Assembly: GCA_016744995.1 (NCBI GenBank)
Contig: JADGDG010000004.1
Coordinates: 186,001 to 250,000, forward strand
Source of the DNA: Gammaproteobacteria bacterium
GTDB taxonomy: Bacteria > Pseudomonadota > Gammaproteobacteria > GRL18
DNA: 64,000 bases
Direction of reading: 5' to 3'
The position numbers and the translations under genes are program-made. Below are positions 1-64,000 of this stretch, one piece after another (positions within the stretch are counted from its first letter, which is position 1; each line of letters begins with the position of its first letter). The notes under the pieces are model-generated. The model saw nothing but the letters and a program-made list of their open reading frames with translations. It made no database searches and was not told the origin of the DNA.

Positions 1-1
1 G

Positions 2-142
2 ATAGGTGAAATTTTAAATATTGAACTGGATAAAGAACGTAATAGAATTGAGCTGGCCGATAACCCACAATACAATCATTATCGCAGTGAGGTATTGAGA
101 TTTTTATATGAGCGTCATTCATTGCCTGAGAAAGTAGCTTGA
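2..142 (+). CDS. C-terminal fragment of an unidentified protein
   Basis: The window opens inside an open frame that gives 46 residues, ending ...RHSLPEKVA, before a TGA stop. The fragment is hydrophilic, charged and probably helical, and I recognise no family in it. The strong terminator about 100 bases downstream is consistent with a real gene ending here. The start lies outside the window, so nothing can be said about function. Confidence 0.5.
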   Translation: MGEILNIELDKERNRIELADNPQYNHYRSEVLRFLYERHSLPEKVA

Positions 143-240
143 TTATGCTGAAGTGGTATTAATTAATAAAAATAATAATAAATAACCTCAGGCCATAGTT
201 CATTTTTACGGTCTGTGTAAGGTTATGTTTCTCTGCGTTT

Positions 241-274
241 GTCCGTTAAATTGCACCCTTAACGGACTTTTTTT
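241..274 (+). terminator. Rho-independent terminator
   Basis: A perfect 9-bp stem (GTCCGTTAA / TTAACGGAC) closes a 9-nt loop and is followed directly by seven T residues. It is placed to end transcription of the partial gene at the left edge and to insulate the hipBA unit that follows. Confidence 0.9.
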
Positions 275-358
275 AAAGAGGGTACAGCTTAGGGTAAACG
301 AAGGTTTCACTTTGTTACTTCCTGAGAATGATTAAGCCTCTTTTAATTTGTAGTCACT

Positions 359-429
359 ATTCCTTTATAGGAATTAAATTGACTTCATTCCTTTATGGGT
401 ATAAAGTTGTTTTATGCCTATAAAGGAAT
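359..429 (+). promoter_or_regulatory. hipBA promoter with three operator-like palindromes
   Basis: Three related sites precede hipB: ATTCCTTTATAGGAAT at 359-374, ATTCCTTTATGGGTA at 387-401 and GCCTATAAAGGAAT at 416-429. Each is a TTCC-N6-GGAA-type dyad or a close variant, resembling in design the TATCC-N8-GGATA operators of the E. coli hipBA autorepressor. A TTGACT (379-384) and a TATAAA (400-405) lie 15 bp apart between them and could be the -35 and -10, although that spacing is short. I infer that HipB, alone or with HipA, binds here to repress its own operon. Confidence 0.6.
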
Positions 430-435
430 GAAAAA

Positions 436-699
436 ATGACTCAAATTGCTACAACTCCACAGTCCTTAGGACAAATACTTGCCCGTAACCGTAAGAAACA
501 AAAGCTATCACAGCAAAATATTTCAACAATAACTACCATAGGGCAAAAGAGTATCTCTTTTGCTGAGCAAGGAAAGTCAGGTGTCCAGATAGAGACTATT
601 TTTCATATATTAGCCGCACTCAATTTGGAAATGGTGATACAGCCACGTGAGGGTAATGAGCCATTATTAAAAAATAATATTGATAAGGAAGAGTGGTAA
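436..699 (+). CDS. hipB: HipB-like antitoxin, Xre-type HTH
   Basis: This 87-residue protein carries an Xre/Cro helix-turn-helix over residues 13-67: an LARNRKKQKLSQQNIS first helix pair, then the GQKSISFAEQG recognition region. It is the expected size for HipB, which binds operator DNA as a dimer and neutralises the HipA kinase. AAGGA lies upstream of the ATG. The stop codon overlaps the hipA start in the sequence TAATG, so the two are translationally coupled. The upstream dyads support autoregulation. Assignment rests on the HTH plus the adjacent hipA. Confidence 0.85.
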   Translation: MTQIATTPQSLGQILARNRKKQKLSQQNISTITTIGQKSISFAEQGKSGVQIETIFHILAALNLEMVIQPREGNEPLLKNNIDKEEW

Positions 700-2018
700 T
701 GAGCAGAAATGTGACCAATAAGCTCTTTGCCTATATGAATGGTGAATCGGTTGGTGAACTTATCCAAAAGAGGAGTGGTGAGTTACAATTCAAGTATCAT
801 GAACAATGGCTGGTGAACGACAAAAGTCGTCCCATTTCCTTATCACTACCTTTGCAGGAAGAACTAATAAAAGGTGCTAGAGTATTGCATTTTTTTGATA
901 ATTTGTTACCCGATACCCAGGATATGAAAAACCGGATTCAGGCTCATTTTTCCGCCAACAGCAATCAGTGTTTTGATCTTTTAACACACTTGGGGCGTGA
1001 TTGTGTAGGTGCTCTGCAATTATTGACCGAAGATAATCCAGGAAATATTAAGCAAGTGAGTAGTAAAGTTCTGGATGAGCATGAGATTGCAGAACGATTG
1101 AGGCGAACTCAATATGCCAGTCAGGGGATTGGCAGAGATCGATTTGCTCAGGATGACTTCAGAATTTCGATTGCTGGAGCTCAGGAAAAAAGTGCATTTT
1201 TACGCTTAAATGACCAATGGCATGTACCCACTGGAACTACACCGACCAGTCATATTTTTAAGTTGCCAATTGGGCATCATGATTATATTGATTTATCTGA
1301 CAGTGTTGAAAATGAATGGTTATGTCATTTAATTTTTAAAAGTTATGGCTTGCCCACTGCAAATGCAGAAATAGCCCTTTTTGAAGATAAAAAGACACTG
1401 ATTGTTGAACGTTTTGATCGATGTTGGAGTCAGGATAAACAATGGCTCGTCCGTCTTCCCCAGGAAGATATTTGCCAATCGATGGGGATCTCAGCTAATA
1501 ATAAATATGAGCAGGATGGTGGCCCGGGTATAAAAAATATTATGGATCGATTATTGGGTTCAAATAGAGCTAAAAATGATCGTATTATTTTTATGAAAAC
1601 CCAGATTCTATTTTGGCTATTAGCTGCGATTGATGGTCATGCAAAAAATTTCAGTTACTTTTTATTACCTGGCGGACGATATCACTTAACACCCAGTTAT
1701 GATGTGATGTCAGCCTATCCATTAATAAGCAATCGCAGTTTAGAGAAACAAAAGATCAAAATGGCTATGGCGGTGGAAGGGAAAAATCGTCATTATAAAT
1801 GGAATACAATACGTTGTCGGCATTGGTATGAAATGGCCAAACAGTGCCGATTTGATAAAGATGAAATGAAGGCCATTATTAATGAGTTATGTGAGCCCAT
1901 GGCAGAACACATTGGCAAAGTTTCGGAGCAAATCCCAACAGACTTTCCTAAAGCACTATCCAATAGTATTTTTGAGGGAATGATGAGAGCAGGAAATACT
2001 CTTATTAAGTCCTGTTAA
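699..2018 (+). CDS. hipA: HipA-family serine/threonine kinase toxin
   Basis: The 439-residue product has the HipA layout: an N-terminal subdomain (LFAYMNGESVGEL..., residues 5-100), then a kinase core. SIAGAQEKSAF matches the ATP-loop region, AAIDGHAKNFSYF holds the catalytic Asp-Gly-His/Asn cluster, and LTPSYDVMSAYP matches the metal-binding Asp. Family members phosphorylate aminoacyl-tRNA synthetases (GltX in E. coli) and induce persistence. I start at the ATG overlapping the hipB stop; a GTG 6 bases upstream is possible but lies inside hipB. All kinase motifs look intact, so the toxin is probably functional. A second, different hipBA pair sits near 54-55.5 kb. Confidence 0.88.
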   Translation: MSRNVTNKLFAYMNGESVGELIQKRSGELQFKYHEQWLVNDKSRPISLSLPLQEELIKGARVLHFFDNLLPDTQDMKNRIQAHFSANSNQCFDLLTHLGRDCVGALQLLTEDNPGNIKQVSSKVLDEHEIAERLRRTQYASQGIGRDRFAQDDFRISIAGAQEKSAFLRLNDQWHVPTGTTPTSHIFKLPIGHHDYIDLSDSVENEWLCHLIFKSYGLPTANAEIALFEDKKTLIVERFDRCWSQDKQWLVRLPQEDICQSMGISANNKYEQDGGPGIKNIMDRLLGSNRAKNDRIIFMKTQILFWLLAAIDGHAKNFSYFLLPGGRYHLTPSYDVMSAYPLISNRSLEKQKIKMAMAVEGKNRHYKWNTIRCRHWYEMAKQCRFDKDEMKAIINELCEPMAEHIGKVSEQIPTDFPKALSNSIFEGMMRAGNTLIKSC

Positions 2019-2416
2019 GGAACAATAGCTATAATTAATGAAAGAAGCTGTTCAAAATTGATTAATACACTGGTTAAAACTTCTCCTCAAGCCAACTAAC
2101 TAGTTCTTGCGTTAATAAAAAAGGCAAACCAGATAAACATGGTTTTTGAGGTCAGACTTTGCTTGATCCTGCCATTTATTGAAATTATGATGGTTATTCA
2201 AGTACTTATATTTAATGTGACTATTATAAAAAACTTAATATTAGATGTTGCTAATATTAAAAAAAGAATATATACTATACGAAATCAATAAGGAAAGTGA
2301 AAAAACAAGTTGATTGTTTTTATCATTTCATAGTAAAACGTTAATTTCTTGTTATCATATTTGGATAACAAAATAACACACTAAAATAAACATTCTAATA
2401 CTTTGGAGAGTATACA
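2019..2416. other. Noncoding interval before the sulfur-globule-like gene
   Basis: No convincing gene lies in this AT-rich stretch. A short open piece on the minus strand around 2088-2165 ends ...LVSWLEEKF and is bounded by stops; it could be a gene remnant, but I cannot support that. An inverted repeat GTTATC-N7-GATAAC sits at 2351-2369, 48 bases before the next start codon, and may be a regulator site or leader hairpin for that gene. GGAGAG at 2404-2409 is its ribosome binding site. Confidence 0.45.
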
Positions 2417-2854
2417 ATGAAAAAATTATTAATTGCTGCAGCAATCGCTGCTACTACAGTATCTATGTCTGCCAGTGCTTTCTGGGATGACGGAAACAGC
2501 AACACTAACTGGAATGGCAATGGTTACAACAACATGAATAACAATGCCTATGGCAATGGTTATGGCAACGGTTGGGGTGACGGCAGCATGGACAGTGATA
2601 TGGATGGTGATGTTGAAATCACTATTAAAGCTCGTGGCCGTGGTCGTGGCAAAGGTAATACTCGCGGTTCAGCATACGGAAACGGAAACAGCAACTACAA
2701 TGGTTATAACAACGCTAACTTCCGTGGCAATGGCTACAATAACTACCAGAATACTGATGGTGGTGGATATGGTCGTGGTTACTACCCTAGTCGTCCTATG
2801 ATGGCTCCTCCTGTAGCTGCTCCAGCACAAGCTCCAGTACCTGCTGCGAAGTAA
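2417..2854 (+). CDS. Secreted Gly/Asn/Tyr-rich protein, sulfur globule protein-like
   Basis: The 145-residue product has a textbook signal peptide (MKKLLIAAAIAATT... cut after SASA near residue 21). The mature part is low complexity: NGNGYNN, YGNGYGNGWG and similar Gly-Asn-Tyr repeats over residues 25-55 and 80-120, a short ordered-looking segment DVEITIKARGRG near 65-76, and a Pro/Ala tail. This composition and length resemble the sulfur globule envelope proteins of Allochromatium and other sulfur-oxidising gammaproteobacteria, which coat periplasmic sulfur deposits. A generic glycine-rich surface or RNA-binding-like protein is the alternative. It stands alone with its own ribosome binding site (GGAGAG). 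Similarity is judged by eye and the repeats are compositional. Confidence 0.6.
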   Translation: MKKLLIAAAIAATTVSMSASAFWDDGNSNTNWNGNGYNNMNNNAYGNGYGNGWGDGSMDSDMDGDVEITIKARGRGRGKGNTRGSAYGNGNSNYNGYNNANFRGNGYNNYQNTDGGGYGRGYYPSRPMMAPPVAAPAQAPVPAAK

Positions 2855-2877
2855 TATTTTGCAGTAGTTTTGATTTG

Positions 2878-2898
2878 CTCCAGTTATAATGACTGGAG
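2878..2898 (+). terminator. Hairpin after the sulfur-globule-like gene
   Basis: CTCCAGT and ACTGGAG form a perfect 7-bp stem around a 7-nt loop, 23 bases after the stop codon. There is no following T-run, so it may be a weak terminator or an mRNA-stabilising hairpin rather than a classical one. Confidence 0.4.
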
Positions 2899-2973
2899 TA
2901 GGTCATTTATAATTGTTTATCTTATTTCGATTCGTTCTTTATCCAGCTCTATTCTTAGTACATCATCCTAAAC

Positions 2974-3447
2974 TTATTTCATTTTAGCTATTCTGGCCTT
3001 ATCTCTGTTCCAGTCTTTTTCTTTTTCAGAAGCTCTTTTATCGTATTGGTGCTTACCTTTAGCGAGTGCAATTTTACATTTTACCCGGCTCTTTTTCCAA
3101 TAGAGTGCTAATGGAACAATGGTATAACCTTTGCGTTCTACAGCGCTAAACAGTCTGGTTAGTTCAGAAGAGTGCAATAGTAATTTGCGGCTTCTTTGCT
3201 GAACAGGGGATACGTGAGTTGAGGCAGATATTAATGGTGCAATCACCGCACCATACAAGAATGCTTCACCGTTTTGTAATTGCACAAAGCCTTCATTAAT
3301 TTGTGCCTTACCGGCACGAATGCTTTTGACCTCCCAACCTTCAAGAACCAGGCCAGCTTCAAATTCTGTTTCCAGAGAATAATCATGACGTGCTTTTTTA
3401 TTTTGAGCAATGGTATTGCTTGATGTTTTCTTTTTCTTTTTTCCCAT
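2974..3447 (-). CDS. smpB: SsrA-binding protein SmpB
   Basis: SmpB delivers alanyl-tmRNA to stalled ribosomes for trans-translation. The 157-residue length is standard. Visible hallmarks are the basic N terminus ([23 protein letters not shown]), the beta-barrel motif [44 protein letters not shown]-like central strands, and the basic C-terminal tail [28 protein letters not shown] that enters the mRNA channel. It is divergent from the transporter gene that follows. The smpB-ratA-ratB-bamE-fur neighbourhood is common in gammaproteobacteria. Confidence 0.97.
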
Positions 3448-3551
3448 AACGGTAATTATACAAAAAAATGGTACAATGCGGTAAAAAATTTGTTATAGAA
3501 AATAGAATTAACCTGAATAATATATTCAGGAGTGATCAAGGATAGTAGTGA

Positions 3552-5000
3552 ATGTCTGATTCCGCATTAACAAACAATAAAAATACTCCTGCTGCCAGAG
3601 AGCAGTGGTCTTCACGTCTGGTTTTTATTCTTGCTGCAACAGGATCTGCCGTTGGTCTGGGTAATATATGGAAATTTCCCTATATAACGGGCGAAAATGG
3701 TGGTGGTGCCTTTGTTTTAATTTATCTCCTGTGTATTGCCAGTATCGGCGTCCCTATCATGATGGCAGAAATTATGCTGGGTCGTCGGGGACGGCAGGAT
3801 CCTGTGACGACCATGAAAAAATTAGCCAGGGAATCAGGTCATTCTCGTTCGTGGGGTTTATTAGGCTGGATGGGAGTGATTGCCGGTTTTCTCATTCTTT
3901 CTTACTATAGTGTAATTGCGGGTTGGGCGATGGCTTATGTGCCTCGTATGGCGTCAGGAGTATTCAGCGGACTGGATGCAGCAGGAGTTAATGGTATTTT
4001 TTCTGAGCTGGTTGCCAGTCCCGAAAGATTAATTGCTTGGCATAGTTTTTTTCTTTTCATGACAATGGTTGTTGTTGCTCGGGGCGTTCGCGGGGGGTTA
4101 GAAAAAGCTGTAACTTATCTTATGCCCTTATTATTTGTTTTGTTAATTATTCTGATTGTTTATGCGATGGGAACCGGACAATTTAAACAGGGACTGATTT
4201 ATTTGTTTAATCCTGACTTTTCAAAAATTACCACGGAAGGTATCTTAAGTGCTATGGGGCATGCCTTTTTTACTCTGAGTCTGGGAATGGGTGCAATCAT
4301 GGTTTATGGCTCCTATTTACCGCCCGATACATCCATTGCAAAAGCCTCCATTGCCGTTGCTTTTATGGATACTCTGGTTGCTCTTATGGCTGGCATGATT
4401 ATCTTTCCTATTGTTTTTGCCAATGCATTAGAACCTTCTTCAGGCCCAGGATTGATTTTTAAAACCTTGCCCCTGGCTTTTGGCGGTATGAATTATGGTA
4501 CATTATTTGGTACTTTGTTCTTTATTTTACTGGTTTTTGCCGCCTGGACATCCAGTATTTCATTAGTTGAGCCAGCCATTACCTGGGGAATGAAAACCTT
4601 TCAGATTTCCCGCTTAAAAACATCAGTGATTTCAGGTCTGCTAGTTTGGTTGCTTGGTTTGTTTACTGTATTTTCATTTAATCTGACCAGCAAGCTTACT
4701 TTTTCATCAACGATTTCGACTAAGTATGGTGAATTTGTGATCCTTAAAGATGCAACAGCGTTTGATTTTCTGGATTATTTAACCTCAAATATTATGTTAC
4801 CGCTGGGTGGATTAATGATTGCCATTTACGCCGGTTGGTTAATGAAGAAAGAATATTCTCAGGAAGAACTCAATATTAAGCAGATCTGGTATAATATCTG
4901 GCTCTTTTTAATACGTTTTGTTGCACCAATCATGGTCATCATTGTGTTCTTAAATGCTATGGGTGTGGTTGCCTTTATCCGTACTATTGCGGGTGTATAA
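3552..5000 (+). CDS. Sodium-dependent neurotransmitter-family (SNF) transporter
   Basis: This is a 482-residue inner-membrane transporter of the LeuT/SNF fold. The start of helix 1 reads RLVFILAATGSAVGLGNIWKFPYITGENGGGAF, the family signature with the unwound Na+ and substrate site. About 11-12 hydrophobic helices follow, matching bacterial members. It probably imports an amino acid or related solute with Na+; the substrate cannot be read from sequence. It is transcribed divergently from smpB and lies 42 bases ahead of ratA, so it may be co-transcribed with ratA/ratB, although it is not functionally linked to them. Confidence 0.92.
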   Translation: MSDSALTNNKNTPAAREQWSSRLVFILAATGSAVGLGNIWKFPYITGENGGGAFVLIYLLCIASIGVPIMMAEIMLGRRGRQDPVTTMKKLARESGHSRSWGLLGWMGVIAGFLILSYYSVIAGWAMAYVPRMASGVFSGLDAAGVNGIFSELVASPERLIAWHSFFLFMTMVVVARGVRGGLEKAVTYLMPLLFVLLIILIVYAMGTGQFKQGLIYLFNPDFSKITTEGILSAMGHAFFTLSLGMGAIMVYGSYLPPDTSIAKASIAVAFMDTLVALMAGMIIFPIVFANALEPSSGPGLIFKTLPLAFGGMNYGTLFGTLFFILLVFAAWTSSISLVEPAITWGMKTFQISRLKTSVISGLLVWLLGLFTVFSFNLTSKLTFSSTISTKYGEFVILKDATAFDFLDYLTSNIMLPLGGLMIAIYAGWLMKKEYSQEELNIKQIWYNIWLFLIRFVAPIMVIIVFLNAMGVVAFIRTIAGV

Positions 5001-5042
5001 ATTTATAACTATATTGATTGTTAATTTTTTTCAGGAGATTAT

Positions 5043-5474
5043 GTGACCTGTATCAGTAAGACTGCTTTAATTCCTTATAGTGCGGCTAAGATGTATGCTC
5101 TGGTTGCTGATGTCGATAACTATCAATATTTTTTACCATGGTGCGGTGGTTCAAAAGTACTTAACAAAACGGATGATGAGGTGACAGGTCAGGTGGAGAT
5201 TCAGCACATGGGTCTGAATAAAACCTTTACTACCCTAAACCGAATGCATAAAGATAAAATGATTGAAATGCGTTTAGTCGATGGCCCTTTTAAGCAATTG
5301 CATGGTTTTTGGCGTTTTGATGCACTGGAAGAAAATGGTTGTAAAATTTCACTTGATCTTGATTTTGAGTTTTCTAATAAAGTGATGAGTATGGCTTTTG
5401 GTCCTATTTTTAGCCAGATTGCTAACAATATGGTGGATGCATTTTGTAAGCGGGCAGTAGATATTTATGATTAG
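5043..5474 (+). CDS. ratA: RatA-like START/coenzyme-Q-binding protein
   Basis: The 143-residue product is a START-like lipid-binding domain (polyketide cyclase/Coq10 family), with the opening SKTALIPYSAAKMYALVADVDNYQYFLPWC and WRFDALEENGCKISLDLDFEFSN near the centre. E. coli RatA was described as a ribosome-association toxin; homologues act like Coq10 in ubiquinone handling, which would suit the nearby complex I operon, but that is inference. The GTG start is preferred: AGGAG lies 5 bases upstream, and the overlapping ATG two bases earlier is in another frame. ratB follows after 32 bases. Confidence 0.9.
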   Translation: MTCISKTALIPYSAAKMYALVADVDNYQYFLPWCGGSKVLNKTDDEVTGQVEIQHMGLNKTFTTLNRMHKDKMIEMRLVDGPFKQLHGFWRFDALEENGCKISLDLDFEFSNKVMSMAFGPIFSQIANNMVDAFCKRAVDIYD

Positions 5475-5506
5475 AGCAGTTAAAGCATGTTTATTAGGAG
5501 GTTTTT

Positions 5507-5836
5507 GTGGAAAGTGAGATGGTTGTGGTTAAAAATCCACGTCAAATAATAGTGGAAGTGGCTTATGCCATACCTGCATCTCAGATTATTTTCACGGTTG
5601 AGGTGGATGAAAATGCAACACTTGAAGAGGCTATTTCTGCTTCAGGAATATTAGAAGAATATCCTGAAATTGATTTAAGTGTGAATAAAGTGGGTATTTT
5701 CAGCAAATTAAGTAAACTTGATAAACTGCTGAAGCATAAAGACAGAATAGAAATATACAGAAAACTAATCGCCGATCCAAAAGCTGTTAGAAAACAGCGT
5801 GCAGCAGAAGGCAAAAAAATGAAAAAAGGGCAGTGA
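5507..5836 (+). CDS. ratB: RatB/RnfH-family protein
   Basis: This 109-residue protein belongs to the ubiquitin-like RnfH/RatB family, here with VVVKNPRQIIVEVAYAIPASQIIFTVEVDENATLEEAISASGILEEYPEIDLSVNKVGIFSK. The beta-grasp core is followed by a basic C-terminal tail (KAVRKQRAAEGKKMKKGQ). A strong AGGAGG lies 5 bases before the GTG start. The gene is always found with ratA in gammaproteobacteria, and its biochemical role is not settled. It converges with bamE on the other strand. Confidence 0.9.
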   Translation: MESEMVVVKNPRQIIVEVAYAIPASQIIFTVEVDENATLEEAISASGILEEYPEIDLSVNKVGIFSKLSKLDKLLKHKDRIEIYRKLIADPKAVRKQRAAEGKKMKKGQ

Positions 5837-5887
5837 ATCAGGTTCTTCACAAATAAGGAATATGCTGAGTCGTTACTAATTTTGAAC

Positions 5888-6472
5888 TTACTCACCAGTT
5901 GTCTGTGGTGATTGCTCCATTGTTCCCTGGATGGCTTCGCCTTCACCGCGAGGATTGACGGGAACATCGCCGTCTGAGGGAATGCCTTCATGCTCATCTG
6001 TCCACTTGAAAAAGTCAACAAATCGTCCCCAATAGCCTTTTTCACTATTATCTGAGCCGTCATAATCTTCTAAAGGCACCACTACGATTTCAGTAGTTAT
6101 GTGGGTATTCTCAGCTTTATCTCCTGGGCGAAATGTACCCTGAATATTGATTAATTTATCACTTTCATTGAAATAAAGAGTGGCCTGTTTAAATTTTATA
6201 TCACCGTAGCCCGGTTTAAAGCGGTAGATATAGTCCCAGCGATTAGCATGAAATGAATCATCCAGCATTGGAGTACCCATGACAAAACGGACTTGCTGTT
6301 TATTCATTCCGGGGCGGAGCTGATTGATTTGATCTTGTTCAACAACGTTGCCCTGAGGGACATCGACTTTATGAACTCTTGGCAGGCCTATGTCGGAAAG
6401 ATCAGGCGCCCAGGTGCAGGATGTTAGTAAAAGAATAACAGGAAGCAGGCTGGTAATAATAATTTTTCGCAT
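5888..6472 (-). CDS. bamE: Outer membrane assembly lipoprotein BamE (SmpA/OmlA)
   Basis: BamE is a peripheral lipoprotein of the BAM complex that inserts beta-barrel proteins in the outer membrane. The 194-residue precursor has a lipoprotein signal (VILLLTSC, lipobox LTSC, Cys19). The SmpA/OmlA domain follows, with VEQDQINQLRPGMNKQQVRFVMGTPMLDDSFHANRWDYIYRF and a following NESDKLINIQG strand. The C-terminal 60 residues are acidic and disordered-looking, making it longer than the roughly 113-residue E. coli protein. It is divergent from fur, its usual neighbour. Confidence 0.95.
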   Translation of the reverse strand: MRKIIITSLLPVILLLTSCTWAPDLSDIGLPRVHKVDVPQGNVVEQDQINQLRPGMNKQQVRFVMGTPMLDDSFHANRWDYIYRFKPGYGDIKFKQATLYFNESDKLINIQGTFRPGDKAENTHITTEIVVVPLEDYDGSDNSEKGYWGRFVDFFKWTDEHEGIPSDGDVPVNPRGEGEAIQGTMEQSPQTTGE

Positions 6473-6606
6473 TTCTATAATGATTTCTTTTTTAAAATCT
6501 GTATACTATCGTCAGGCCTCGTAGTTGCTCGTAGCTAGAGGACAGTGGTGAATTAAAACCCTTATTTATTCGAAGTATGCAGTTATTAGGTTTATTTTAT
6601 CTGACG

Positions 6607-6687
6607 GATGATACAATATTATCATCATAAAAGCACCTGCATCACTATAAATAAACAGTTATAAATAAACAGCTATAAATAAGCAGC
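6607..6687 (+). promoter_or_regulatory. fur upstream region: Fur-box-like dyad and 14-bp tandem repeats
   Basis: GATGATA-N6-TATCATC (6607-6626) is a 20-bp dyad with GAT(A/G)AT-type half-sites resembling a Fur box, suggesting autoregulation of fur; it does not match the 19-bp consensus exactly. Three tandem 14-bp units (TATAAATAAACAGT and two variants) fill 6646-6687 and supply TATAAT-like hexamers. Both elements lie between the divergent bamE and fur genes and could serve either. Confidence 0.5.
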
Positions 6688-6719
6688 CGCAATAGACTAA
6701 AAATGAAGGAATTGTAATT

Positions 6720-7139
6720 GTGAATAATCTTGATCTTAAAAAAGCAGGTCTGAAAGCAACTTTGCCTCGGTTAAAAATTCTGGAATTACTGGAAAATGGC
6801 GATTCGCGCCATGTGAGTGCTGAGGATGTTTATAAGAAATTGCTGTCCACTGGAGAAGATGTCGGACTTGCTACTGTTTATCGAGTCTTAACACAGTTTG
6901 AAGCAGCGGGTCTTGTTGCAAGGCATCATTTTGAAGGCGGGCATTCAGTTTTTGAGCTGAATCAGGGGACTCATCATGATCACCTTGTGTGTGATAAGTG
7001 CGGTAAAGTAGAAGAATTTTTTGAAGAAACCATTGAAAAATGTCAGCATAAAGTAGCTGAAAAATTAGGTTATAAAATAACCGACCATAGCTTGTATATT
7101 TATGGTGTTTGCCCGGACTGTCAGAAAGTAAATAAATAA
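6720..7139 (+). CDS. fur: Ferric uptake regulator Fur
   Basis: Fur represses iron-acquisition genes when loaded with Fe2+. The 139-residue length fits. A winged helix covers residues 1-80 (LKKAGLKATLPRLKILELLE..., AEDVYKKLLSTGEDVGLATVYRVLTQFEAAGLV). Metal ligands are visible in HHFEGGHSVFELNQGTHHDHLVCDKCGKVEEF, with CxxC at about residues 92-95 and a second CPDC near the C terminus, the structural zinc site. The GTG start sits 11 bases after GAAGGA. It converges with recN. Confidence 0.96.
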   Translation: MNNLDLKKAGLKATLPRLKILELLENGDSRHVSAEDVYKKLLSTGEDVGLATVYRVLTQFEAAGLVARHHFEGGHSVFELNQGTHHDHLVCDKCGKVEEFFEETIEKCQHKVAEKLGYKITDHSLYIYGVCPDCQKVNK

Positions 7140-7162
7140 AGGTTCGTTTACGGGCAGCTTTC

Positions 7163-8854
7163 CTAGCGGGCTTCAGTAACCTGCTTGCGCATTTCACGTG
7201 CATGCGAGCGGGTTTGTTCAGTAATTATGACTCCACCCATCATCCTTGATAATTCTTCAATACGCTGCTCTTCATTAAGCTGGTTAATTTTTGTTGACGT
7301 TTTTGTGGCATCACTTTGTTTATAAACATTGAGGTGCTGGTGTGCCTGTGATGCGACTTGAGCCTGATGAGTTACACATAAGATTTGAGCTTCTGCCAGA
7401 GAAGATTTTGTGCCCAGAAGCCTTAACTTCTGACCAACCATTTCAGCAATTCCACCACCAATTCCAACATCAACTTCATCAAAGATAAGTGTAGGAATAT
7501 GGCTGAATTCGGCGGTAACTACTTGAATGGCTAGGCTGATACGGGACAGTTCACCACCTGAAACAACTTTTGATAAAGGCCTTAATGGCTGGCCTGGGTT
7601 TGTTGTTACATAAAACTCGACTGTTTCCATGCCATGTAATTGAGGCTGTTTCGAATCAAGAGGCAGAGTTCTTATTTCAAAGAGACATTGTGCCATACCC
7701 AGTTCATGAATATGTTTCATCACTTGTTCTGCCAGAAGAGAAGCAGCCTTTTTTCGGCTGTTGGAGAGCTTTTTGGCCAGCTTAAAATATTGTTTTTGTG
7801 TGGTGGTGACTGCTTCTTGTAAGGAACCCAGGTGCACATCCGCATTTTTAAGATGTTCCAGCTCTTTTTTTAATGTGTCAATATGAGCAAACAGTTCATG
7901 GGTTTCGACTCGATGTTTACGGGCAAGATCATAAATACTGCTGATACGTTCATCCAGCCATTTAAGATGTTCAGGATCCAGTTCAAGTGAGTCCAGGTAG
8001 TGGCGTAATTCTGAACTGGCCTCATCGACCTGAATCAGTGCATTGCTGAGTAGTTCTGATATTGGGTTGAGGTTGTTATCAAGCTCTGAGAGATCCTGTA
8101 ACTCCACCAGACAATGGTTTAAAAGATGATTAATACTGTTTTGTTCATCCTGGGCTAACTGGAAATATATTTTTTGTGATGTTTCTATCAGTCGGTTGGC
8201 ATTACTGAGTTTTTTATGTTCATCTTCCAGATTGCTGAGTTCATTCTCCTGGAGTTCAAACTTGTCCAGTTCCTGTACCTGGAAATGCAGAAGTTCCAGT
8301 TTTGCATCACGCTCTGCGGTGTCTTGCTTTAACTGCTGATATTCAGCTGATTTTTTCTTCCATTGCTGGTAACACTGATTGAGCTCTCTACGCACAGCTG
8401 TGGTGCCGGAAAAATTATCTAACAGCAGTCGCTGTTCATCCGTTTTAAGTAATGCCTGATGCGTGTTTTGCCCGTGGATATTAACCAGCTGTTCACCTAG
8501 TTCTCTCAATATTTGCAAGGGGATCGGCTGGCCATTTATAAAACCCCTAGAACGCCCTTTGGCATTGATAGTACGCCGAATTAAACATTCACCATCGCTA
8601 TCCAGATCATTATCAAGCAGCCATTTTTCAATAACAGGATCCTGAAGCTCAAACTCAGCAACAATATCGGCTCGCTCGGCCCCATGACGAATTGCCGAGG
8701 CTTCTGCGCGGTCACCCAGAACCAGACCCAGAGCATCAATTAAAATGGATTTACCAGCGCCGGTTTCTCCAGTTAAAACAGTGAGGCCAGAACTGAGTTC
8801 TAAATCTAAAGAGTCAACAACAGCCAGGTTTTTTATGGTTATATGATTCAGCAT
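7163..8854 (-). CDS. recN: DNA repair protein RecN
   Basis: RecN is an SMC-like ATPase that acts early in recombinational repair of double-strand breaks. The 563-residue protein has Walker A GETGAGKSILIDALG near residue 30, a long central coiled coil (about 160-370), the ABC signature VVSGGELSRISLA near 430, and Walker B PTLIFDEVDVGIGG near 465. Length and motif order are normal. nadK lies immediately upstream, the classical nadK-recN pair, probably one transcript. No LexA box was evident on inspection. Confidence 0.97.
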   Translation of the reverse strand: MLNHITIKNLAVVDSLDLELSSGLTVLTGETGAGKSILIDALGLVLGDRAEASAIRHGAERADIVAEFELQDPVIEKWLLDNDLDSDGECLIRRTINAKGRSRGFINGQPIPLQILRELGEQLVNIHGQNTHQALLKTDEQRLLLDNFSGTTAVRRELNQCYQQWKKKSAEYQQLKQDTAERDAKLELLHFQVQELDKFELQENELSNLEDEHKKLSNANRLIETSQKIYFQLAQDEQNSINHLLNHCLVELQDLSELDNNLNPISELLSNALIQVDEASSELRHYLDSLELDPEHLKWLDERISSIYDLARKHRVETHELFAHIDTLKKELEHLKNADVHLGSLQEAVTTTQKQYFKLAKKLSNSRKKAASLLAEQVMKHIHELGMAQCLFEIRTLPLDSKQPQLHGMETVEFYVTTNPGQPLRPLSKVVSGGELSRISLAIQVVTAEFSHIPTLIFDEVDVGIGGGIAEMVGQKLRLLGTKSSLAEAQILCVTHQAQVASQAHQHLNVYKQSDATKTSTKINQLNEEQRIEELSRMMGGVIITEQTRSHAREMRKQVTEAR

Positions 8855-8863
8855 GGTTTTTTA

Positions 8864-9763
8864 TCAGCTTCGCAGCTTTTCACCCCAGCGTAATTTTGCC
8901 CGGAGTATTTCAAAATAGTCATAGTCTTTAGGGTGTAAGATGGTAATGTGTTTTGGGTGACGCATTATTTTAACATGATCGCCCGGCAATAAATTAAAAT
9001 TAATCTGACCGTCATAGGTAACTTGAGCCTGGGTTGAAAAATGATCACTGACAATGATATCAATGTCACTTTCACCAGAAATAACAACAGGTCGATTGCT
9101 CATGGTATGAGGACAAATTGGCACCAGCTCTATTACATTCAGAGATGGGTATAAAATGGGGCCACCGCCAGATAAGGAGTAGGCTGTTGAGCCGGTCGGG
9201 GTTGAGATAATCAGGCCGTCAGCATGCATGGAATGCATAAATTTGTCATCAATGTAGGTTTCAATTTCAATCATACGGGCGACATCTGATTTGTGGATCA
9301 CGACATCATTAAAAGCATTACCGCCGCCAAAATAGTCACCATCACGCTCAATTTCACTGATCAGCAGAAAACGATTTTCCTCAGTATATTCTCCCGCCAT
9401 GATTTCATCCAGAGCTTTATGGACGTCAATGGCACATAAATCCACCAGAAATCCAAGATGTCCCAGGTTAATGCCCAATAGGGGCACGCCAAAACCGACC
9501 AGGCTTCTCGCGGCACTCAATAGTGTACCGTCACCACCGACAATAATGATCAAATCACACCGCTCACCCAGTTGTGTGCGAGTCACAACATCCATTTCAT
9601 GATCGGTAAAAACAGCTGCGGTACTTTCATCCAGAAAGACATCACAGCTCCTTTCCAGAAAATATTCATGCAAACTGACCAGGGCATCACCAACACTGGG
9701 ATCGGCGTATTTTCCAATTAAGCCAATACAGGTAAAAGTTTTGTTTTGTTGTGTATCTGTCAT
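8864..9763 (-). CDS. nadK: NAD kinase
   Basis: NadK phosphorylates NAD to NADP using ATP. The 299-residue product carries the signature VGGDGTLLSAARSL near residue 75, the second motif GINLGHLGFL, and the glycine-rich TPTGSTAYSLSGGGPI segment near 180. These hold the catalytic Asp and the NAD-binding loop. It is ten bases upstream of recN and divergent from hrcA, the conserved arrangement hrcA / nadK-recN. Confidence 0.97.
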   Translation of the reverse strand: MTDTQQNKTFTCIGLIGKYADPSVGDALVSLHEYFLERSCDVFLDESTAAVFTDHEMDVVTRTQLGERCDLIIIVGGDGTLLSAARSLVGFGVPLLGINLGHLGFLVDLCAIDVHKALDEIMAGEYTEENRFLLISEIERDGDYFGGGNAFNDVVIHKSDVARMIEIETYIDDKFMHSMHADGLIISTPTGSTAYSLSGGGPILYPSLNVIELVPICPHTMSNRPVVISGESDIDIIVSDHFSTQAQVTYDGQINFNLLPGDHVKIMRHPKHITILHPKDYDYFEILRAKLRWGEKLRS

Positions 9764-9889
9764 TATCCAGGCCAGTTGAAAGTTGTTTTAATGCGGTTTC
9801 TCTATGAAATTAGCACAAAAAGGCTTGAAACAAAACATTCATTTCTGTTTTTATTTTTTGATTTTATTTGGGCTGTGCTATGAATTGTA

Positions 9890-9917
9890 CTTGAAACTTC
9901 ACAAGTCAGCCTTATGT
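9890..9917 (+). promoter_or_regulatory. Candidate sigma-32 promoter of hrcA
   Basis: CTTGAAA, 13 bases, then CCTTATGT. The -35 matches the sigma-32 consensus exactly, and the -10 shares six of eight positions with CCCCATNT. It ends 46 bases before the hrcA start codon. It is less convincing than the site before dnaK. Confidence 0.5.
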
Positions 9918-9963
9918 AAGGCAATATAACTCTTCTTATAAGTATAAAAAAGCAGCAATTATT

Positions 9964-11010
9964 GTGACCAAAAACCAAATATTTGATGAACGTACCAGCC
10001 AGCTGATGAAGGTCCTGGTGGAATCCTATATTAACGATGGTTTACCCGTTGGTTCAAAAGCACTGGTGCAATCGTCTGGCCTGAAAGTAAGCCCGGCAAC
10101 CGTTCGTAATGTGATGGCTGATTTGGAAAAAATGGGACTGATTCATGCTCCGCACACTTCAGCTGGTCGAGTGCCCACCGTTCAGGGATATCGCTTGTTT
10201 GTCGACTCTCTATTATCAGTGAAACAGCCTGATGAACAGCTGCTTGAGCAACTGACAGCCCATATCAGTCATTCTGATGATCAGGGAGAAACACTTGAAA
10301 GTGCTATGGACATGCTGTCAGGTATGACGCAAATGGCGGGGTTGGTGGTGCTGCCCAAAAAAGAGCTTATTGCATTAACTCAGATAGAATTTATCCCCCT
10401 TTCAAATAAACGTGTTCTGGCTGTTTTGATCCAAAGTGATAATGAGGTACAAAATCGAGTTTTGCAGATGGAGCATGACTATGCTCCGGCACAACTCCAG
10501 CAAATGAGCAATTATCTGAATAGTTTCCTGGCAGGTAAATCAATCAAGGCCGCCTGTCAGACTTTATTGCAGGAAATGGAAAAGACGCGGCGGCAGATGG
10601 ATGATATGATGCGTTCAGCTATCCAGATGGCCACTCATGCTTTTGCTGAACATCATGAAGCGCAGGACGATTTTATGATTAGTGGTGAAACCAATTTGAT
10701 GCAATATGCTGATAATTCGGACATGAACAGAATGCGGCAGTTATTTGAAGCATTTCACGAAAAACAACACATTCTAGGTTTGCTCAGTAAAGTCAGCGAT
10801 GCTGATGGCGTGCAGTTGTTCATTGGTCAGGAATCTGGCTATGGGCCACTGGATGATTGTTCTGTGATCGCAGCCCCCTATCAGATAGATGGACAGAGTA
10901 TGGGAGTGCTGGGAGTGATTGGCCCAACACGGATGGCATATGACAAAGTGATCCCAATTGTAGATTTAACTGCAAAATTACTGACCACAGCCTTGAATCA
11001 TGAAAATTAA
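9964..11010 (+). CDS. hrcA: Heat-inducible transcription repressor HrcA
   Basis: HrcA normally represses groE and dnaK operons by binding the CIRCE inverted repeat and needs GroEL for activity. The 348-residue protein has the N-terminal winged helix (ERTSQLMKVLVESYINDGLPVGSKAL, SPATVRNVMADLEKMGLIHAPHTSAGRVPT) and the C-terminal GAF-like region ending LGVIGPTRMAYDKVIPIVDLTAKLLT. The GTG start gives the family length. No CIRCE sequence (TTAGCACTC-N9-GAGTGCTAA) is visible near hrcA, grpE or dnaK in this window, so its targets are probably elsewhere or its operator has diverged. Confidence 0.95.
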   Translation: MTKNQIFDERTSQLMKVLVESYINDGLPVGSKALVQSSGLKVSPATVRNVMADLEKMGLIHAPHTSAGRVPTVQGYRLFVDSLLSVKQPDEQLLEQLTAHISHSDDQGETLESAMDMLSGMTQMAGLVVLPKKELIALTQIEFIPLSNKRVLAVLIQSDNEVQNRVLQMEHDYAPAQLQQMSNYLNSFLAGKSIKAACQTLLQEMEKTRRQMDDMMRSAIQMATHAFAEHHEAQDDFMISGETNLMQYADNSDMNRMRQLFEAFHEKQHILGLLSKVSDADGVQLFIGQESGYGPLDDCSVIAAPYQIDGQSMGVLGVIGPTRMAYDKVIPIVDLTAKLLTTALNHEN

Positions 11011-11059
11011 TCCCTATTTAGAGTGTGTCAATTATGGTTTTAACAAACCTCGAACAGGC

Positions 11060-11082
11060 TCTTATAAGTTAACCTTATAAGA
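11060..11082 (+). promoter_or_regulatory. Inverted repeat before grpE
   Basis: TCTTATAAG-N5-CTTATAAGA is a perfect 9-bp dyad lying 50 to 28 bases before the grpE start. The half-site CTTATAAG also occurs once upstream of hrcA (in TTCTTATAAGTATAA near 9933-9947). It has no T-run, so it is not an obvious terminator. I infer a possible regulator site, perhaps HrcA itself, without direct evidence. Confidence 0.45.
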
Positions 11083-11109
11083 AAAACAGACAGGAACAGG
11101 ATTTAAGAA

Positions 11110-11745
11110 ATGGCTGATGAACAAAAAGTGGATGAGCAGGCGGTTGAAGAAGAAATTAAGGCGCAGGCCTCTGAAGCAAATGCCAATGCAGAGACCGTAG
11201 ACTCTGAAGCTCAAAGCGATAGTGATAACAGTAACGAGGAAGTGGTTGATGAATTGGCTGCTCTGGAAGCTGAAGAGTTAATTGCCCGCATCAGGCAGGT
11301 TCAAACCAAAGCAGATGAAAACTGGGATATTGCTCTGCGTACTAAAGCCGAGATGGAAAATGTTCGTCGTCGGACTGAAAAAGAAGTATCCAATGCCAGA
11401 AAATTTGGTATTGAAAAAATGATCAATGAAATTCTTCCAGTTAAAGATTCTATGGAGCTGGGTTTAAAAGCAGCCATTGATATGGATATTGAAGATGAAG
11501 CCGTACATAAAATCCGGGAAGGCATGGAACTGACTCTGAAGATGATGAATGATGCTCTGGGGAAAATTGGTATTTCAGAAGTTGCACCCAAAGAAGGTGA
11601 TGCATTTAATGCTGAATTTCATCAGGCAATGTCGATGCAGGAAATTCCCGGTAAAGAGTCAAATACCATTGTGGTGGTGATGCAAAAAGGTTATTTACTC
11701 AATGAGCGTCTGGTAAGACCTGCTATGGTTATGGTAGCCAAATAA
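11110..11745 (+). CDS. grpE: Nucleotide exchange factor GrpE
   Basis: GrpE releases ADP from DnaK and acts as a thermosensor. The 211-residue protein has an acidic, probably disordered N terminus (residues 1-60), a long helical dimerisation stalk (about 60-140, including RTKAEMENVRRRTEKEV), and the C-terminal beta-wing with the signature ISEVAPKEGDAFNAEFHQAMSM...VMQKGYLLNERLVRPAMVMVAK. It is the second gene of the hrcA-grpE-dnaK-dnaJ cluster. Confidence 0.96.
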   Translation: MADEQKVDEQAVEEEIKAQASEANANAETVDSEAQSDSDNSNEEVVDELAALEAEELIARIRQVQTKADENWDIALRTKAEMENVRRRTEKEVSNARKFGIEKMINEILPVKDSMELGLKAAIDMDIEDEAVHKIREGMELTLKMMNDALGKIGISEVAPKEGDAFNAEFHQAMSMQEIPGKESNTIVVVMQKGYLLNERLVRPAMVMVAK

Positions 11746-11788
11746 GCACTTAAGCAGTAAAAAAAATCTTATTATTTACAACTAAGCT

Positions 11789-11818
11789 CTTGAAAGAATT
11801 GTAAATAACCCCACTTAT
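11789..11818 (+). promoter_or_regulatory. Sigma-32 heat-shock promoter of dnaK
   Basis: CTTGAAA, a 13-base spacer, then CCCCACTTAT. Both hexamer regions match the sigma-32 consensus (CTTGAAA / CCCCATNT) nearly perfectly. It lies about 50 bases before the dnaK ATG and would drive dnaK, and possibly dnaJ, on heat shock. Confidence 0.85.
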
Positions 11819-11868
11819 TTAAACATTATAGAAAAAACAGTTTAGAACGAATTATTAAGGAGAACACA

Positions 11869-13803
11869 ATGGGTAAAATTATCGGTATCGACTTGGGCAC
11901 AACCAATTCATGTGTCGCAGTTATGGACGGTGACAAACCAAAAGTTATTGAAAATGCAGAAGGTGATCGTACTACACCATCCATCGTTGCTTATACTGAT
12001 GATGAAGTATTAGTCGGTCAGTCAGCTAAACGTCAGGCCGTCACTAATCCTGAAAATACTATTTATGCGGTTAAGCGTTTAATTGGCCGTACATTTAAAG
12101 AAGATGCGGTACAAAAAGACATTGATTTAGTACCTTATAAAATTGTTAAAGCAGACAATGGCGATGCCTGGGTAGAAGCTCATGGCACTAAAATGGCACC
12201 ACCTGAAGTTTCAGCAAAAATTCTGGCAAAAATGAAGAAAACTGCTGAAGACTATCTGGGTGAAGAGGTGACTGAGGCCGTTATTACTGTTCCAGCCTAT
12301 TTCAACGATTCTCAACGCCAGGCGACTAAAGATGCTGGTAAGATTGCTGGCCTGACTGTCAAGCGTATTATTAATGAGCCAACTGCAGCAGCACTGGCTT
12401 ATGGTATGGATAAATCACAAGGTGACTCTACTGTTGCCGTGTTTGACCTGGGTGGTGGTACTTTTGACGTCTCTATTATTGAAATAGCAGAAGTTGATGG
12501 TGAATATCAGTTTGAAGTGTTATCAACTAATGGTGACACTTTCTTAGGTGGTGAAGACTTTGATATGCGTCTGATTGATTATCTTGCTGATGAATTCAAG
12601 AAAGATCAGGGCATGGATTTACGTGGTGATCCACTGGCTATGCAGCGTCTGAAAGAAGGTGCAGAAAAAGCTAAAATTGAATTATCAACGTCTATGCAGA
12701 CTGATGTTAACCTGCCTTATATTACCGCAGATGCCTCAGGCCCTAAGCACTTAAATGTTAAAATAACTCGTGCAAAATTAGAGACACTGGTTGAAAGCTT
12801 GATTAAGCGCACAATCGACCCATGTCGCACAGCAATTAATGATGCCGGTTTATCAGTCAGTGATATTGATGACGTGATTCTGGTTGGTGGTCAGATTCGT
12901 ATGCCTAAGGTTCAGGAAGAAGTTAAAGCCTTCTTTGGTAAAGAGCCTCGCAAAGATGTGAATCCTGATGAAGCTGTTGCGGTTGGTGCGGCTATTCAGG
13001 GTGGTGTATTAGGTGGTGAGGTTAAAGACGTCCTGTTATTAGACGTAACACCTTTATCGCTGGGTATTGAAACAGCCGGTGGTGTTATGACTAAACTGGT
13101 TGAAAAGAATACTACTATTCCAACTAAGGCTTCTCAAACATTTACCACAGCAGACGATAACCAGACTGCTGTAACTGTTCATGTACTGCAGGGTGAACGC
13201 GAAGTGGCTTCTGGAAATAAATCACTGGGTCGTTTTGACTTATCTGATATTCCACCAGCACAACGTGGTACACCTCAGATTGAAGTTTCGTTTGACCTGG
13301 ATGCTAATGGTATTCTGCACGTATCAGCTAAAGATAAAGCCACGGGTAAAGAACAGTCAATTATTATTAAAGCGTCAAGTGGTTTATCTGATGATGAAGT
13401 TGATCGCATGGTTCAGGATGCAGAAGCTCATGCAGATGATGACAAGAAGTTCCATGAACTGGTGACGGTTAAGAATACTGCTGAAAATATGATTCATGCG
13501 ACGAAAAAGTCTATGGAAGATATGGGCGACAAGATTGATGATGATGAAAAATCAGCAATTGAAACCGCGATAAAAGATCTGGAAGAATCACTTAAAGGTG
13601 ATGATAAAGATGATATTGAAGCAAAAACTAAAGCCTTAACAGATGCTTCGGCCAAGATGGCTGAACGTATGTATGCTGATCAAGGTGCTGATGCTGCAGG
13701 AGCGGCAGATGCAGATGGTGCAGCAGAAGGCGCAGCAGAAAATACCGCAGATGATGATGTAGTTGATGCTGAGTTTGAAGAAGTTGATGACTCTAAGAAA
13801 TAG
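11869..13803 (+). CDS. dnaK: Chaperone DnaK (Hsp70)
   Basis: DnaK is the ATP-dependent Hsp70 chaperone working with DnaJ and GrpE. The 644-residue protein has the three Hsp70 signatures: [13 protein letters not shown] (residues 5-17), [15 protein letters not shown] near 190, and [14 protein letters not shown] near 340. The peptide-binding domain begins [18 protein letters not shown], and the C-terminal lid ends in an acidic EEVDDSKK tail. One oddity: the third signature has Ile where most bacterial proteins have Thr (GGQTRMP). A strong AAGGAGA precedes the ATG. The last codons are the first unit of a tandem repeat array. Confidence 0.99.
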
Positions 13804-13898
13804 TTGATGACTCTAAGAAGTAGTTAAAGACTCCAGAAAATAGTTGAAGACTCTAGCATATAGTGAAACTGTAAGCTAAAGTTGAAGACTCGAAGAAA
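13781..13898 (+). repeat. 20-bp tandem repeat array starting in the dnaK 3' end
   Basis: The final coding bases of dnaK (13781-13800, encoding VDDSKK) are followed by degenerate 20-bp copies at 13801, 13821, 13841 and 13861, and a partial copy to about 13898. The second copy is almost identical to the coding one; later ones drift. From the second copy onward each unit begins with TAG, so each repeats the stop. It looks like replication slippage from the gene end, now decaying, between dnaK and its terminator. Confidence 0.85.
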
Positions 13899-13935
13899 CA
13901 CAGGATAGGGCTAAAACCCTGCTCTGTGTTTTCTG
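13896..13935 (+). terminator. Terminator between dnaK and dnaJ
   Basis: An AAACACAG...GGGC arm pairs with ...CCCTGC...CTGTGTTT around a short A-rich loop, with a small internal asymmetry, followed by TTTTC. It would end or attenuate dnaK transcripts before dnaJ, which is common for this pair and sets DnaK levels above DnaJ. Confidence 0.75.
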
Positions 13936-13991
13936 GTTTCTAGCTTGGTAAAAAAAGTCCCCTTAAGTTTAAATAAGGTAGCCTGAATATT

Positions 13992-15146
13992 ATGTCTAAA
14001 AAAGATTTCTATGCAGTACTTGGTGTTGATAAAACAGCCAGTGATGCAGAATTAAAAAAAGCCTATAGACGTTTGGCAATGAAGTATCATCCAGATCGAA
14101 ATCTGGATAATCCCGATGCGGAAGCACATTTTAAGGAAGCAAAAGAAGCCTACGAAATACTCTCAAATGCGCAAAAACGTCAGGCTTATGATCAGTTTGG
14201 TCATGCGGGTGTTGAGCAGGGCGCTGGCATGGGTGGCGGTGCTGGAGGAAATTTCAGTGACATCTTTGGTGATGTCTTTGGTGATATCTTTGGTGGCGCT
14301 GGTGCGGGTGGCGGCGGTCGTCGAGGTGGAGAGCGAGTCTACCGTGGTGCCGATCTGCAGTACAATTTAGAATTAACGCTTGAAGAAGCGGTTCATGGCA
14401 AATCAGTCAAAATTCGAATTCCGACAATGATCGGTTGTAAAAAATGCGATGGCTCCGGAGCAAAAAAAGGCTCTAAAGCAGAAACCTGTCATACTTGTCA
14501 GGGTGTTGGCCAGGTTCGCATGCAGCAGGGTTTCTTTTCTTTACAACAAACCTGTCCAACCTGCCATGGCAGTGGTAAAACCATTAACGATCCCTGTGAT
14601 GCCTGTCATGGTGAGGGCCGAATTCAGGAGCATAAGACCTTATCCGTTAAAGTGCCTGCTGGTGTTGATTCCGGTGACCGAATTCGCTTATCCAATGAAG
14701 GTGAAGCCGGTCAGAATGGTGGTCCTTCAGGTGATTTATACGTCCATGTCCATGTGAAACCTCATGATATCTTTACTCGCGAAGGCAGTGATCTGTTTTG
14801 TGAAGTTCCTATTAATATCACCACAGCAGCTTTAGGCGGTACTCTGGATGTACCTACTCTGGATGGTCGTGTGAGTCTGAAAATACCTTCAGAAACTCAG
14901 ACAGGTAAAATGTTCAGAATGCGTAATAAGGGTGTGAAATCAGTACGTGGTGGTGTGCAGGGTGATTTATTATGCCGTATTATTGTAGAAACACCGGTAA
15001 AATTAAACAGCAGACAAAAAGAACTTTTACAGGAATTTCAGGAAACTCTGCTTGCTGGTGGTGAAAGTCACAGTCCGAAGGCACATAGCTGGTTATCAGG
15101 TGTTAAACGTTTTTTTGATGAGATGAAGCAGAATATTGGTTCATAA
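13992..15146 (+). CDS. dnaJ: Chaperone DnaJ (Hsp40)
   Basis: DnaJ stimulates the DnaK ATPase and presents substrates. The 384-residue class A protein has a J domain with the HPD motif (YHPDRN, about residue 33), a Gly/Phe-rich linker ([26 protein letters not shown]), four zinc-finger repeats ([42 protein letters not shown]) and the C-terminal substrate domains. All eight zinc ligands are present. Its order after dnaK is canonical. Confidence 0.98.
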
Positions 15147-15188
15147 GATCTATTAATATTTTGTAACTACTCATTAGCCCTCAATTAT

Positions 15189-15225
15189 AAAGGCGTAAAG
15201 ATCGGATGATTTTTACGCCTTTGTA
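15189..15225 (+). terminator. Terminator after dnaJ
   Basis: AAAGGCGTAAA pairs perfectly with TTTACGCCTTT (11 bp) around a 12-nt loop; the flanking A and T bases let it act in either direction. It closes the heat-shock cluster. Confidence 0.85.
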
Positions 15226-15343
15226 GTTTAATATGCTATTAGTATTCAGCTTGCAATGCATATTTGTGGGCTGAAATATCAGAAGTATGGGAGACTTCTG
15301 GTTGGGGGATAACCGGGGAACAAATCATAGTCGAGGATGTTTG

Positions 15344-15922
15344 ATGATTAAAAGATTATTTAAAAATACTATTGAGCTTTTTTCAAATGCTTCACCAAGC
15401 TCTGACAAAAACACAGCAACTAATGACGCTCGTCGTTTGGCTCTTTCAAAAATAGTGGCTACTGGTGGAGCTGTCGCCCTGGGTGTATCAGCAACTGCTG
15501 TTAATGCGCATAAGCCGGAAGATTCGGCTGAAGAGAAAGAAGAGCGTTTTCCTGGTGATCCGCCAGAGCACTTTATAGTCTATCAGTTTAATGAAGCAGA
15601 GCATGAATACCATCAACATGTACTGGGTTCTGCCGGTGCTATGGTTGGTAAATATGCTGATAATATTGATATTGTTATTGCCTGTTTTGGACTTGGTATT
15701 CATATTCTGGCAAAAGAACCAGGGCGGCCTGTACATGATTCAATTAAAGAAAAAGTATTAAGCCTTGCCAAGCAGGGTGTTAAGTTTCATGCTTGCAACC
15801 GGACATTAAGCTCTCTGCAATGGACTGCGGAAGATGTCCTGCCATTTGCTAAAATTGTAGAGGTTGGCGTGGCAGATATTATGGAATTACAAGAACAAAA
15901 TTATGCTTATGTTGCCTGGTAA
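15344..15922 (+). CDS. DsrE/F-like protein with twin-arginine-like leader
   Basis: From the ATG preceded by GAGG, the product has 192 residues. The first 60 include DARRLALSKIVATGGAVALG and an AVNAH cleavage-like site, a leader resembling Tat signals (RR followed by a moderate hydrophobic stretch). The mature part has the DsrE/F-like fold pattern: FIVYQFNEAEHEYHQHVLGSAGAMVGKYADNIDIVIACFGLGIHIL, then GVKFHACNRTLSS with a conserved-looking Cys, and a C-terminal VGVADIMELQEQNYAYV. Related proteins (COG1416) occur in sulfur-oxidising bacteria, but the function is not established. A longer GTG/ATG start 57 bases upstream is less likely. Periplasmic location is inference. Confidence 0.7.
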   Translation: MIKRLFKNTIELFSNASPSSDKNTATNDARRLALSKIVATGGAVALGVSATAVNAHKPEDSAEEKEERFPGDPPEHFIVYQFNEAEHEYHQHVLGSAGAMVGKYADNIDIVIACFGLGIHILAKEPGRPVHDSIKEKVLSLAKQGVKFHACNRTLSSLQWTAEDVLPFAKIVEVGVADIMELQEQNYAYVAW

Positions 15923-16765
<843 letters not shown>

Positions 16766-17109
16766 AATTTAATCATGGATCTGATACAGAACTATTCCTG
16801 GACAAGCTCCAGGGCACTGTTTCTCTTAGCTGAATTTTCATTGATTCAAGCTGCTTCCTGTTTTATAGATACCAGTACTAATAAATGAAAATAGGAAATT
16901 AAACGGAACTTTACAGTAAAAAAACAAAAATCTGAAAATAATTGCTCTATTTATAGGTAAACCCTAGTTTTACATAGACAGAATTTGTAGATTTTTGTAA
17001 AATTCCATAGTTAATCTGCAAACGGGGTGTGCACACTTGCGCGTCCCGTTTGTGTATCTGGACTTTATGGGAGACTTCATTGACCCGCTCTGACAATATT
17101 GTTGCCAGC
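16766..17109 (+). promoter_or_regulatory. carAB promoter/leader region with hairpin
   Basis: This noncoding interval separates dapB from carA. The left part is AT-rich with no gene. CAAACGGG (17019-17026) pairs with CCCGTTTG (17045-17052), enclosing an 18-nt loop that itself contains the perfect palindrome GTGTGCACAC. No T-run follows, so it is not a simple terminator. A leader hairpin before carA may take part in pyrimidine or arginine control; that is inference from position. Confidence 0.5.
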
Positions 17110-18255
17110 ATGGCAAACGCCCCTGCAATTTTAGCACTTGAAGATGGAACTGTATTTTACGGTAAGGCCATCGGTGCTATTGGAGAAACCGTTGGTGAGG
17201 TGGTTTTTAATACCTCAATGACCGGGTATCAGGAGATCCTTACCGATCCATCTTATATGGAACAAATAGTGACTCTGACCTATCCCCATATCGGCAATGT
17301 GGGCTGTAATGCCGGCGATGAGGAGTCGGATAAGATAATGGCTCGTGGGTTGGTTATTCGAGATCTGCCGCTGCTGATGTCAAACTGGCGGGCTGATTTG
17401 CCTTTGTCTGATTATTTGAAAAAGCACAATATTGTAGCAATTGCTGATATTGATACCCGTCAGCTGACTCGTATTTTGCGAAATAAAGGTGCCCAAAACG
17501 GCGCCATAGTTGCGCTTAATGGCACTAAGTCAGATATTGATAAAGAGGCTGCAATTGCTTCAGCTAAAGCTTTTCCCGGTCTGAAGGGGATGGATTTAGC
17601 CAAGGTTGTCAGCACTGATTCAAGCTATGAATGGACTGAAGGTTCCTGGTCTTTGCAGACCAATAAGACTGAAACATTGATTGATTTTCCTCACCATGTT
17701 GTGGCCTATGATTATGGCGTGAAGAAAAATATTCTCAGGATGCTGGTTGACCGTGGTTGTAAAGTAACTGTGGTGCCGGCAAAAACTAAAGCCAGTGATG
17801 TCTTAGCCATGAACCCTGATGGTATTTTCCTGTCCAATGGCCCGGGTGATCCAGAACCCTGTGATTATGCCATTGAAGCCATTGGTGATATTTTAGACAG
17901 CTCAAAGCCTGTTTTTGGAATTTGTCTTGGGCACCAGTTATTGTCTCTGGCCAGTGGTGCTAAAACGATCAAAATGAAATTTGGTCACCATGGCGGAAAC
18001 CACCCAGTCAGTGATCTGGCTACTAAAGAAGTAATGATCACCAGTCAGAACCATGGCTTTGCTGTTGATGAAAACAGCTTGCCTGATAATCTTAAAGCTA
18101 CTCATAAATCACTCTTTGATGGTTCCCTGCAAGGCGTACATCGTACAGATAAACCCGCCTTCAGTTTTCAGGGACATCCTGAAGCGAGCCCGGGGCCTCA
18201 TGATGTTGCCCCTTTGTTTGATCATTTCATCGAATTGATAGAGCAAAATAAGTAA
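17110..18255 (+). CDS. carA: Carbamoyl-phosphate synthase small subunit
   Basis: CarA is the glutamine amidotransferase subunit that feeds ammonia to CarB for arginine and pyrimidine synthesis. From this ATG it has 381 residues, the family length, beginning [19 protein letters not shown]. The N-terminal domain is followed by a class I glutaminase domain with the nucleophile in [10 protein letters not shown] (Cys near 265) and the catalytic His-Glu in [13 protein letters not shown]. The ATG lacks a clear ribosome binding site; an in-frame TTG at 17080 has GGGAGA five bases upstream and would add ten residues. Confidence 0.95.
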
Positions 18256-18340
18256 GCTTTTTAGAAATAAAACCTATTTAATTATGCTCTGTTAAACCAT
18301 TAGTTAAACAAGAGTATGCACACAACTTTGTGAGTAAAGA

Positions 18341-21300
18341 ATGCCAAAACGCGATGATATAAAAAGTATTCTGATTATTGGCGCTGGTCCAATTGTCATT
18401 GGTCAGGCCTGCGAATTTGATTATTCCGGGGCCCAGGCGTGTAAAGCGCTTAAAGAAGAAGGTTACCGGGTCATCCTGGTGAACTCCAATCCGGCGACCA
18501 TTATGACTGATACGGAATTAGCTGATGCAACCTATATTGAACCCATTCACTGGAAAGTTGTTGCTAATATTATCGAAAAAGAACGCCCTGATGCCTTGTT
18601 ACCCACCATGGGTGGCCAGACGGCGCTAAATTGTGCTCTGGAACTGGATAAAAAAGGTGTTCTGAAAGAATACAATGTTGAAATGATTGGTGCTGATAAG
18701 GAAGCCATTAATAAAGCAGAAGATCGCGATCTGTTTCGCAAGGCTATGATTAAAATCGGCCTGGATATGCCCGTGGCTTTTATTGCCCACACCATGCAGG
18801 AAGCCACTGAGGTGCAGAGCAAGCTGGGTGCTTTCCCAATTATTATCCGTCCCTCTTTTACCATGGGTGGTAGTGGTGGTGGTATTGCATATAACAAAGA
18901 AGAGTTTGTTGAAATTTGTGAGCGTGGTCTGGATATGTCACCCACCAATGAATTGCTGATTGAAGAATCCATTATTGGCTGGAAAGAATATGAAATGGAA
19001 GTGGTTCGGGATAGAAAAGATAATTGTATCATTATCTGTTCCATTGAAAACTTTGATGCGATGGGTGTCCATACCGGAGACTCAATCACGATTGCCCCGG
19101 CACAAACACTGACGGATAAAGAATACCAGATCATGCGTAATGCTTCATTGCAGGTACTGCGTGAAATCGGTGTTGACACTGGTGGTTCCAATGTTCAATT
19201 TGCAGTGAATCCCAAAAATGGTCGTTTGATTATTATTGAAATGAATCCCCGGGTTTCACGTTCCTCAGCATTAGCATCAAAAGCAACTGGTTTTCCTATT
19301 GCTAAAGTAGCTGCTAAATTGGCTGTAGGTTACACTCTGGATGAACTGGATAATGAAATTACCAATGGTGCAACACCCGCATCATTTGAGCCAACACTGG
19401 ATTATGTGGTTACCAAAGTTCCTCGATTTACCTTTGAAAAATTCCCACAGGCAGATGGCACTCTGACCACACAGATGAAATCTGTCGGTGAAGCCATGTC
19501 AATTGGTCGAACGTTTCAGGAATCATTGCAAAAAGCATTACGCTCTTTGGAAATTGATACCGATGGCTTTACAGAAATGTTTGATGAGCTTGACGGTGAC
19601 ACAGAACATGAGCAGATGGAATCACTACGCCATGCACTGAGAGTACCGGGTGCACATCGTATCTGGTACATTGGCGATGCTTTCCGTAAGGGCTTGTCTA
19701 TGGATGATATTCAGAGACTGACCGGGATTGATCCCTGGTTCCTGGTTCAGATTGAAGAACTGATCCAGATAGAAGAAAATGTTCGCGGCAAGAACGTTCT
19801 GGATCTGGATGCTGATGTTCTATTTGAGCTTAAGCGTAAAGGTTTCTCTGACAGTCGTTTATCGTCTTTATTAGTCAGTGATGAAGCAACTGTCAGAAAA
19901 TATCGTCAACAGTTAAATATTCGTCCGGTTTATAAGCGAGTTGATTCCTGTGCGGCTGAATTTTCATCCGACACGGCTTATATGTACTCAACTTATGAGC
20001 AAGAGTGTGAAGCAGCTCCCACCGGGAAAGATAAGATAATGGTGTTGGGTGGAGGCCCTAACCGAATTGGTCAGGGTATTGAGTTTGATTACTGCTGTGT
20101 TCATGCTGCCCATGCCTGTCGTGATGATGGTTATGAAACCATTATGGTGAACTGTAATCCAGAAACCGTTTCAACCGACTATGACACCTCTGATCGACTC
20201 TATTTTGAGCCTTTGACTCTGGAAGATGTACTGGAACTGATTGATCTGGAACAGCCTAAAGGGGTTATTGTTCAGTATGGTGGTCAAACACCATTGAAAC
20301 TGGCTCGTGCTCTGGAAGCCGCTGGTGCAAATATTATAGGCACCTCTCCGGACTCTATCGATCTGGCAGAAGATCGTGAACGCTTCCAGGCAATGATTCA
20401 GGAGCTTGACTTATTACAGCCGCCTAATCGTACTGCCAGTGATGCGGATACAGCGGCTGTTCTGGCATCAGAAGTGGGCTATCCTCTGGTTGTTCGTCCC
20501 TCCTATGTGCTGGGTGGGCGCGGTATGGAAATTGTTTATAACGAAGAAGAACTGCGCACTTATATGAGCACGGCGGTGAGCGTCTCCAATGATGCGCCGG
20601 TTTTACTGGATCGCTTTTTAGATGATGCAGTTGAAGTCGATGTTGATGCTATTTGTGATGGGGAAAATGTGCTTATTGGCGGTATTATGCAGCATATTGA
20701 ACAAGCGGGAGTTCACTCTGGCGACTCTGCCTGTTCTATACCGCCTTATAATTTATCAGATGAAATTCAGGATAGACTGCGAGAGCAAGCTTCTCGTATG
20801 GCTAAAAAACTGGGTGTTATCGGTTTGATGAATACTCAATTTGCCATAAAAGGTGATGATATTTATATACTTGAAGTTAACCCGCGTGCTTCACGTACAG
20901 TGCCTTTTGTATCAAAAGCAACGGGTGTTCAATTAGCCAAAGTTGCCGCCTTGTGTATGACAGGTAAATCTCTTAAAGAACAGGGAAAGCTCGAAGAAGC
21001 AAAACCTGCTTTTTTCTTTGTTAAAGAATCAGTCTTTCCATTTATAAAATTTCCGGGTGTTGATCCGATTTTAGGCCCTGAAATGAAATCCACTGGTGAA
21101 GCTATGGGTATGGGAAAGACATTTGGCGAAGCTTTTGGTAAGTCTCAATTATCGGCTGGTGTTGTATTACCGACTGGTGGTAATGCCTTTATCAGTGTTC
21201 GTAAAGCCGACAGGCCGAAAGTCGTTGCTTTGGTTCGTAAAATTAAATCACTTGGATTTAATGTGCTGGCAACCAGCGGTACTCATAGATTATTAGCTGA

Positions 21301-21574
21301 GCAGGGTATTGAGACAACGATGGTCAATAAGGTAAAAGAAGGCCGTCCTCATATTGTTGATATGATTAAAAATGATGAAATTAACCTGATTGTTAATACT
21401 ACGGAAGGCAAAAAAGCCATCAGAGACTCTTCAATGATTCGTCGTCAGGCACTGCAGTATAAAGTGACTTATGCCACGACAATCGCAGCAGCGGATGCAT
21501 TATGCGAAGCACTGATGATTGATGGTATCCATGAAGGTGATGTGGCAGTATACCGACTTCAGGATGTTCACTAA
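18341..21574 (+). CDS. carB: Carbamoyl-phosphate synthase large subunit
   Basis: CarB makes carbamoyl phosphate from bicarbonate, ammonia and two ATP. At 1077 residues it is full length. The two homologous ATP-grasp halves are visible: [25 protein letters not shown] at the start and [24 protein letters not shown] near residue 565, each followed by its own ATP site ([16 protein letters not shown] and [16 protein letters not shown]). The C-terminal allosteric domain begins about residue 935 ([18 protein letters not shown]). It follows carA by 85 bases and ends 41 bases before greA. Confidence 0.99.
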
Positions 21575-21615
21575 TCGCCTGCAATATGGCTATATAGCAT
21601 AAGGAAACAAAACAA

Positions 21616-22095
21616 ATGAACAATAAAGTACCCCTGACGAAATCCGGGGCAGATAAATTACATGAAGAATTAAGAGAGCTTAAATCTGTTCGCAGACCCA
21701 GAGTGATTCAGGCCATTGCCGAAGCTCGTGAACATGGTGATTTAAAAGAAAATGCAGAATACCATGCAGCTCGCGAAGAACAGGGCTTCATTGAAGGGCG
21801 TGTTAAAGATATTGAAGGTAAATTATCAAACGCACAAATTATCGATATTGCAACAATGAAAGATACTGGTCGGGTGATTTTTGGCACCACAGTGGTTCTC
21901 TATGATGAAGATGCCGATACAGAGATCACCTATCAGATTGTAGGTGAGGATGAGGCTGATATTAAAGCGGGTAAAATCTCAGTATCCTCTCCAGTTGCTA
22001 TGGCACTTATTGGTAAAGAAGCTGATGATGTGGCAATTGTAAAAGCGCCCAAAGGTGATAAAGAGTACGAAATTGTGGCAGTGAAATATATCTGA
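21616..22095 (+). CDS. greA: Transcript cleavage factor GreA
   Basis: GreA rescues backtracked RNA polymerase by stimulating transcript cleavage. The 159-residue protein opens [59 protein letters not shown]. This is the coiled-coil domain, whose tip carries the essential acidic residues (GDLKENAEY). The FKBP-like C-terminal domain includes [23 protein letters not shown]. The carAB-greA order is typical for gammaproteobacteria. Confidence 0.97.
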
Positions 22096-22102
22096 TACAA
22101 AC

Positions 22103-22579
22103 ATGTCACTACAAAATCTTAGTAACAACTATATCAGTCAAACCATCAGTCCAACCAGTGGTGAAAAAATTCTTCTGACCCTCTGGATTGGTGCGCTCTG
22201 GACCATTGGTTTTCTTGTCACCCCCACATTGTTTGGCAATCTGGAAGACCGACAATTAGCCGGCATGCTGGCAGGCAAACTTTTTACCGCAGTGAGTTAT
22301 ATTGGTCTTTTTTGCGGTTTCATTTTATTATTGTCCGAATGGCGACGTTCAGGCGTGTTTAAGCGCAATAAACGGATCTGGTTATTACTCTTGATGATGT
22401 TTATAGTGATTGCAGGTGAATTTTTTATTCAGCCTCAGATGGCGGAGCTAAAACAAGCGGGTTTGTCAGTTGGCCCAGAGTTTGATCGTCTGCATGGTGC
22501 GGCCACGGTTTTGTATATGTTCAACTGTCTGTTGGGGCTTATACTGCTTGTCTTTAAGCCTGCTCACTCTAAAACGTGA
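22103..22579 (+). CDS. DUF4149-type membrane protein
   Basis: This 158-residue inner-membrane protein has four predicted helices (about residues 27-46, 64-83, 94-112 and 136-154). The pattern LLTLWIGALWTIGFLVTPTLFGNLEDRQLAGMLAGKLFTAVSYIG and the later FDRLHGAATVLYMFNCLLGLILLV fits the DUF4149 family, which regularly lies between greA and yhbY in gammaproteobacteria. Function is unknown. It starts seven bases after the greA stop, so it is very likely in the same transcript. Confidence 0.8.
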   Translation: MSLQNLSNNYISQTISPTSGEKILLTLWIGALWTIGFLVTPTLFGNLEDRQLAGMLAGKLFTAVSYIGLFCGFILLLSEWRRSGVFKRNKRIWLLLLMMFIVIAGEFFIQPQMAELKQAGLSVGPEFDRLHGAATVLYMFNCLLGLILLVFKPAHSKT

Positions 22580-22617
22580 TTGGCGAAACTTGACAGGCAG
22601 CAGCAAATTTACTGTAT

Positions 22618-22929
22618 TTATGATTTAGGGATTTCAATCACAGGATTTTTCTTATTCTGGCGGTAAAAAATGCCAATATGACCGATTGACTGGACATGTT
22701 CACACTCTGTTTGTTTAATAATTGAGTCAATCATCTTACTTTTCTGCTCTCTGTCATCTGCGTTAACACGCACTTTGATCAGCTCATGATCGTCCAGGGC
22801 AAAATTAATCTCATTAATGACATTATCTGTTAAACCTGCACCGCCGATAAGGACTACTGGTTTCATTGAATGGGCTTGTGCGCGTAGAAAGCGGATTTGC
22901 TTGTTGTTGAGAGTGCTGTTTTGTGACAT
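22618..22929 (-). CDS. yhbY: YhbY/CRM-domain RNA-binding protein
   Basis: This 103-residue single CRM domain reads NNKQIRFLRAQAHSMKPVVLIGGAGLTDNVINEINFALDDHELIKVRVN. It ends with the region carrying the GxxG-like loop (IGHIGIFYRQN). YhbY associates with pre-50S ribosomal particles. It is divergent from rlmE, as in E. coli, where yhbY, rlmE and ftsH are neighbours. Confidence 0.93.
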   Translation of the reverse strand: MSQNSTLNNKQIRFLRAQAHSMKPVVLIGGAGLTDNVINEINFALDDHELIKVRVNADDREQKSKMIDSIIKQTECEHVQSIGHIGIFYRQNKKNPVIEIPKS

Positions 22930-22986
22930 ATGTGTAATAACCTAAATAGACTTTCGCAGTAAAACGGTAATTATAACGTGTACCAA

Positions 22987-23017
22987 CTTGTGTTTCACGG
23001 TAAAATATCCATTTTAT
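22987..23017 (+). promoter_or_regulatory. Candidate sigma-32 promoter of rlmE-ftsH
   Basis: CTTGTGT, 14 bases, then TCCATTTTAT, about 50 bases before the rlmE start. The -35 matches CTTG and the -10 resembles CCCCATTTAT. The rlmE-ftsH operon is under sigma-32 control in E. coli, which makes this site plausible, but the match is partial. Confidence 0.4.
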
Positions 23018-23067
23018 ATAAAATTAATTTTAGAAATAGTTTTTAATTTCTGGTTGAAGGTTTATCA

Positions 23068-23688
23068 ATGGCACGTAGTAAGAGCAGTTCTGAATGGTTA
23101 CAGGAACATTTTAAGGATCAATATGTCTTAAAGTCACAGCAGGATGGTTATCGCTCAAGAGCCGCTTATAAATTGCTTCAAATCCAGGACAAAGACAGGC
23201 TGATTAAGCCAGGTATGAATGTAGTGGATTTGGGCTCAGCTCCTGGCGGCTGGTCACAGGTGGCACGACAATTTGTGGGCCATAAGGGCAAAGTTGTGGC
23301 TCTGGATATTCTGCCAATGGATCAACTGGCACAGGTTGAGTTCATTCAGGGTGATTTTCAGGAAGATTCCGTACTGGAAGAATTACTCAAGGTATTAGAT
23401 AATGAGCCGGTTGATCTTGTAATTTCAGATATGGCCCCCAATGTTACAGGGGTAAAGGCGGTGGATCAGCCAAAAAGTATGTATTTGCTTGAATTAGCAA
23501 TCGATCTGGCCGATCAGGTGTTAAAACCCCAGGGTGCATTAGTAATGAAAGTGTTTCAGGGAGAAGGTTTTCAACAACTGTTAGCCGAATTAAGAAAGCG
23601 TTACCAAAAAGTAATTACCCGTAAACCCGATGCCTCTCGTGCTCGTTCTGCAGAGGTTTATTTGCTGGCAAAGGGATTTAAAGGTTAA
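23068..23688 (+). CDS. rlmE: 23S rRNA 2'-O-methyltransferase RlmE (FtsJ/RrmJ)
   Basis: RlmE methylates U2552 in the A loop of 23S rRNA using SAM. The 206-residue protein has the SAM motif VVDLGSAPGGWSQVA near residue 52. The K-D-K-E catalytic tetrad can be traced: RAAYKL near 37, ISDMAPN near 125, VMKVFQGEGF near 162, and Glu in RSAEVYLLAKGF near the end. It heads an operon with ftsH and probably folP-glmM. Confidence 0.96.
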   Translation: MARSKSSSEWLQEHFKDQYVLKSQQDGYRSRAAYKLLQIQDKDRLIKPGMNVVDLGSAPGGWSQVARQFVGHKGKVVALDILPMDQLAQVEFIQGDFQEDSVLEELLKVLDNEPVDLVISDMAPNVTGVKAVDQPKSMYLLELAIDLADQVLKPQGALVMKVFQGEGFQQLLAELRKRYQKVITRKPDASRARSAEVYLLAKGFKG

Positions 23689-23759
23689 TTTTAGTTACGC
23701 ATAAAATTAAATTTACATAGCAACATAATTAACACACATAATAATTTGGAGTATTCGTT

Positions 23760-25727
23760 TTGAACGAAATGACAAAAAATATTTTGCTCTGGGTGGTCAT
23801 TGGAGTCATCCTGATGTCGGTCTTTAGTAATTTCACCCCGACATCGGGCCCAAAAGAAATGAGCTATTCTGACTTTATCCAAAATGTTGAACGTGGTTCA
23901 GTCAGTGAAGTTAAAATGGAAGGTCGTGTCATCTCAGGTAATACTCTGGATGGCAAACATTTCACGACTTACAGCCCTGAAACAGACAACCGTGCTCTCG
24001 TAGGCACGCTGTTAGATAATACGGTAAAAATTGTAGGCGAGCCTCCTAAACAGCAAAGCTTACTGGTGCAACTGTTTATTTCTTCGTTTCCTATTTTATT
24101 AATCGTCGGTATCTGGGTCTATTTTATGCGCCAAATGCAAGGCGGCGGCGGTGGCCGTGGTGCTATGTCATTTGGGAAAAGTAAAGCCAAACTTCTGGGA
24201 GAAGATCAGATTAAAGTCACTTTTGCGGATGTTGCTGGTTGTGATGAGGCAAAAGAAGATGTTAGTGAACTGGTCGATTTCCTTAAAGATCCAGCTAAAT
24301 ACACCAAACTGGGTGGTAAATTACCTCGTGGTGTCTTGATGGTGGGTAGTCCGGGTACTGGTAAAACCTTATTGGCAAAAGCCATTGCTGGTGAAGCCAA
24401 AGTACCGTTCTTTACTATATCCGGCTCAGACTTTGTAGAGATGTTTGTTGGTGTAGGTGCATCCCGTGTTCGTGATATGTTTGAGCAGGCCAAAAAACAT
24501 GCGCCCTGCATTATCTTTATTGATGAAATAGATGCAGTAGGCCGCCATCGTGGTGCTGGCCTGGGCGGCGGTCATGATGAGCGTGAACAGACTTTAAACC
24601 AGCTGTTAGTTGAAATGGATGGTTTTGAAGGTAATGAGGGTGTCATTGTAATTGCTGCAACCAACCGCCCTGATGTGTTGGATCCTGCTTTACTGCGTCC
24701 TGGTCGTTTTGACCGCCAGGTGGTTGTACCACTGCCGGATATCAGAGGTCGTGAGAAGATCCTTAAGGTTCACCTGCGTAAAGTACCGATTGATGACAAT
24801 GTTCAGCCTAAATACATTGCTCGAGGAACACCGGGTTTTTCTGGTGCTGATTTGGCTAATCTGGTGAATGAATCAGCATTATTTGCTGCCAAGGAAGATT
24901 CCCGCACAGTAACTATGGCGCATCTGGAACAGGCAAAAGATAAGATTATGATGGGTTCTGAACGTAAATCCATGGTAATGAAAGATAAAGAAAAGAAAAT
25001 GACAGCCTATCATGAAGCAGGACACGCCATAGTAGGTCTTCTGGTGCCGTCACATGATCCGGTTTATAAAGTGAGTATCATTCCACGCGGCAGAGCATTG
25101 GGTGTCACCATGTTTTTACCTGAGGAAGATCGTTATAGCCTGAGTAAAGAGCAATTAAACAGTCAGATTTCAAGTTTATATGGTGGTCGTGTTGCAGAAG
25201 AGATTATTTATGGATCTGATCTGGTGACAACTGGAGCCAGCAGTGATATTGAACGAGCCACTGAACTGGCCCGCAATATGGTCACAAAATGGGGTCTGTC
25301 AGATAAACTGGGTCCACAGTCTTATTCAGAAGAAGAGGGTGAAGTTTTTTTAGGTCGCTCCGTGACTCAGCATAAGAATGTTTCAGATGAAACGGCTCAT
25401 ATTATTGATGAAGAAATTCGCAGTGTTATTGATAGTAATTACAGCAGAGCAGAGCAGATCCTTAAAGATAATATTGATAAACTGCACAGTATGACCGATG
25501 CACTGATGAAATATGAAACCATTGATCGTGATCAGATTGATGACATCATGGCAGGTAAGGAACCTCGTGAACCTAAAGGCTGGGCTGATATTGATTACTC
25601 AGATAAAGATGGCGGTTCCAGTTCCAGTGTCAGCAGTGAAGACAGCACTGATTCAGTTGATAAGAGTGAAAAAAAATCATCTGATGACTCTGATAAGCCT
25701 ATTGGCGGAACAGCTGATCAACACTAG
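23760..25727 (+). CDS. ftsH: ATP-dependent zinc metalloprotease FtsH
   Basis: FtsH is the membrane AAA+ protease that degrades sigma-32, LpxC and misassembled membrane proteins. The TTG start gives [15 protein letters not shown], close to the E. coli N terminus, with GGAG eight bases upstream. Two transmembrane helices (5-25 and about 101-120) flank a periplasmic domain. Then come Walker A (GSPGTGKT near 195, with Ser where GPPGTGKT is usual), Walker B IIFIDEID, the SRH arginines and the zinc site HEAGH near 418. The C terminus is a Ser/Asp-rich tail. At 655 residues it is complete. Confidence 0.98.
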
Positions 25728-25741
25728 CTTTTCTATTTTCG

Positions 25742-25777
25742 GACAGGCCCCCGGGAGCCTGTCTGGATTTTGTCATT
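25742..25777 (+). terminator. Terminator after ftsH
   Basis: GACAGGC pairs with GCCTGTC (7 bp, extendable by flanking CC/GG) around a C/G-rich loop, followed by T-rich sequence TGGATTTTGTCATTTT. It lies 15 bases after the ftsH stop and would reduce read-through into folP. Confidence 0.65.
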
Positions 25778-25816
25778 TTCTATTCCCTTCCTCTGTGAAC
25801 TTAGCTTAACTCTTCA

Positions 25817-26659
25817 ATGACAAACAAAGCCATCAGACATAAGCTGCAATGCGCTGAAAAAGAAATCAGCCTTGACTCTCCCATCGTTATGGGTATCCTC
25901 AATGTCACTCCTGATTCATTCTCAGATGGCGGTTTGTTCACCCATATAGACCCTGCACTTCGTCAGGCAGAAAAAATGCATTCAGATGGGGCATTAATTA
26001 TTGATATTGGCGGAGAGTCAACCAGACCAGGCGCTGATTGTGTTTCTGATGCTGAAGAAATGGATCGAGTTATTCCGATAATAGAAAAAATACACAGTGA
26101 ATTAGATATTGTTATTTCTATTGATACCAGTAAAGCAAGTGTTATGACTGAAGCTGCAAAAGCTGGGGCTGGTATGATTAATGATGTCAATGCTCTACGG
26201 GGAACTGATGCCCTCAGGGCTGCACAGGCAACAGGATTAGCTGTTTGTTTGATGCATATGAAAGGTGAGCCCCGAACTATGCAGGCTAATCCGAAATATA
26301 CGGATGTAGTCGCGCAAGTAAAAGATTTTTTATCTCAGCAGGCAAAACTATGCTTGCTGCAAGGTATCCCTGCAGAACAAATTATTATTGATCCCGGATT
26401 TGGCTTTGGTAAAACATTGGCGCATAATATCACCTTGTTTAAGCACCTTGATGAACTAAAAAAAATGGGTTTCCCCATTCTGGTCGGTGCTTCTCGCAAG
26501 ACAATGATAGGTCAGATAACAGACAAAGATGTTGATGACCGTTTAGCAGGCAGTATCACATTGGCTGCTCTGGCATATCTTGGCGGTGCCTCAATCATTA
26601 GAGTTCATGATGTTGCAGAAACCGTTGATGCGATAAAAATCGCAATGGCTTTATCATAA
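25817..26659 (+). CDS. folP: Dihydropteroate synthase FolP
   Basis: FolP joins p-aminobenzoate to the pterin pyrophosphate in folate synthesis and is the sulfonamide target. The 280-residue TIM-barrel protein has MGILNVTPDSFSDGG near residue 25, the GGESTRPGA loop near 65, DVNALRG, and the phosphate-site PGFGFGKT and VGASRKTMIG segments. The ftsH-folP-glmM order is classical. Confidence 0.97.
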   Translation: MTNKAIRHKLQCAEKEISLDSPIVMGILNVTPDSFSDGGLFTHIDPALRQAEKMHSDGALIIDIGGESTRPGADCVSDAEEMDRVIPIIEKIHSELDIVISIDTSKASVMTEAAKAGAGMINDVNALRGTDALRAAQATGLAVCLMHMKGEPRTMQANPKYTDVVAQVKDFLSQQAKLCLLQGIPAEQIIIDPGFGFGKTLAHNITLFKHLDELKKMGFPILVGASRKTMIGQITDKDVDDRLAGSITLAALAYLGGASIIRVHDVAETVDAIKIAMALS

Positions 26660-26698
26660 TTTTTATTATGACCTGATAACATAGAAAACAGACAACAA

Positions 26699-28039
26699 AT
26701 GAAAAAAAAATACTTTGGTACTGATGGCATTCGTGGAAAAGTAGGGGAGTACCCCATGACTGCAGAATTTGTTCTTAAACTGGGCTGGGCGGCGGGCCGG
26801 GTTCTGGCAAAACAGGGACAGGGAAAAGCAGTTATTGGTAAGGATACACGTATCTCAGGTTATATGTATGAATCAGCATTAGAGGCAGGCTTATCTGCTG
26901 CTGGCATCGATTGCTTGCTGACTGGTCCAATGCCGACTCCCGGTATTGCTTATCTGACCCGAACCATGAATGCACAATTGGGTATCGTGATCAGTGCTTC
27001 GCATAATCCATATTATGATAACGGCATTAAATTTTTCTCAGCAGATGGTACTAAGCTTTCAGATGAAATTGAGCACGCTATTGAGGCTGAAATAGAAAAT
27101 GAGATGGTGACCGTTGAGTCATCAAAACTGGGTAAAGCGAAGCGTATTAAAGATGCTGATGGCCGTTATATTGAATATTGTAAAGGTACAACTGCTTCAT
27201 TTATGGAGCTTACAGGCTTAAGAATTGTTGTTGATACGGCTCATGGTGCAGCCTATCATATTGCGCCTAAAGTATTTGGTGAGATGGGTGCTGAAGTGAT
27301 CTCAATCGGCAGTGAGCCCGATGGCATTAACATCAATGAAAAAGTCGGCTCTACCTATCCGGAAACTATTAGCGATGCGGTACTACAGCATCGTGCCGAT
27401 CTGGGCATTGCTCTGGATGGTGATGCAGACCGCTTATTGATGGTCGATCATAAGGGCGAAGTAGTTGATGGTGATGAACTGCTGTTCATTATTGCAATGA
27501 CACAGAAAAAACAACGGGGAAATACAGACTTTGGGGTTGTCGGCACCTTGATGAGCAACCTGGGCATGGAAACAGCACTCAAAAAAGAAGGACTGGGATT
27601 TGTTCGTGCTGAGGTGGGCGATCGCTATGTTATGGAAGAATTACACAAACAGGAATGGACTATTGGTGGTGAGTCTTCAGGACATATTATCTGTCTTGAC
27701 AAAACCACGACAGGTGATGGTATTGTTGCTGCACTGCAAGTTCTTTCAGCTATCATTGACAGCGATAAGAGCTTGAATGAGTTAAAAAATGGTATGGTAA
27801 AATATCCCCAGCATATGATTAATGTGCGGATCAAAGAAAAAGTCGATCCTTTCAGCTCAGATTCCGTGGTGACTGCCGTGGCAGATGCAGAACAACGACT
27901 GGCGGATGCGGGGCGAGTATTACTTCGTGCATCGGGTACAGAACCATTGATTCGAGTGATGATTGAAGGCTCGGATGAACAGCAGGTTTTGGCCGAAGCC
28001 AAAAAACTTGCTGAAACAGTTAAACAGGCTTTTAGCTGA
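26699..28039 (+). CDS. glmM: Phosphoglucosamine mutase GlmM
   Basis: GlmM interconverts glucosamine-6-phosphate and glucosamine-1-phosphate for peptidoglycan and LPS. The 446-residue protein begins [18 protein letters not shown] and has the active-site phosphoserine loop [17 protein letters not shown] (Ser near 101), the metal loop [13 protein letters not shown], the sugar-specificity loop [12 protein letters not shown] and the phosphate-binding [12 protein letters not shown]. All hallmark residues are present. Confidence 0.98.
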
Positions 28040-28158
28040 AATCTGCTTAATATATAAGCAAAATAATAATTTATGGCTCTGAGATTTGATTTATTGGAGC
28101 AGTAAAGGTATCATTTCGCGCTGAATAAAAAAGTAGGAATCTTTTAACAGGAGTAATT

Positions 28159-28911
28159 ATGCGTACACCATTAGTAGCTGGCAATTGGAAGATGAATGGC
28201 TCCAGAGAGAGCGTAAAAGAATTAATCAATGGCGTTGTTGAAGGTGCAAAATCCTTAAACGGCGTTGAAGTGGCGGTATGCCCATCAATGATTCACATCG
28301 CAGATGTGGTTGCGGTGGCTGCGGGTACTAATGTTGCTGTGGGTTCTCAGGATTCCTGTACCGCTCTTAAAGGTGCGTTTACGGGTGAGACATCCATTGA
28401 CATGATAAAAGATTTCGGTTGCCAGTACGGCATTATAGGCCACTCTGAGCGCCGTACCCTTTATGGTGAAACAGATGAAGTAGTCGCTGAAAAATTTACT
28501 ATAGTAAAGAATTCAGGTGTTATCCCTGTTTTTTGTATTGGAGAAACCCTCGAAGAGCGTGAAAGCGGCATTACTGAAGAAGTTTGTGCACGTCAGATTG
28601 ATGCGGTCTTCGCGGTAGAAGGCGACAATGCATTTGCTGGTTCAGTTATCGCATACGAACCCGTCTGGGCTATTGGTACAGGTAAAACTGCTTCACCAGA
28701 GCAAGCTCAGGCTGTACATGCTTTTATTCGTCAACACATTGCTAAGCGCAATGCTGATGTTGCTGAAAAGGTTCAGATTTTATATGGCGGCAGCATGAAC
28801 CCTGCGAATGCAAAAGAACTGATTGGTCAGACTGATATTGATGGTGGTCTGATTGGTGGCGCATCTTTAAAAGCTGAAGACTTTCTGGCGGTTTGTCAGG
28901 CAGGTCAGTAA
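28159..28911 (+). CDS. tpiA: Triosephosphate isomerase
   Basis: TpiA interconverts dihydroxyacetone phosphate and glyceraldehyde 3-phosphate. The 250-residue TIM barrel has the substrate Lys in AGNWKMNGS, the catalytic His in IIGHSERRTLYGE (near 95), the catalytic Glu in AYEPVWAIGTGKTAS (near 167) with flexible loop 6, and the phosphate-binding YGGSMNPANA. AGGAG lies upstream of the ATG. The tpiA-secG-tRNA-Leu order matches other gammaproteobacteria. Confidence 0.98.
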   Translation: MRTPLVAGNWKMNGSRESVKELINGVVEGAKSLNGVEVAVCPSMIHIADVVAVAAGTNVAVGSQDSCTALKGAFTGETSIDMIKDFGCQYGIIGHSERRTLYGETDEVVAEKFTIVKNSGVIPVFCIGETLEERESGITEEVCARQIDAVFAVEGDNAFAGSVIAYEPVWAIGTGKTASPEQAQAVHAFIRQHIAKRNADVAEKVQILYGGSMNPANAKELIGQTDIDGGLIGGASLKAEDFLAVCQAGQ

Positions 28912-28954
28912 ACAGACAGACATTTTATATAGATATTAACCTGGTAAAGAGATT

Positions 28955-29335
28955 ATGGAAGCAGTACTACTGGCAGTTCACATTGTCATTGCAATTACAT
29001 TAATTGGATTGATCCTCATTCAGCAGGGCAAAGGTGCTGATGCCGGTGCTGCTTTTGGTGGCGGTGGTGGCAGCGGCGGTGCTTCTGCAACTGTTTTTGG
29101 CAGTCAGGGGTCAGGTAATTTTCTGACCAAAACAACAGCATTTCTTGCTACTGCTTTTTTTGTCACCAGTTTGTTTTTATCTTATTTATCCGGACAGGTT
29201 TCAGCAGGCCGTTCAGAAGCAGTTGATGCCCTTAACCGGGTAGAGCAAATTCAATCTGAAGATAAACCAGCCTTACCTGTAGGCGAAAATGCACCGGCAA
29301 CAACAACAGATAAACCGACATTACCTGCAGAGTAA
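28955..29335 (+). CDS. secG: Protein-export membrane protein SecG
   Basis: SecG is the small auxiliary subunit of the SecYEG translocon. The 126-residue protein has two helices (about residues 2-22 and 55-75) separated by the typical loop ILIQQGKGADAGAAFGGGGGSGGASATVFGSQGSGNFLTKTTA. The C-terminal 40 residues are hydrophilic. The tRNA-Leu gene follows 22 bases later, as in E. coli. Confidence 0.95.
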   Translation: MEAVLLAVHIVIAITLIGLILIQQGKGADAGAAFGGGGGSGGASATVFGSQGSGNFLTKTTAFLATAFFVTSLFLSYLSGQVSAGRSEAVDALNRVEQIQSEDKPALPVGENAPATTTDKPTLPAE

Positions 29336-29357
29336 ATTTTCTGCTAAACAAGATTAT

Positions 29358-29443
29358 GCCGATGTGGTGAAATTGGTAGACACGCTACCTTGAGGGGGTA
29401 GTGGCTCATGGCTGTGCCGGTTCGACTCCGGCCATCGGCACCA
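29358..29443 (+). tRNA. tRNA-Leu (anticodon GAG)
   Basis: An 86-nt class II tRNA. The acceptor GCCGATG pairs with CATCGGC, and the anticodon loop TTGAGGG sits between CTACC and GGTAG, giving GAG. A variable arm (TGGCTCATGGCTG) and the T arm GCCGG-TTCGACT-CCGGC follow, and CCA is encoded. The same Leu isoacceptor lies next to secG in E. coli (leuU). Confidence 0.96.
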
Positions 29444-29790
29444 AATTTAGATCATTATTACAACTTTGTCTGGAATTATTTTTTTCAATTCGGCAAAGTT
29501 GATTAATAAAATTTTGTATACAAATTGAGAAAGCTCCGAAGAAGAGTTGAAATTATAAAATGAAAAAGCTGGCACAAAGAGCTTTTCATGATGTTGAATA
29601 TGGTTTAAAGTATTATGCTTCTCTAATTCATAATAGTTAACTTAATCGACATAACTAGAAGTATAATTAATACAAATTCTGAGTTTGCAGATCTAACGCT
29701 GCAGACTAAAATTATAAACACATAAATATTAGTGTCTGGTTTCTTCTGCGATAGTCGTATGAGACATTAGATTAAGTAAGGAGCGCTAAT
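29444..29790 (+). other. Noncoding interval before the nuo operon
   Basis: No gene is visible. The stretch is AT-rich and presumably contains the nuo promoter; no single strong -35/-10 pair stands out to me. AAGGAGCG, six bases before the nuoA ATG, is the ribosome binding site. No obvious terminator follows the tRNA. Confidence 0.5.
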
Positions 29791-30147
29791 ATGCTTGAAA
29801 ACTATCTTCCCGTATTGATTTTTATGGGGGTAGGTCTCCTGGTCGGAATCGGGATGACAGCAATGGGTCTTATTTTGTCCCCGCATAGACCTGATCGTGA
29901 AAAAAACTCACCCTATGAGTGTGGCTTTGAAGCATTTGAAGACGCCCGCCTGAAATTTGATATTCGCTACTATCTGGTCGCTATTCTTTTTATTATCTTT
30001 GACTTAGAAATTGCATTTCTTTTCCCATGGGCTGTTGTATTAGATTCAATTGGTACTTTTGGACTGATTGCTATGGCGATTTTTCTGGGATTATTAGTAG
30101 TTGGTTTTATCTACGAGTGGAAAAAAGGTGCACTTGAATGGGAATAG
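29791..30147 (+). CDS. nuoA: NADH-quinone oxidoreductase subunit A
   Basis: This is a small membrane-arm subunit of complex I, 118 residues with three helices (about 8-28, 62-82 and 87-107). The loop [44 protein letters not shown] is the family signature. It contains the conserved Cys and acidic residues near the quinone cavity. It overlaps nuoB by 10 bases, indicating translational coupling, and is the first gene of the nuoA-N operon. Confidence 0.98.
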
Positions 30148-30614
30148 AGGGCGTTTTAGAAGAAGGTCTTATCACAACAACCGCTGATAAGCTGATTAAC
30201 TGGGCAAGAACTGGATCTATGTGGCCAATGACTTTTGGTCTGGCCTGTTGTGCTGTGGAAATGATGCAGGCAGGAGCCTCTCGTTATGACCTTGACCGAT
30301 TTGGTATCGTATTTCGGCCCAGCCCGCGACAGTCTGATGTGATGATTGTTGCCGGAACTCTGGTTAATAAAATGGCCCCTGCATTACGTAAAGTCTATGA
30401 TCAAATGGCAGAACCACGCTGGGTGATTTCCATGGGCTCCTGTGCTAATGGCGGTGGCTATTATCATTATTCCTACGCAGTTGTCCGAGGATGTGACCGA
30501 GTGGTTCCCGTTGATATTTACGTGCCGGGATGTCCGCCGACAGCGGAAGCACTATTGTACGGAATTCTTCAGTTACAGAATAAAATTAAACGCACTAATA
30601 CTATTGCACGCTAG
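30138..30614 (+). CDS. nuoB: NADH-quinone oxidoreductase subunit B
   Basis: NuoB holds iron-sulfur cluster N2, the last electron carrier before quinone. The 158-residue protein shows the ligands: the CC pair in [12 protein letters not shown], then [16 protein letters not shown] and [17 protein letters not shown]. Length is normal. Its stop codon lies in the first unit of a 15-bp tandem repeat array that continues toward nuoC. Confidence 0.98.
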
Positions 30615-30665
30615 AAGAATGCACGCTAAAAAAATACACGCTAAAAGAATACACCATAAGAGAAC
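30606..30665 (+). repeat. 15-bp tandem repeats between nuoB and nuoC
   Basis: Four contiguous 15-bp units (GCACGCTAGAAGAAT, GCACGCTAAAAAAAT, ACACGCTAAAAGAAT and a decayed ACACCATAAGAGAAC) fill the gap. The first unit includes the nuoB stop. The unit length is a multiple of three, so stop-codon loss would lengthen NuoB without a frameshift. Probably slippage-derived; an effect on nuoC translation is possible but untested. Confidence 0.85.
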
Positions 30666-30672
30666 AAGCTGA

Positions 30673-31338
30673 ATGTCGCAATATTACTCTGAACTCTCTG
30701 GCAAAGTTACTGCTGCTCTTGCTCAAGTTGAAGCAGTCGAAGCGGTAGTTGCCCATGGCGAACTCACTATTGAAGTAAGCAAAGAGAAGCTGATTCAAAT
30801 TTGTCAAATTTTACGAGATAATCAAGATCTGGCCTTTGATACCGTCATTGATGTTTGCGGTGTGGATTATAGTACTTATGGTCAGGCCGGAGGCAAAACT
30901 GCAAAGACGTCTAAAGATTGTAAAGCACGCTATGCTTCTGTGTACCACCTGCTATCAGTAAAAAATAATCATCGAATTCGTGTCAGGACATGGCTGGATG
31001 ATGATTTTCCAATGGTTGACTCGGTTGTTCCTCTATGGAGTGGTGCTAACTGGTTTGAACGTGAATCATTTGACCTGGTCGGAATTCTCTATTCCGGTCA
31101 TCCTGACTTACGCCGTATTTTAACTGATTATGGTTTTATTGGTCATCCCTTACGTAAAGATTTTCCTGTCGTTGGTCAGGTTGAAATGCGCTACGATGCT
31201 AACAAGCAGCGTGTTATTTATGAACCGGTTACTTTAGAAGAACGAGTGAATATTCCAAGGATCATTAGAGACGACAACCGCTATGCTGAGCGCATGCAAA
31301 AGAAACAAAGCAGTGATCAGAAAGAGGAAAGTGCTTAA
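30673..31338 (+). CDS. nuoC: NADH-quinone oxidoreductase subunit C
   Basis: A peripheral-arm subunit (30-kDa type), 221 residues, separate from NuoD. The signature [39 protein letters not shown] lies near residue 150. [19 protein letters not shown] precedes it. The C terminus is charged. The stop codon overlaps the nuoD ATG by one base (TAATG). Confidence 0.97.
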
Positions 31339-32591
31339 TGTCAGAAATTCAGAATTACACACTTAACTTTGGTCCACAACACCCTGCAGCACATGGTGTT
31401 TTGCGTCTGATATTAGAACTTGATGGTGAAGTTATTCAAAGAGCTGATCCTCATGTAGGCTTACTGCATCGTGGTACTGAAAAATTAGCAGAAAGCCGTA
31501 TCTATAATCAAAGTATCGGTTACATGGATAGACTGGACTACGTGTCCATGATGTGTAACGAGCATGCCTACTGTATGGCAATTGAAAAATTACTGGAAAT
31601 TGAAGTGCCAGAACGTGCACAATATATTCGTGTAATGTTCGATGAAATTACTCGTATCCTGAACCACCTGATGTGGCTCGGTACTCATGCTCTGGACGTG
31701 GGCGCGATGACCATGTTTCTATACTGCTTCCGGGAACGGGAAGATCTGATGGATGCCTATGAGGCAGTCTCAGGTGCCCGTATGCACGCCAGTTATTATC
31801 GTCCAGGTGGTGTTTATCGCGACTTGCCCGATAGTATGCCGCAATATGAAGCTTCACAATGGCATTCTCAGTCTGAAGTTGATGAACAAAATACCAACCG
31901 TCAGGGGTCATTACTGGACTTTTTAAAAGATTTTACTGATCGTTTTGAAGGTTATGTAGACGAGTATGAAACACTTCTGACCAACAATCGGATCTGGAAA
32001 CAAAGAACTGTTGACATTGGTTGTGTCAGCGCAGAAGAAGCAAAAGATTTAGGCTTTACCGGGCCTATGTTACGCGGTTCAGGTGTGGCATGGGATTTGA
32101 GAAAAATGGAACCTTACGAAGTATACGATAAACTTGATTTTGACATTCCAGTCGGAACCAATGGAGATTGTTACGATCGTTACCTGGTTCGAATTGAAGA
32201 AATGCGTCAATCAAATCGTATTATTATTCAGTGTATTGACTGGTTAAATAATAATCAGGGCCCTGTTATGCATGATGATCATAAAATCACAATGCCTGAC
32301 CGTGTGGATATGAAAAATGATATGGAAGGCTTGATTCATCACTTTAAACACTTTACTGAAGGTTATGGTGTACCAGAAGGTGAGGCCTATAGTCCGGTTG
32401 AGCATCCTAAGGGTGAGTTTGGCACATATATCGTTTCAGATGGAGCCAATAAACCTTATCGATTAAAAATAAGAGCTCCAGGTTTTGCGCATCTTGCCGC
32501 GATAAACTTTATGACTGAGGGACATATGCTTGCAGATGTTGTTACAGTTATTGGTACCATGGATATTGTTTTCGGAGAGATTGACAGATAA
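31338..32591 (+). CDS. nuoD: NADH-quinone oxidoreductase subunit D
   Basis: NuoD (49-kDa type) lines the quinone-binding pocket. The 417-residue protein begins [25 protein letters not shown] with the conserved GPQHPAAHG motif near residue 12; [16 protein letters not shown] follows. The C terminus [23 protein letters not shown] is also family-typical. Its stop shares a base with the nuoE start. Confidence 0.98.
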
Positions 32592-33085
32592 TGAAAGAGG
32601 CGAATAACGAACTGATAAATGCATCATCACGAGAAGAAATTGATCTCTGGGTAGCAAAATATCCGGCTGATCAAAAACAGTCAGCGGTTATGTCTGCTCT
32701 GCGAATTGTTCAAGATCAAAATGGTGGTTGGTTAACCACTGAATCAATGGATGCAGTGGCACTTTATCTTGATATGGATAAAATTCACGTTTACGAAGTG
32801 GCTACTTTTTATTCCATGTACGAACACAAACCAGTAGGCAAACATAAAGTCTGTGTCTGTACCAATATCGCCTGTATGACATGTGGTTCGGGCAAAATTG
32901 TTGATCACCTGGAAGAAAAATTAAATATCAAACTGGGTGAAACAACCGATGATAATCGTATCACCCTGAAAGAAGTTGAATGTCTTGGCGCTTGTTCTGG
33001 TGCACCAATGCTGCAAATTGGCGAGCACTATTATGAAAACCTGGATGCCGAAAAAATTGATGCAATTTTAGACGGTCTGGAATAA
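32591..33085 (+). CDS. nuoE: NADH-quinone oxidoreductase subunit E
   Basis: NuoE (24-kDa type) carries the [2Fe-2S] cluster N1a. The 164-residue protein shows thioredoxin-like ligands: CTNIACMTCGS near residue 95 and the later CLGACSGAPMLQIG near 137. VATFYSMYEHKPVGKHKV precedes them. It is translationally coupled to nuoD. Confidence 0.97.
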   Translation: MKEANNELINASSREEIDLWVAKYPADQKQSAVMSALRIVQDQNGGWLTTESMDAVALYLDMDKIHVYEVATFYSMYEHKPVGKHKVCVCTNIACMTCGSGKIVDHLEEKLNIKLGETTDDNRITLKEVECLGACSGAPMLQIGEHYYENLDAEKIDAILDGLE

Positions 33086-33122
33086 AACTATAGCTTGAAG
33101 AAAGTAGCAAGCGGAGTATTGA

Positions 33123-34403
33123 ATGACAAACGAAGTTTGTTTTAGAACATTACATCTTGATGAACCATGGTCACTGGAATCTTATCTGAGTGTCGGCGGT
33201 TATGAATCACTGAAAAAAATTCTGACGGAGAAGATCCCGGCAGAAGATATCATTGAAGAAGTCAAAACCTCAGCTCTGAGAGGTCGTGGCGGTGCTGGAT
33301 TTCCAACCGGACTGAAGTGGAGTTTTATGCCTCGTCAGTCTAAAGGTCAAAAATATATTGTTTGTAATTCAGATGAAGGTGAGCCGGGTACCTGTAAGGA
33401 TCGTGACATACTGCGCTATAACCCTCACCAATTAATTGAAGGCATGGCAATTGCCGGTTATTGTATTGGTGCCGATACGGGGTATAACTATATTCGTGGT
33501 GAGTTTTGGGAACCATTTTCACGTTTTGATAATGCTTTGAAAGAAGCACGTGAGGCCGGTTATTTAGGTGAAAAGCTTTTCGGTTCAGATTTTAATTTTG
33601 ATGCCCATGCCCATCTTGGCGGTGGTGCTTACATCTGTGGTGAAGAAACCGCGTTACTTGAGTCAATTGAAGGTAAAAAAGGACAACCACGCTTTAAACC
33701 GCCGTTTCCTGCCAGCTTTGGGCTTTATGGAAAACCAACTACCATTAACAACACAGAAACACTGGCATCAATACCAGTTATTGTTGAGAAAGGCGGGCAG
33801 TGGTTTTTAGAACATGGCAAGCCTAATAACGGCGGCACAAAAATATTTTCAGTGTCTGGTAATGTTAAAAAACCAGGAAACTATGAAATTGACATGGGCA
33901 CGCCTTTTTCAGAGCTGTTGGAAATGTGCGGTGGTATGAAAGACGGCTACAAATTAAAAGCAGTCATCCCGGGGGGCAGTTCATCGCCGGTTATTCCTGG
34001 CGATTTAATGATGGATGTTCCCATGGATTATGACGGTATCCGGGAAGCAGGCTCAATGCTGGGTTCCGGGGCAGTTATTATTCTGGATGATCAAGTGTGT
34101 ATGGTTAATGCTCTGGCACGGCTGTCTCACTTTTATCATGAAGAATCCTGTGGTCAGTGTACACCATGTCGTGAAGGTACAGGCTGGTTATCAAGAGTGA
34201 TGCATCGTATCGAACACGGACATGGTAAACAGGAAGATATTGACTTATTAGACAAAGTTGCTGGTAACATTATGGGACGCACTATTTGTGCCCTGGGTGA
34301 AGCAGCCTCTATGCCGGTTAAAGGTTTTCTTAAGCATTATCGTGATGAATTTCAATATCATATTGATCACAAAAAATGTATGGTCGGACCAGGCAGTCAG
34401 TAA
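33123..34403 (+). CDS. nuoF: NADH-quinone oxidoreductase subunit F
   Basis: NuoF (51-kDa type) binds NADH and FMN and holds cluster N3. The 426-residue protein has the nucleotide motif [21 protein letters not shown] near residue 50, [15 protein letters not shown], the FMN motif [10 protein letters not shown]-like [13 protein letters not shown], and the [4Fe-4S] ligands [13 protein letters not shown] near 345 with a fourth Cys in [11 protein letters not shown]. Confidence 0.98.
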
Positions 34404-34414
34404 TTATTTTTACT

Positions 34415-34450
34415 CTCTCCTTTGCTCTTAGTCAAAAGAGGAAGGGAGAG
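34415..34450 (+). other. Hairpin between nuoF and nuoG
   Basis: CTCTCCTTT pairs with AAGGGAGAG (9 bp including one G-U) around an 18-nt loop in the only sizeable gap of the front half of the operon. There is no T-run after it, so a stabilising or processing hairpin is more likely than a terminator. Confidence 0.5.
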
Positions 34451-34536
34451 GCTAAAGCTAAACAAATAAATTTAACTAATACTCTTTCTTTACTTCAACA
34501 GGTAAGAGACAAGAGATGGATTTACGAGTATTTAAT

Positions 34537-36903
34537 ATGGTAACTATTGAAATTAACGGTATAAAAGTCGAAGCCGAGCAGGGGCAGATGCTTATTGAAG
34601 CCGCTGATAACGCTAATATTACTATACCTCGTTTTTGCTATCATAAAAACTTATCCATTTCAGCAAACTGCCGTATGTGTCTGGTTGAAGTGGAAAAAGC
34701 ACCCAAACCTATTCCAGCTTGTGCCACACCAGTGACAGATGGGATGGTGGTTAATACAAAATCCACTAAAGCTTTAGCAGCACAGAAAGCCGTTATGGAG
34801 TTTTTACTCATCAATCATCCATTGGATTGTCCTGTTTGCGATCAGGGTGGTGAGTGTGAGTTGCAGGAATTTTCCATTGGTTATGGTGGTGATAATTCTG
34901 AATACGCCGAAATTAAACGCGTTGTAAAAGACAAAAACATCGGCCCGCTGATTGAGACTGAGCTTACCCGCTGTATACACTGTACTCGCTGTGTTCGTTT
35001 TGGTCAGGAAATTGCCGGAATGCGTGAAATGGGAGCAACGGGTCGTGGTGACTGGATGGAGATTGGCACCTACATTGAGAAAAGTGTTGATTCAGAACTT
35101 TCAGGCAACATAATTGACCTCTGTCCAGTTGGTGCATTAACTTCTAAGGTTTCTCGTTTTTCTTATCGTGTTTGGGAATTAACCAGCAATGACAGTATTG
35201 GCACACATGACTGTATTGGTTCAAACTGCAATGTGCAGACCAAAGACGGACAGATTAAACGTGTTATTGCTCGTGAAAATGAAACCATTAACGATGACTG
35301 GATTTCTGACCGGGATCGATACAGTTTTGAAGCTTTAAGCAGTGATGAACGTTTAACTAAACCTCTCATCAAAAAAGATGATGAATGGACTGAAGCCAGT
35401 TGGGATGATGCTTTGCAGTTTGCAGTTAATGGTCTGAAAGCCATTGACGATAAAACTCAAATCGGCAGCATTTGCTCTCCCTCTGTCAGTACTGAAGAAA
35501 TGTATCTTTTGCAAAAACTGATGCGTGGTATCGGTAGTCATAATATTGACCATCGCTTACGTCAAACTGATTTCAGCGCACAGATGGATGATCCTAAATT
35601 CCCTGGTTTGGGAATGAACGTTGCAGAAATTGCTGATCAGCAGGCAGTATTATTAATTGCTTCAAATGTCCGAAAAGAACAGCCTATTATGGGACATCAA
35701 CTGAGACAGGCCCACCTCAATGGCGCTAAGATTTCACTAGTCAACTCAGTCCAATATGATTTTATTTTCGATGTCGCACAAGAGTTTATCGTTGCACCGT
35801 CACAAATCTTTAAAGAGCTTAAAGTTCTTGCTAAAGCCGCACTGGAAAAATCCTCTGCTGATGCACCGGATGGTCTGGCGGCACTTGTTTCCTCAGTCAA
35901 AATCACCGATGTACATAAAGCCTGCATTGAACAATTATCAGATGCTGAAAAATCAGTTGTCATGCTGGGGACTATTGCCCAGTCTATGCCGAACTATGGC
36001 GCTATACGTATGCTTGCTGCATTCATTTCTGATACGACTCAATCCACGCTGAGCTATCTGACACCTGGTGCCAATACGAGCGGTGCCTATTTGTCTGGGC
36101 TTTTACCTTATAGGGATGCACAGGGTACAAGCACTGCAGGACTTGATACACAGGCAATGCTGGCAGCAGAACTTAAAGGTTATATTCTTTACGGTATTGA
36201 AGCCGATCACGATTTAGAAAATCCGGTACAGGCGAACAAAGCACTGCAAAATGCTGATTTTGTTATTTCTATGACATCCTATGTGACCGATGCTATCAAG
36301 GCAAAGGCAAATGTTATCCTGCCCATTGCTGCTGTGGTTGAGGCTTCAGGTACGCTTATTAATGTTGACGGCACTCTGCAAAATTTTTCTGCGGCAAGTA
36401 AAGCAGCAGGTATGTCTAAGCCAGGCTGGAAAGTATTACGTGTCATGGGCAACTTATTTAATATTGATGGTTTTGAACACCAGAGTTCAGCCGATGTTAT
36501 GGATGAATTTAAATCAAATATAGGGCTGCAAAGCGAACATGCTGAAAGCAGCAAAGTGAGCAACAAATTAGAATGGAACTGCCCTGAGAATATCAGTGCA
36601 CAGAGTTCAGGCATTCAAAGAATTGCTGAGTTAGCCATTTATAGAACTGATGCTATCACTCGCAGAGCATCTGCCCTACAGCAGACTCAGGATGCTCAAG
36701 TTGACTTTGCAAAAATAAATTCGACGCTTGCGAAAAAACTCAAACTTGAAGATGGTCAGAAAGTGACTGCAAAACAAGGAGAGAATAGCAGCGATATCAT
36801 TATCAGTATTGATGATAAAATTGCTGATAATTGTGTTTATCTGCCGGCAGGTATTGCTGCGGCATCATCACTGGGTGGTGGATTTGATAACATTGAGTTT
36901 TAA
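34537..36903 (+). CDS. nuoG: NADH-quinone oxidoreductase subunit G
   Basis: NuoG (75-kDa type) carries several Fe-S clusters. From this ATG it is 788 residues and begins MVTIEINGIKVEAEQ, as family members do; an ATG 21 bases upstream is an alternative. The N-terminal [2Fe-2S] site (CYHKNL...NCRMCLVEV), the His-Cys site (HPLDCPVCDQGGECELQ), the [4Fe-4S] site (CIHCTRCVRF...CPVGAL) and a molybdopterin-oxidoreductase-like C-terminal body follow. The C-terminal third is the least conserved part. Confidence 0.96.
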   Translation: MVTIEINGIKVEAEQGQMLIEAADNANITIPRFCYHKNLSISANCRMCLVEVEKAPKPIPACATPVTDGMVVNTKSTKALAAQKAVMEFLLINHPLDCPVCDQGGECELQEFSIGYGGDNSEYAEIKRVVKDKNIGPLIETELTRCIHCTRCVRFGQEIAGMREMGATGRGDWMEIGTYIEKSVDSELSGNIIDLCPVGALTSKVSRFSYRVWELTSNDSIGTHDCIGSNCNVQTKDGQIKRVIARENETINDDWISDRDRYSFEALSSDERLTKPLIKKDDEWTEASWDDALQFAVNGLKAIDDKTQIGSICSPSVSTEEMYLLQKLMRGIGSHNIDHRLRQTDFSAQMDDPKFPGLGMNVAEIADQQAVLLIASNVRKEQPIMGHQLRQAHLNGAKISLVNSVQYDFIFDVAQEFIVAPSQIFKELKVLAKAALEKSSADAPDGLAALVSSVKITDVHKACIEQLSDAEKSVVMLGTIAQSMPNYGAIRMLAAFISDTTQSTLSYLTPGANTSGAYLSGLLPYRDAQGTSTAGLDTQAMLAAELKGYILYGIEADHDLENPVQANKALQNADFVISMTSYVTDAIKAKANVILPIAAVVEASGTLINVDGTLQNFSAASKAAGMSKPGWKVLRVMGNLFNIDGFEHQSSADVMDEFKSNIGLQSEHAESSKVSNKLEWNCPENISAQSSGIQRIAELAIYRTDAITRRASALQQTQDAQVDFAKINSTLAKKLKLEDGQKVTAKQGENSSDIIISIDDKIADNCVYLPAGIAAASSLGGGFDNIEF

Positions 36904-36958
36904 TCTGAACATTAATCGCATTAGCGTTACAAATGAAGCTGAATAGGCGGAGCAAATT

Positions 36959-38014
36959 TTGTTAGACCTGATTTTATCCATATACGAAATACCGGTTATA
37001 AATATACTCGTTAAGATCGTTGCGATCCTGGTGCCGTTATTATTGACCGTTGCTTATTTCACTTATATTGAACGAAAAGTAATTGGTTATATGCAGGTTC
37101 GTATCGGGCCAAACCGAGTTGGGCCAAGAGGCTGGTTACAGCCCATTGCAGATGCAATGAAGCTTATGTTCAAAGAAATTATTTTTCCATCTGGCGCTAA
37201 TAGAGTGCTGTTTATTATTGCACCTACAATTGCTATCTCAACTGCTCTGGCAGCATGGGCTGTGGTGCCTTTTGGTGCCGAAATGGTACTCGCTGATATT
37301 AATGTTGCTCTTCTTTATATACTGGCAATGACTTCGATTGGTGTTTATGGTGTTATTCTGGCGGGTTGGTCATCTAACTCCAAGTACGCCATTATGAGTA
37401 CTCTGAGAACTGCGGCACAGGTTGTCTCCTATGAAATTGCAATGGGTTTTGCATTAGTTGGCGTCGTTATGGCAGCAAGAAGCCTAAACATCGGCGATAT
37501 TGTTCAAGGACAAAGTGGCAGTGGTATTCTTGGCTGGTATATGTGGCCCTTATTACCTCTCTTTGTGATTTATTTTGTTTCCGGAGTTGCCGAAACCAAT
37601 CGTGCACCATTTGACGTGGCTGAAGGTGAGTCAGAAATCGTGGCAGGTTTCCACGTAGAATATTCAGGCATTTTATTTGCTATTTTCTTCCTGGCTGAAT
37701 ATGCCAACATGATTCTGATTTCAGTTATGGCGGCACTGCTCTTTATGGGCGGCTGGTTATCACCATTTGCCGATGTCAGCTTTTTAGGCTTAGGTTCCAG
37801 CTTTCTTGCAGGCTCCAGCATCATCTGGTTAATCAGTAAAACCGTTATATTTATGTTTTTGTTCCTCTGGTTCAGAGCAACATTCCCTCGCTATCGTTAT
37901 GATCAGATCATGCGTTTAGGTTGGAAAGTCTTTATTCCGATCACAATTGTCTGGATTTATGTGGTTGGTATTATGTATTACGCAGAATTAGCCCCCTGGT
38001 TCATCAAAGGATAA
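36959..38014 (+). CDS. nuoH: NADH-quinone oxidoreductase subunit H
   Basis: NuoH links the hydrophilic and membrane arms at the quinone site. The 351-residue protein has about eight helices and the signatures [36 protein letters not shown] and [32 protein letters not shown]. The TTG start is supported by GGCGGAG about eight bases upstream. Confidence 0.98.
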
Positions 38015-38079
38015 GACATGCAAAAATTGATACAAACTCTTATGCAAAAGAAATTGATGGCTAGTGTGAGGAGTACTTT

Positions 38080-38568
38080 TTGAAATATTTGACTCAGTTT
38101 TTTAACAGCCTGTTTCTGGCAGAGCTATTTAAAGGTCTAGGTATCACTGGGCGTTATTTCTTTAAGAAAAAGATAACGGTTCAGTATCCTGAAGAGAAGA
38201 CTCCTCAGTCATTCCGTTTTAGAGGATTGCATGCACAACGCCGCTATGCTAATGGTGAAGAGCGTTGTATTGCCTGTAAATTGTGTGAAGCCATTTGTCC
38301 TGCTCTGGCAATTTCTATCGAGTCAGAAGAACGTGAAGATGGTACCCGTCGGACAAAGAGTTATGATATTGATCTGACTAAATGTATTTTTTGTGGTTTC
38401 TGCGAAGAATCCTGTCCAGTGGATTCAATCGTGGAGACTCGCATATTTGAATACCATGGTGAAGAAAAAAGCGATTTGTATATGACCAAAGAGAAATTAT
38501 TAGCGGTTGGAGACAAATACGAAAAACAGATAGCGGCGGATAGGGCAGAAGATGCCTCATATCGATAA
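38080..38568 (+). CDS. nuoI: NADH-quinone oxidoreductase subunit I
   Basis: NuoI carries the two [4Fe-4S] clusters N6a and N6b that lead to NuoB. The 162-residue protein shows both motifs, [12 protein letters not shown] near residue 66 and [12 protein letters not shown] near 105, with PVDSIVET after the second. TTG start; GAGGAG lies upstream at normal spacing. Confidence 0.97.
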
Positions 38569-38653
38569 GTTTAACTTCCCCCTTTATTTCTCAAATATGA
38601 GTAGGGGATTGACGGGTTTGAATATAACCAGCCCAGGTAATTTGGAATAGTTT

Positions 38654-39262
38654 ATGGAAACAATCCTTTTTTATTTTTTTTCAGCCTTTATGGTGCTTTC
38701 AGCCTTAATGGTTATTACTGTTCATAATCCGGTTCGAGCTGCTTTTTTTCTGGTGCTGACATTTTTTGCCTCGGCAGTGGTGTGGCTGCTTCTGGAAGCT
38801 GAATTTCTGGCTGTTATTCTGATCATTGTTTATGTCGGTGCGGTGATGGTGCTTTTCTTATTTGTGGTGATGATGCTGGATATCAATATTACTGAGCTAA
38901 AAGCAGGCTTTGTGAAAAACTTGCCACTTGCTATAGCTGTTGCACTTGTCATGTTTGGTACAATTTACTATGTTGTCGGCGGCGATCAGTTTGGTATAGA
39001 ACACTTTGCAACACCTGATAGACATGCAGCAGATTATAGTAATATTGCAGAACTGGGGAAACTTCTGTACACAGAATATGTTTTTGCTTTTGAAATTGCT
39101 GCGGTTATTCTGCTGGTGGGTATTGTTGCTGCGATTAGCCTGACACTAAGGCGTCGTCCTAATACCAGACATCAGAAAATTGAAGATCAAATTGCCGTTA
39201 AAAGTGAAGATCGTTTACGCGTCGTAGAAGTGGCGCCCCATGCCAGAAAAGGGGAGAGATAA
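38654..39262 (+). CDS. nuoJ: NADH-quinone oxidoreductase subunit J
   Basis: This membrane subunit of 202 residues has five predicted helices and the conserved segment [54 protein letters not shown]. The bulge-prone helix 3 there takes part in coupling. A hydrophilic basic tail follows helix 5. It lies two bases ahead of nuoK. A G/C-rich short hairpin (TCCCC...GGGGA) sits in the gap after nuoI. Confidence 0.96.
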
Positions 39263-39264
39263 TA

Positions 39265-39570
39265 ATGCTGACTTTAACTCATTATTTAATTCTTAGTGCC
39301 ATCGTTTTTTCCATCAGTCTTGCGGGCGTTTTTATTAATCGTAAAAACATCATTATTTTATTAATGTGTGTCGAGTTAATGCTTCTTGCAGTAAATACCA
39401 ATTTTATTGCTTTTTCCTATTATCTGAATGACACCGCAGGACAAGTATTTGTTTTCTTTATTCTCACAGTTGCTGCAGCCGAAGCTGCAATTGGCTTAGC
39501 AATTTTGGTCGTATTGTTTAGAAATAAACGCACGATTAATGTTGAAGATCTTGATACATTGAAAGGTTGA
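39265..39570 (+). CDS. nuoK: NADH-quinone oxidoreductase subunit K
   Basis: A 101-residue, three-helix membrane subunit. It carries the conserved Glu residues of the proton path: [23 protein letters not shown] (Glu near 36) and [18 protein letters not shown] (Glu near 72). It is tightly packed between nuoJ and nuoL. Confidence 0.97.
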
Positions 39571-39574
39571 ACCA

Positions 39575-41542
39575 GTGTTTGAAAATTATACCGATTCACA
39601 AGTTTATTTAGCCATCGTACTGGCACCACTCATTGGTTCCATTATTGCCGGTGTCTTTAATGCCTATATCAGTCGGGCCGTTGCTCATACGGTAACGATT
39701 GCCGGTGTTGGTCTGTCATTCATTCTGGCCCTGTATGTGTTTAAATACTTTGCCTTTGATGGTGCTGAGATATATAACGAAACCGTTTATACCTGGCTGG
39801 TAAGTGACGGTATCCGTTTTGAAATTGGCTTTTTAATCGATAATTTGACTTCAATGATGCTGGTTGTGGTCAGTTTTGTTTCACTAATGGTGCATTTATA
39901 CACCATTGGTTATATGACCGATGATCCCGGTTATAAACGCTTCTTCAGTTATATCTCTTTATTCACCTTTTCAATGTACATGCTGGTGATGTCAAATAAC
40001 TTCCTGCAATTATTTTTTGGCTGGGAAGCGGTTGGTCTGGTATCTTATCTGCTTATCGGTTTTTACTACAAAAAAGAAAGTGCCATTTTTGCCAATATGA
40101 AAGCCTTCCTGGTAAACCGGGTTGGTGACTTTGGCTTTATTCTGGGTATTGCTGGCGTGCTGATGGTCTTTAATACATTAGATTATGCAGATGTTTTCGC
40201 TGCTGCAAGCTCTCATGCTGACATGACCATCGAGCTTATTCCCGGTGAACAGTGGTCTATGATGACCGTTATTTGTATTCTGTTATTTATTGGTGCCATG
40301 GGTAAATCAGCTCAGGTGCCGTTACACGTCTGGCTGCCTGATTCAATGGAAGGTCCTACACCTATTTCAGCACTGATCCATGCAGCGACCATGGTGACAG
40401 CAGGTATCTTTATGGTGACCAGAATGTCACCCCTGTTTGAACTATCAGAAACCGCACTGACCTTTATTCTTGTTATTGGTGCTACCACAGCATTATTTAT
40501 GGGCTTTTTAGGTATTATCCAAAACGACATCAAACGTGTTGTTGCATACTCTACACTGTCTCAATTAGGTTATATGACCGTTGCTTTAGGTGCCTCAGCT
40601 TATTCTGCCGCTGTTTTTCACCTGATGACCCATGCATTCTTTAAAGCATTACTTTTCTTAGCCGCCGGTTCCGTTATTATTGGTATGCACCATATTCAGG
40701 ATATCCGTCAGATGGGTGGCCTGAAAAAATACATGCCCATCACCTACTGGACATCTCTGCTGGGTACGCTGGCACTCATTGGTTTCCCCGGTCTTTCAGG
40801 TTTCTATTCAAAAGACAGTATTATTGAGGCCGTACACGCTTCAACGATTCCGGGTTCTACTTATGCCTATTATGCTGTTCTGGCCGGTGTTTTCATTACC
40901 GCACTTTATAGTTTGAGATTATTCTTTCTTGTTTTCCATGGTGAAGAACGAATGGATCACCATACAAAAGAACATCTCAAGGAATCACCCTGGGTGGTTA
41001 CCGTGCCATTAGTGCTGCTAGCCATTCCTTCAGTCATTATCGGTGGCTTAACTATCAGTAGTGTTCTTTATGGCGATTATTTTCATAATGTCGTTTTTGT
41101 TCAGCATGCACATGATGTACTTGGTCATCTCAAAGAAGAGTTCCACGGCCCATTTGCTATGATTTTGCACGGTATGACGCAAGCACCATTTTTCTTAATG
41201 GCTGCGGGTATTGCGACCGCCTGGTATCTGTATATGAAGAATACAGAACTGCCGGGTAAGATTAAGAGCTCATTTAGACTGATCTACGATATTTTAGACA
41301 ATAAATACGGCTTTGATGCATTTAACGACAAGGTCATTGCTGGTGGTACCCGAGGACTGGGAAATATTCTGTCCAAATTCGGTGATATCATGATCATTGA
41401 TGGTTTTGTGGTCAATGGCTCTGCAAAGAGTGTTGCCTGGTTCTCTTCAGTGATCAGACATGTACAAACCGGTTATTTGTACCACTATGCTTTTGTCATG
41501 ATTCTGGGCTTAATTGGTCTGTTGGCACTGGTGGTCTATTAA
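39575..41542 (+). CDS. nuoL: NADH-quinone oxidoreductase subunit L
   Basis: NuoL is the distal antiporter-like proton pump with the long lateral helix. The 655-residue protein has about 16 helices and the conserved FFGWEAVGLVSYLLIGFYY, KSAQVPLHVWLPDSMEGPTPISALIHAATMVTAG and LSQLGYM motifs, with the pumping Lys and Glu residues. The GTG start is four bases after the nuoK stop. Confidence 0.98.
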   Translation: MFENYTDSQVYLAIVLAPLIGSIIAGVFNAYISRAVAHTVTIAGVGLSFILALYVFKYFAFDGAEIYNETVYTWLVSDGIRFEIGFLIDNLTSMMLVVVSFVSLMVHLYTIGYMTDDPGYKRFFSYISLFTFSMYMLVMSNNFLQLFFGWEAVGLVSYLLIGFYYKKESAIFANMKAFLVNRVGDFGFILGIAGVLMVFNTLDYADVFAAASSHADMTIELIPGEQWSMMTVICILLFIGAMGKSAQVPLHVWLPDSMEGPTPISALIHAATMVTAGIFMVTRMSPLFELSETALTFILVIGATTALFMGFLGIIQNDIKRVVAYSTLSQLGYMTVALGASAYSAAVFHLMTHAFFKALLFLAAGSVIIGMHHIQDIRQMGGLKKYMPITYWTSLLGTLALIGFPGLSGFYSKDSIIEAVHASTIPGSTYAYYAVLAGVFITALYSLRLFFLVFHGEERMDHHTKEHLKESPWVVTVPLVLLAIPSVIIGGLTISSVLYGDYFHNVVFVQHAHDVLGHLKEEFHGPFAMILHGMTQAPFFLMAAGIATAWYLYMKNTELPGKIKSSFRLIYDILDNKYGFDAFNDKVIAGGTRGLGNILSKFGDIMIIDGFVVNGSAKSVAWFSSVIRHVQTGYLYHYAFVMILGLIGLLALVVY

Positions 41543-41667
41543 ACAGACAAATGTGTCTGCTTAATATTGTATTAGTTTATTGAAATACTTTTGTTATTTT
41601 TTCCTCACTATGATGAAGAAAAATACAAAAGCTCATAAAAGTTTTTAGGAAAAAAGGTATTTAATTC

Positions 41668-43206
41668 ATGTTTTCAAATTTGCCGTTATTAAGTCTGGTG
41701 ATTTGGACTCCCATTGTTGGTGGGATGCTTGTGCTGGCGACTGGAAGTAGAAATGGCGTCGAGGCCAAAGTGCTTGCATTATTAGTCTCTCTGGCAACTT
41801 TAGCATTGTCTATACCGCTGTACACACAATTTGATGTCAGTCTGGCCAGTATGCAGTTTGAAGAACTAATCCCCTGGATCAGCAGTTTTCATATCAACTA
41901 TCATATTGGTGTGGATGGCATTTCTATGCCATTAATTCTATTAACAACATTCATGACCGTTATTGTTATTATTGCCGGTTGGGAAGTGATCACCTATAAA
42001 GTTGCCCAGTATATGGCGGCATTTTTAATCCTTGAAGGATTAATGATTGGTACCTTTGCCGCAATGGACGCCATGTTGTTTTATGTTTTTTGGGAAGCAC
42101 TGCTGATACCCATGTTTGTTATTATCGGCATCTGGGGTGGACCTAACCGCGTTTATGCAACCATTAAATTCTTCCTTTATACATTCCTCGGTTCAGTCTT
42201 CATGCTGGTTTCTTTATTGTATATGTATATGCATGCAGTGGATGTTAATGGTGTTGGTACATTCAATATACAGGACTTACATAAATTACCTCTGGATCTA
42301 ATACCACAAATATTTATCTTCTTGTCATTCCTTTTAGCCTTCGCTGTGAAAGTACCCATGTGGCCAGTTCATACCTGGCTGCCAGATGCTCACGTTGAAG
42401 CACCAACAGGTGGTTCAGTGATCCTGGCTGCCATCATGTTAAAACTGGGTGGTTATGGTTTCTTACGTTTCAGCTTACCCATCACACCGGATGCCAGTAT
42501 GACTCTGGATTGGTTAGTGATACTGCTGTCATTGATAGCCATTGTTTATATTGGCTTTGTAGCACTGGTTCAGGCTGATATGAAGAAGCTGATTGCTTAT
42601 TCCTCCATCTCCCACATGGGATTTGTCACTCTTGGTTTCTTCCTATTATGGAAAATTACAGAGAATACGGGTTCAACTTCAGGCGTGATTTTAGGTCTTG
42701 AAGGCGGCATCGTGCAAATGATTTCACATGGCTTTATCTCAGGCGCAATGTTCCTTTGTGTCGGTGTACTATATGACAGAATGCACTCCCGTATGATCAA
42801 AGATTATGGCGGTGTTGTTAATACCATGCCTGCCTTTGCAACCTTTGCGGTTTTCTTTGCCATGGCTAATGCCGGTCTGCCGGGCACCTCAGGTTTTGTT
42901 GGTGAGTTCATGGTTATAATGGCGGCGTTTAAAGCCAACTTCTGGTATGCCTTCTTAGCAGCCATCACATTGATACTTGGTGCAGCTTATACCTTGTGGA
43001 TGATCAAACGCGTTGTTTTTGGTCCCATAGCTAATGAGCAGGTTGAAAATCTCGAAGATATGAATGGCAGAGAATTCTTTATGATGCTTGTTTTGGCAAT
43101 TGCAGTATTGATTGTTGGTCTTTACCCAGCACCATTATTAGAAGTGATGCATGCGACCGTTGATAATTTAGTTGCCCATATTTCAATACCCAAGATATCT
43201 CAGTAA
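41668..43206 (+). CDS. nuoM: NADH-quinone oxidoreductase subunit M
   Basis: This antiporter-like subunit of 512 residues has 14 helices and carries FYVFWEALLIPMFVIIGIWGG, AVKVPMWPVHTWLPDAHVEAPTGGSVILAAIMLKLGGYG and AYSSISHMGFV. The proton-path Glu and Lys residues are present. The 125-base gap after nuoL contains a small hairpin (AGACA-N4-TGTCT). Confidence 0.98.
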   Translation: MFSNLPLLSLVIWTPIVGGMLVLATGSRNGVEAKVLALLVSLATLALSIPLYTQFDVSLASMQFEELIPWISSFHINYHIGVDGISMPLILLTTFMTVIVIIAGWEVITYKVAQYMAAFLILEGLMIGTFAAMDAMLFYVFWEALLIPMFVIIGIWGGPNRVYATIKFFLYTFLGSVFMLVSLLYMYMHAVDVNGVGTFNIQDLHKLPLDLIPQIFIFLSFLLAFAVKVPMWPVHTWLPDAHVEAPTGGSVILAAIMLKLGGYGFLRFSLPITPDASMTLDWLVILLSLIAIVYIGFVALVQADMKKLIAYSSISHMGFVTLGFFLLWKITENTGSTSGVILGLEGGIVQMISHGFISGAMFLCVGVLYDRMHSRMIKDYGGVVNTMPAFATFAVFFAMANAGLPGTSGFVGEFMVIMAAFKANFWYAFLAAITLILGAAYTLWMIKRVVFGPIANEQVENLEDMNGREFFMMLVLAIAVLIVGLYPAPLLEVMHATVDNLVAHISIPKISQ

Positions 43207-43252
43207 TTGAGTACTAATAAGTAAAAGTAATTAGGATTAGAGTAATAACACT

Positions 43253-44683
43253 ATGAATTTTGTAACACCTGATTTTATGTTGGCAATGCCGGAAATCTTT
43301 TTACTATCGATGATCTGTATCATTATGATCATTGACCTGTTTTTAAAAGATGAAAGCCGAGGTGCTACTTATGTCCTGTCTCTGATTGCCCTGATAGCAA
43401 CTGCCTTTCTTGCTTTCTCAAATTATACCGATCAAAGCCTGTCAACATTTAATGGCTCGTTCATTCTCGATCCAATGGCAAGCCTGTTAAAAATTTCCAT
43501 CTGCATCATTGTTACCGGTGTCTTTATCTATGCTAAGGACTACCTGAAAGACCGCAATATATATAAAGGTGAATATTTCACCCTTGGTCTGTTCGGTGTA
43601 CTTGGAATGATGGTTATGGTTTCAGCCGGTAATTTCCTCACCGTGTATCTTGGTCTGGAATTATTATCCCTGTCAATGTATGCCATGATTGCCATGCAGC
43701 GTGATTCCATTATGGCATCAGAAGCAGCAATGAAATATTTCATCCTGGGTGCAATTGCATCCGGTATGCTTCTTTATGGCATGTCCATGGTTTATGGTGT
43801 TACAGGTTCTCTGGATCTGGCCACCATCAATAAAGCTGTTTCAGGTGCTGACCGTGTGGTCATGAGCTTTGGTCTGGTGTTTATCATTCTTGGCGTGGCA
43901 TTTAAATTGGGTGCCGTACCATTTCATATGTGGATGCCGGATGTTTATCATGGTTCACCCACATCAGTAACGCTCTATATTGCCAGCGCACCCAAAATCG
44001 CAGCCTTTGCTATGATGTACCGCCTCCTCGAAGGTGGTCTGGCGGACATGCATGCAGACTGGCAAATGATTTTAGTGATTTTATCTGTCCTGTCTATGGT
44101 GTTTGGTAATATCGTCGCCATTGCCCAGACAAACATAAAAAGAATGCTTGCCTACTCAACTATTTCACATGTTGGTTTCATCCTTATGGGCTTCGTTGCC
44201 GGAACTCAGGCCGGCTATGGTGCCGCCATGTTTTATGCGATCGTTTACACCATTATGAGTGTGGCGGCATTTGGTATGATTGTGTTATTAAGCCGGGCCG
44301 GTTTCGAAGCAGAAAATATCGAAGACTTTAAAGGTCTGAACCATAAAAGCCCCTGGTTCGCATTTGTCATGATGGCAATCATGTTCTCAATGGCTGGAGT
44401 GCCACCATTTCTGGGATTCTGGGCTAAAATCGCCGTATTACAAGAAGCAGTTAATAGCGGTTTATTATGGTTAGCCATTGTTGGTGTCGTGGCTTCAGTC
44501 ATCGGTGCTTTTTATTACCTGCGAGTAATAAAAGTAGTTTACTTTGACAAACCAACAGATGAAACCCCTTTACAGGCGAGTATGGACATCCGCCTGACCC
44601 TGAGCCTGAACGGCCTGGCTATCCTGGCACTTGGACTATACCCAACAGCCCTGATAACATTATGTGTAAGCACATTCACCTAG
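43253..44683 (+). CDS. nuoN: NADH-quinone oxidoreductase subunit N
   Basis: This third antiporter-like subunit has 476 residues and 14 helices, with LTVYLGLELLSLSMYAMIA, FKLGAVPFHMWMPDVYHGSPTSVTLYIASAPKIAAF and LAYSTISHVGFILMG. It is the last subunit gene; all 14 nuo genes are present and intact, with no insertion. Confidence 0.98.
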   Translation: MNFVTPDFMLAMPEIFLLSMICIIMIIDLFLKDESRGATYVLSLIALIATAFLAFSNYTDQSLSTFNGSFILDPMASLLKISICIIVTGVFIYAKDYLKDRNIYKGEYFTLGLFGVLGMMVMVSAGNFLTVYLGLELLSLSMYAMIAMQRDSIMASEAAMKYFILGAIASGMLLYGMSMVYGVTGSLDLATINKAVSGADRVVMSFGLVFIILGVAFKLGAVPFHMWMPDVYHGSPTSVTLYIASAPKIAAFAMMYRLLEGGLADMHADWQMILVILSVLSMVFGNIVAIAQTNIKRMLAYSTISHVGFILMGFVAGTQAGYGAAMFYAIVYTIMSVAAFGMIVLLSRAGFEAENIEDFKGLNHKSPWFAFVMMAIMFSMAGVPPFLGFWAKIAVLQEAVNSGLLWLAIVGVVASVIGAFYYLRVIKVVYFDKPTDETPLQASMDIRLTLSLNGLAILALGLYPTALITLCVSTFT

Positions 44684-44697
44684 GATGCATAAACCAG

Positions 44698-44798
44698 CTC
44701 CCCAATAGAATAGAGTTTTTCTTCCCCCTTTCTTTAGCCAACCTTTAGTCAGCCTTTAGCCAATAACAGGCGCTACGAAGCGAAAGGAGATTGGGGAG
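44698..44798. repeat. Inverted repeat between nuoN and the DUF2818-like gene
   Basis: CTCCCCAAT (44698-44706) and ATTGGGGAG (44790-44798) are perfect 9-bp inverted copies enclosing 83 bases. The interior contains near-repeats (CCAACCTTTAG, CAGCCTTTAG) and a small GCGCTACGAAGCG hairpin. It could be a degenerate miniature element or an intergenic RNA structure. Confidence 0.5.
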
Positions 44799-44831
44799 GG
44801 GTTACCACAAACTAACAGCCCAGAGCCAACC

Positions 44832-45167
44832 ATGACCACTCCATTTGCCATCACAATACTTTTCATAGTGACACTAATCGCCGCAAATATCCCGTTCCTG
44901 ACTGATAGAGCCTTTCTGGTGCTCAAAGCAGACAGCAACAAAAGTTTCTGGCTCCGCTTTACAGAATGGTTCCTCCTCTATATCATCGTCATGGCCATCG
45001 CCATCGGCCTGGAAAGCAAACTTCATGGCACCGCTTATGCAAAAGTATGGGAATTCTGGAATTTTTCTCAAAACTGGGAATTTTATTCCATAACCCTTTG
45101 TTTATTTATGGTTTTTGCACTGCCCGGTTTCATCTATCACTATGATCTAAAAAAGTATTTAAGGTGA
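44832..45167 (+). CDS. DUF2818-like membrane protein
   Basis: A 111-residue protein with about three helices (5-24, 44-64 and 86-104). It matches the small DUF2818 family by size, by the pattern ANIPFLTDRAFLVL...KSFWLRFTEWFLLYIIVMAIAIGLESKLHGTAYAKVWEFW, and by position directly after nuoN, where this family is usual. A role with complex I has been assumed from linkage only. Confidence 0.8.
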   Translation: MTTPFAITILFIVTLIAANIPFLTDRAFLVLKADSNKSFWLRFTEWFLLYIIVMAIAIGLESKLHGTAYAKVWEFWNFSQNWEFYSITLCLFMVFALPGFIYHYDLKKYLR

Positions 45168-45243
45168 GTGTAAAATAATATTACCTTTTTATTAAATACC
45201 CCTTGCATAACCAATAAAAGACCGTATAATACGCTTCATCAGT

Positions 45244-46968
<1,725 letters not shown>

Positions 46969-46969
46969 A

Positions 46970-47170
46970 TCAACCACCTTGTATATTATCGGGGGGCTGG
47001 AGCGCTTCTAGGTACATGCGGTAATCTTCTTCCGCTGCGCGCCTTGCCAGAAATCTAACGAGAGCAGTAATGCGCTCATCATAAGAGTCTAGATTATGAC
47101 TCCGTTTCTGGTGGCAATGCAAACCAACCACCCCGTTATTTTTATGATTTAACTTTAAGAATTCGTTCAT
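46970..47170 (-). CDS. Small protein upstream of the recombinase
   Basis: A 66-residue basic/helical protein ending one base before the recombinase ATG (TGATATG), so clearly co-translated. The segment YDERITALVRFLARRAAEEDYRMYLEA resembles small helical proteins I recall next to serine recombinases of other elements. It may be a recombination directionality or accessory factor, but that is inference from position. Confidence 0.6.
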   Translation of the reverse strand: MNEFLKLNHKNNGVVGLHCHQKRSHNLDSYDERITALVRFLARRAAEEDYRMYLEALQPPDNIQGG

Positions 47171-47465
47171 AACAAAATCCCAAGAAAAGAAGCGAGAGCA
47201 TAAAATCGCCCCCGCTTCAAAATTATTGCGTTAAAGTTGTATTTTGAGGGTGAGTATGCCGTGGGCGCTTTTACGTGTGTAGGGCATACAAACATACAAT
47301 TCGTGCAATAAAAAAGAGTGCTGGAAAATAAATTTCCCATAAGCACCCTCTCACTATCTATGGTAAGCCTAAAATTATTAACAAATAGTAAAGAGGTGCT
47401 ATAAAAACCGCAGGTTTCTGCGGTTATTTTTATTTTTTCTAATGTTTGTAGTAAGTTATGCATGA
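47171..47465 (-). other. Noncoding interval between recombinase and membrane-protein operon
   Basis: Apart from the terminator hairpin listed separately, it contains an imperfect hairpin around 47312-47353 with the stem GGAAA/TTTCC. An open frame crossing this stretch overlaps the terminator and looks fortuitous. Confidence 0.4.
47400..47437 (-). terminator. Bidirectional terminator after the island operon
   Basis: AACCGCAG and CTGCGGTT form a perfect 8-bp stem with loop GTTT. T-rich tracts lie on both sides (TTTTTAT on the minus strand, ATTTTTATTTTTT on the plus strand). It is placed to end the minus-strand operon whose last gene stops at 47466. Confidence 0.8.
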
Positions 47466-47879
47466 TTATTTTATCCCTTTTATAGTCAAGCGAATGGTAA
47501 ATATTGCTCCAATAATTGAACCCATCCACCATCCAATATGCGAAATAGAGAGCTGTTTTAATATTGCAATCACGGCGAGCAGGACGAGTGCCATGGAGCT
47601 GTGCTCCAAGATATTTGGCCGTAATATGTCTTTTTGCGTGCGATGCTCACCGCGACTTAAAATCGGGGTTGATTGGCGATTACTGAGCATACGCCGCCAG
47701 ATAAAATTCTGGTGCCATGATTTTGTAGAGGCAAATAAAAGCACCCAAGGCGAAATCAGATAGAAATAATATAGCCAATCCCTTGTGGAGTAGGCAGGTA
47801 TAGCTTGGCTTAGCGCTCCATATGCTCCATAGGCACAGGCTAAAAGAATAATAATATTGAACCATCTACGTATAATCAT
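47466..47879 (-). CDS. Membrane protein of unknown function
   Basis: A 137-residue protein with probably four helices (about 5-25, 36-53, 93-110 and 115-133) around a basic loop (SWHQNFIWRRMLSNRQSTPILSRGEHRTQKD). I recognise no family. It is the last gene of the operon and starts two bases after the coupling-protein-like gene stops, so a partnership with it is likely. Confidence 0.6.
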   Translation of the reverse strand: MIIRRWFNIIILLACAYGAYGALSQAIPAYSTRDWLYYFYLISPWVLLFASTKSWHQNFIWRRMLSNRQSTPILSRGEHRTQKDILRPNILEHSSMALVLLAVIAILKQLSISHIGWWMGSIIGAIFTIRLTIKGIK

Positions 47880-47881
47880 AA

Positions 47882-49492
47882 TTAACCTCCATCAAAGACC
47901 TGATCCAGCGCGCCGCCAATATCAAAGCCAGTGCGCATAAAGTTCACTGGAGCCGCTAGAGGACGGTCTGCATAATGTGGATGGATATCAAATAGCGGTT
48001 TACCGTTTTTGCTGCGATAACGTTTATCGAGGAAATAAACAGTTTTAAAGCAGGCAATTGGACGTGCATGTGATAGCAATAGAATTTGTGAAGCTGGATG
48101 CATCGTCATGATTTCATCGGGCGTTATTAAGCTTCGTGATGTTAGTGCATCATCACGGCTTAGGTATTTAGGATCAGAAAATAGTCCAGCGCGCTTTTCT
48201 GCGCTTATCTCGCTTAGGCTTTCTATAGTGGTCACACCGCAAAGCCGTGAGATATATTCAGCTGTCATGAGATCGCGCGTACCAAATACCTGTATCACCC
48301 CGCTATTAGCAGGAAAGGTTTGCCATCTATCTTGATAAATAGATGCAAGCTGGCTTAAATCTTGGATAATTAAATGAAGTTGCATGCCATATCCGGCCAT
48401 AAGTCCGTAAGCTGTCTCTACTACATTCAGTCTGCCTAATGCAGCAGCTTCTTCCAGCAGAAAATACACAGGCGGGCTTGGTTTGGTTTTAAACCTTGTG
48501 ACAGCAGTAATTGCGATGCTCAGTAACATTCGCAAATAGCGGTTATAGGTAGTAAGCCTGCCAGCAGGCAAAACAATGAAAATATCGGTTTTGCCATTTT
48601 CTAACTCATCGAATGAAAAATCAGAATGAGATAATGAATTTTGAATGCGCGTGCTTTCTAAAAAGTGGGTGTTTTGTTGCGCTGTTGAAAGAACACCAGA
48701 AAATTCCTTCGATGCTTTGCCGGAAATACGCGCGGCAGCGGCGCGAACAGGCTCGCTTGTGCTTTGTGCCATTCCGGGGCGAATGAGTTCTTGCTTACCG
48801 TCATCATCTTCATACTCACCGCTGACAAAAGCGTTAAACTCTGGGGTAGAAAGGTTAAGCAGCCTTCTTACTTGCGCAAGGTCTCGTGATTTCTTCTCTG
48901 TTGGCATTAGCACAAGAGGCGTGGCTGCAACATAGAGAATTAGCCCCATCACTAATGCCCTTGCCTCATCATTCCAAAATGGGTCTTTTCCGCCTCGATC
49001 TGTGATCAGGCTATCTGCTAACAACGTAGCGTCCTCCACAAAGTCCTCGCTTTCAGGATCAAGCCAGTCGAGCGCATTAAAACGTGATGGTGTAATGCCA
49101 AGGTGCGAACAGGCTAAATTCCATGGATCAATAATTACAACTTTATGACCAAGTACGCGTGCGCGGTAGCGCGCTGAAATGATTGCAAGCTCCCCATCTT
49201 TTACATCGATGGCAACCAGTGAGCCTTTATGCTCCATGCAACGTGGCATGCTTGTAGCAAGTAACTTGCCGCTGCGCGTAGGGGCAATAGTGAGCAGGTG
49301 TTTTTGAGTGTTTGTGGTAATTGCAAAGCTTCTTGCTTTTGCGTGCTCAGGCAGGCCATAGCCCAGAAAAATATTTCCGTCTTCGCCATAATGGCGTTTT
49401 TGCAAATGCTTTTTATCTGCCCACTGCGCCGATCCATGTAAATACGGATCACGGCTATAAATGCGAGGAGGTGAGGTATTAGGGGTTTGCAT
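47882..49492 (-). CDS. TraG/VirD4-like type IV coupling ATPase
   Basis: From the ATG with GGAGGA upstream the protein has 536 residues. It has a TraG/VirD4 AAA+ core: Walker A APTRSGKLLATSMP near residue 83, Walker B-like VYFLLEEAAALG near 348, and the typical YGLMAGYGMQLHLIIQDLSQLASIY and NSGVIQVFGTRDLMTAEYIS stretches. VirD4-type proteins pass relaxase-DNA or effectors to a type IV secretion channel. There is no N-terminal membrane anchor, unlike TraG/VirD4; the next gene in the operon (four helices) might supply it. No relaxase or T4SS genes are visible here. It overlaps the VWA gene by 14 bases. Confidence 0.85.
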   Translation of the reverse strand: MQTPNTSPPRIYSRDPYLHGSAQWADKKHLQKRHYGEDGNIFLGYGLPEHAKARSFAITTNTQKHLLTIAPTRSGKLLATSMPRCMEHKGSLVAIDVKDGELAIISARYRARVLGHKVVIIDPWNLACSHLGITPSRFNALDWLDPESEDFVEDATLLADSLITDRGGKDPFWNDEARALVMGLILYVAATPLVLMPTEKKSRDLAQVRRLLNLSTPEFNAFVSGEYEDDDGKQELIRPGMAQSTSEPVRAAAARISGKASKEFSGVLSTAQQNTHFLESTRIQNSLSHSDFSFDELENGKTDIFIVLPAGRLTTYNRYLRMLLSIAITAVTRFKTKPSPPVYFLLEEAAALGRLNVVETAYGLMAGYGMQLHLIIQDLSQLASIYQDRWQTFPANSGVIQVFGTRDLMTAEYISRLCGVTTIESLSEISAEKRAGLFSDPKYLSRDDALTSRSLITPDEIMTMHPASQILLLSHARPIACFKTVYFLDKRYRSKNGKPLFDIHPHYADRPLAAPVNFMRTGFDIGGALDQVFDGG

Positions 49493-50510
49493 GATTCCTC
49501 CCTTGGCAGCTATGCACATTCAGAACTTTTTGAGATTTATAGGCCTTACTTATAGCATCAAAATATTGTGAAAGAGATTTGCTAACATCACCGCCTTTAG
49601 AAATAAAATGATCTGTCAGTTCTTCCAGATCATCTTTTTTATTACCGCCGATGAAATACACGAAGGTTAGAATATCTTTCTTCAGCCCCAATAATTCTTG
49701 GCGAAGGGCTTCATCATTCAGCGTGTAACCATCGGTGATGATAATTACCGCTTTTTGGTAGTTATTAAAATATGAGCCGGATAAAGTTGTATAAACATCT
49801 TTTAATGGCGTAAAAATATCTGTGCCACCACCTGCCTTAATCGTCTCAAACCCAAACCCGCCACCAGAGCATGATTGATAGTTTGTATGACCATATGTAA
49901 GGGTGGTATTAAAACTACCAACCGCGCATTCGGCAGAAGCAGGAAGGATGCTTAAAAAATCCTGGGCAGAGTTTTTAACCTTGCTGATATTACCAGCCAT
50001 GGAACCAGAGCGATCCAAAAGAATGGCAATACCCATTTTAGGAGCGGACATCTTTGCAGTTTCATAAGAAAAGCAAAGCTTTTCACCGCTTGTGCTATAA
50101 ACAGCAAGGCTATCTGCTGGCGGTGATATGAAATTACCATTTTTATCTTTAAAACTGCTGATAACCTGCAAGCCATTAGGAGAGCGAGCAGCTTTTATTA
50201 TTTCCGATGTGCCGCCGCTGTAAGCAACAACAAGATTATTTTGAAGATCGATATCAAAGCCTGATTTTATCTCTATGCCATGCGCATCACTCATACCGAT
50301 TTTTGAGAGCGTAGTGATTAAAATATCAGAAACGCTTAGTTTCGGATCGGTTTTGACTTTAAGTGATATCTCCTGCTCAAAGTCGTATTTACTTTGAATA
50401 ATGATGACAGGGGCGCGCTGCTGCGTGCGATCAATTATGCTGATCTGCGCAGCCACCCCGAAGGGTGCTGCCATCATAATGATGGCAGCATATAGCTTAG
50501 TGAGTTTCAT
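49479..50510 (-). CDS. Secreted von Willebrand factor A-domain protein
   Basis: From the ATG after GGAGAG the product has 343 residues, with a signal peptide (MKLTKLYAAIIMMAAPFGVAA) and an N-terminal region of about 140 residues with no known match. The VWA domain then begins MGIAILLDRSGSMAGNISKVKNSAQDFLS, with the MIDAS DxSxS. GGGTDIFTPLKDVYTTL supplies the MIDAS Thr, and IIITDGYTLNDEAL follows. VWA domains bind protein partners through a metal ion. The gene lies between a lipoprotein and the coupling ATPase in one operon, which points to an envelope complex, but the role is unknown. Confidence 0.8.
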   Translation of the reverse strand: MKLTKLYAAIIMMAAPFGVAAQISIIDRTQQRAPVIIIQSKYDFEQEISLKVKTDPKLSVSDILITTLSKIGMSDAHGIEIKSGFDIDLQNNLVVAYSGGTSEIIKAARSPNGLQVISSFKDKNGNFISPPADSLAVYSTSGEKLCFSYETAKMSAPKMGIAILLDRSGSMAGNISKVKNSAQDFLSILPASAECAVGSFNTTLTYGHTNYQSCSGGGFGFETIKAGGGTDIFTPLKDVYTTLSGSYFNNYQKAVIIITDGYTLNDEALRQELLGLKKDILTFVYFIGGNKKDDLEELTDHFISKGGDVSKSLSQYFDAISKAYKSQKVLNVHSCQGRNHANP

Positions 50511-50523
50511 AATTCTCTCCTTC

Positions 50524-51204
50524 TTATAATAAGTCTGAAAGATTGGATTTTGTCTGGGCAGTGCCCAGTAGGGAAAAATCAAGCGTTCCATTTCTTGCGC
50601 GCTTTAATATCCCATGCGATCCTAGATAGGCTTGTAAGATCTGATCCTGGTCGGGATGAACGCGCATTATCTTTAGAACGCTGAGCTGATCTGCAAATGA
50701 TGGTAATGCTAGATCATCAGGAACGGCCTGCGGGACTTCTACCTTTATTTCACTATCAGTGCTCTGGAATGGCACGTGAATAGTTGTCCCAATCCAGTAC
50801 AGGCGAATATCATCAGGCTGGGTAAGTTTGATAGTTGTCTCAATTTCCTCAAAGGCCATTACCAGATCAGAAAATGAAGGCTTGAAGGCAATAAGATCTC
50901 TTACATCTTTAGCTTGCGCCAATAACTGGCGCGGTGTGCCTGACCATGCAATGCGATTAGGCAGCGCGCTTAAGATGATTTGAATTTGCGTATTGCGCGT
51001 TGCCTTGCGGCGATCCAGCTTAGTAAGTTGCTGGAAAAGGTGAAAAGCAGTATTTAGGGCATCTTCCTGCTCCTCTTCTGGCACAGTGCCCCCATTTTCG
51101 AATAGAACAAATATGGATTGGGACTGTGGCTTTTCATTTGTTTCTGGCCTGTCACCGCAGGCACTTAGAAACAACGCTATAAACATGAAAGTAATAATTT
51201 TCAT
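50524..51204 (-). CDS. Putative lipoprotein
   Basis: A 226-residue protein with a lipoprotein signal (MKIITFMFIALFLSAC, lipobox LSAC, Cys16). The mature part looks alpha/beta (ATRNTQIQIILSALPNRIAWSGTPRQLLAQAKDVRDLIAF, DIRLYWIGTTIHVPF) and resembles secreted VWA-like folds by eye, although a MIDAS motif is absent. It sits 13 bases before the VWA gene and is probably its partner. No family recognised. Confidence 0.6.
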   Translation of the reverse strand: MKIITFMFIALFLSACGDRPETNEKPQSQSIFVLFENGGTVPEEEQEDALNTAFHLFQQLTKLDRRKATRNTQIQIILSALPNRIAWSGTPRQLLAQAKDVRDLIAFKPSFSDLVMAFEEIETTIKLTQPDDIRLYWIGTTIHVPFQSTDSEIKVEVPQAVPDDLALPSFADQLSVLKIMRVHPDQDQILQAYLGSHGILKRARNGTLDFSLLGTAQTKSNLSDLL

Positions 51205-51209
51205 TTCAG

Positions 51210-51803
51210 CTACTCCTGTGTGGTTTTAAGGCTTCGAATTGAACGAATACTGAATAGCGCCAGTACTATATTAATTACCGCTACAACTGCGCTGACAGCT
51301 ATTGCCATGCCTTTGTTCTGCGCTAAATATCCCATCAATCCGTTATCTTGCGTTTGCACAAAGACGAATTCCATGTCCTCACGAGCTATAAGGGTATATA
51401 AATTTACAACCTCTAACCCGATAACCAGAAATAAAATCAATCCAGTAAATACTGCGATGATTTGATTTTGTGGATGAGAAAACCAGTCTTGTGGATCATC
51501 CATAATCTTTTGGCGGAAAACTTCAGACCAGATGAATAATGGCGTCCCAACTGAGAACGTGGCCATGAGCATCGAAATGATGTGCGAGGCATTAGCATCA
51601 GGATCAAGTACGCCAAACACAGCTCCAATAATGGGCAGCTCTGAAAGAAAGGTATCATTCATGATCCCAATGGTTTCGGTGTAAACAGCGTAGAACATGG
51701 TGAACATCCCAGATTCTAAAATAAAGCAAAAAAGCACTGCCACAACGGCTGAGAAGCTTAGGCTAGATATTCCTTCAAACGGTGAAGATTCATCAAAGTT
51801 CAT
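51210..51803 (-). CDS. Four-helix membrane protein of unknown function
   Basis: A 197-residue inner-membrane protein with predicted helices at about 15-38, 70-88, 110-131 and 162-184. The hydrophilic loops are acidic. I recognise no domain. It ends five bases before the lipoprotein gene and overlaps the upstream small gene by four bases (ATGA-type), so it is an integral member of the operon. Confidence 0.6.
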   Translation of the reverse strand: MNFDESSPFEGISSLSFSAVVAVLFCFILESGMFTMFYAVYTETIGIMNDTFLSELPIIGAVFGVLDPDANASHIISMLMATFSVGTPLFIWSEVFRQKIMDDPQDWFSHPQNQIIAVFTGLILFLVIGLEVVNLYTLIAREDMEFVFVQTQDNGLMGYLAQNKGMAIAVSAVVAVINIVLALFSIRSIRSLKTTQE

Positions 51804-51997
51804 GATCTTGCCTCCTTACATTGTTTGAGTAAGGCATTCATACAGCCATGCTTGTAGCATCGTGGGTCAGTGCAGCTTTCCCATTGCTCACAAAACACAA
51901 GCCCAAGTTCTGGTTCAGGTGGGGATGGTGGCTCATAAACGGGATCATTTGCCGCTTCGAGCGCTATATTGATGGTAATATGTGTATAATCAGACAT
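51800..51997 (-). CDS. Small Cys-rich protein
   Basis: A 65-residue protein with a Pro/Glu linker (YEPPSPPEPELG) and a C-terminal CEQWESCTDPRCYKHGCMNALLKQC containing five or six Cys plus His, a possible metal-binding knuckle. It is the first gene of the minus-strand operon and overlaps the next by four bases. No family recognised; GGAGGC lies upstream of the ATG. Confidence 0.55.
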   Translation of the reverse strand: MSDYTHITINIALEAANDPVYEPPSPPEPELGLVFCEQWESCTDPRCYKHGCMNALLKQCKEARS

Positions 51998-52127
51998 TTA
52001 AAGCCTCCTTGCCCTGATAGACACAGGGCAATCAAATTATAAGAACGATATTTTCGTTTAAGAGGCTTTGCGCAAAGCTTGTAATCAATAATATAGGGTG
52101 CAGAATAATTGATAAAGGTCGGAAGCA

Positions 52128-52200
52128 TACTCAAGTAAAGAATAATGCTTTCTAGTCAAGAATATGGTTTAATGAATGTCTTCTAGTCAAGAATAATGTC
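52128..52200 (+). promoter_or_regulatory. Direct repeats between the divergent island operons
   Basis: TCTAGTCAAGAATA occurs at 52151-52164 and again at 52182-52195 (31-bp period). A diverged copy, TCAAGTAAAGAATA, lies at 52131-52144. They sit directly before the plus-strand regulator-like gene and 130-200 bases upstream of the minus-strand operon, a natural place for a shared regulator to bind. Confidence 0.55.
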
Positions 52201-52216
52201 AAAGAGACCCTGTTAA

Positions 52217-53116
52217 GTGAGTAAATCCTATCGATTAAAAAATGTGTATTGTAAAAATACGAAGTTATCTGAAGAAGAGTTTTCTCAGGTTGTTTGGGAC
52301 TATTGCGGTTTCGTGCCTGCGTCGGTTTGCGCTGAGGGAGTAGGAAGGTCTCGTCAAACGGTGCAAGGACTTTACTCCAAATTAGGCGAAAGATTGACTT
52401 ACATGTTTGAATGCAATGACTTTCCTAACTTTTCAAGCTCTATTGCAATTGAGATGATGGAGGATGAAAAATTACTTAGGCATATTCTTAGCATATGGAT
52501 CACGCCAAAAGTGTATGAACTGTGCTTGATATATGAATATGACCCTCTCCCTGATAAAGGGAAACATCAAAATTCAGTTATAGTTAAAAGGACTGAAACA
52601 GCCTCATTCCTTATTCGTATTTTTGATCATCATGGCGAAATAATAGATTATTATGAAATTCCTGATTGTTTGATCATGGAACTAGAAAATGAGTTTCGAG
52701 AGCCTTCAAAGGGATATGAAAGTCAAAAAGAGTTCATTGAAAAAATTATGTCTGCTCTATGTTATACGCAGTCAGATATAATGATTTATGATGAGTTAGT
52801 GCCAAAGTTTAGCTATGAAGCATATAAAGATTATCGAAATAGAGGGGTTGTGCTAAATCCAAATAATACTACTGTATATAACTCTCGATACAGAATAATT
52901 AACTACATGATTAGAACAGAAAAATTCACGAGAGGTTTCTCTAAGAAAAAATATTTAAATTATTTTTCTCGTGCTCGGTTACTGGAGTTGATGATTTTTA
53001 TGTGTTCATGGGCGCAAAGGAAACATAATGCATTAAAAAATAAAGAAATTAAGGAATACGCACGTGATGTGTCTTATATTCTAATTATGCTTTCGCTCAG
53101 ATACAGGCCACTGTAA
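52217..53116 (+). CDS. Unknown protein, possible HTH regulator
   Basis: A 299-residue protein starting at GTG. Near residues 22-58, FSQVVWDYCGFVPASVCAEGVGRSRQTVQGLYSKLGERL has the look of a helix-turn-helix (ACAEGVGRSRQTVQGLY pattern). The rest is mixed alpha/beta with many aromatic residues, and I recognise no domain. It is divergent from the VWA/TraG-like operon with the direct repeats between them, so it may regulate that operon. Low GC relative to that operon. Confidence 0.6.
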   Translation: MSKSYRLKNVYCKNTKLSEEEFSQVVWDYCGFVPASVCAEGVGRSRQTVQGLYSKLGERLTYMFECNDFPNFSSSIAIEMMEDEKLLRHILSIWITPKVYELCLIYEYDPLPDKGKHQNSVIVKRTETASFLIRIFDHHGEIIDYYEIPDCLIMELENEFREPSKGYESQKEFIEKIMSALCYTQSDIMIYDELVPKFSYEAYKDYRNRGVVLNPNNTTVYNSRYRIINYMIRTEKFTRGFSKKKYLNYFSRARLLELMIFMCSWAQRKHNALKNKEIKEYARDVSYILIMLSLRYRPL

Positions 53117-53152
53117 TTAGGCAATCAATAAATGCATCAAGGTCAAATTACG

Positions 53153-53425
53153 CTATAGACATAATGAGTCAGAATTTATGAGCTTGGGTTTTTCTCTAGG
53201 GGTATTGTCCAAATCACATTGTTCGTTTTTGCCAAGTGCTTCATGAGTAAATTTACATATATGCAAATGTAGTAATTTTCTATTCTGGTCGAATGGCTCT
53301 TTACTTATAGAATTAAGATAATTGTTTATATCTGCTATTTCGGCTCTTTCTTCTTCCATCAAATCACCAGAAAATAGACTACTTACATCCTTTGAAAATT
53401 TTACCTTATCGATTCCGTTGGTCAT
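53153..53425 (-). CDS. Small hypothetical protein
   Basis: A 90-residue hydrophilic protein (MTNGIDKVKFSKDVSSLFSGDLMEEERAEIADINNYLNSI...), probably helical, with no recognised family. It is convergent with the 299-residue gene. The composition is protein-like, but there is no supporting context; an ATG 18 bases upstream is an alternative start. Confidence 0.4.
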   Translation of the reverse strand: MTNGIDKVKFSKDVSSLFSGDLMEEERAEIADINNYLNSISKEPFDQNRKLLHLHICKFTHEALGKNEQCDLDNTPREKPKLINSDSLCL

Positions 53426-53457
53426 CCATAACCTACCTTCCATATATTATGGGTATC

Positions 53458-53538
53458 ACAAAAACATAAATGGCTTCAATAAAAATGAAATATTACGTAA
53501 TGGTAAACGCTATTTTTTGAAGCCATTTATGTTTTTGT
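53458..53538. repeat. 22-bp perfect inverted repeat at the decayed integrase end
   Basis: The arms at 53458-53479 (ACAAAAACATAAATGGCTTC + AA) and 53517-53538 are perfect reverse complements separated by 37 bases. The right arm overlaps the last codons of the integrase remnant. It would form a very stable hairpin; a relic attachment site or a terminator for converging genes are both possible. Confidence 0.85.
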
Positions 53539-53768
53539 TCCAAGCTAGGCCCTTCGCCATAGCGGGGTCGATCATATTTATGCCCTATTAAAGCCGCCTG
53601 TACTTTATCCGGCGGCTCCACAGCAGTAAGCCTGTCTTCGAAGCTATGCCGAAGGCTATATAGGCTATGCTCGATGGATATATGAGAATATCTGATGAAG
53701 GAGTTTAGCTTGGATTGATATAATATATCATGCAATATATATTGGATTAAGGAATAGAAATTACTCAA
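53493..53768 (-). pseudogene. Tyrosine integrase remnant (C-terminal part)
   Basis: The 91-residue frame ends with SLYSLRHSFEDRLTAVEPPDKVQAALIGHKYDRPRYGEGPSLEQKHKWLQKIAF. This matches the end of tyrosine recombinases: HSLRHSF..R, then LIGHK and the nucleophile Tyr in RYGEG. The catalytic core upstream (first Arg and Lys) is missing and the first 30 residues look unrelated, so this is a truncated relic of an earlier integrated element. It is distinct from the intact integrase 2 kb to the right. Confidence 0.75.
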
Positions 53769-53981
53769 TTGAGAATGCTATTTTCTGAAGCTATCCCCTG
53801 CTTTTCTAGATTATCTACATCAGAAAAATATTTAAAAATCAATAAAAAACGATAAAGGTTACATCATAAACGCATTGCTAATAATCATTTTTCACAAATA
53901 TAGTTATATAAAATCATTATTCACAAAAATTGCTGAATATAATTAAAATTCATAAACAATAACCGTTTTTCAAGATTATCT

Positions 53982-55247
53982 TTATTCTCCAATAGAATAT
54001 GGATTTAAAAACTGCCGTCCCCAGAACAATTTTCTATCGATCTCACTAAGCTGGGCTTCGTTACATACAGTATCCCAGTTTGTTTCTATAGCTTGCTTTT
54101 GTTTTTCAAAAATTGCGCGCGCATCTTGTTCAGAAATAAGGAAAGAGTGTGCAGCTTCTAGGCAAGTTTTTAACTGACTTAGATTATTATTGCCTGATAT
54201 TTGCATCGCATGTGAAGCTTCATTGCCAGAGCGTCCTTGAGGGCATATATCATATGCAGGAGTAAGGCTTAGATCTTGACCATTCCAAAACGCTGCGTGA
54301 TTACGGGCGTGATCATCCGTATTGCCGCAAAGCACATTGAAGGTAAGGCGAGAGAATAACTCTATCAATGCGTCTTTTGGATCGGTAAAACGATAACGAA
54401 TAATTTCAGCCAAAGTTTCATAGCTTGCGTAGCGCGCCATCATGTCATCAAGGGCAAAGAGAGTTAGTGCGGATACCATTGATTTGCGCGTCCAGCCCTG
54501 CTTGGTTTTCTCACGGTCAAATCGTTCGACAAGTAATACATCTCGATTTGCTGCGGTTTCCAGTTTAACGGGTGCAACATTAAGCCCAACAATATCTGCC
54601 AATCTCATGGCGATAAATTCAGCTTTTACTACGCTGTATATGTCAGTGCTGGAAGAAAATTTAGCGACGTATTTTCTATTATTATCTTCCACTAGAGCTT
54701 TCGGTCTTGCACCGCCAATGGCCGTACCATGGTACAAGGCAATATCAAGTTCTGGGGTGAGTGGAACACCTTTTTCAACACGCGCCGCAGAATCCAATAG
54801 TTCTTCGAGAGCAACATTGGTCGCGCTACGCGGTTCATAATGGGAGGGTGATTGTTGAAAATCCAATGCACCGATACGATCAGAACCTGACTCTAATAAA
54901 TAAGTCAGTTCATCAAGAGCCGTTGTATCTGTATCCGCACCTTTCATTCCCAGCTTTTTATTGATAATTACGCGCCGCCCCCAAGCATCAGGCGCACCGT
55001 CACGAATACAGCCGGGCATGCTTAATCCATCAAGAAGTGGCAATGTTCCAGCCTCTAAGGGCAATTCAGGCTCATAAATAGGAATAGCTGGTATTGTGTC
55101 ATTGACCCGCTCAAGATAGCTTTTACCGTAGTTGAACAATAGATTACCGTTATCAGTTTCCAGCTTTCCTGCTACAACTGGTTCGGTTTCATTCGGTAGC
55201 CATATCCAGACATAAGCTTCGCTGTATTGATTATCAGAAGTCATCAT
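53982..55247 (-). CDS. HipA-family kinase toxin (second copy)
   Basis: The 421-residue protein has the couple-HipA N-terminal domain (VWIWLPNETEPVVAGKLE...). The kinase region follows, with GLSMPGCIRDGAPDAWGRRVI, the ATP-loop GTAIGGARPKALVE, the catalytic NTDDHARNHAAFW and the metal site LTPAYDICPQGRSG. It is only distantly similar to the HipA at 0.7-2.0 kb and belongs to a different subfamily. Its start overlaps the antitoxin stop by 14 bases. All active-site residues appear intact. Confidence 0.88.
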   Translation of the reverse strand: MMTSDNQYSEAYVWIWLPNETEPVVAGKLETDNGNLLFNYGKSYLERVNDTIPAIPIYEPELPLEAGTLPLLDGLSMPGCIRDGAPDAWGRRVIINKKLGMKGADTDTTALDELTYLLESGSDRIGALDFQQSPSHYEPRSATNVALEELLDSAARVEKGVPLTPELDIALYHGTAIGGARPKALVEDNNRKYVAKFSSSTDIYSVVKAEFIAMRLADIVGLNVAPVKLETAANRDVLLVERFDREKTKQGWTRKSMVSALTLFALDDMMARYASYETLAEIIRYRFTDPKDALIELFSRLTFNVLCGNTDDHARNHAAFWNGQDLSLTPAYDICPQGRSGNEASHAMQISGNNNLSQLKTCLEAAHSFLISEQDARAIFEKQKQAIETNWDTVCNEAQLSEIDRKLFWGRQFLNPYSIGE

Positions 55248-55566
55248 GCACTACCTTTGTTTTTGACTTGATACGTTTAGGGAGCAAGGCAACTTTATCT
55301 TTTGTTTGTTCTATTTGACGTGAGAGAGGGAAATTATTATGTTCGAACAGATTTATGCCCACGAGGGTCGCGACCTCAAAAACTAGGCCAATTACACAAT
55401 TCATTTCGCCATTTTCGATTTTCTGTAAGGTCGCTCTGGAAATGCCAGCACGCTCCGACAGATTTTTCTCGCTCCATTTACGTTGTTTGCGCCCAAGCTT
55501 AATCTGTTCTCCGAGCAAGGCGATAGCTTCTAAGGCATATTTTGAATAAGTTCTTTGCTTTGTCAT
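55234..55566 (-). CDS. HipB-like Xre antitoxin (second copy)
   Basis: A 110-residue protein with an Xre HTH over about residues 10-70 (ALLGEQIKLGRKQRKWSEKNLSERAGISRATLQKIENGEMNCVIGLVFEVATLVGINLF) and a basic C-terminal tail. It is coupled to the following HipA gene. Five palindromes of the AATGA-N2-CATT type lie just upstream, probably its own operators. Confidence 0.85.
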   Translation of the reverse strand: MTKQRTYSKYALEAIALLGEQIKLGRKQRKWSEKNLSERAGISRATLQKIENGEMNCVIGLVFEVATLVGINLFEHNNFPLSRQIEQTKDKVALLPKRIKSKTKVVHDDF

Positions 55567-55594
55567 GGTGACTTTTCTTCCAAATGTCTAGTTT

Positions 55595-55720
55595 AGTGAT
55601 CATTAAGGTATGTAATGACCATTACTATAGTCAAAATTAACAGTAAATTTGTATGGAGTCAAGTTGAATGACTATTTTAGCAGTCATAATGGGCTTAATG
55701 ATCATTTTAATGGTCAATTA
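55595..55720 (-). promoter_or_regulatory. Operator cluster before the second hipBA
   Basis: Related dyads occur at 55595-55606 (AGTGATCATTAA), 55612-55625 (GTAATGACCATTAC), 55668-55687 (ATGACT-N8-AGTCAT), 55697-55706 (AATGATCATT) and 55707-55720 (TTAATGGTCAATTA). All share ATGAYCAT-type half-sites. They fill the interval between the antitoxin start and the integrase end, so binding should repress hipBA; the last site overlaps the integrase stop. Confidence 0.65.
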
Positions 55721-57046
55721 TAATAATCCTGAATTCTTTACTCTTGTTCTTAATTCTTCAAGAGTAGGTATGTCCTTTGGCGTTTCGCAAGTCACAATCT
55801 GATCCAAGATAAATTCCCATACTTGTGCGGCACGGCGTTTCTCGAAGTCATAGGAATATTGAATGTAAACTTCGCCTGTAACATCTCTTTCACCATCGCT
55901 GTGATTGAGTATGAGCCGAGCATAGAGTTTTGGAAGTCCAACAGCAGTAATCCATGTTGCACCAGTGCGGCGCAAATCATGGGGGCAAAAATCTGAGATA
56001 TCTAATGCTTTACGATTTTTGCGAATAGCTTGGGGCATGGCGGTAATGCCCAATGGAATTAATTCTGGATTAGGTTTTTTTGGTGGAGACATGGCGCGTG
56101 TCGCACCAAAGATATACGGTGATGCAATTGTATAAGGCGCAACTTCTTCTATAAGCTCCAGAGCGTAACGGTTCAATGGTACGCGGTGCATGGTTTTATT
56201 TTTTGTTTCGTGCATTTCCATTTGCCAAACATTTTCGTCTGGCTTAAATGCGCCATAGCGCATATTGCGCACCTCAACACTGCGCTGCATTGTCACCAAT
56301 GCAAATTTGAGTGCTTTAGCGGTAACAGGGGGAACGCTAAGCATTTCAAACCTGTTCCAGAATTTCCAAATTTCTTCAAAGCTTAAAATTCGACTTCTTG
56401 ATCCTGATGCACCTAAAGATTCAATTTCCATGACAGGGTTATTTTCAATCAATCTTTTTTTCTTCGCTAAATTGAAAAGCTGCCTTGTATAGGCAAGGCT
56501 ATTTTTAACAGCAACTTTACCACTGCGAGAAGCATTTACTGTTTTTTTAGCACGTTTCAAAATACGAGATTGCATTTTGTCAATATCATCGGCAGTGACT
56601 TCATTAATGTTTTTATTTCCCATGATAGGGATCACATCGAGGTTAAAGACACGCACTTCTTCTTTAATCGATGCTTTGCCTTTTAAGTTTGCATATTCGA
56701 TATACACAGCGATAAATGCTGATACGGAGTAGGTAGCTTTTCTCTTTTCTTCTTCGGCTTTTTTATCTGCTACCGGATCACGACCATATTGATAAACTTG
56801 TTCGTAAAGCTCGTCATACTCTTTTCGGGCTTGTCTAATAGTCCACTCTGGATATTTTCCAATTGATATCCATCGGCTTATTTCTTTATTTTCTCCACTC
56901 ATATATTTAAAAACAAATACTTTTGATCCGCTTGGATTGACGCGAATACCAAATCCGGGGCAACCATAACACCAAAATGTTTGGCGTTTTGTTATAGGTT
57001 TAATATTTCTAACCACTGTATCAAGAAACTTTATTGTGTTTGACAT
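55718..57046 (-). CDS. Tyrosine-type site-specific integrase
   Basis: The 442-residue protein has the arm-binding DUF4102-like N terminus (GCPGFGIRVNPSGSKVFVFKYM...SIGKYPEWTIRQARKEYDEL), a SAM-like core-binding domain (about 110-200) and the catalytic domain: Arg in MQRSVEVRNM, Lys in HETKNKTMHRVPL, HDLRRTGATW, LNHSD and the nucleophile Tyr in VYIQYSYDFEKRRAAQ. All catalytic residues are visible. A likely attachment site with a tRNA-Lys core lies 250 bases upstream of its start codon. It belongs to the class that inserts into tRNA genes. Confidence 0.93.
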   Translation of the reverse strand: MSNTIKFLDTVVRNIKPITKRQTFWCYGCPGFGIRVNPSGSKVFVFKYMSGENKEISRWISIGKYPEWTIRQARKEYDELYEQVYQYGRDPVADKKAEEEKRKATYSVSAFIAVYIEYANLKGKASIKEEVRVFNLDVIPIMGNKNINEVTADDIDKMQSRILKRAKKTVNASRSGKVAVKNSLAYTRQLFNLAKKKRLIENNPVMEIESLGASGSRSRILSFEEIWKFWNRFEMLSVPPVTAKALKFALVTMQRSVEVRNMRYGAFKPDENVWQMEMHETKNKTMHRVPLNRYALELIEEVAPYTIASPYIFGATRAMSPPKKPNPELIPLGITAMPQAIRKNRKALDISDFCPHDLRRTGATWITAVGLPKLYARLILNHSDGERDVTGEVYIQYSYDFEKRRAAQVWEFILDQIVTCETPKDIPTLEELRTRVKNSGLL

Positions 57047-57076
57047 CCATGTTCTTTCTGGTATTACGTAAAGCTG

Positions 57077-57437
57077 CTGGCTACTTGGCTGGCTACTTGG
57101 CTGGCTACTTGAGATATGCTTCCTAAATGAGCAGAATAAGCAACTATGAGCAAGAAAAAATCTTTACAACTCTTTGTGAGTAACGGTTACATGGGTTTGT
57201 ATTTTAAGGGGATGTAAAATTTTATAATTAAATCAAAGCAGTAACTTATAACCCTTACTCAGTCTACGTTACAGCGGTTAAAATTGCGTTAAAGCTACTG
57301 ACTTTTAATCAGTAGGTCGAGGGTTCGAATCCCTCAGCGATCACCACTTTTCTCTCAATTATTACAATGCTTTATCTGACATATTAAAAATCATAAAAAT
57401 CGCAAAATTACCCCTAGCTACTTGGCTGGCTACTTGA
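57077..57437 (+). other. Candidate unsplit attP: repeats flanking a tRNA-Lys core
   Basis: Three tandem 12-bp units (CTGGCTACTTGG) lie at 57077-57111 and two more in the same orientation at 57414-57437. Between them lies the 3' half of a tRNA-Lys gene. This is the layout of a lambda-type attP: arm-type integrase sites on both sides of a core identical to the target. The adjacent tyrosine integrase and AlpA-like gene support it. A chance arrangement of a displaced attR is the alternative. Confidence 0.6.
57293..57346 (+). other. 3' fragment of tRNA-Lys (TTT), no 5' half
   Basis: The anticodon arm ACTGA-CTTTTAA-TCAGT (anticodon TTT, 57304-57306), a T arm GAGGG-TTCGAAT-CCCTC, the acceptor 3' strand AGCGATC and CCA are all present. 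The matching 5' acceptor strand (GATCGCT) and a D arm are absent upstream. It cannot make a working tRNA and is best read as the crossover core of an attachment site. Confidence 0.8.
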
Positions 57438-57497
57438 AACAAAATCGGGAATTATCCCGATTTATTATGCTTCACAATTATTGTGGATAACTTTGCA

Positions 57498-57773
57498 CTA
57501 ATCCGATTGGAGGTACATATGAGGATTTTTAATCCAATCATGCAGGTCTTTAAGGTGGAAGGCTTTTCGTATGGAGTTTTTTCGTCGAGACAATTTGTGA
57601 GGTTTTGGAAATGTGCCCCGCGCAATTCTGCGGTTAATCTCTTGCCGCGATATACCGCAAAGTCGTACAGCTAGTTTTATGGGTATTAATGCATTGCTTT
57701 GGATCATTAAAGCCGCTGTCACTTGTGCTTCAAATTCTGCTTTGATACTTTTTTCGCTAATAATATTGTTCAT
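57498..57773 (-). CDS. AlpA-like transcriptional/excision factor
   Basis: A 91-residue protein with the AlpA/excisionase MerR-like winged helix in its second half: IPIKLAVRLCGISRQEINRRIARGTFPKPHKLSRRKNSIRKAFHLKDLHDWIKN. AlpA proteins regulate integrase expression or act as directionality factors on tRNA-integrated islands. It sits on the other side of the attP-like region from the integrase and is read in the same direction, toward it. Confidence 0.85.
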   Translation of the reverse strand: MNNIISEKSIKAEFEAQVTAALMIQSNALIPIKLAVRLCGISRQEINRRIARGTFPKPHKLSRRKNSIRKAFHLKDLHDWIKNPHMYLQSD

Positions 57774-58129
57774 GGTGCGATTCCTTATCGTTAATAGATA
57801 TGGCTGTCAGCCACAACTATATTAAAAAGCACCCATTGAATTAAAAATACCAGTTCTCAGATCGAAATGGCAGGAGAAGACTGGAGTGTTTATTCCGTAC
57901 TTATATTACACAGTAAATCAATTAATATTCAGTTAACACTTACTGCAAAGTTATTTCTCAGAATGGTGTTTTATTGTGTTTTCTATTTAGGAATTTACGT
58001 CCTTGCAGAGATATTCCATCAAGTTTTCTAGCTTTGAATGCCGATCTGCCAGATTTTTTCTAACAGTAAATTTGCATTATTTTTAAAGAGGTGATATCAG
58101 AATTTGAGAAATAAAAGAAAGCCAACTGA
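57774..58129. other. Noncoding interval upstream of the zinc-protease-like gene
   Basis: AT-rich sequence without a convincing gene. A strong GAGGTGAT ribosome-binding-like sequence at 58089-58096 is not followed by a start codon in the frame of the next gene. An out-of-frame TTG (58105) with a short frame (RNKRKPTDCSVKY) follows it, suggesting that the next gene has lost its true start through a frameshift near 58130. Confidence 0.45.
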
Positions 58130-59167
58130 TTGCTCGGTAAAATATTAAAAGGAACTGCCCAATCCGCAGGAGCTTTGACGCTTGCGTTTGAAGTGGCGTT
58201 GTTCAATATGCCATATCTGGTTTCCTCTACAGTCGAGGAGTATATGGAAGATAATGAAATTCCCCTTGAACTAATCAAGAGGGTCAGGACGGATGATATG
58301 CGAGTTTATGACGAGCATAGCCACCTTGCAGCACTTCATTTGGCTTCTTTTTTATTTTGGAACAATGCAAAGAACATAGATTTTCTGTGGGCTTTTGTTG
58401 ACCCTCTAAGTTCTATTCCAGAGATGTATGGTGATATGGCAAGCCTTCACGCCGCAAATGGTAAGTGTATGGTTTATATGCCAGATCTAGATCGAAATGT
58501 TGATGAAATGATTAGCCTTTCCTCTGGTATTCCGAAAGATGATTTAGAACTTTCTCCAAAAATCATCGACACTTTCCGAGCTAATATCCTAATCCATGAA
58601 ATAGGACATGCTCAACCTCTGGCAATGAATGAACAGGAATACTGTGAGCGTAGCCAAATACCAACTTATAAAAAATCAGCATACTACTCAAAACATGTAC
58701 TCCCACTTTATATGGAATTAAGAAGTGATGATTTTTCGCTTGAGCGGATGAATGACAGTGATATTACTGATTACATTATCGCTTTTAGAGCAGTTACTGA
58801 ATTTAACAGAGTAAATAATGTGTCTCATGATACAAGCCTATTTCTGGATGAATGGTTTAATAAAAAAAGCATGAGTATTCGCAATGAAATACCAGATCAC
58901 CAAAAGCATAAGGAACAACTCGTTTCTATACTTACTCCATACATTGAACGCTATAGTTCTGAACAAGTTAAACCATACCAAATTTATAAGGCAGCACTTG
59001 ATTTTCTTGATGATGAAAAAGTAAGCGGAAAAGTATCATATTCTATGCGACGTATAACAGAGCTTTTCGTTGAAGGACTTGAATATTTAGCACCAACAAA
59101 GGCCAACCTGCTTCGTATGGACAGATCACGCCAGAAACCATTGAGCGAGACGGCTCCATCCGTCTAA
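58130..59167 (+). CDS. Putative zinc metalloprotease-like protein
   Basis: Read from TTG, the frame gives 345 residues. ANILIHEIGHAQPLAMNEQEYC near residue 157 holds an HExxH motif (HEIGH), and a downstream Glu/Asp-rich segment (YMELRSDDFSLERMND) could give the third zinc ligand, so a zincin-type peptidase is likely. The N terminus LGKILKGTAQSAGALTLAFEV is hydrophobic. No family recognised. The TTG follows a TGA directly and lacks a ribosome binding site; an in-frame ATG at 58208, or a frameshifted start upstream, are alternatives. Confidence 0.55.
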   Translation: MLGKILKGTAQSAGALTLAFEVALFNMPYLVSSTVEEYMEDNEIPLELIKRVRTDDMRVYDEHSHLAALHLASFLFWNNAKNIDFLWAFVDPLSSIPEMYGDMASLHAANGKCMVYMPDLDRNVDEMISLSSGIPKDDLELSPKIIDTFRANILIHEIGHAQPLAMNEQEYCERSQIPTYKKSAYYSKHVLPLYMELRSDDFSLERMNDSDITDYIIAFRAVTEFNRVNNVSHDTSLFLDEWFNKKSMSIRNEIPDHQKHKEQLVSILTPYIERYSSEQVKPYQIYKAALDFLDDEKVSGKVSYSMRRITELFVEGLEYLAPTKANLLRMDRSRQKPLSETAPSV

Positions 59168-59213
59168 GAGCGATGTGTAAATAGATGCCCTTTCATCAAC
59201 CCCTAAACGTGGC

Positions 59214-59310
59214 GGGGGGTATAGTGATAGGTCGCACAGTTCCGATTTCTGACCACACTTACCACTAAGAACACAGGCAACCGCTATCTTCACGGGTAGC
59301 GGTTGTTTTA
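59214..59310 (+). repeat. Left inverted-repeat arm of the cassette
   Basis: It runs from GGGGGGTATAGTGATAGG to a stem-loop AACCGCTA-N10-TAGCGGTT followed by GTTTTA, which could also terminate the zinc-protease-like transcript. The reverse complement recurs at 61246-61335. Confidence 0.85.
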
Positions 59311-59401
59311 TGATTAAAGGTATATCGTAGGGGTTAAATCGATTTAATTCTTTTAATCAATTCTTCTGTTTTATTAATATTGTTCCCCGTCAGGTCTTAT
59401 G

Positions 59402-59549
59402 AGACCAAATAAAGGTCTTGCATAGCCGCGAGGCTTGGACATACATCGCCGCCTCCCGATCACAGATCGAGAAGCGGCATCATTGCGGCTGATGCCAGCC
59501 GCTTAGCGCAGGGTTTGAAAGCCCCGATTGCTAGCTCAATTACTAGCAA
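59402..59549 (+). ncRNA. GC-rich multi-hairpin leader, possible structured RNA
   Basis: Four hairpins fall within 150 bases: AGACC/GGTCT (59402-59418), GCCGC/GCGGC (59448-59478), GGCATCA/TGATGCC (59476-59496) and TTGCTAG/CTAGCAA (59528-59549). The second competes with an alternative pairing of AAGCGG (59472-59477) with CCGCTT (59499-59504), a switch-like arrangement. The stretch is much richer in GC than its surroundings and lies inside the cassette, 110 bases before its gene. No known RNA family recognised. Confidence 0.45.
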
Positions 59550-59660
59550 CGATCTAAAAGTAGAGGTATTTCTCTTGAGGATCAAGAAGTTAATATCTGG
59601 CCAAATACTTCAAAATGCTTTATTAAAGAAAAGGTTATACAGCGATAGAATAGGTAGATC

Positions 59661-61226
59661 ATGACCGATAATTATTTAGAAGATTTTACAGAGCCAACAC
59701 CACTCGTACTTGTCAGAATTAAGGGCAGTTGGGCTTTTTTACCTTTTGAAACAAAAGTTAAGATTTTGAAAGCCCTTTTAAATATTGACGGAAAAGGCGA
59801 AACGAAACTCCAATATATGTATCAGGTAAATGAGTTGAAGGATTTAGCCCTAAATGATGAGAATCCATATATCAGGTATCTTATTGCCCAAACAATTTCA
59901 AAACCATTTATATGGGGGGATAGAGAGGAAACCGATGAAGACCGTGAAGATGAAGCGCGGTACCAAAAAGTCCTGTCAGATAAAAGCGAACTTGTTCGCT
60001 CAGCAGTAAACGGGAGGATAAGGTTAACGGCTGATAATGAAACTGCCAAGCATTTTTGGTCTTTATCTCATGCAGAACGATTTATGCTTGTTTCCTCTAA
60101 TAGTAAGCTGCTGTTTGACCTAAAAGGTGAGGCTATTGCTAAAATATTAGAATACGCGGCAACAAAACTTTTGCCGAAGAAAAAAGTTTCTACACAAGAA
60201 ATAATGGATGTTATTCAACAGTTCATTTATGACATTAAAGAAAGTGTTTGTAGCATAGAAACACACATAAGCGAGGGCGTTTGTCCAGATACTGACATGC
60301 AACTTGGGGAAGACATGGAAGCCCTTTGGAAAACAGCTTTTTTGCTTCCTGACGAACTTGGTTTTGATTTAATAGAAAACCTGCCCATAAAAGCTGGTTT
60401 TATGTCAGAGATTCCTATCGGTGATGCAAAAAAAATATCAGAACCAAAGTTGTGCCATCTTTTTGGGCGTGATGATGTGGGGCTAAACGAATTACGACGG
60501 AAATTTTATACTGAAAAACCAAGCAAAAAAAATAAGAACCTCCGTGATGCTGCAATATTTTCTCTGTCATTTAAACTAGATGATGATGACTTCAAAAAAT
60601 TGACCCTCAAGGACGAAGATAGTAAGAAAGAAGGAAAGCGAAAACTCGAAGAACTAAGAATGCTTGCAATCTTTTGTAGTGGGGCAACATTGGCACAAAT
60701 GGAAGCCATTATTGGCCTTATAAAAGATATGCCAGATGAATATTTCTCTGGTTATAACGATTGTAGCGATAGTTATGATGATGTTGTATCTGCTCGTGAA
60801 CGTCAAGAATATAGAGTAAGTAAATTAGGAGAGAATCTTTTTGCAGAAGAGCTATTGGATTGGAGGATTTATGCGCTTGCGTCTTCCCTAACGAATGGGT
60901 ATACGTCAAGTGCTGTTGATTTTCTTAAAAGTGATGTTGTGTCCGGTGACCGTTGGGCTACCTACCTAAAAATACGCCCAAAAGTGATAAGCGAGCCAAA
61001 ACTCCATTCAAAGCTGTCCGTATTAAGGCTAGGTGACAAAACATATCCAGCTATGGAAGATGAAGTAGATAATTATGAAGATGAAAAAGACGATATAGCC
61101 GCAAACACGCCCGATCCAACACCTTCATGGCAGCCGCATTTTAAAGTTTTGGAAAAGAAAATTAAGACCATATTTTGGATTACAATCGCTATTTTGGTAA
61201 TAGTCATTGCACAGTCTTCAATTTAG
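59661..61226 (+). CDS. Helical-repeat protein with C-terminal membrane anchor
   Basis: The 521-residue cargo of the cassette. Residues 50-120 read like HEAT-type helical pairs (ELKDLALNDENPYIRYLIAQTISKP, ...YQKVLSDKSELVRSAVNGRI), and more charged helices follow to about 450. A single hydrophobic segment near the end (IFWITIAILVIVIAQSSI) would anchor it with the bulk in the cytoplasm. No catalytic motif or family recognised. It stops 19 bases before the right arm. Such lone, anchored helical-repeat cargo genes can be defence or regulatory factors, but nothing here proves it. Confidence 0.7.
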   Translation: MTDNYLEDFTEPTPLVLVRIKGSWAFLPFETKVKILKALLNIDGKGETKLQYMYQVNELKDLALNDENPYIRYLIAQTISKPFIWGDREETDEDREDEARYQKVLSDKSELVRSAVNGRIRLTADNETAKHFWSLSHAERFMLVSSNSKLLFDLKGEAIAKILEYAATKLLPKKKVSTQEIMDVIQQFIYDIKESVCSIETHISEGVCPDTDMQLGEDMEALWKTAFLLPDELGFDLIENLPIKAGFMSEIPIGDAKKISEPKLCHLFGRDDVGLNELRRKFYTEKPSKKNKNLRDAAIFSLSFKLDDDDFKKLTLKDEDSKKEGKRKLEELRMLAIFCSGATLAQMEAIIGLIKDMPDEYFSGYNDCSDSYDDVVSARERQEYRVSKLGENLFAEELLDWRIYALASSLTNGYTSSAVDFLKSDVVSGDRWATYLKIRPKVISEPKLHSKLSVLRLGDKTYPAMEDEVDNYEDEKDDIAANTPDPTPSWQPHFKVLEKKIKTIFWITIAILVIVIAQSSI

Positions 61227-61245
61227 GAATCCTTTACCTTCTCAC

Positions 61246-61335
61246 TAAAACAACCGCTACCAGTTATGATAGTGGTTGCCTGTGTTCTTAGTGGTAAGTG
61301 TGGTCAGAAATCGGAACTGTGCGACCTATCACTAT
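61246..61335 (-). repeat. Right inverted-repeat arm of the cassette
   Basis: Reverse complement of the left arm, with the stem-loop CAACCGCTA-N10-TAGTGGTTG near its inner end. It is cut at CTAT by the IS3-family insertion; the missing tip (ACCCCCC) resumes after a second CTAT at 62974. Confidence 0.85.
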
Positions 61336-61374
61336 CGGAAGGTGTCAAGGAAGTTGTCATGTGAAATTTTCAAA

Positions 61375-62379
61375 TCATGCTGCAATTTTCACTTCCTTTT
61401 CACGTTTACTTTTATCAGGATTAAGGCTTACCGAAGAAATATGCTTCCAATTTCTAGTGTTCCTAGACCAACGCTGTGGATTTAAAGATTTAGCTTTTAA
61501 ATAAATATAATTACGTTTTTCTAATATTTCAATATCCATACCTGAGTGGCGCTGGTTCGGCGTTACAAATGAGATTGCACTGTGTAAATGCTCATTGTTA
61601 TACCAATTCACAAAGCCCTCAACCCAATTTCGTGCTTGCTCCAAAGATTTAAATTGCTTGCAGGGGTATTTATGGTGATATTTCAGGGTTTTAAATATAC
61701 TTTCGGAATAAGGGTTATCATTGCTTACAGCTGGCCTGCTGAATGATGTAACAACGCCCAGTTTCTGCAAGGTTGCAAGCATAGTAGCGCCTTTCATCGG
61801 CGAGCCATTATCTGAATGTAGCGTGACCTGATGCTTTAAAAGCTCTTCACGCGCGCAAATATCTACCATCAAATCGGCGGCCAAATCAGCGCTTTCAGAC
61901 CTGTGAATCTGCCAGCCAACAATTTTACGTGAATACACATCCATCACCAGATATAGGTATAAAAATATGCCGCGCACATCAGTTGGAAGATACGTAATAT
62001 CCCATGAATAAACCTGATTAGGCGCAGAGGCCACGAGTTCCTTAGGTTTAATAACCTTGCGTCCAGCCCTTGATTTGTTGCGGTGCTTTAGCTGGTTTGC
62101 TGCTTTTAATATGCGATAAAAACTGGCTTCAGAAGCAATATAAGTGCCCTCATCAGCAAGCATGGGAACTATTTTCTTTGGCGGTAAATTGGCAAATCTT
62201 TTTTCATTAGAAATCTTTAAAATGCGCTGCACTTCAAACTCACTAAGTTTATTGGCAGGAATGGGATTATTATGCACGCGCCGATCTTCAGTATTTTTAG
62301 AGCTTTTCCAGCGCTGCCACGTGCGTAAACATACTCCCAAAACTTCACATATATTTGCTTGCCGCGCGCCTGCTAGCAT
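61375..62379 (-). CDS. IS3-family transposase OrfB (DDE catalytic part)
   Basis: The catalytic rve domain has the DDE triad: Asp in SWDITYLPT, Asp in LHSDNGSPM and Glu in NPYSESIFKTLKYH, followed by FVNWYNNEHLHSAI. An N-terminal HTH_21-like region precedes it. From the first ATG it is 334 residues, but the frame extends upstream (GFKGRGRLSSKADRAAIKASIEKA) to the slippery run in orfA, so the active product is probably an OrfAB fusion made by -1 frameshifting at eight A residues (complement of 62466-62473). Confidence 0.93.
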   Translation of the reverse strand: MLAGARQANICEVLGVCLRTWQRWKSSKNTEDRRVHNNPIPANKLSEFEVQRILKISNEKRFANLPPKKIVPMLADEGTYIASEASFYRILKAANQLKHRNKSRAGRKVIKPKELVASAPNQVYSWDITYLPTDVRGIFLYLYLVMDVYSRKIVGWQIHRSESADLAADLMVDICAREELLKHQVTLHSDNGSPMKGATMLATLQKLGVVTSFSRPAVSNDNPYSESIFKTLKYHHKYPCKQFKSLEQARNWVEGFVNWYNNEHLHSAISFVTPNQRHSGMDIEILEKRNYIYLKAKSLNPQRWSRNTRNWKHISSVSLNPDKSKREKEVKIAA

Positions 62380-62426
62380 CGCTTTTTCAATACTGGCTTT
62401 TATAGCAGCTCGATCAGCTTTGCTGC

Positions 62427-62918
62427 TTAATCTTCCTCGTCCCTTGAACCCCAGATTTCCTCTACTTTTTTTTGGAGAACAAGTAAGGCAGCAGTCTCGG
62501 CCAAGGCCTTATCCTTGCGGCGTAGCTCTTTCTTTAATTTCTTATTTTCTTCACGCAAAGCCCGCATTTCCGCCTTGTCTGGGTTAGTGTTTGTGCTAGC
62601 CATATCAGCCTTCCATTGCTCTATATGGTGCTTGTATAGACCATTGCGACGGCAATAGGAATTAAGATTTTCTTCCGTTAAAGAGCCCGATTCAATAAGC
62701 ACTTGAAGCTTTTCGGCCGTGTTCCAATCCTGGGGGCGCTTTTCTGAAGCCGTATTCTTTATAAAACCAGATTTGCGCGATTTTTCAATCCAATGATATA
62801 GGGTTCCGCTCGCTACACCTATATCATTGCATACTTTATCCATGCTGACACCATTGCCACGAGTTAATGCTTTTTCTATTGCGCGTTTCTTGAATGTTTC
62901 ACTGTATTTCTTACTCAT
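62427..62918 (-). CDS. IS3-family transposase OrfA (HTH protein)
   Basis: A 163-residue protein with the HTH_Tnp_1 domain (KYSETFKKRAIEKALTRGNGVSMDKVCNDIGVASGTLYHWIEKSRKSGF) and a C-terminal leucine-zipper-like helix (EMRALREENKKLKKELRRKDKALAETAALLVLQKKVEE). Both are typical of IS3 OrfA. The A8 slippery run near its 3' end would shift ribosomes into orfB. ATG is followed by a Ser-Lys-Lys start as in relatives. Confidence 0.92.
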   Translation of the reverse strand: MSKKYSETFKKRAIEKALTRGNGVSMDKVCNDIGVASGTLYHWIEKSRKSGFIKNTASEKRPQDWNTAEKLQVLIESGSLTEENLNSYCRRNGLYKHHIEQWKADMASTNTNPDKAEMRALREENKKLKKELRRKDKALAETAALLVLQKKVEEIWGSRDEED

Positions 62919-62973
62919 ATACGTTGTCTCCTGTTAATTTTAGTTTAGGTGACAACTACCCTGACACAGGGGG

Positions 62974-63218
62974 CTATACCCCCCTAAACGTGGCGGGGGA
63001 AATTTTCACTTTCTGAGAGAACTATCTGTTCGTATTGATAAACACATAGTGAATAATTATTTTGTTATAGAGATGAATATATTATTCTGAAGGGTGATGT
63101 AAATAACTGAAGCTCATGAGCTGGCTGGTAATTACACATTTCATCTTTATAATGAACTCTCAATACAGCATGGATACCACATGTAAGTTTCTATACTGAA
63201 AAAAGAAGAATTGGTTTC
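62974..63218. other. Outer right cassette end and noncoding spacer
   Basis: It holds the resumed arm tip (CTATACCCCCC), the second direct copy of the 19-bp sequence and about 220 bases of AT-rich DNA before the endonuclease-like gene. Nothing else is recognisable. Confidence 0.5.
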
Positions 63219-64000
63219 ATGGCTAAACATTTCACAGATGCACAATGGCAAAAGATAAGTGCCCTGAATGCTCAATCCGCTGATAATTTTGACCTTCCCG
63301 AACGCAGATCCGATTCCGTTATTATTGGCAGTTTTAATATTCGCAAGCTCGGCTCAGTTTCTAATCGAACGGCGCAAAGTTGGGAGTTCCTCAGAAACAC
63401 CATTGCTCGATTTGATCTGATCGCCATACAGGAAATCATGGATGATTTATCAGGCCTTGAACATTTACTTGAATTGTTAGGCGATGATTATGGCATGGTC
63501 GTTTCTGATGTAACTGGTGCGAAGCCAGGTGCGAGAGGCAATACCGAGCGTCTTGGTTATCTCTTTAATTGGAAGCGGGTTAAACGCACAGCCTTGGCCA
63601 GTGACATTACCTTTGATCGATCTGAGATTGCGAATAATCTTTATGATAATCGCACGTCCTTTTCCAAAGCATGGTCGAAGCATTGGCATAAGATCAAAGA
63701 CTGGAAAATAAAGTTAGAGAAAAAAAGGCACAAGGAAAAAAACCGCCTACAAAACCACCAATATAACTTCCCAAGTTTGTCAGTTTTATTCGCCAGCCCC
63801 ATTGCGTTTCTTTTCACATCAAAGGCGCGGCAAATGCCAAGCCATTCGAATTGCTGGTGGTTAATGCTCATCTTCTATACGGCAAGAATAAGCATGAGCG
63901 TGAATGGGAATTTAGATCACTTCTCGAATGGCTGACTATTCGCGCGAAATATGTCGATAATCTTTACCATCCCAATCTCATGTTGCTGGGTGATTGTAAT
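63219..64000 (+). pseudogene. Endonuclease/exonuclease/phosphatase-family gene, frameshifted and cut by the window end
   Basis: The first frame shows the EEP fold start: SVIIGSFNIRKLGS with the metal-site Asn, FDLIAIQEI with the catalytic Glu, and LGDDYGMVVSDVTG. After about residue 170 the frame becomes non-homologous, while another frame continues the domain (FVSFIRQPHCV..., FELLVVNAHLLYGKN, YHPNLMLLGDCN) to the window edge. A seven-A run near 63734 and a stop at about 63759 in the second frame imply at least two lesions. EEP proteins cleave phosphodiester or phosphomonoester bonds; this copy is probably inactive unless the lesions are sequencing errors. Confidence 0.75.

Follow-up and report, generated by a model that had tools for sequence, protein, structure and literature searches.

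An apparently intact tyrosine-integrase attP within a putative integrative mobilizable element that a large serine recombinase probably placed in tRNA-fMet

One integrase and one attB are usually taken to set the bounds of an integrating element's host range. Elements of the SXT/R391 type, for their part, integrate at the 5' end of prfC. Several described elements carry more than one integrase. The tripartite ICEs of Mesorhizobium have several integrases, each with its own att sites, acting on one circular element, and in the account given in PMC8627217 every att pair is split and the element is divided into three pieces. The Frankia AICE Fcci3390 has two different integrase genes, two att pairs at a single locus and a permuted gene order, and both integrases are described as tyrosine-type, with att pairs that are nested rather than used as alternatives (available text of PMC3218068). 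Two integrase genes per element are also reported for ICEHpa1 (PMC7438473, which mentions prfC as an ICE integration site as well) and for some ICEclc relatives (PMC10732049); in both cases the integrases are described as related, and the available parts of these papers describe no unsplit second attP. Here we describe a site in a gammaproteobacterial genome that we take, with a probability of roughly 0.84, to be the intact attP of a tyrosine integrase, which would share one integrative mobilizable element (IME) with a second integration system.

Within the window, which is the whole 64-kb stretch of DNA that was analysed, same-strand copies of the 12-bp repeat CTGGCTACTTGG lie on either side of a 53-nt 3' tRNA-Lys fragment at 57077-57437, three on the integrase side and two on the far side. 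The site and its neighbours are as follows:

55718..57046, minus strand: int1, tyrosine integrase of 442 aa (Arm-DNA-bind_3 and Phage_integrase domains; alignment of relatives)
57077..57112, plus strand: integrase-side arm repeats, three tandem 12-bp copies (sequence and shuffles; kept in relatives)
57294..57346, plus strand: attP core, a tRNA-Lys(TTT) gene fragment (its 3' 53 nt) that is foreign to the host
57414..57437, plus strand: far-side arm repeats, two tandem 12-bp copies (sequence and shuffles; kept in relatives)
57498..57773, minus strand: putative excision factor, a small HTH protein that is AlpA-like in its position (weak Pfam match)

The integrase-side copies at 57077-57088 and 57089-57100 are exact and that at 57101-57112 has A as its last base, while on the far side the copy at 57414-57425 starts with CTAG and that at 57426-57437 again ends in A. 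When up to one mismatch is allowed, CTGGCTACTTGG has five matches in the window, all of them at this site, and 100 dinucleotide shuffles of the window gave a mean of 0.31 and at most 2; at up to two mismatches six matches were observed against 4.0 expected, a count that alone is not unusual. In the whole genome the tandem arrangement is confined to this site. The fragment is matched by the Rfam tRNA model at 35.5 bits (57276-57335), ARAGORN makes no tRNA gene call at 57294-57346, and the RNA folding of the fragment is unremarkable (z -1.94). Both tRNA-Lys genes found in the source genome match the core poorly (37/53 and 32/53), and so the core is not derived from either of them; the 81-bp core region has a single full match in this draft assembly of 95.8% completeness. 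A core formed by a tRNA 3' end with arm repeats on both sides is the arrangement of an arm-binding tyrosine integrase with a tRNA attP, and by its layout 57077-57437 is a predicted unsplit attP in which arms and core are contiguous. At G000:C35:62903-65974 (L009) there is in addition a second, tightly packed group of divergent tRNA genes (Leu, Gln, His, Lys, Asn and Ile), which may be of phage origin.

The original prediction had placed an unsplit set of 12-bp repeats around a tRNA-Lys core, and this was borne out, as the copies were located and in relatives, too, the core lies between both arms. The comparison of the core with the host tRNA-Lys genes that it had proposed gave 37/53 at best, with no second full copy of the 81-bp region, and the proposed alignment with related integrase regions found repeats on both arms there too. 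A matching second element end with a tRNA-Lys, which it had named as the outcome that would speak against it, was not found elsewhere in the genome.

The integrase adjoining the site had been predicted to be intact, and int1 is indeed an uninterrupted ORF of 442 aa with both an arm-binding domain (Arm-DNA-bind_3) and a catalytic domain (Phage_integrase). The neighbouring AlpA-like factor stood in part: the small HTH gene at 57498-57773 holds the same position in relatives, but its match to Pfam AlpA reaches 16.6 bits against a curated cut-off of 21, which leaves it outside the family. Between the window and the relative at L036, 117 of the 1,326 positions compared in int1 differ, with dN 0.022 and dS 0.434 (NG86), values from which int1 is judged to be under purifying selection. 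The L036 locus itself (L036:9850-14615) has an int1 that is 96% identical and one arm set, without core or alpA, and lies about 3 kb from a tRNA-fMet; it is probably what decay has left of an insertion of this kind. With a near-identical integrase, a single arm set and the core absent, it indicates that the int1 module can decay.

The DNA around the site has its own ends and its own recombinase:

45244..45320, plus strand: tRNA-fMet, the target used (ARAGORN calls Met (CAT); the f is from the sequence and the original prediction)
45277..46977, minus strand: large serine recombinase of 566 aa, ORF end inside tRNA-fMet (Resolvase, Recombinase and Zn_ribbon_recom domains)
45308..45321, plus strand: left element end, 14-bp repeat at the tRNA-fMet 3' end (partner at extended coordinate 83005)
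45308..64000, no strand: window part of the 37.7-kb element (end repeats)
47882..49519, minus strand: VirD4/TraG-type coupling protein (domains; conserved beside the serine recombinase)
49479..51803, minus strand: VWA-domain protein and two further conserved proteins (domains, relatives)
53982..55566, minus strand: HipA-like kinase and HTH partner, cargo (domains)

The 14-bp repeat GCCCCCGCTACCAA at 45308 has an identical copy 37,697 bp further on, at extended coordinate 83005 (C23:269005), beyond the window. The element of 37.7 kb bounded in this way is inserted in tRNA-fMet and encloses int1 and the unsplit attP, and its two flanks are contiguous in two genomes of the same genus (G107 and G227), which thus present the empty site. 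Resolvase, Recombinase and zinc-ribbon domains together with short direct repeats at the ends are the make-up of a large serine recombinase system. As read from these sequences, the neighbourhood is one 37.7-kb element that would have been inserted in tRNA-fMet by the large serine recombinase.

As expected of an IME, the element has its own integrase and delimited ends (the serine recombinase, the 14-bp ends and the empty site) and its own relaxase, which lies at the far end of the element and matches PF03432 at 53.6 bits against a cut-off of 24.6, beside a MobC-like gene named by eye. No mating-pore genes were found among the ORFs scanned, which are part of those of the 37.7-kb element. Pfam identifies as cargo a type I restriction-modification set, a GmrSD/AlbA-domain protein, AbiH and ArdA, in addition to HipA with its HTH partner. 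An insertion sequence with two ORFs bearing rve and HTH_Tnp_1 domains lies inside the element at 61375-62918. At 63219-63935, and also at L051:851-1417, two overlapping ORFs in different frames resemble by eye one broken nuclease-type gene.

The serine recombinase ORF crosses its own att core (45277-45320; L039:16841-18718; L041 from 18424 onward), so that its C terminus depends on the integration state. In tRNA-fMet the final residues are encoded by the tRNA (566 aa in the window), and across unsplit or computed junctions the protein has another tail. A similar motif, QRYL followed by AFDIA or a close variant, occurs in six of eight aligned rows, and the tails of the window and L045 are short and different. 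In L038 and L040 the serine end adjoins the 3' half of tRNA-fMet alone (L082:11973 and 9473; L084:15837), the 5' half being replaced by other DNA, in L040 next to another tyrosine integrase (by eye); judging from these two loci, the tRNA-fMet site appears to be a hotspot where elements have stacked.

A scan of genome contigs for int1 relatives gave 15 loci. Those in which the integrase start was unmatched or off the contig (L042, L045, L047, L048, L049 and L050) were left out of the count of split and unsplit sites, for which 11 loci were examined: nine of the 15 (L036-L041, L043, L044 and L046), together with L088 and the window. The genomes of the relatives are drafts, most of them metagenome bins, and L044, which repeats L041 upstream, was not counted as independent. 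An unsplit attP, with both arm sets around a tRNA fragment, is present in six of the 11 (the window, L037, L038, L040, L046 and L088). In four (L039, L041, L043 and L044) a single arm set is followed by the fragment and beyond it by other DNA, and the remaining locus, L036, has one arm set without a core. The core fragments stem from different tRNAs, Lys or Arg (anticodons read by eye, with which ARAGORN agrees where an intact partner was found), and a varying tRNA origin is the behaviour expected of an attP core.

A second integration system stands at the element end in five of the six unsplit loci, with both ends seen in four of those five. Serine repeats are found at both ends in the window, L038 and L040 (in L040 with one mismatch), and at one end in L037, where the contig stops. 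L088 is inserted in prfC, as confirmed by NCBIfam; each of its ends has a 14-bp repeat, and one end also carries int2, a second tyrosine integrase. The sixth locus, L046, has an unsplit attP, and the 29.6-kb contig on which it lies yielded no second system. At L045:600-1340 an integrase without a start follows directly on a serine recombinase end, an unsplit serine attP and a MobC-like start, which makes the locus either a deletion remnant or a misassembly. An alphaproteobacterial bin (G004) has three close copies of the serine recombinase (C2:28051, 212424 and 795375; L076, L077 and L080), all with an unsplit serine attP, and two of these sit in elements without int1.

The reciprocal state was found among the relatives. 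At one end of L041 (G006) there are an intact tRNA-Arg(TCT), an arm pair and alpA, and at the other end a tRNA fragment, an arm pair and int1, the two ends sharing 58 identical bases; in the interior the serine recombinase gene, without any tRNA-fMet, continues through TTGGTAGCGGGGGC towards the MobC-like and relaxase genes. By this arrangement L041 is an element with a predicted unsplit serine attP, integrated by int1 at tRNA-Arg. In L039 a tyrosine end and an unsplit serine attP are present at the one end that is readable and seen; its likely partner is a tRNA-Lys, matching at 52/53, at the very end of another contig. In L043 (G007), int1 is split at tRNA-Arg(CCG) with both tyrosine ends seen, so that attL and attR at an intact tRNA are available from both ends in this locus and in L041. 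The int2 of L043 is 96% identical to that of L088 and its prfC-type attP is contiguous, which makes L088 and L043 the same swap with a different second integrase, the prfC site being used in L088 and unsplit in L043. All three independent loci in which int1 is split (L041, L039 and L043) therefore have the attP of the other system unsplit; the serine site of L044 is cut by the contig end. In the region upstream of L043:10001-11308, the tRNA-Arg fragment beside int1 has on its other side an ORF end that resembles by eye the C terminus of another serine recombinase.

Where it can be read (the window, L037, L038, L039 and L041), the circular order is the same: alpA, attP, int1, VWA, coupling protein, serine recombinase, serine attP, MobC, relaxase, cargo. 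The order of L037 is readable up to the tRNA, where its sequence ends, and no alpA was found near L039. In L040 the serine block is turned round with respect to the alpA-int1 cassette, and modules can thus be shuffled. For the serine system, the junctions computed from the ends of the window, L038 and L040 can be aligned with those of five loci in which the site is naturally unsplit (L039, L041, L045, L077 and L080), and the tyrosine attP computed from L041 and L043 aligns with six natural unsplit sites. Over six elements the identities of int1 and of the serine recombinase correlate with r 0.73, a value reached by 11 of 720 permutations; this fits joint inheritance but is in part explained by host group. 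The original prediction had the tyrosine element, if its site was unsplit, enter the chromosome by another route, for example carried as a circle by the serine recombinase at tRNA-fMet. That route is supported by the ends and the empty sites; the part that did not hold is the separate passenger, as the tyrosine module appears to be half of one element, given the relatives with the same circular gene order that are integrated through the tyrosine system.

On the preferred reading, the element would excise as a circle on which both attP sites are present, and this circle would integrate into the next host through whichever system finds its target there. In the present host the serine system would have been the one used, leaving the tyrosine system whole inside the element. 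The best surviving alternative is a one-off fusion, in which a serine element took up the circle of a tyrosine-integrase element, whose integration module has since been carried along inert. Modules do move, as seen in the orientation of L040, the core loss in L036 and the second system that varies between elements, but the reciprocal state in L041, L039 and L043, the purifying selection on int1 and the correlation of the two recombinases all argue against it, and we judge such a fusion improbable. It could also be supposed that the attP was regenerated between two tandem copies or related elements at one tRNA-Lys, since arrays regenerate such junctions and tandem accretion is described in the available text of PMC5357655 and PMC3218068; we reject this as very improbable, because the genome is without a second core or int1 and it is tRNA-fMet repeats that bound the unit on the outside. 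That the site is the simple attR of an ordinary tyrosine-integrase island, with far repeats by chance, can be dismissed as scarcely credible, for although one arm set and a fragment are what an attR looks like in L039 and L041, in six of the 11 loci the far repeats are present next to the same small HTH gene, the DNA past them is still within the serine-bounded element, and no tRNA-Lys attL was found elsewhere in the genome. A nested split insertion was also considered and is ruled out, there being no second core in the genome.

With two systems on one element, as the preferred reading has it, the match between core and host tRNA may bear on which system is used. Where the element is integrated by the serine system, the core matches the cognate tRNA of the host at 37/53 in the window, 44/53 in L038 and 40/53 in L040 (70-83%; all three readable hosts), while in the three hosts integrated by int1 it matches at 53/53 in L041, 52/53 in L039 and 50/53 in L043 (94-100%). 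Only the low values are informative, because a match is expected after int1 has been used. For L037 and L088 a host match to the core was sought and none was found besides the element itself. The poor match of the host tRNA-Lys to the tyrosine core makes a fallback role plausible, and these comparisons suggest, without proving, that the second system serves when the host tRNA mismatches the core. The same pattern would result from survivorship if rearrangements are caused by an unsplit attP that stands next to a tRNA matching it. More broadly, and tentatively, since we hold it to be possible with the balance somewhat against it, there may be a class of mobilizable elements that combine a narrow, tRNA-matching tyrosine system with a second system of broader or different target as a fallback, in which the resident unsplit attP stays loaded for re-targeting or a multipartite state. 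The targets of the second system would then be the conserved 3' end of tRNA-fMet for a serine recombinase, or prfC for a tyrosine integrase, and the unsplit attP would be a loaded site able to re-target the element, or make it multipartite, in a matching host.

Against plasmids, blastn with the integrase region gave 11 records, each covering 3-4% of the query over the tRNA fragment, and int1 had no match there at E 1e-60; the serine recombinase had 29 plasmid records, all below 60% identity. In IMG/VR no relatives of int1 were found, and the serine recombinase had one, at 41%. Among the genomes drawn, int1 is present in one of 369 from the class (E 1e-100) and one of 398 from the phylum (E 1e-110), and the core tRNA-Lys, at up to three mismatches, in one of the 369 class genomes; each time it is the source genome itself.

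Elements with two unrelated systems, found naturally in both states, make it testable whether integration specificity limits spread, and relatives inserted through either system hint at how mobile genes reach hosts without the usual landing site. Two-system elements are also a plausible starting point for multipartite ICEs, and one element here offers natural attP/attB pairs for two recombinases.

Among described systems, the single-integrase IMEs of PMC5704250 are alike in having a relaxase and a coupling protein, no conjugation pore among the scanned ORFs and integration at a gene end; from what that paper describes, the present element differs in its two complete integration systems of unrelated families. 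With the tripartite ICEs it shares several integrases with their own att sites, but here one att pair is split and the other attP is whole. The likeness to Fcci3390 lies in the two integrases and permuted order, and the difference in their families and in alternative use. As with SXT/R391, the second integrase of L088 and L043 has its core in the 5' end of prfC; the likeness is by site alone, and in these loci the prfC integrase is the partner of int1. A family of elements with serine and tyrosine systems in both alternative states was not found in the available text of the open-licence literature searched. Multi-integrase elements are thus already known, and it is the reciprocal integration states that are new.

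Follow-up and report, generated by a model that had tools for sequence, protein, structure and literature searches.

Which enzyme could have moved a DNA cassette that encodes no mover of its own? The question is raised by the window, a 64,000-nucleotide stretch of a gammaproteobacterial draft genome (GCA_016744995.1, contig JADGDG010000004.1), in which a single gene lies between two facing arms and an insertion sequence has broken one of them. An earlier note had described arms of about 95 bp around one 521-residue gene, and both descriptions are correct. The arms (59221–59310 and 61246–61335, 90 nt each) are 96% complementary, belong to ends of ~93 bp and far exceed every other inverted repeat of the region; the pair is present once in the host draft genome (5.18 Mb, 65 contigs). 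Without the insertion sequence and one copy of CTAT the element measures 2,125 bp; with the later insertion it spans 59216–62982. It consists of the inverted ends and the one gene, with direct repeats at its flanks:

59202–59215, no strand: left copy of the target duplication, CCTAAACGTGGCGG, 14 bp; an exact repeat, its length set by the GGGGTATAG end, as at eight other sites
59216–59310, plus strand: left terminal inverted repeat, 5'-GGGGTATAGTGATAGG..., matched to the end of the JAUHWR element (below; alignment A1 of 29 ends)
59278–59309, plus strand: predicted intrinsic terminator in the left arm, facing inwards; hairpin and T-run, with two-sided changes over the 29 ends
59441–59540, plus strand: structured RNA-like motif ~120 bp upstream of the cargo frame, common to the casposons G419 and G433 (folding z; model R1)
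59661–61226, plus strand: cargo open reading frame, 521 aa, helical-repeat-like, with a hydrophobic C-terminal helix
61246–61335, minus strand: right terminal inverted repeat, the portion inside of the insertion sequence
61247–61278, minus strand: predicted intrinsic terminator in the right arm, facing inwards (alignment of ends and covariation)
61332–61335, no strand: CTAT, left copy of the 4-bp duplication that arose with the insertion sequence
61336–62973, minus strand: IS3-type insertion sequence, younger than the cassette (Pfam HTH_Tnp_1 and rve; boundaries from the interrupted arm), with orfA at 62427–62918 (HTH_Tnp_1) and orfB at 61375–62379 (rve)
62974–62977, no strand: CTAT, right copy
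62978–62982, minus strand: ACCCC, the outermost part of the right terminal inverted repeat
62983–62996, no strand: right copy of the target duplication, 14 bp

The direct copies reported at the outer tips are present as an exact repeat, CCCCTAAACGTGGCGGGGG (59200–59218 and 62981–62999), but the duplication has a length of 14 bp, not 10 or 19. Because of runs of G and C, its length remains ambiguous from the window alone (10–18 bp). Comparison with the relatives described below reads the start of the element as 5'-GGGGTATAG, and the duplication is therefore CCTAAACGTGGCGG, a figure that is conditional on this reading of the end. The empty site would read ..CAACC followed by a single CCTAAACGTGGCGG and GGGAAATTTT; no such site was found, and the flanks of the element are absent from all 15 congeners examined. 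The IS3 element that the note placed in the right arm is likewise there, with CTAT on both sides, and the arm resumes as ACCCC directly beyond the insertion sequence and the CTAT copy. The cassette therefore came first and the insertion sequence later, as had been proposed; inserted 5 bp from the tip of the right end, the latter would probably have immobilised the cassette. No second copy of the insertion sequence was detected in the host genome and none in 23 relatives (its boundaries rest on the interrupted arm alone).

The arm has no match in 23 other genomes of the host's family. It matched three places (76–77%) in another gammaproteobacterial genome, all carrying the pattern TATAGTGAyAGG..CTGACCACA or a near variant. 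The pattern was found in 12 stretches among 84,980 species genomes and in one viral contig; one of the 12, in Proteiniphilum (L015), with neither the hairpin flank nor the arm, was discarded as chance. The ends are borne by 19 of 142 genomes in the alphaproteobacterial order of the metagenome-assembled genome JAUHWR, an order to which a 'Micavibrio sp.' record also belongs. The alignment of 29 ends (A1) contains invariant blocks, for example ATAG and TGACCA, and over the outer 67 bp the left end of the window is identical to a JAUHWR end at 64 positions. The earlier note had suggested searching other genomes for the arms, with ordinary intergenic repeats lacking direct repeats as one outcome that would refute it. 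What is observed is that the ends recur in other genomes, where they enclose other cargo or full transposons, and the occurrence of paired ends with duplications of 14–15 bp excludes that outcome.

The full transposons identify the family. In JAUHWR, two ends enclose 11.4 kb encoding a Cas1 protein (PF01867, E 2e-40), a family-B DNA polymerase (PolB) with a C-terminal helix-turn-helix, a PtuA-like ATPase, a DUF4238 protein, a KAP-like NTPase and a protein whose cysteine/histidine pattern we read as HNH-like, without a Pfam match. The best PDB match of this Cas1 is the casposase of M. mazei (6opm), whose catalytic E, H and E are kept. Neither a tyrosine recombinase nor a DDE transposase was seen in the JAUHWR element, and no DDE transposase in G418, a 7.4-kb element with Cas1, an HNH-like protein, PolB and an M3 peptidase. 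G419 (6.3 kb) holds Cas1 and a mere fragment of PolB, and in G323 Cas1 and PolB are present together with these ends. The Cas1 proteins of JAUHWR, G418, G419, G323 and the viral contig form a single clade (support 0.999), the deep placement of which is unresolved. Casposons are defined by Cas1, PolB, inverted repeats and a target duplication (PMC4046053); because this definition is met, JAUHWR and G418 are, as judged from their sequences, casposons. Other Cas1 proteins, from G297, G298 and the window's genus, were considered as the casposase and rejected: where they align with the JAUHWR Cas1 they are only ~22–37% identical to it, and no such ends lie nearby.

Small elements with the same ends are also observed. 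Four others lack an intact cas1 and contain one gene or a Cas1 relic only: PIVK01000008 (L063, 2.0 kb) has a single ATP-grasp gene, G431 (L119, 1.7 kb) a single cation-efflux gene, G436 (L105, 1.5 kb) a 191-aa frame of unknown kind plus a second frame of 169 aa, and G433 (L106, 1.1 kb) a 30-aa remnant of the N-terminus of Cas1, from which it follows that internal deletion occurs. The window cassette belongs with these four elements. A motif inside the cassette (59441–59540) aligns with G419 (72.5% over 102 bp, blastn E 8e-7) and with G433 (81% over 52 bp, E 3e-5), has folding z values of -3.3 to -4.5 and, as a likeness of sequence, ties the cassette to these casposons beyond its ends. The motif has no Rfam match, and a pattern search of viral contigs gave none.

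The window element has no cas1 and no family-B polymerase gene and thus does not qualify as an autonomous casposon. It does have what marks a casposon derivative, namely homologous terminal inverted repeats and a duplication of casposase length (14 bp). We therefore regard it as very probably a natural non-autonomous casposon, or mini-casposon, with the ends of a bacterial casposon family, although its movement has not been shown. The earlier reading, that this is a mobile insertion cassette whose cargo had not been described and which lacks its own mover, is supported; it had missed that the ends are those of a casposon, that a Cas1-type casposase would act as the mover and that the family prefers terminator hairpins (below). 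No casposase was found in the host draft genome, where the only Cas1 is that of a type I-F CRISPR system. Mobilisation in trans is inferred, as is the donor lineage: a casposase from a full casposon in the same cell would have recognised the ends of the cassette, the CCCC-3' termini would have been joined to the two strands of the 14-bp target, repair would then have duplicated the 14 bp, and the 521-aa gene would have travelled as cargo.

A second history remains possible, if only tentatively. A full casposon may have arrived at the site and lost cas1 and polB in place, so that the cargo is a former casposon gene and the element never moved at its small size. The Cas1 relic of G433 and the PolB fragment of G419 are examples of internal deletion, the host genome has no detected casposase, and the internal motif also occurs in the casposons G419 and G433, all of which would suit such decay. 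Against it, both ends and the cargo frame are intact, tblastn detected no relic of cas1 or polB in the window, and compact single-gene elements with different cargo exist in several genomes. These points do not exclude decay, which would yield an identical sequence and differs from mobilisation of a mini-casposon only in the timing of gene loss.

The identification as a casposon derivative draws on the target duplications as well. With elements read from 5'-GGGG TATAG, the duplication is 14–15 bp at 8 of 9 resolved sites. It is 14 bp in the window element (CCTAAACGTGGCGG), JAUHWR (CTGCATGATGCGGG), PIVK (GCGCAATCCGTGAC), G418 (CGCTATTTTTAGCG) and G436 (CCGGATAAAACCGG), 15 bp in G419 (CGGCTGATAAAGCCG), G433 (CTCAAACAGAAAACC) and SKGD (GGATCGAAAAATCCG, with the ends on two contigs), and ~13 bp with one mismatch in G431. 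Biochemical and in vivo studies give 14–15 bp for the A. boonei casposase (PMC6614799), 14 bp for that of M. mazei (PMC6977970) and GGGATATAGG as the start of MetMaz-C1, an experimentally mobile casposon (PMC10359463). The described casposons of families 1–4 (Krupovic et al. 2014, PMC4046053) share the terminal inverted repeats, the 14–15 bp duplication and ends of the form GGGnTATAG; the window's full-size relatives likewise encode Cas1 and PolB, whereas the window element has neither.

The sites of insertion differ from those described. Targets described for casposons (PMC4046053) are tRNA 3' ends, EF-2 genes and unspecified intergenic sites, whereas the window's family prefers terminator hairpins. 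Flanks are mostly of the form AAAAA-GCCC..GGG, with an outer A-run at 25 of the 29 insertion sites, and at 14 of the 29 they fold better than dinucleotide shuffles (p<0.05). The best palindrome centre lies mostly 7–8 nt from the element end, which is the middle of the duplication. The 29 sites are not all independent lineages, several being from one and the same genome. When reconstructed, the empty sites of JAUHWR, G418, G419 and SKGD form strong hairpins with A- and T-runs and are, by this prediction, terminators in both directions. The target of the window, CCCC-N10-GGGGG-AAATTTT, forms a weak hairpin, not better than shuffles, and that of G433 forms none; the terminator hairpin is therefore a preference and not a rule. 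At the level of the family, the 29 sites indicate that these casposons prefer intrinsic-terminator hairpins, with the duplication centred on the palindrome. This fits the M. mazei enzyme, which used a symmetrised target no less well than its natural one (PMC6977970). The usual target, a palindromic hairpin, would suit a two-fold symmetric integrase.

It is improbable, in our judgement, that the preference is a mere by-product of intergenic insertion, with the hairpin itself not recognised. The G433, PIVK and window sites, with weak hairpins or none, are what such a by-product would allow. However, palindromes centred on the duplication average 3.4 pairs, a mean that in none of 500 shuffled sets rises above 2.4, and the flank hairpins jointly exceed dinucleotide shuffles (combined Fisher p 6e-12); insertion just anywhere between genes would not leave the loop in the middle of the duplication. 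Another candidate mover is a DDE transposase, for instance of the IS1182 group, which duplicates palindromic targets; the window element would then be a mobile insertion cassette whose ends are moved by such an insertion sequence. This account would share the palindromic targets and could appeal to a DDE-type transposase frame adjoining one end in L009. We reject it as very unlikely, since comparison with L011 reveals that this frame has itself inserted into a longer repeat. Cas1 and PolB are what the full elements bounded by a matching pair of ends encode, and no DDE transposase was seen in JAUHWR or G418.

IS-derived mobile insertion cassettes and MITEs nonetheless resemble the window element in having ends, a passenger gene and a mover acting in trans; their mover is a DDE transposase, whereas the window's ends indicate a Cas1 casposase. 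The adaptation enzyme of CRISPR systems, Cas1, is considered to derive from casposons. On balance we lean, without firm confidence, towards a broader reading, in which a lineage of bacterial casposons recognises the palindromic hairpins of terminators, duplicates the hairpin core as a 14–15 bp target and sustains Cas1-mobilised single-gene cassettes across Alphaproteobacteria and Gammaproteobacteria; as part of the same reading, the duplication of palindromic CRISPR repeats by Cas1-Cas2 would be a natural parallel to that of the hairpin core. If this is true, the existence of natural elements with varied cargo and no casposase would mean that Cas1-type integrases spread bacterial genes much as transposases do with insertion cassettes, and a palindromic hairpin target would make the descent of palindromic CRISPR repeats from the target preference of a casposase directly testable.

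Laboratory mini-casposons (PMC10359463; PMC6614799) are among the closest known counterparts: they too have casposon ends around unrelated cargo and use a casposase in trans (for the window, an inference), and they move in vivo with the proteins of a chromosomal casposon (PMC10359463). They are constructs, whereas the window element is natural, with a cargo gene of its own and terminators in its arms. In the open-licence PMC literature, so far as its text was available, neither a natural non-autonomous casposon nor a terminator target was found, and 'mini-casposon' there denotes a laboratory construct.

In each arm a hairpin followed by a T-run faces inwards. RNAalifold over the aligned end predicts 19 pairs, 8 of them with changes on both sides, and 7 of these 8 lie in the arm hairpin. 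The role of these terminators is inferred: they would block transcripts from outside, replacing the terminator split by the insertion, so that transcripts of the host gene concerned would end there, the insertion would be mild for the host and the cassette would be shielded from outside transcription.

The function of the cargo is similarly a matter of inference. No Pfam family scores above its cut-off (a weak HEAT match has E 0.043), the structure model is nearly all helical and of low confidence (pLDDT 66, pTM 0.48), and Foldseek matches of this model to ARM/HEAT solenoids are non-significant. A role in defence is a guess by analogy with the JAUHWR casposon, some of whose genes are defence-like. 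No cargo homologue turned up in plasmids, phages, viral contigs or the JAUHWR order. The single homologue found is a 497-aa protein of G249 (25–27% identity), near which no casposon ends were recognised and which likewise has a hydrophobic C-terminal segment.

A three-hairpin motif of about 100 nt is present in the window cassette and in other loci, with the following copies:

window 59441-59540, + strand, motif copy
L103:4375-4475, - strand, motif copy
L106:1752-1884, - strand, motif copy (the 1.1-kb relative)
L114:1238-1347, + strand, motif copy
L064:3257-3343, - strand, weak motif copy

Three members gave folding z values of -3.3 to -4.5, and a search of Rfam returned no match for the motif. 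It lies 5' of the window's cargo ORF and 5' of a DUF4238 ORF in the 6.3-kb relative (G419), in each case on the strand of the ORF; the PtuA-like ATPase of JAUHWR, the alphaproteobacterial casposon, is perhaps also preceded by the motif on the same strand. The motif is a candidate for a leader RNA that precedes cargo genes in casposons; it has only three to five members.

The cargo of casposons with cassette-type ends includes defence-like genes (L064:1355-3178, L016:3189-6085, and L103:3788-4285), namely a PtuA-like ATPase, a KAP-like NTPase with a match to PADLOC PDC-S49, and DUF4238 proteins. The viral contig IMGVR_UViG_3300012268_000167 (L025:2-1118) carries a single casposon end, a Cas1 with 81% identity to the JAUHWR casposase and, by look, apparent phage head genes; it is apparently a prophage holding an inserted casposon.

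Immediately to the left of the cassette (window 55718-59167) are an integrase of the phage type, an AlpA-like gene and a HEIGH-motif ORF without a Pfam match; the cassette may itself lie within a genomic island. Elsewhere, the host genome has a CRISPR-Cas locus of type I-F that includes Cas1f (L038:7597-14036, G000:C23); in the Cas3 of this locus, the match to the Cas3f model is confined to about the first 100 residues.

Several lone ends of the family were located at terminators in the gammaproteobacterial genomes G286/G301 (L009, L010, L011, L060) and G300 (L061, L062). No partner end was recognised at these loci, and a common sequence of ∼190 bp follows some of the ends; we read them as decayed copies or one-ended remnants.
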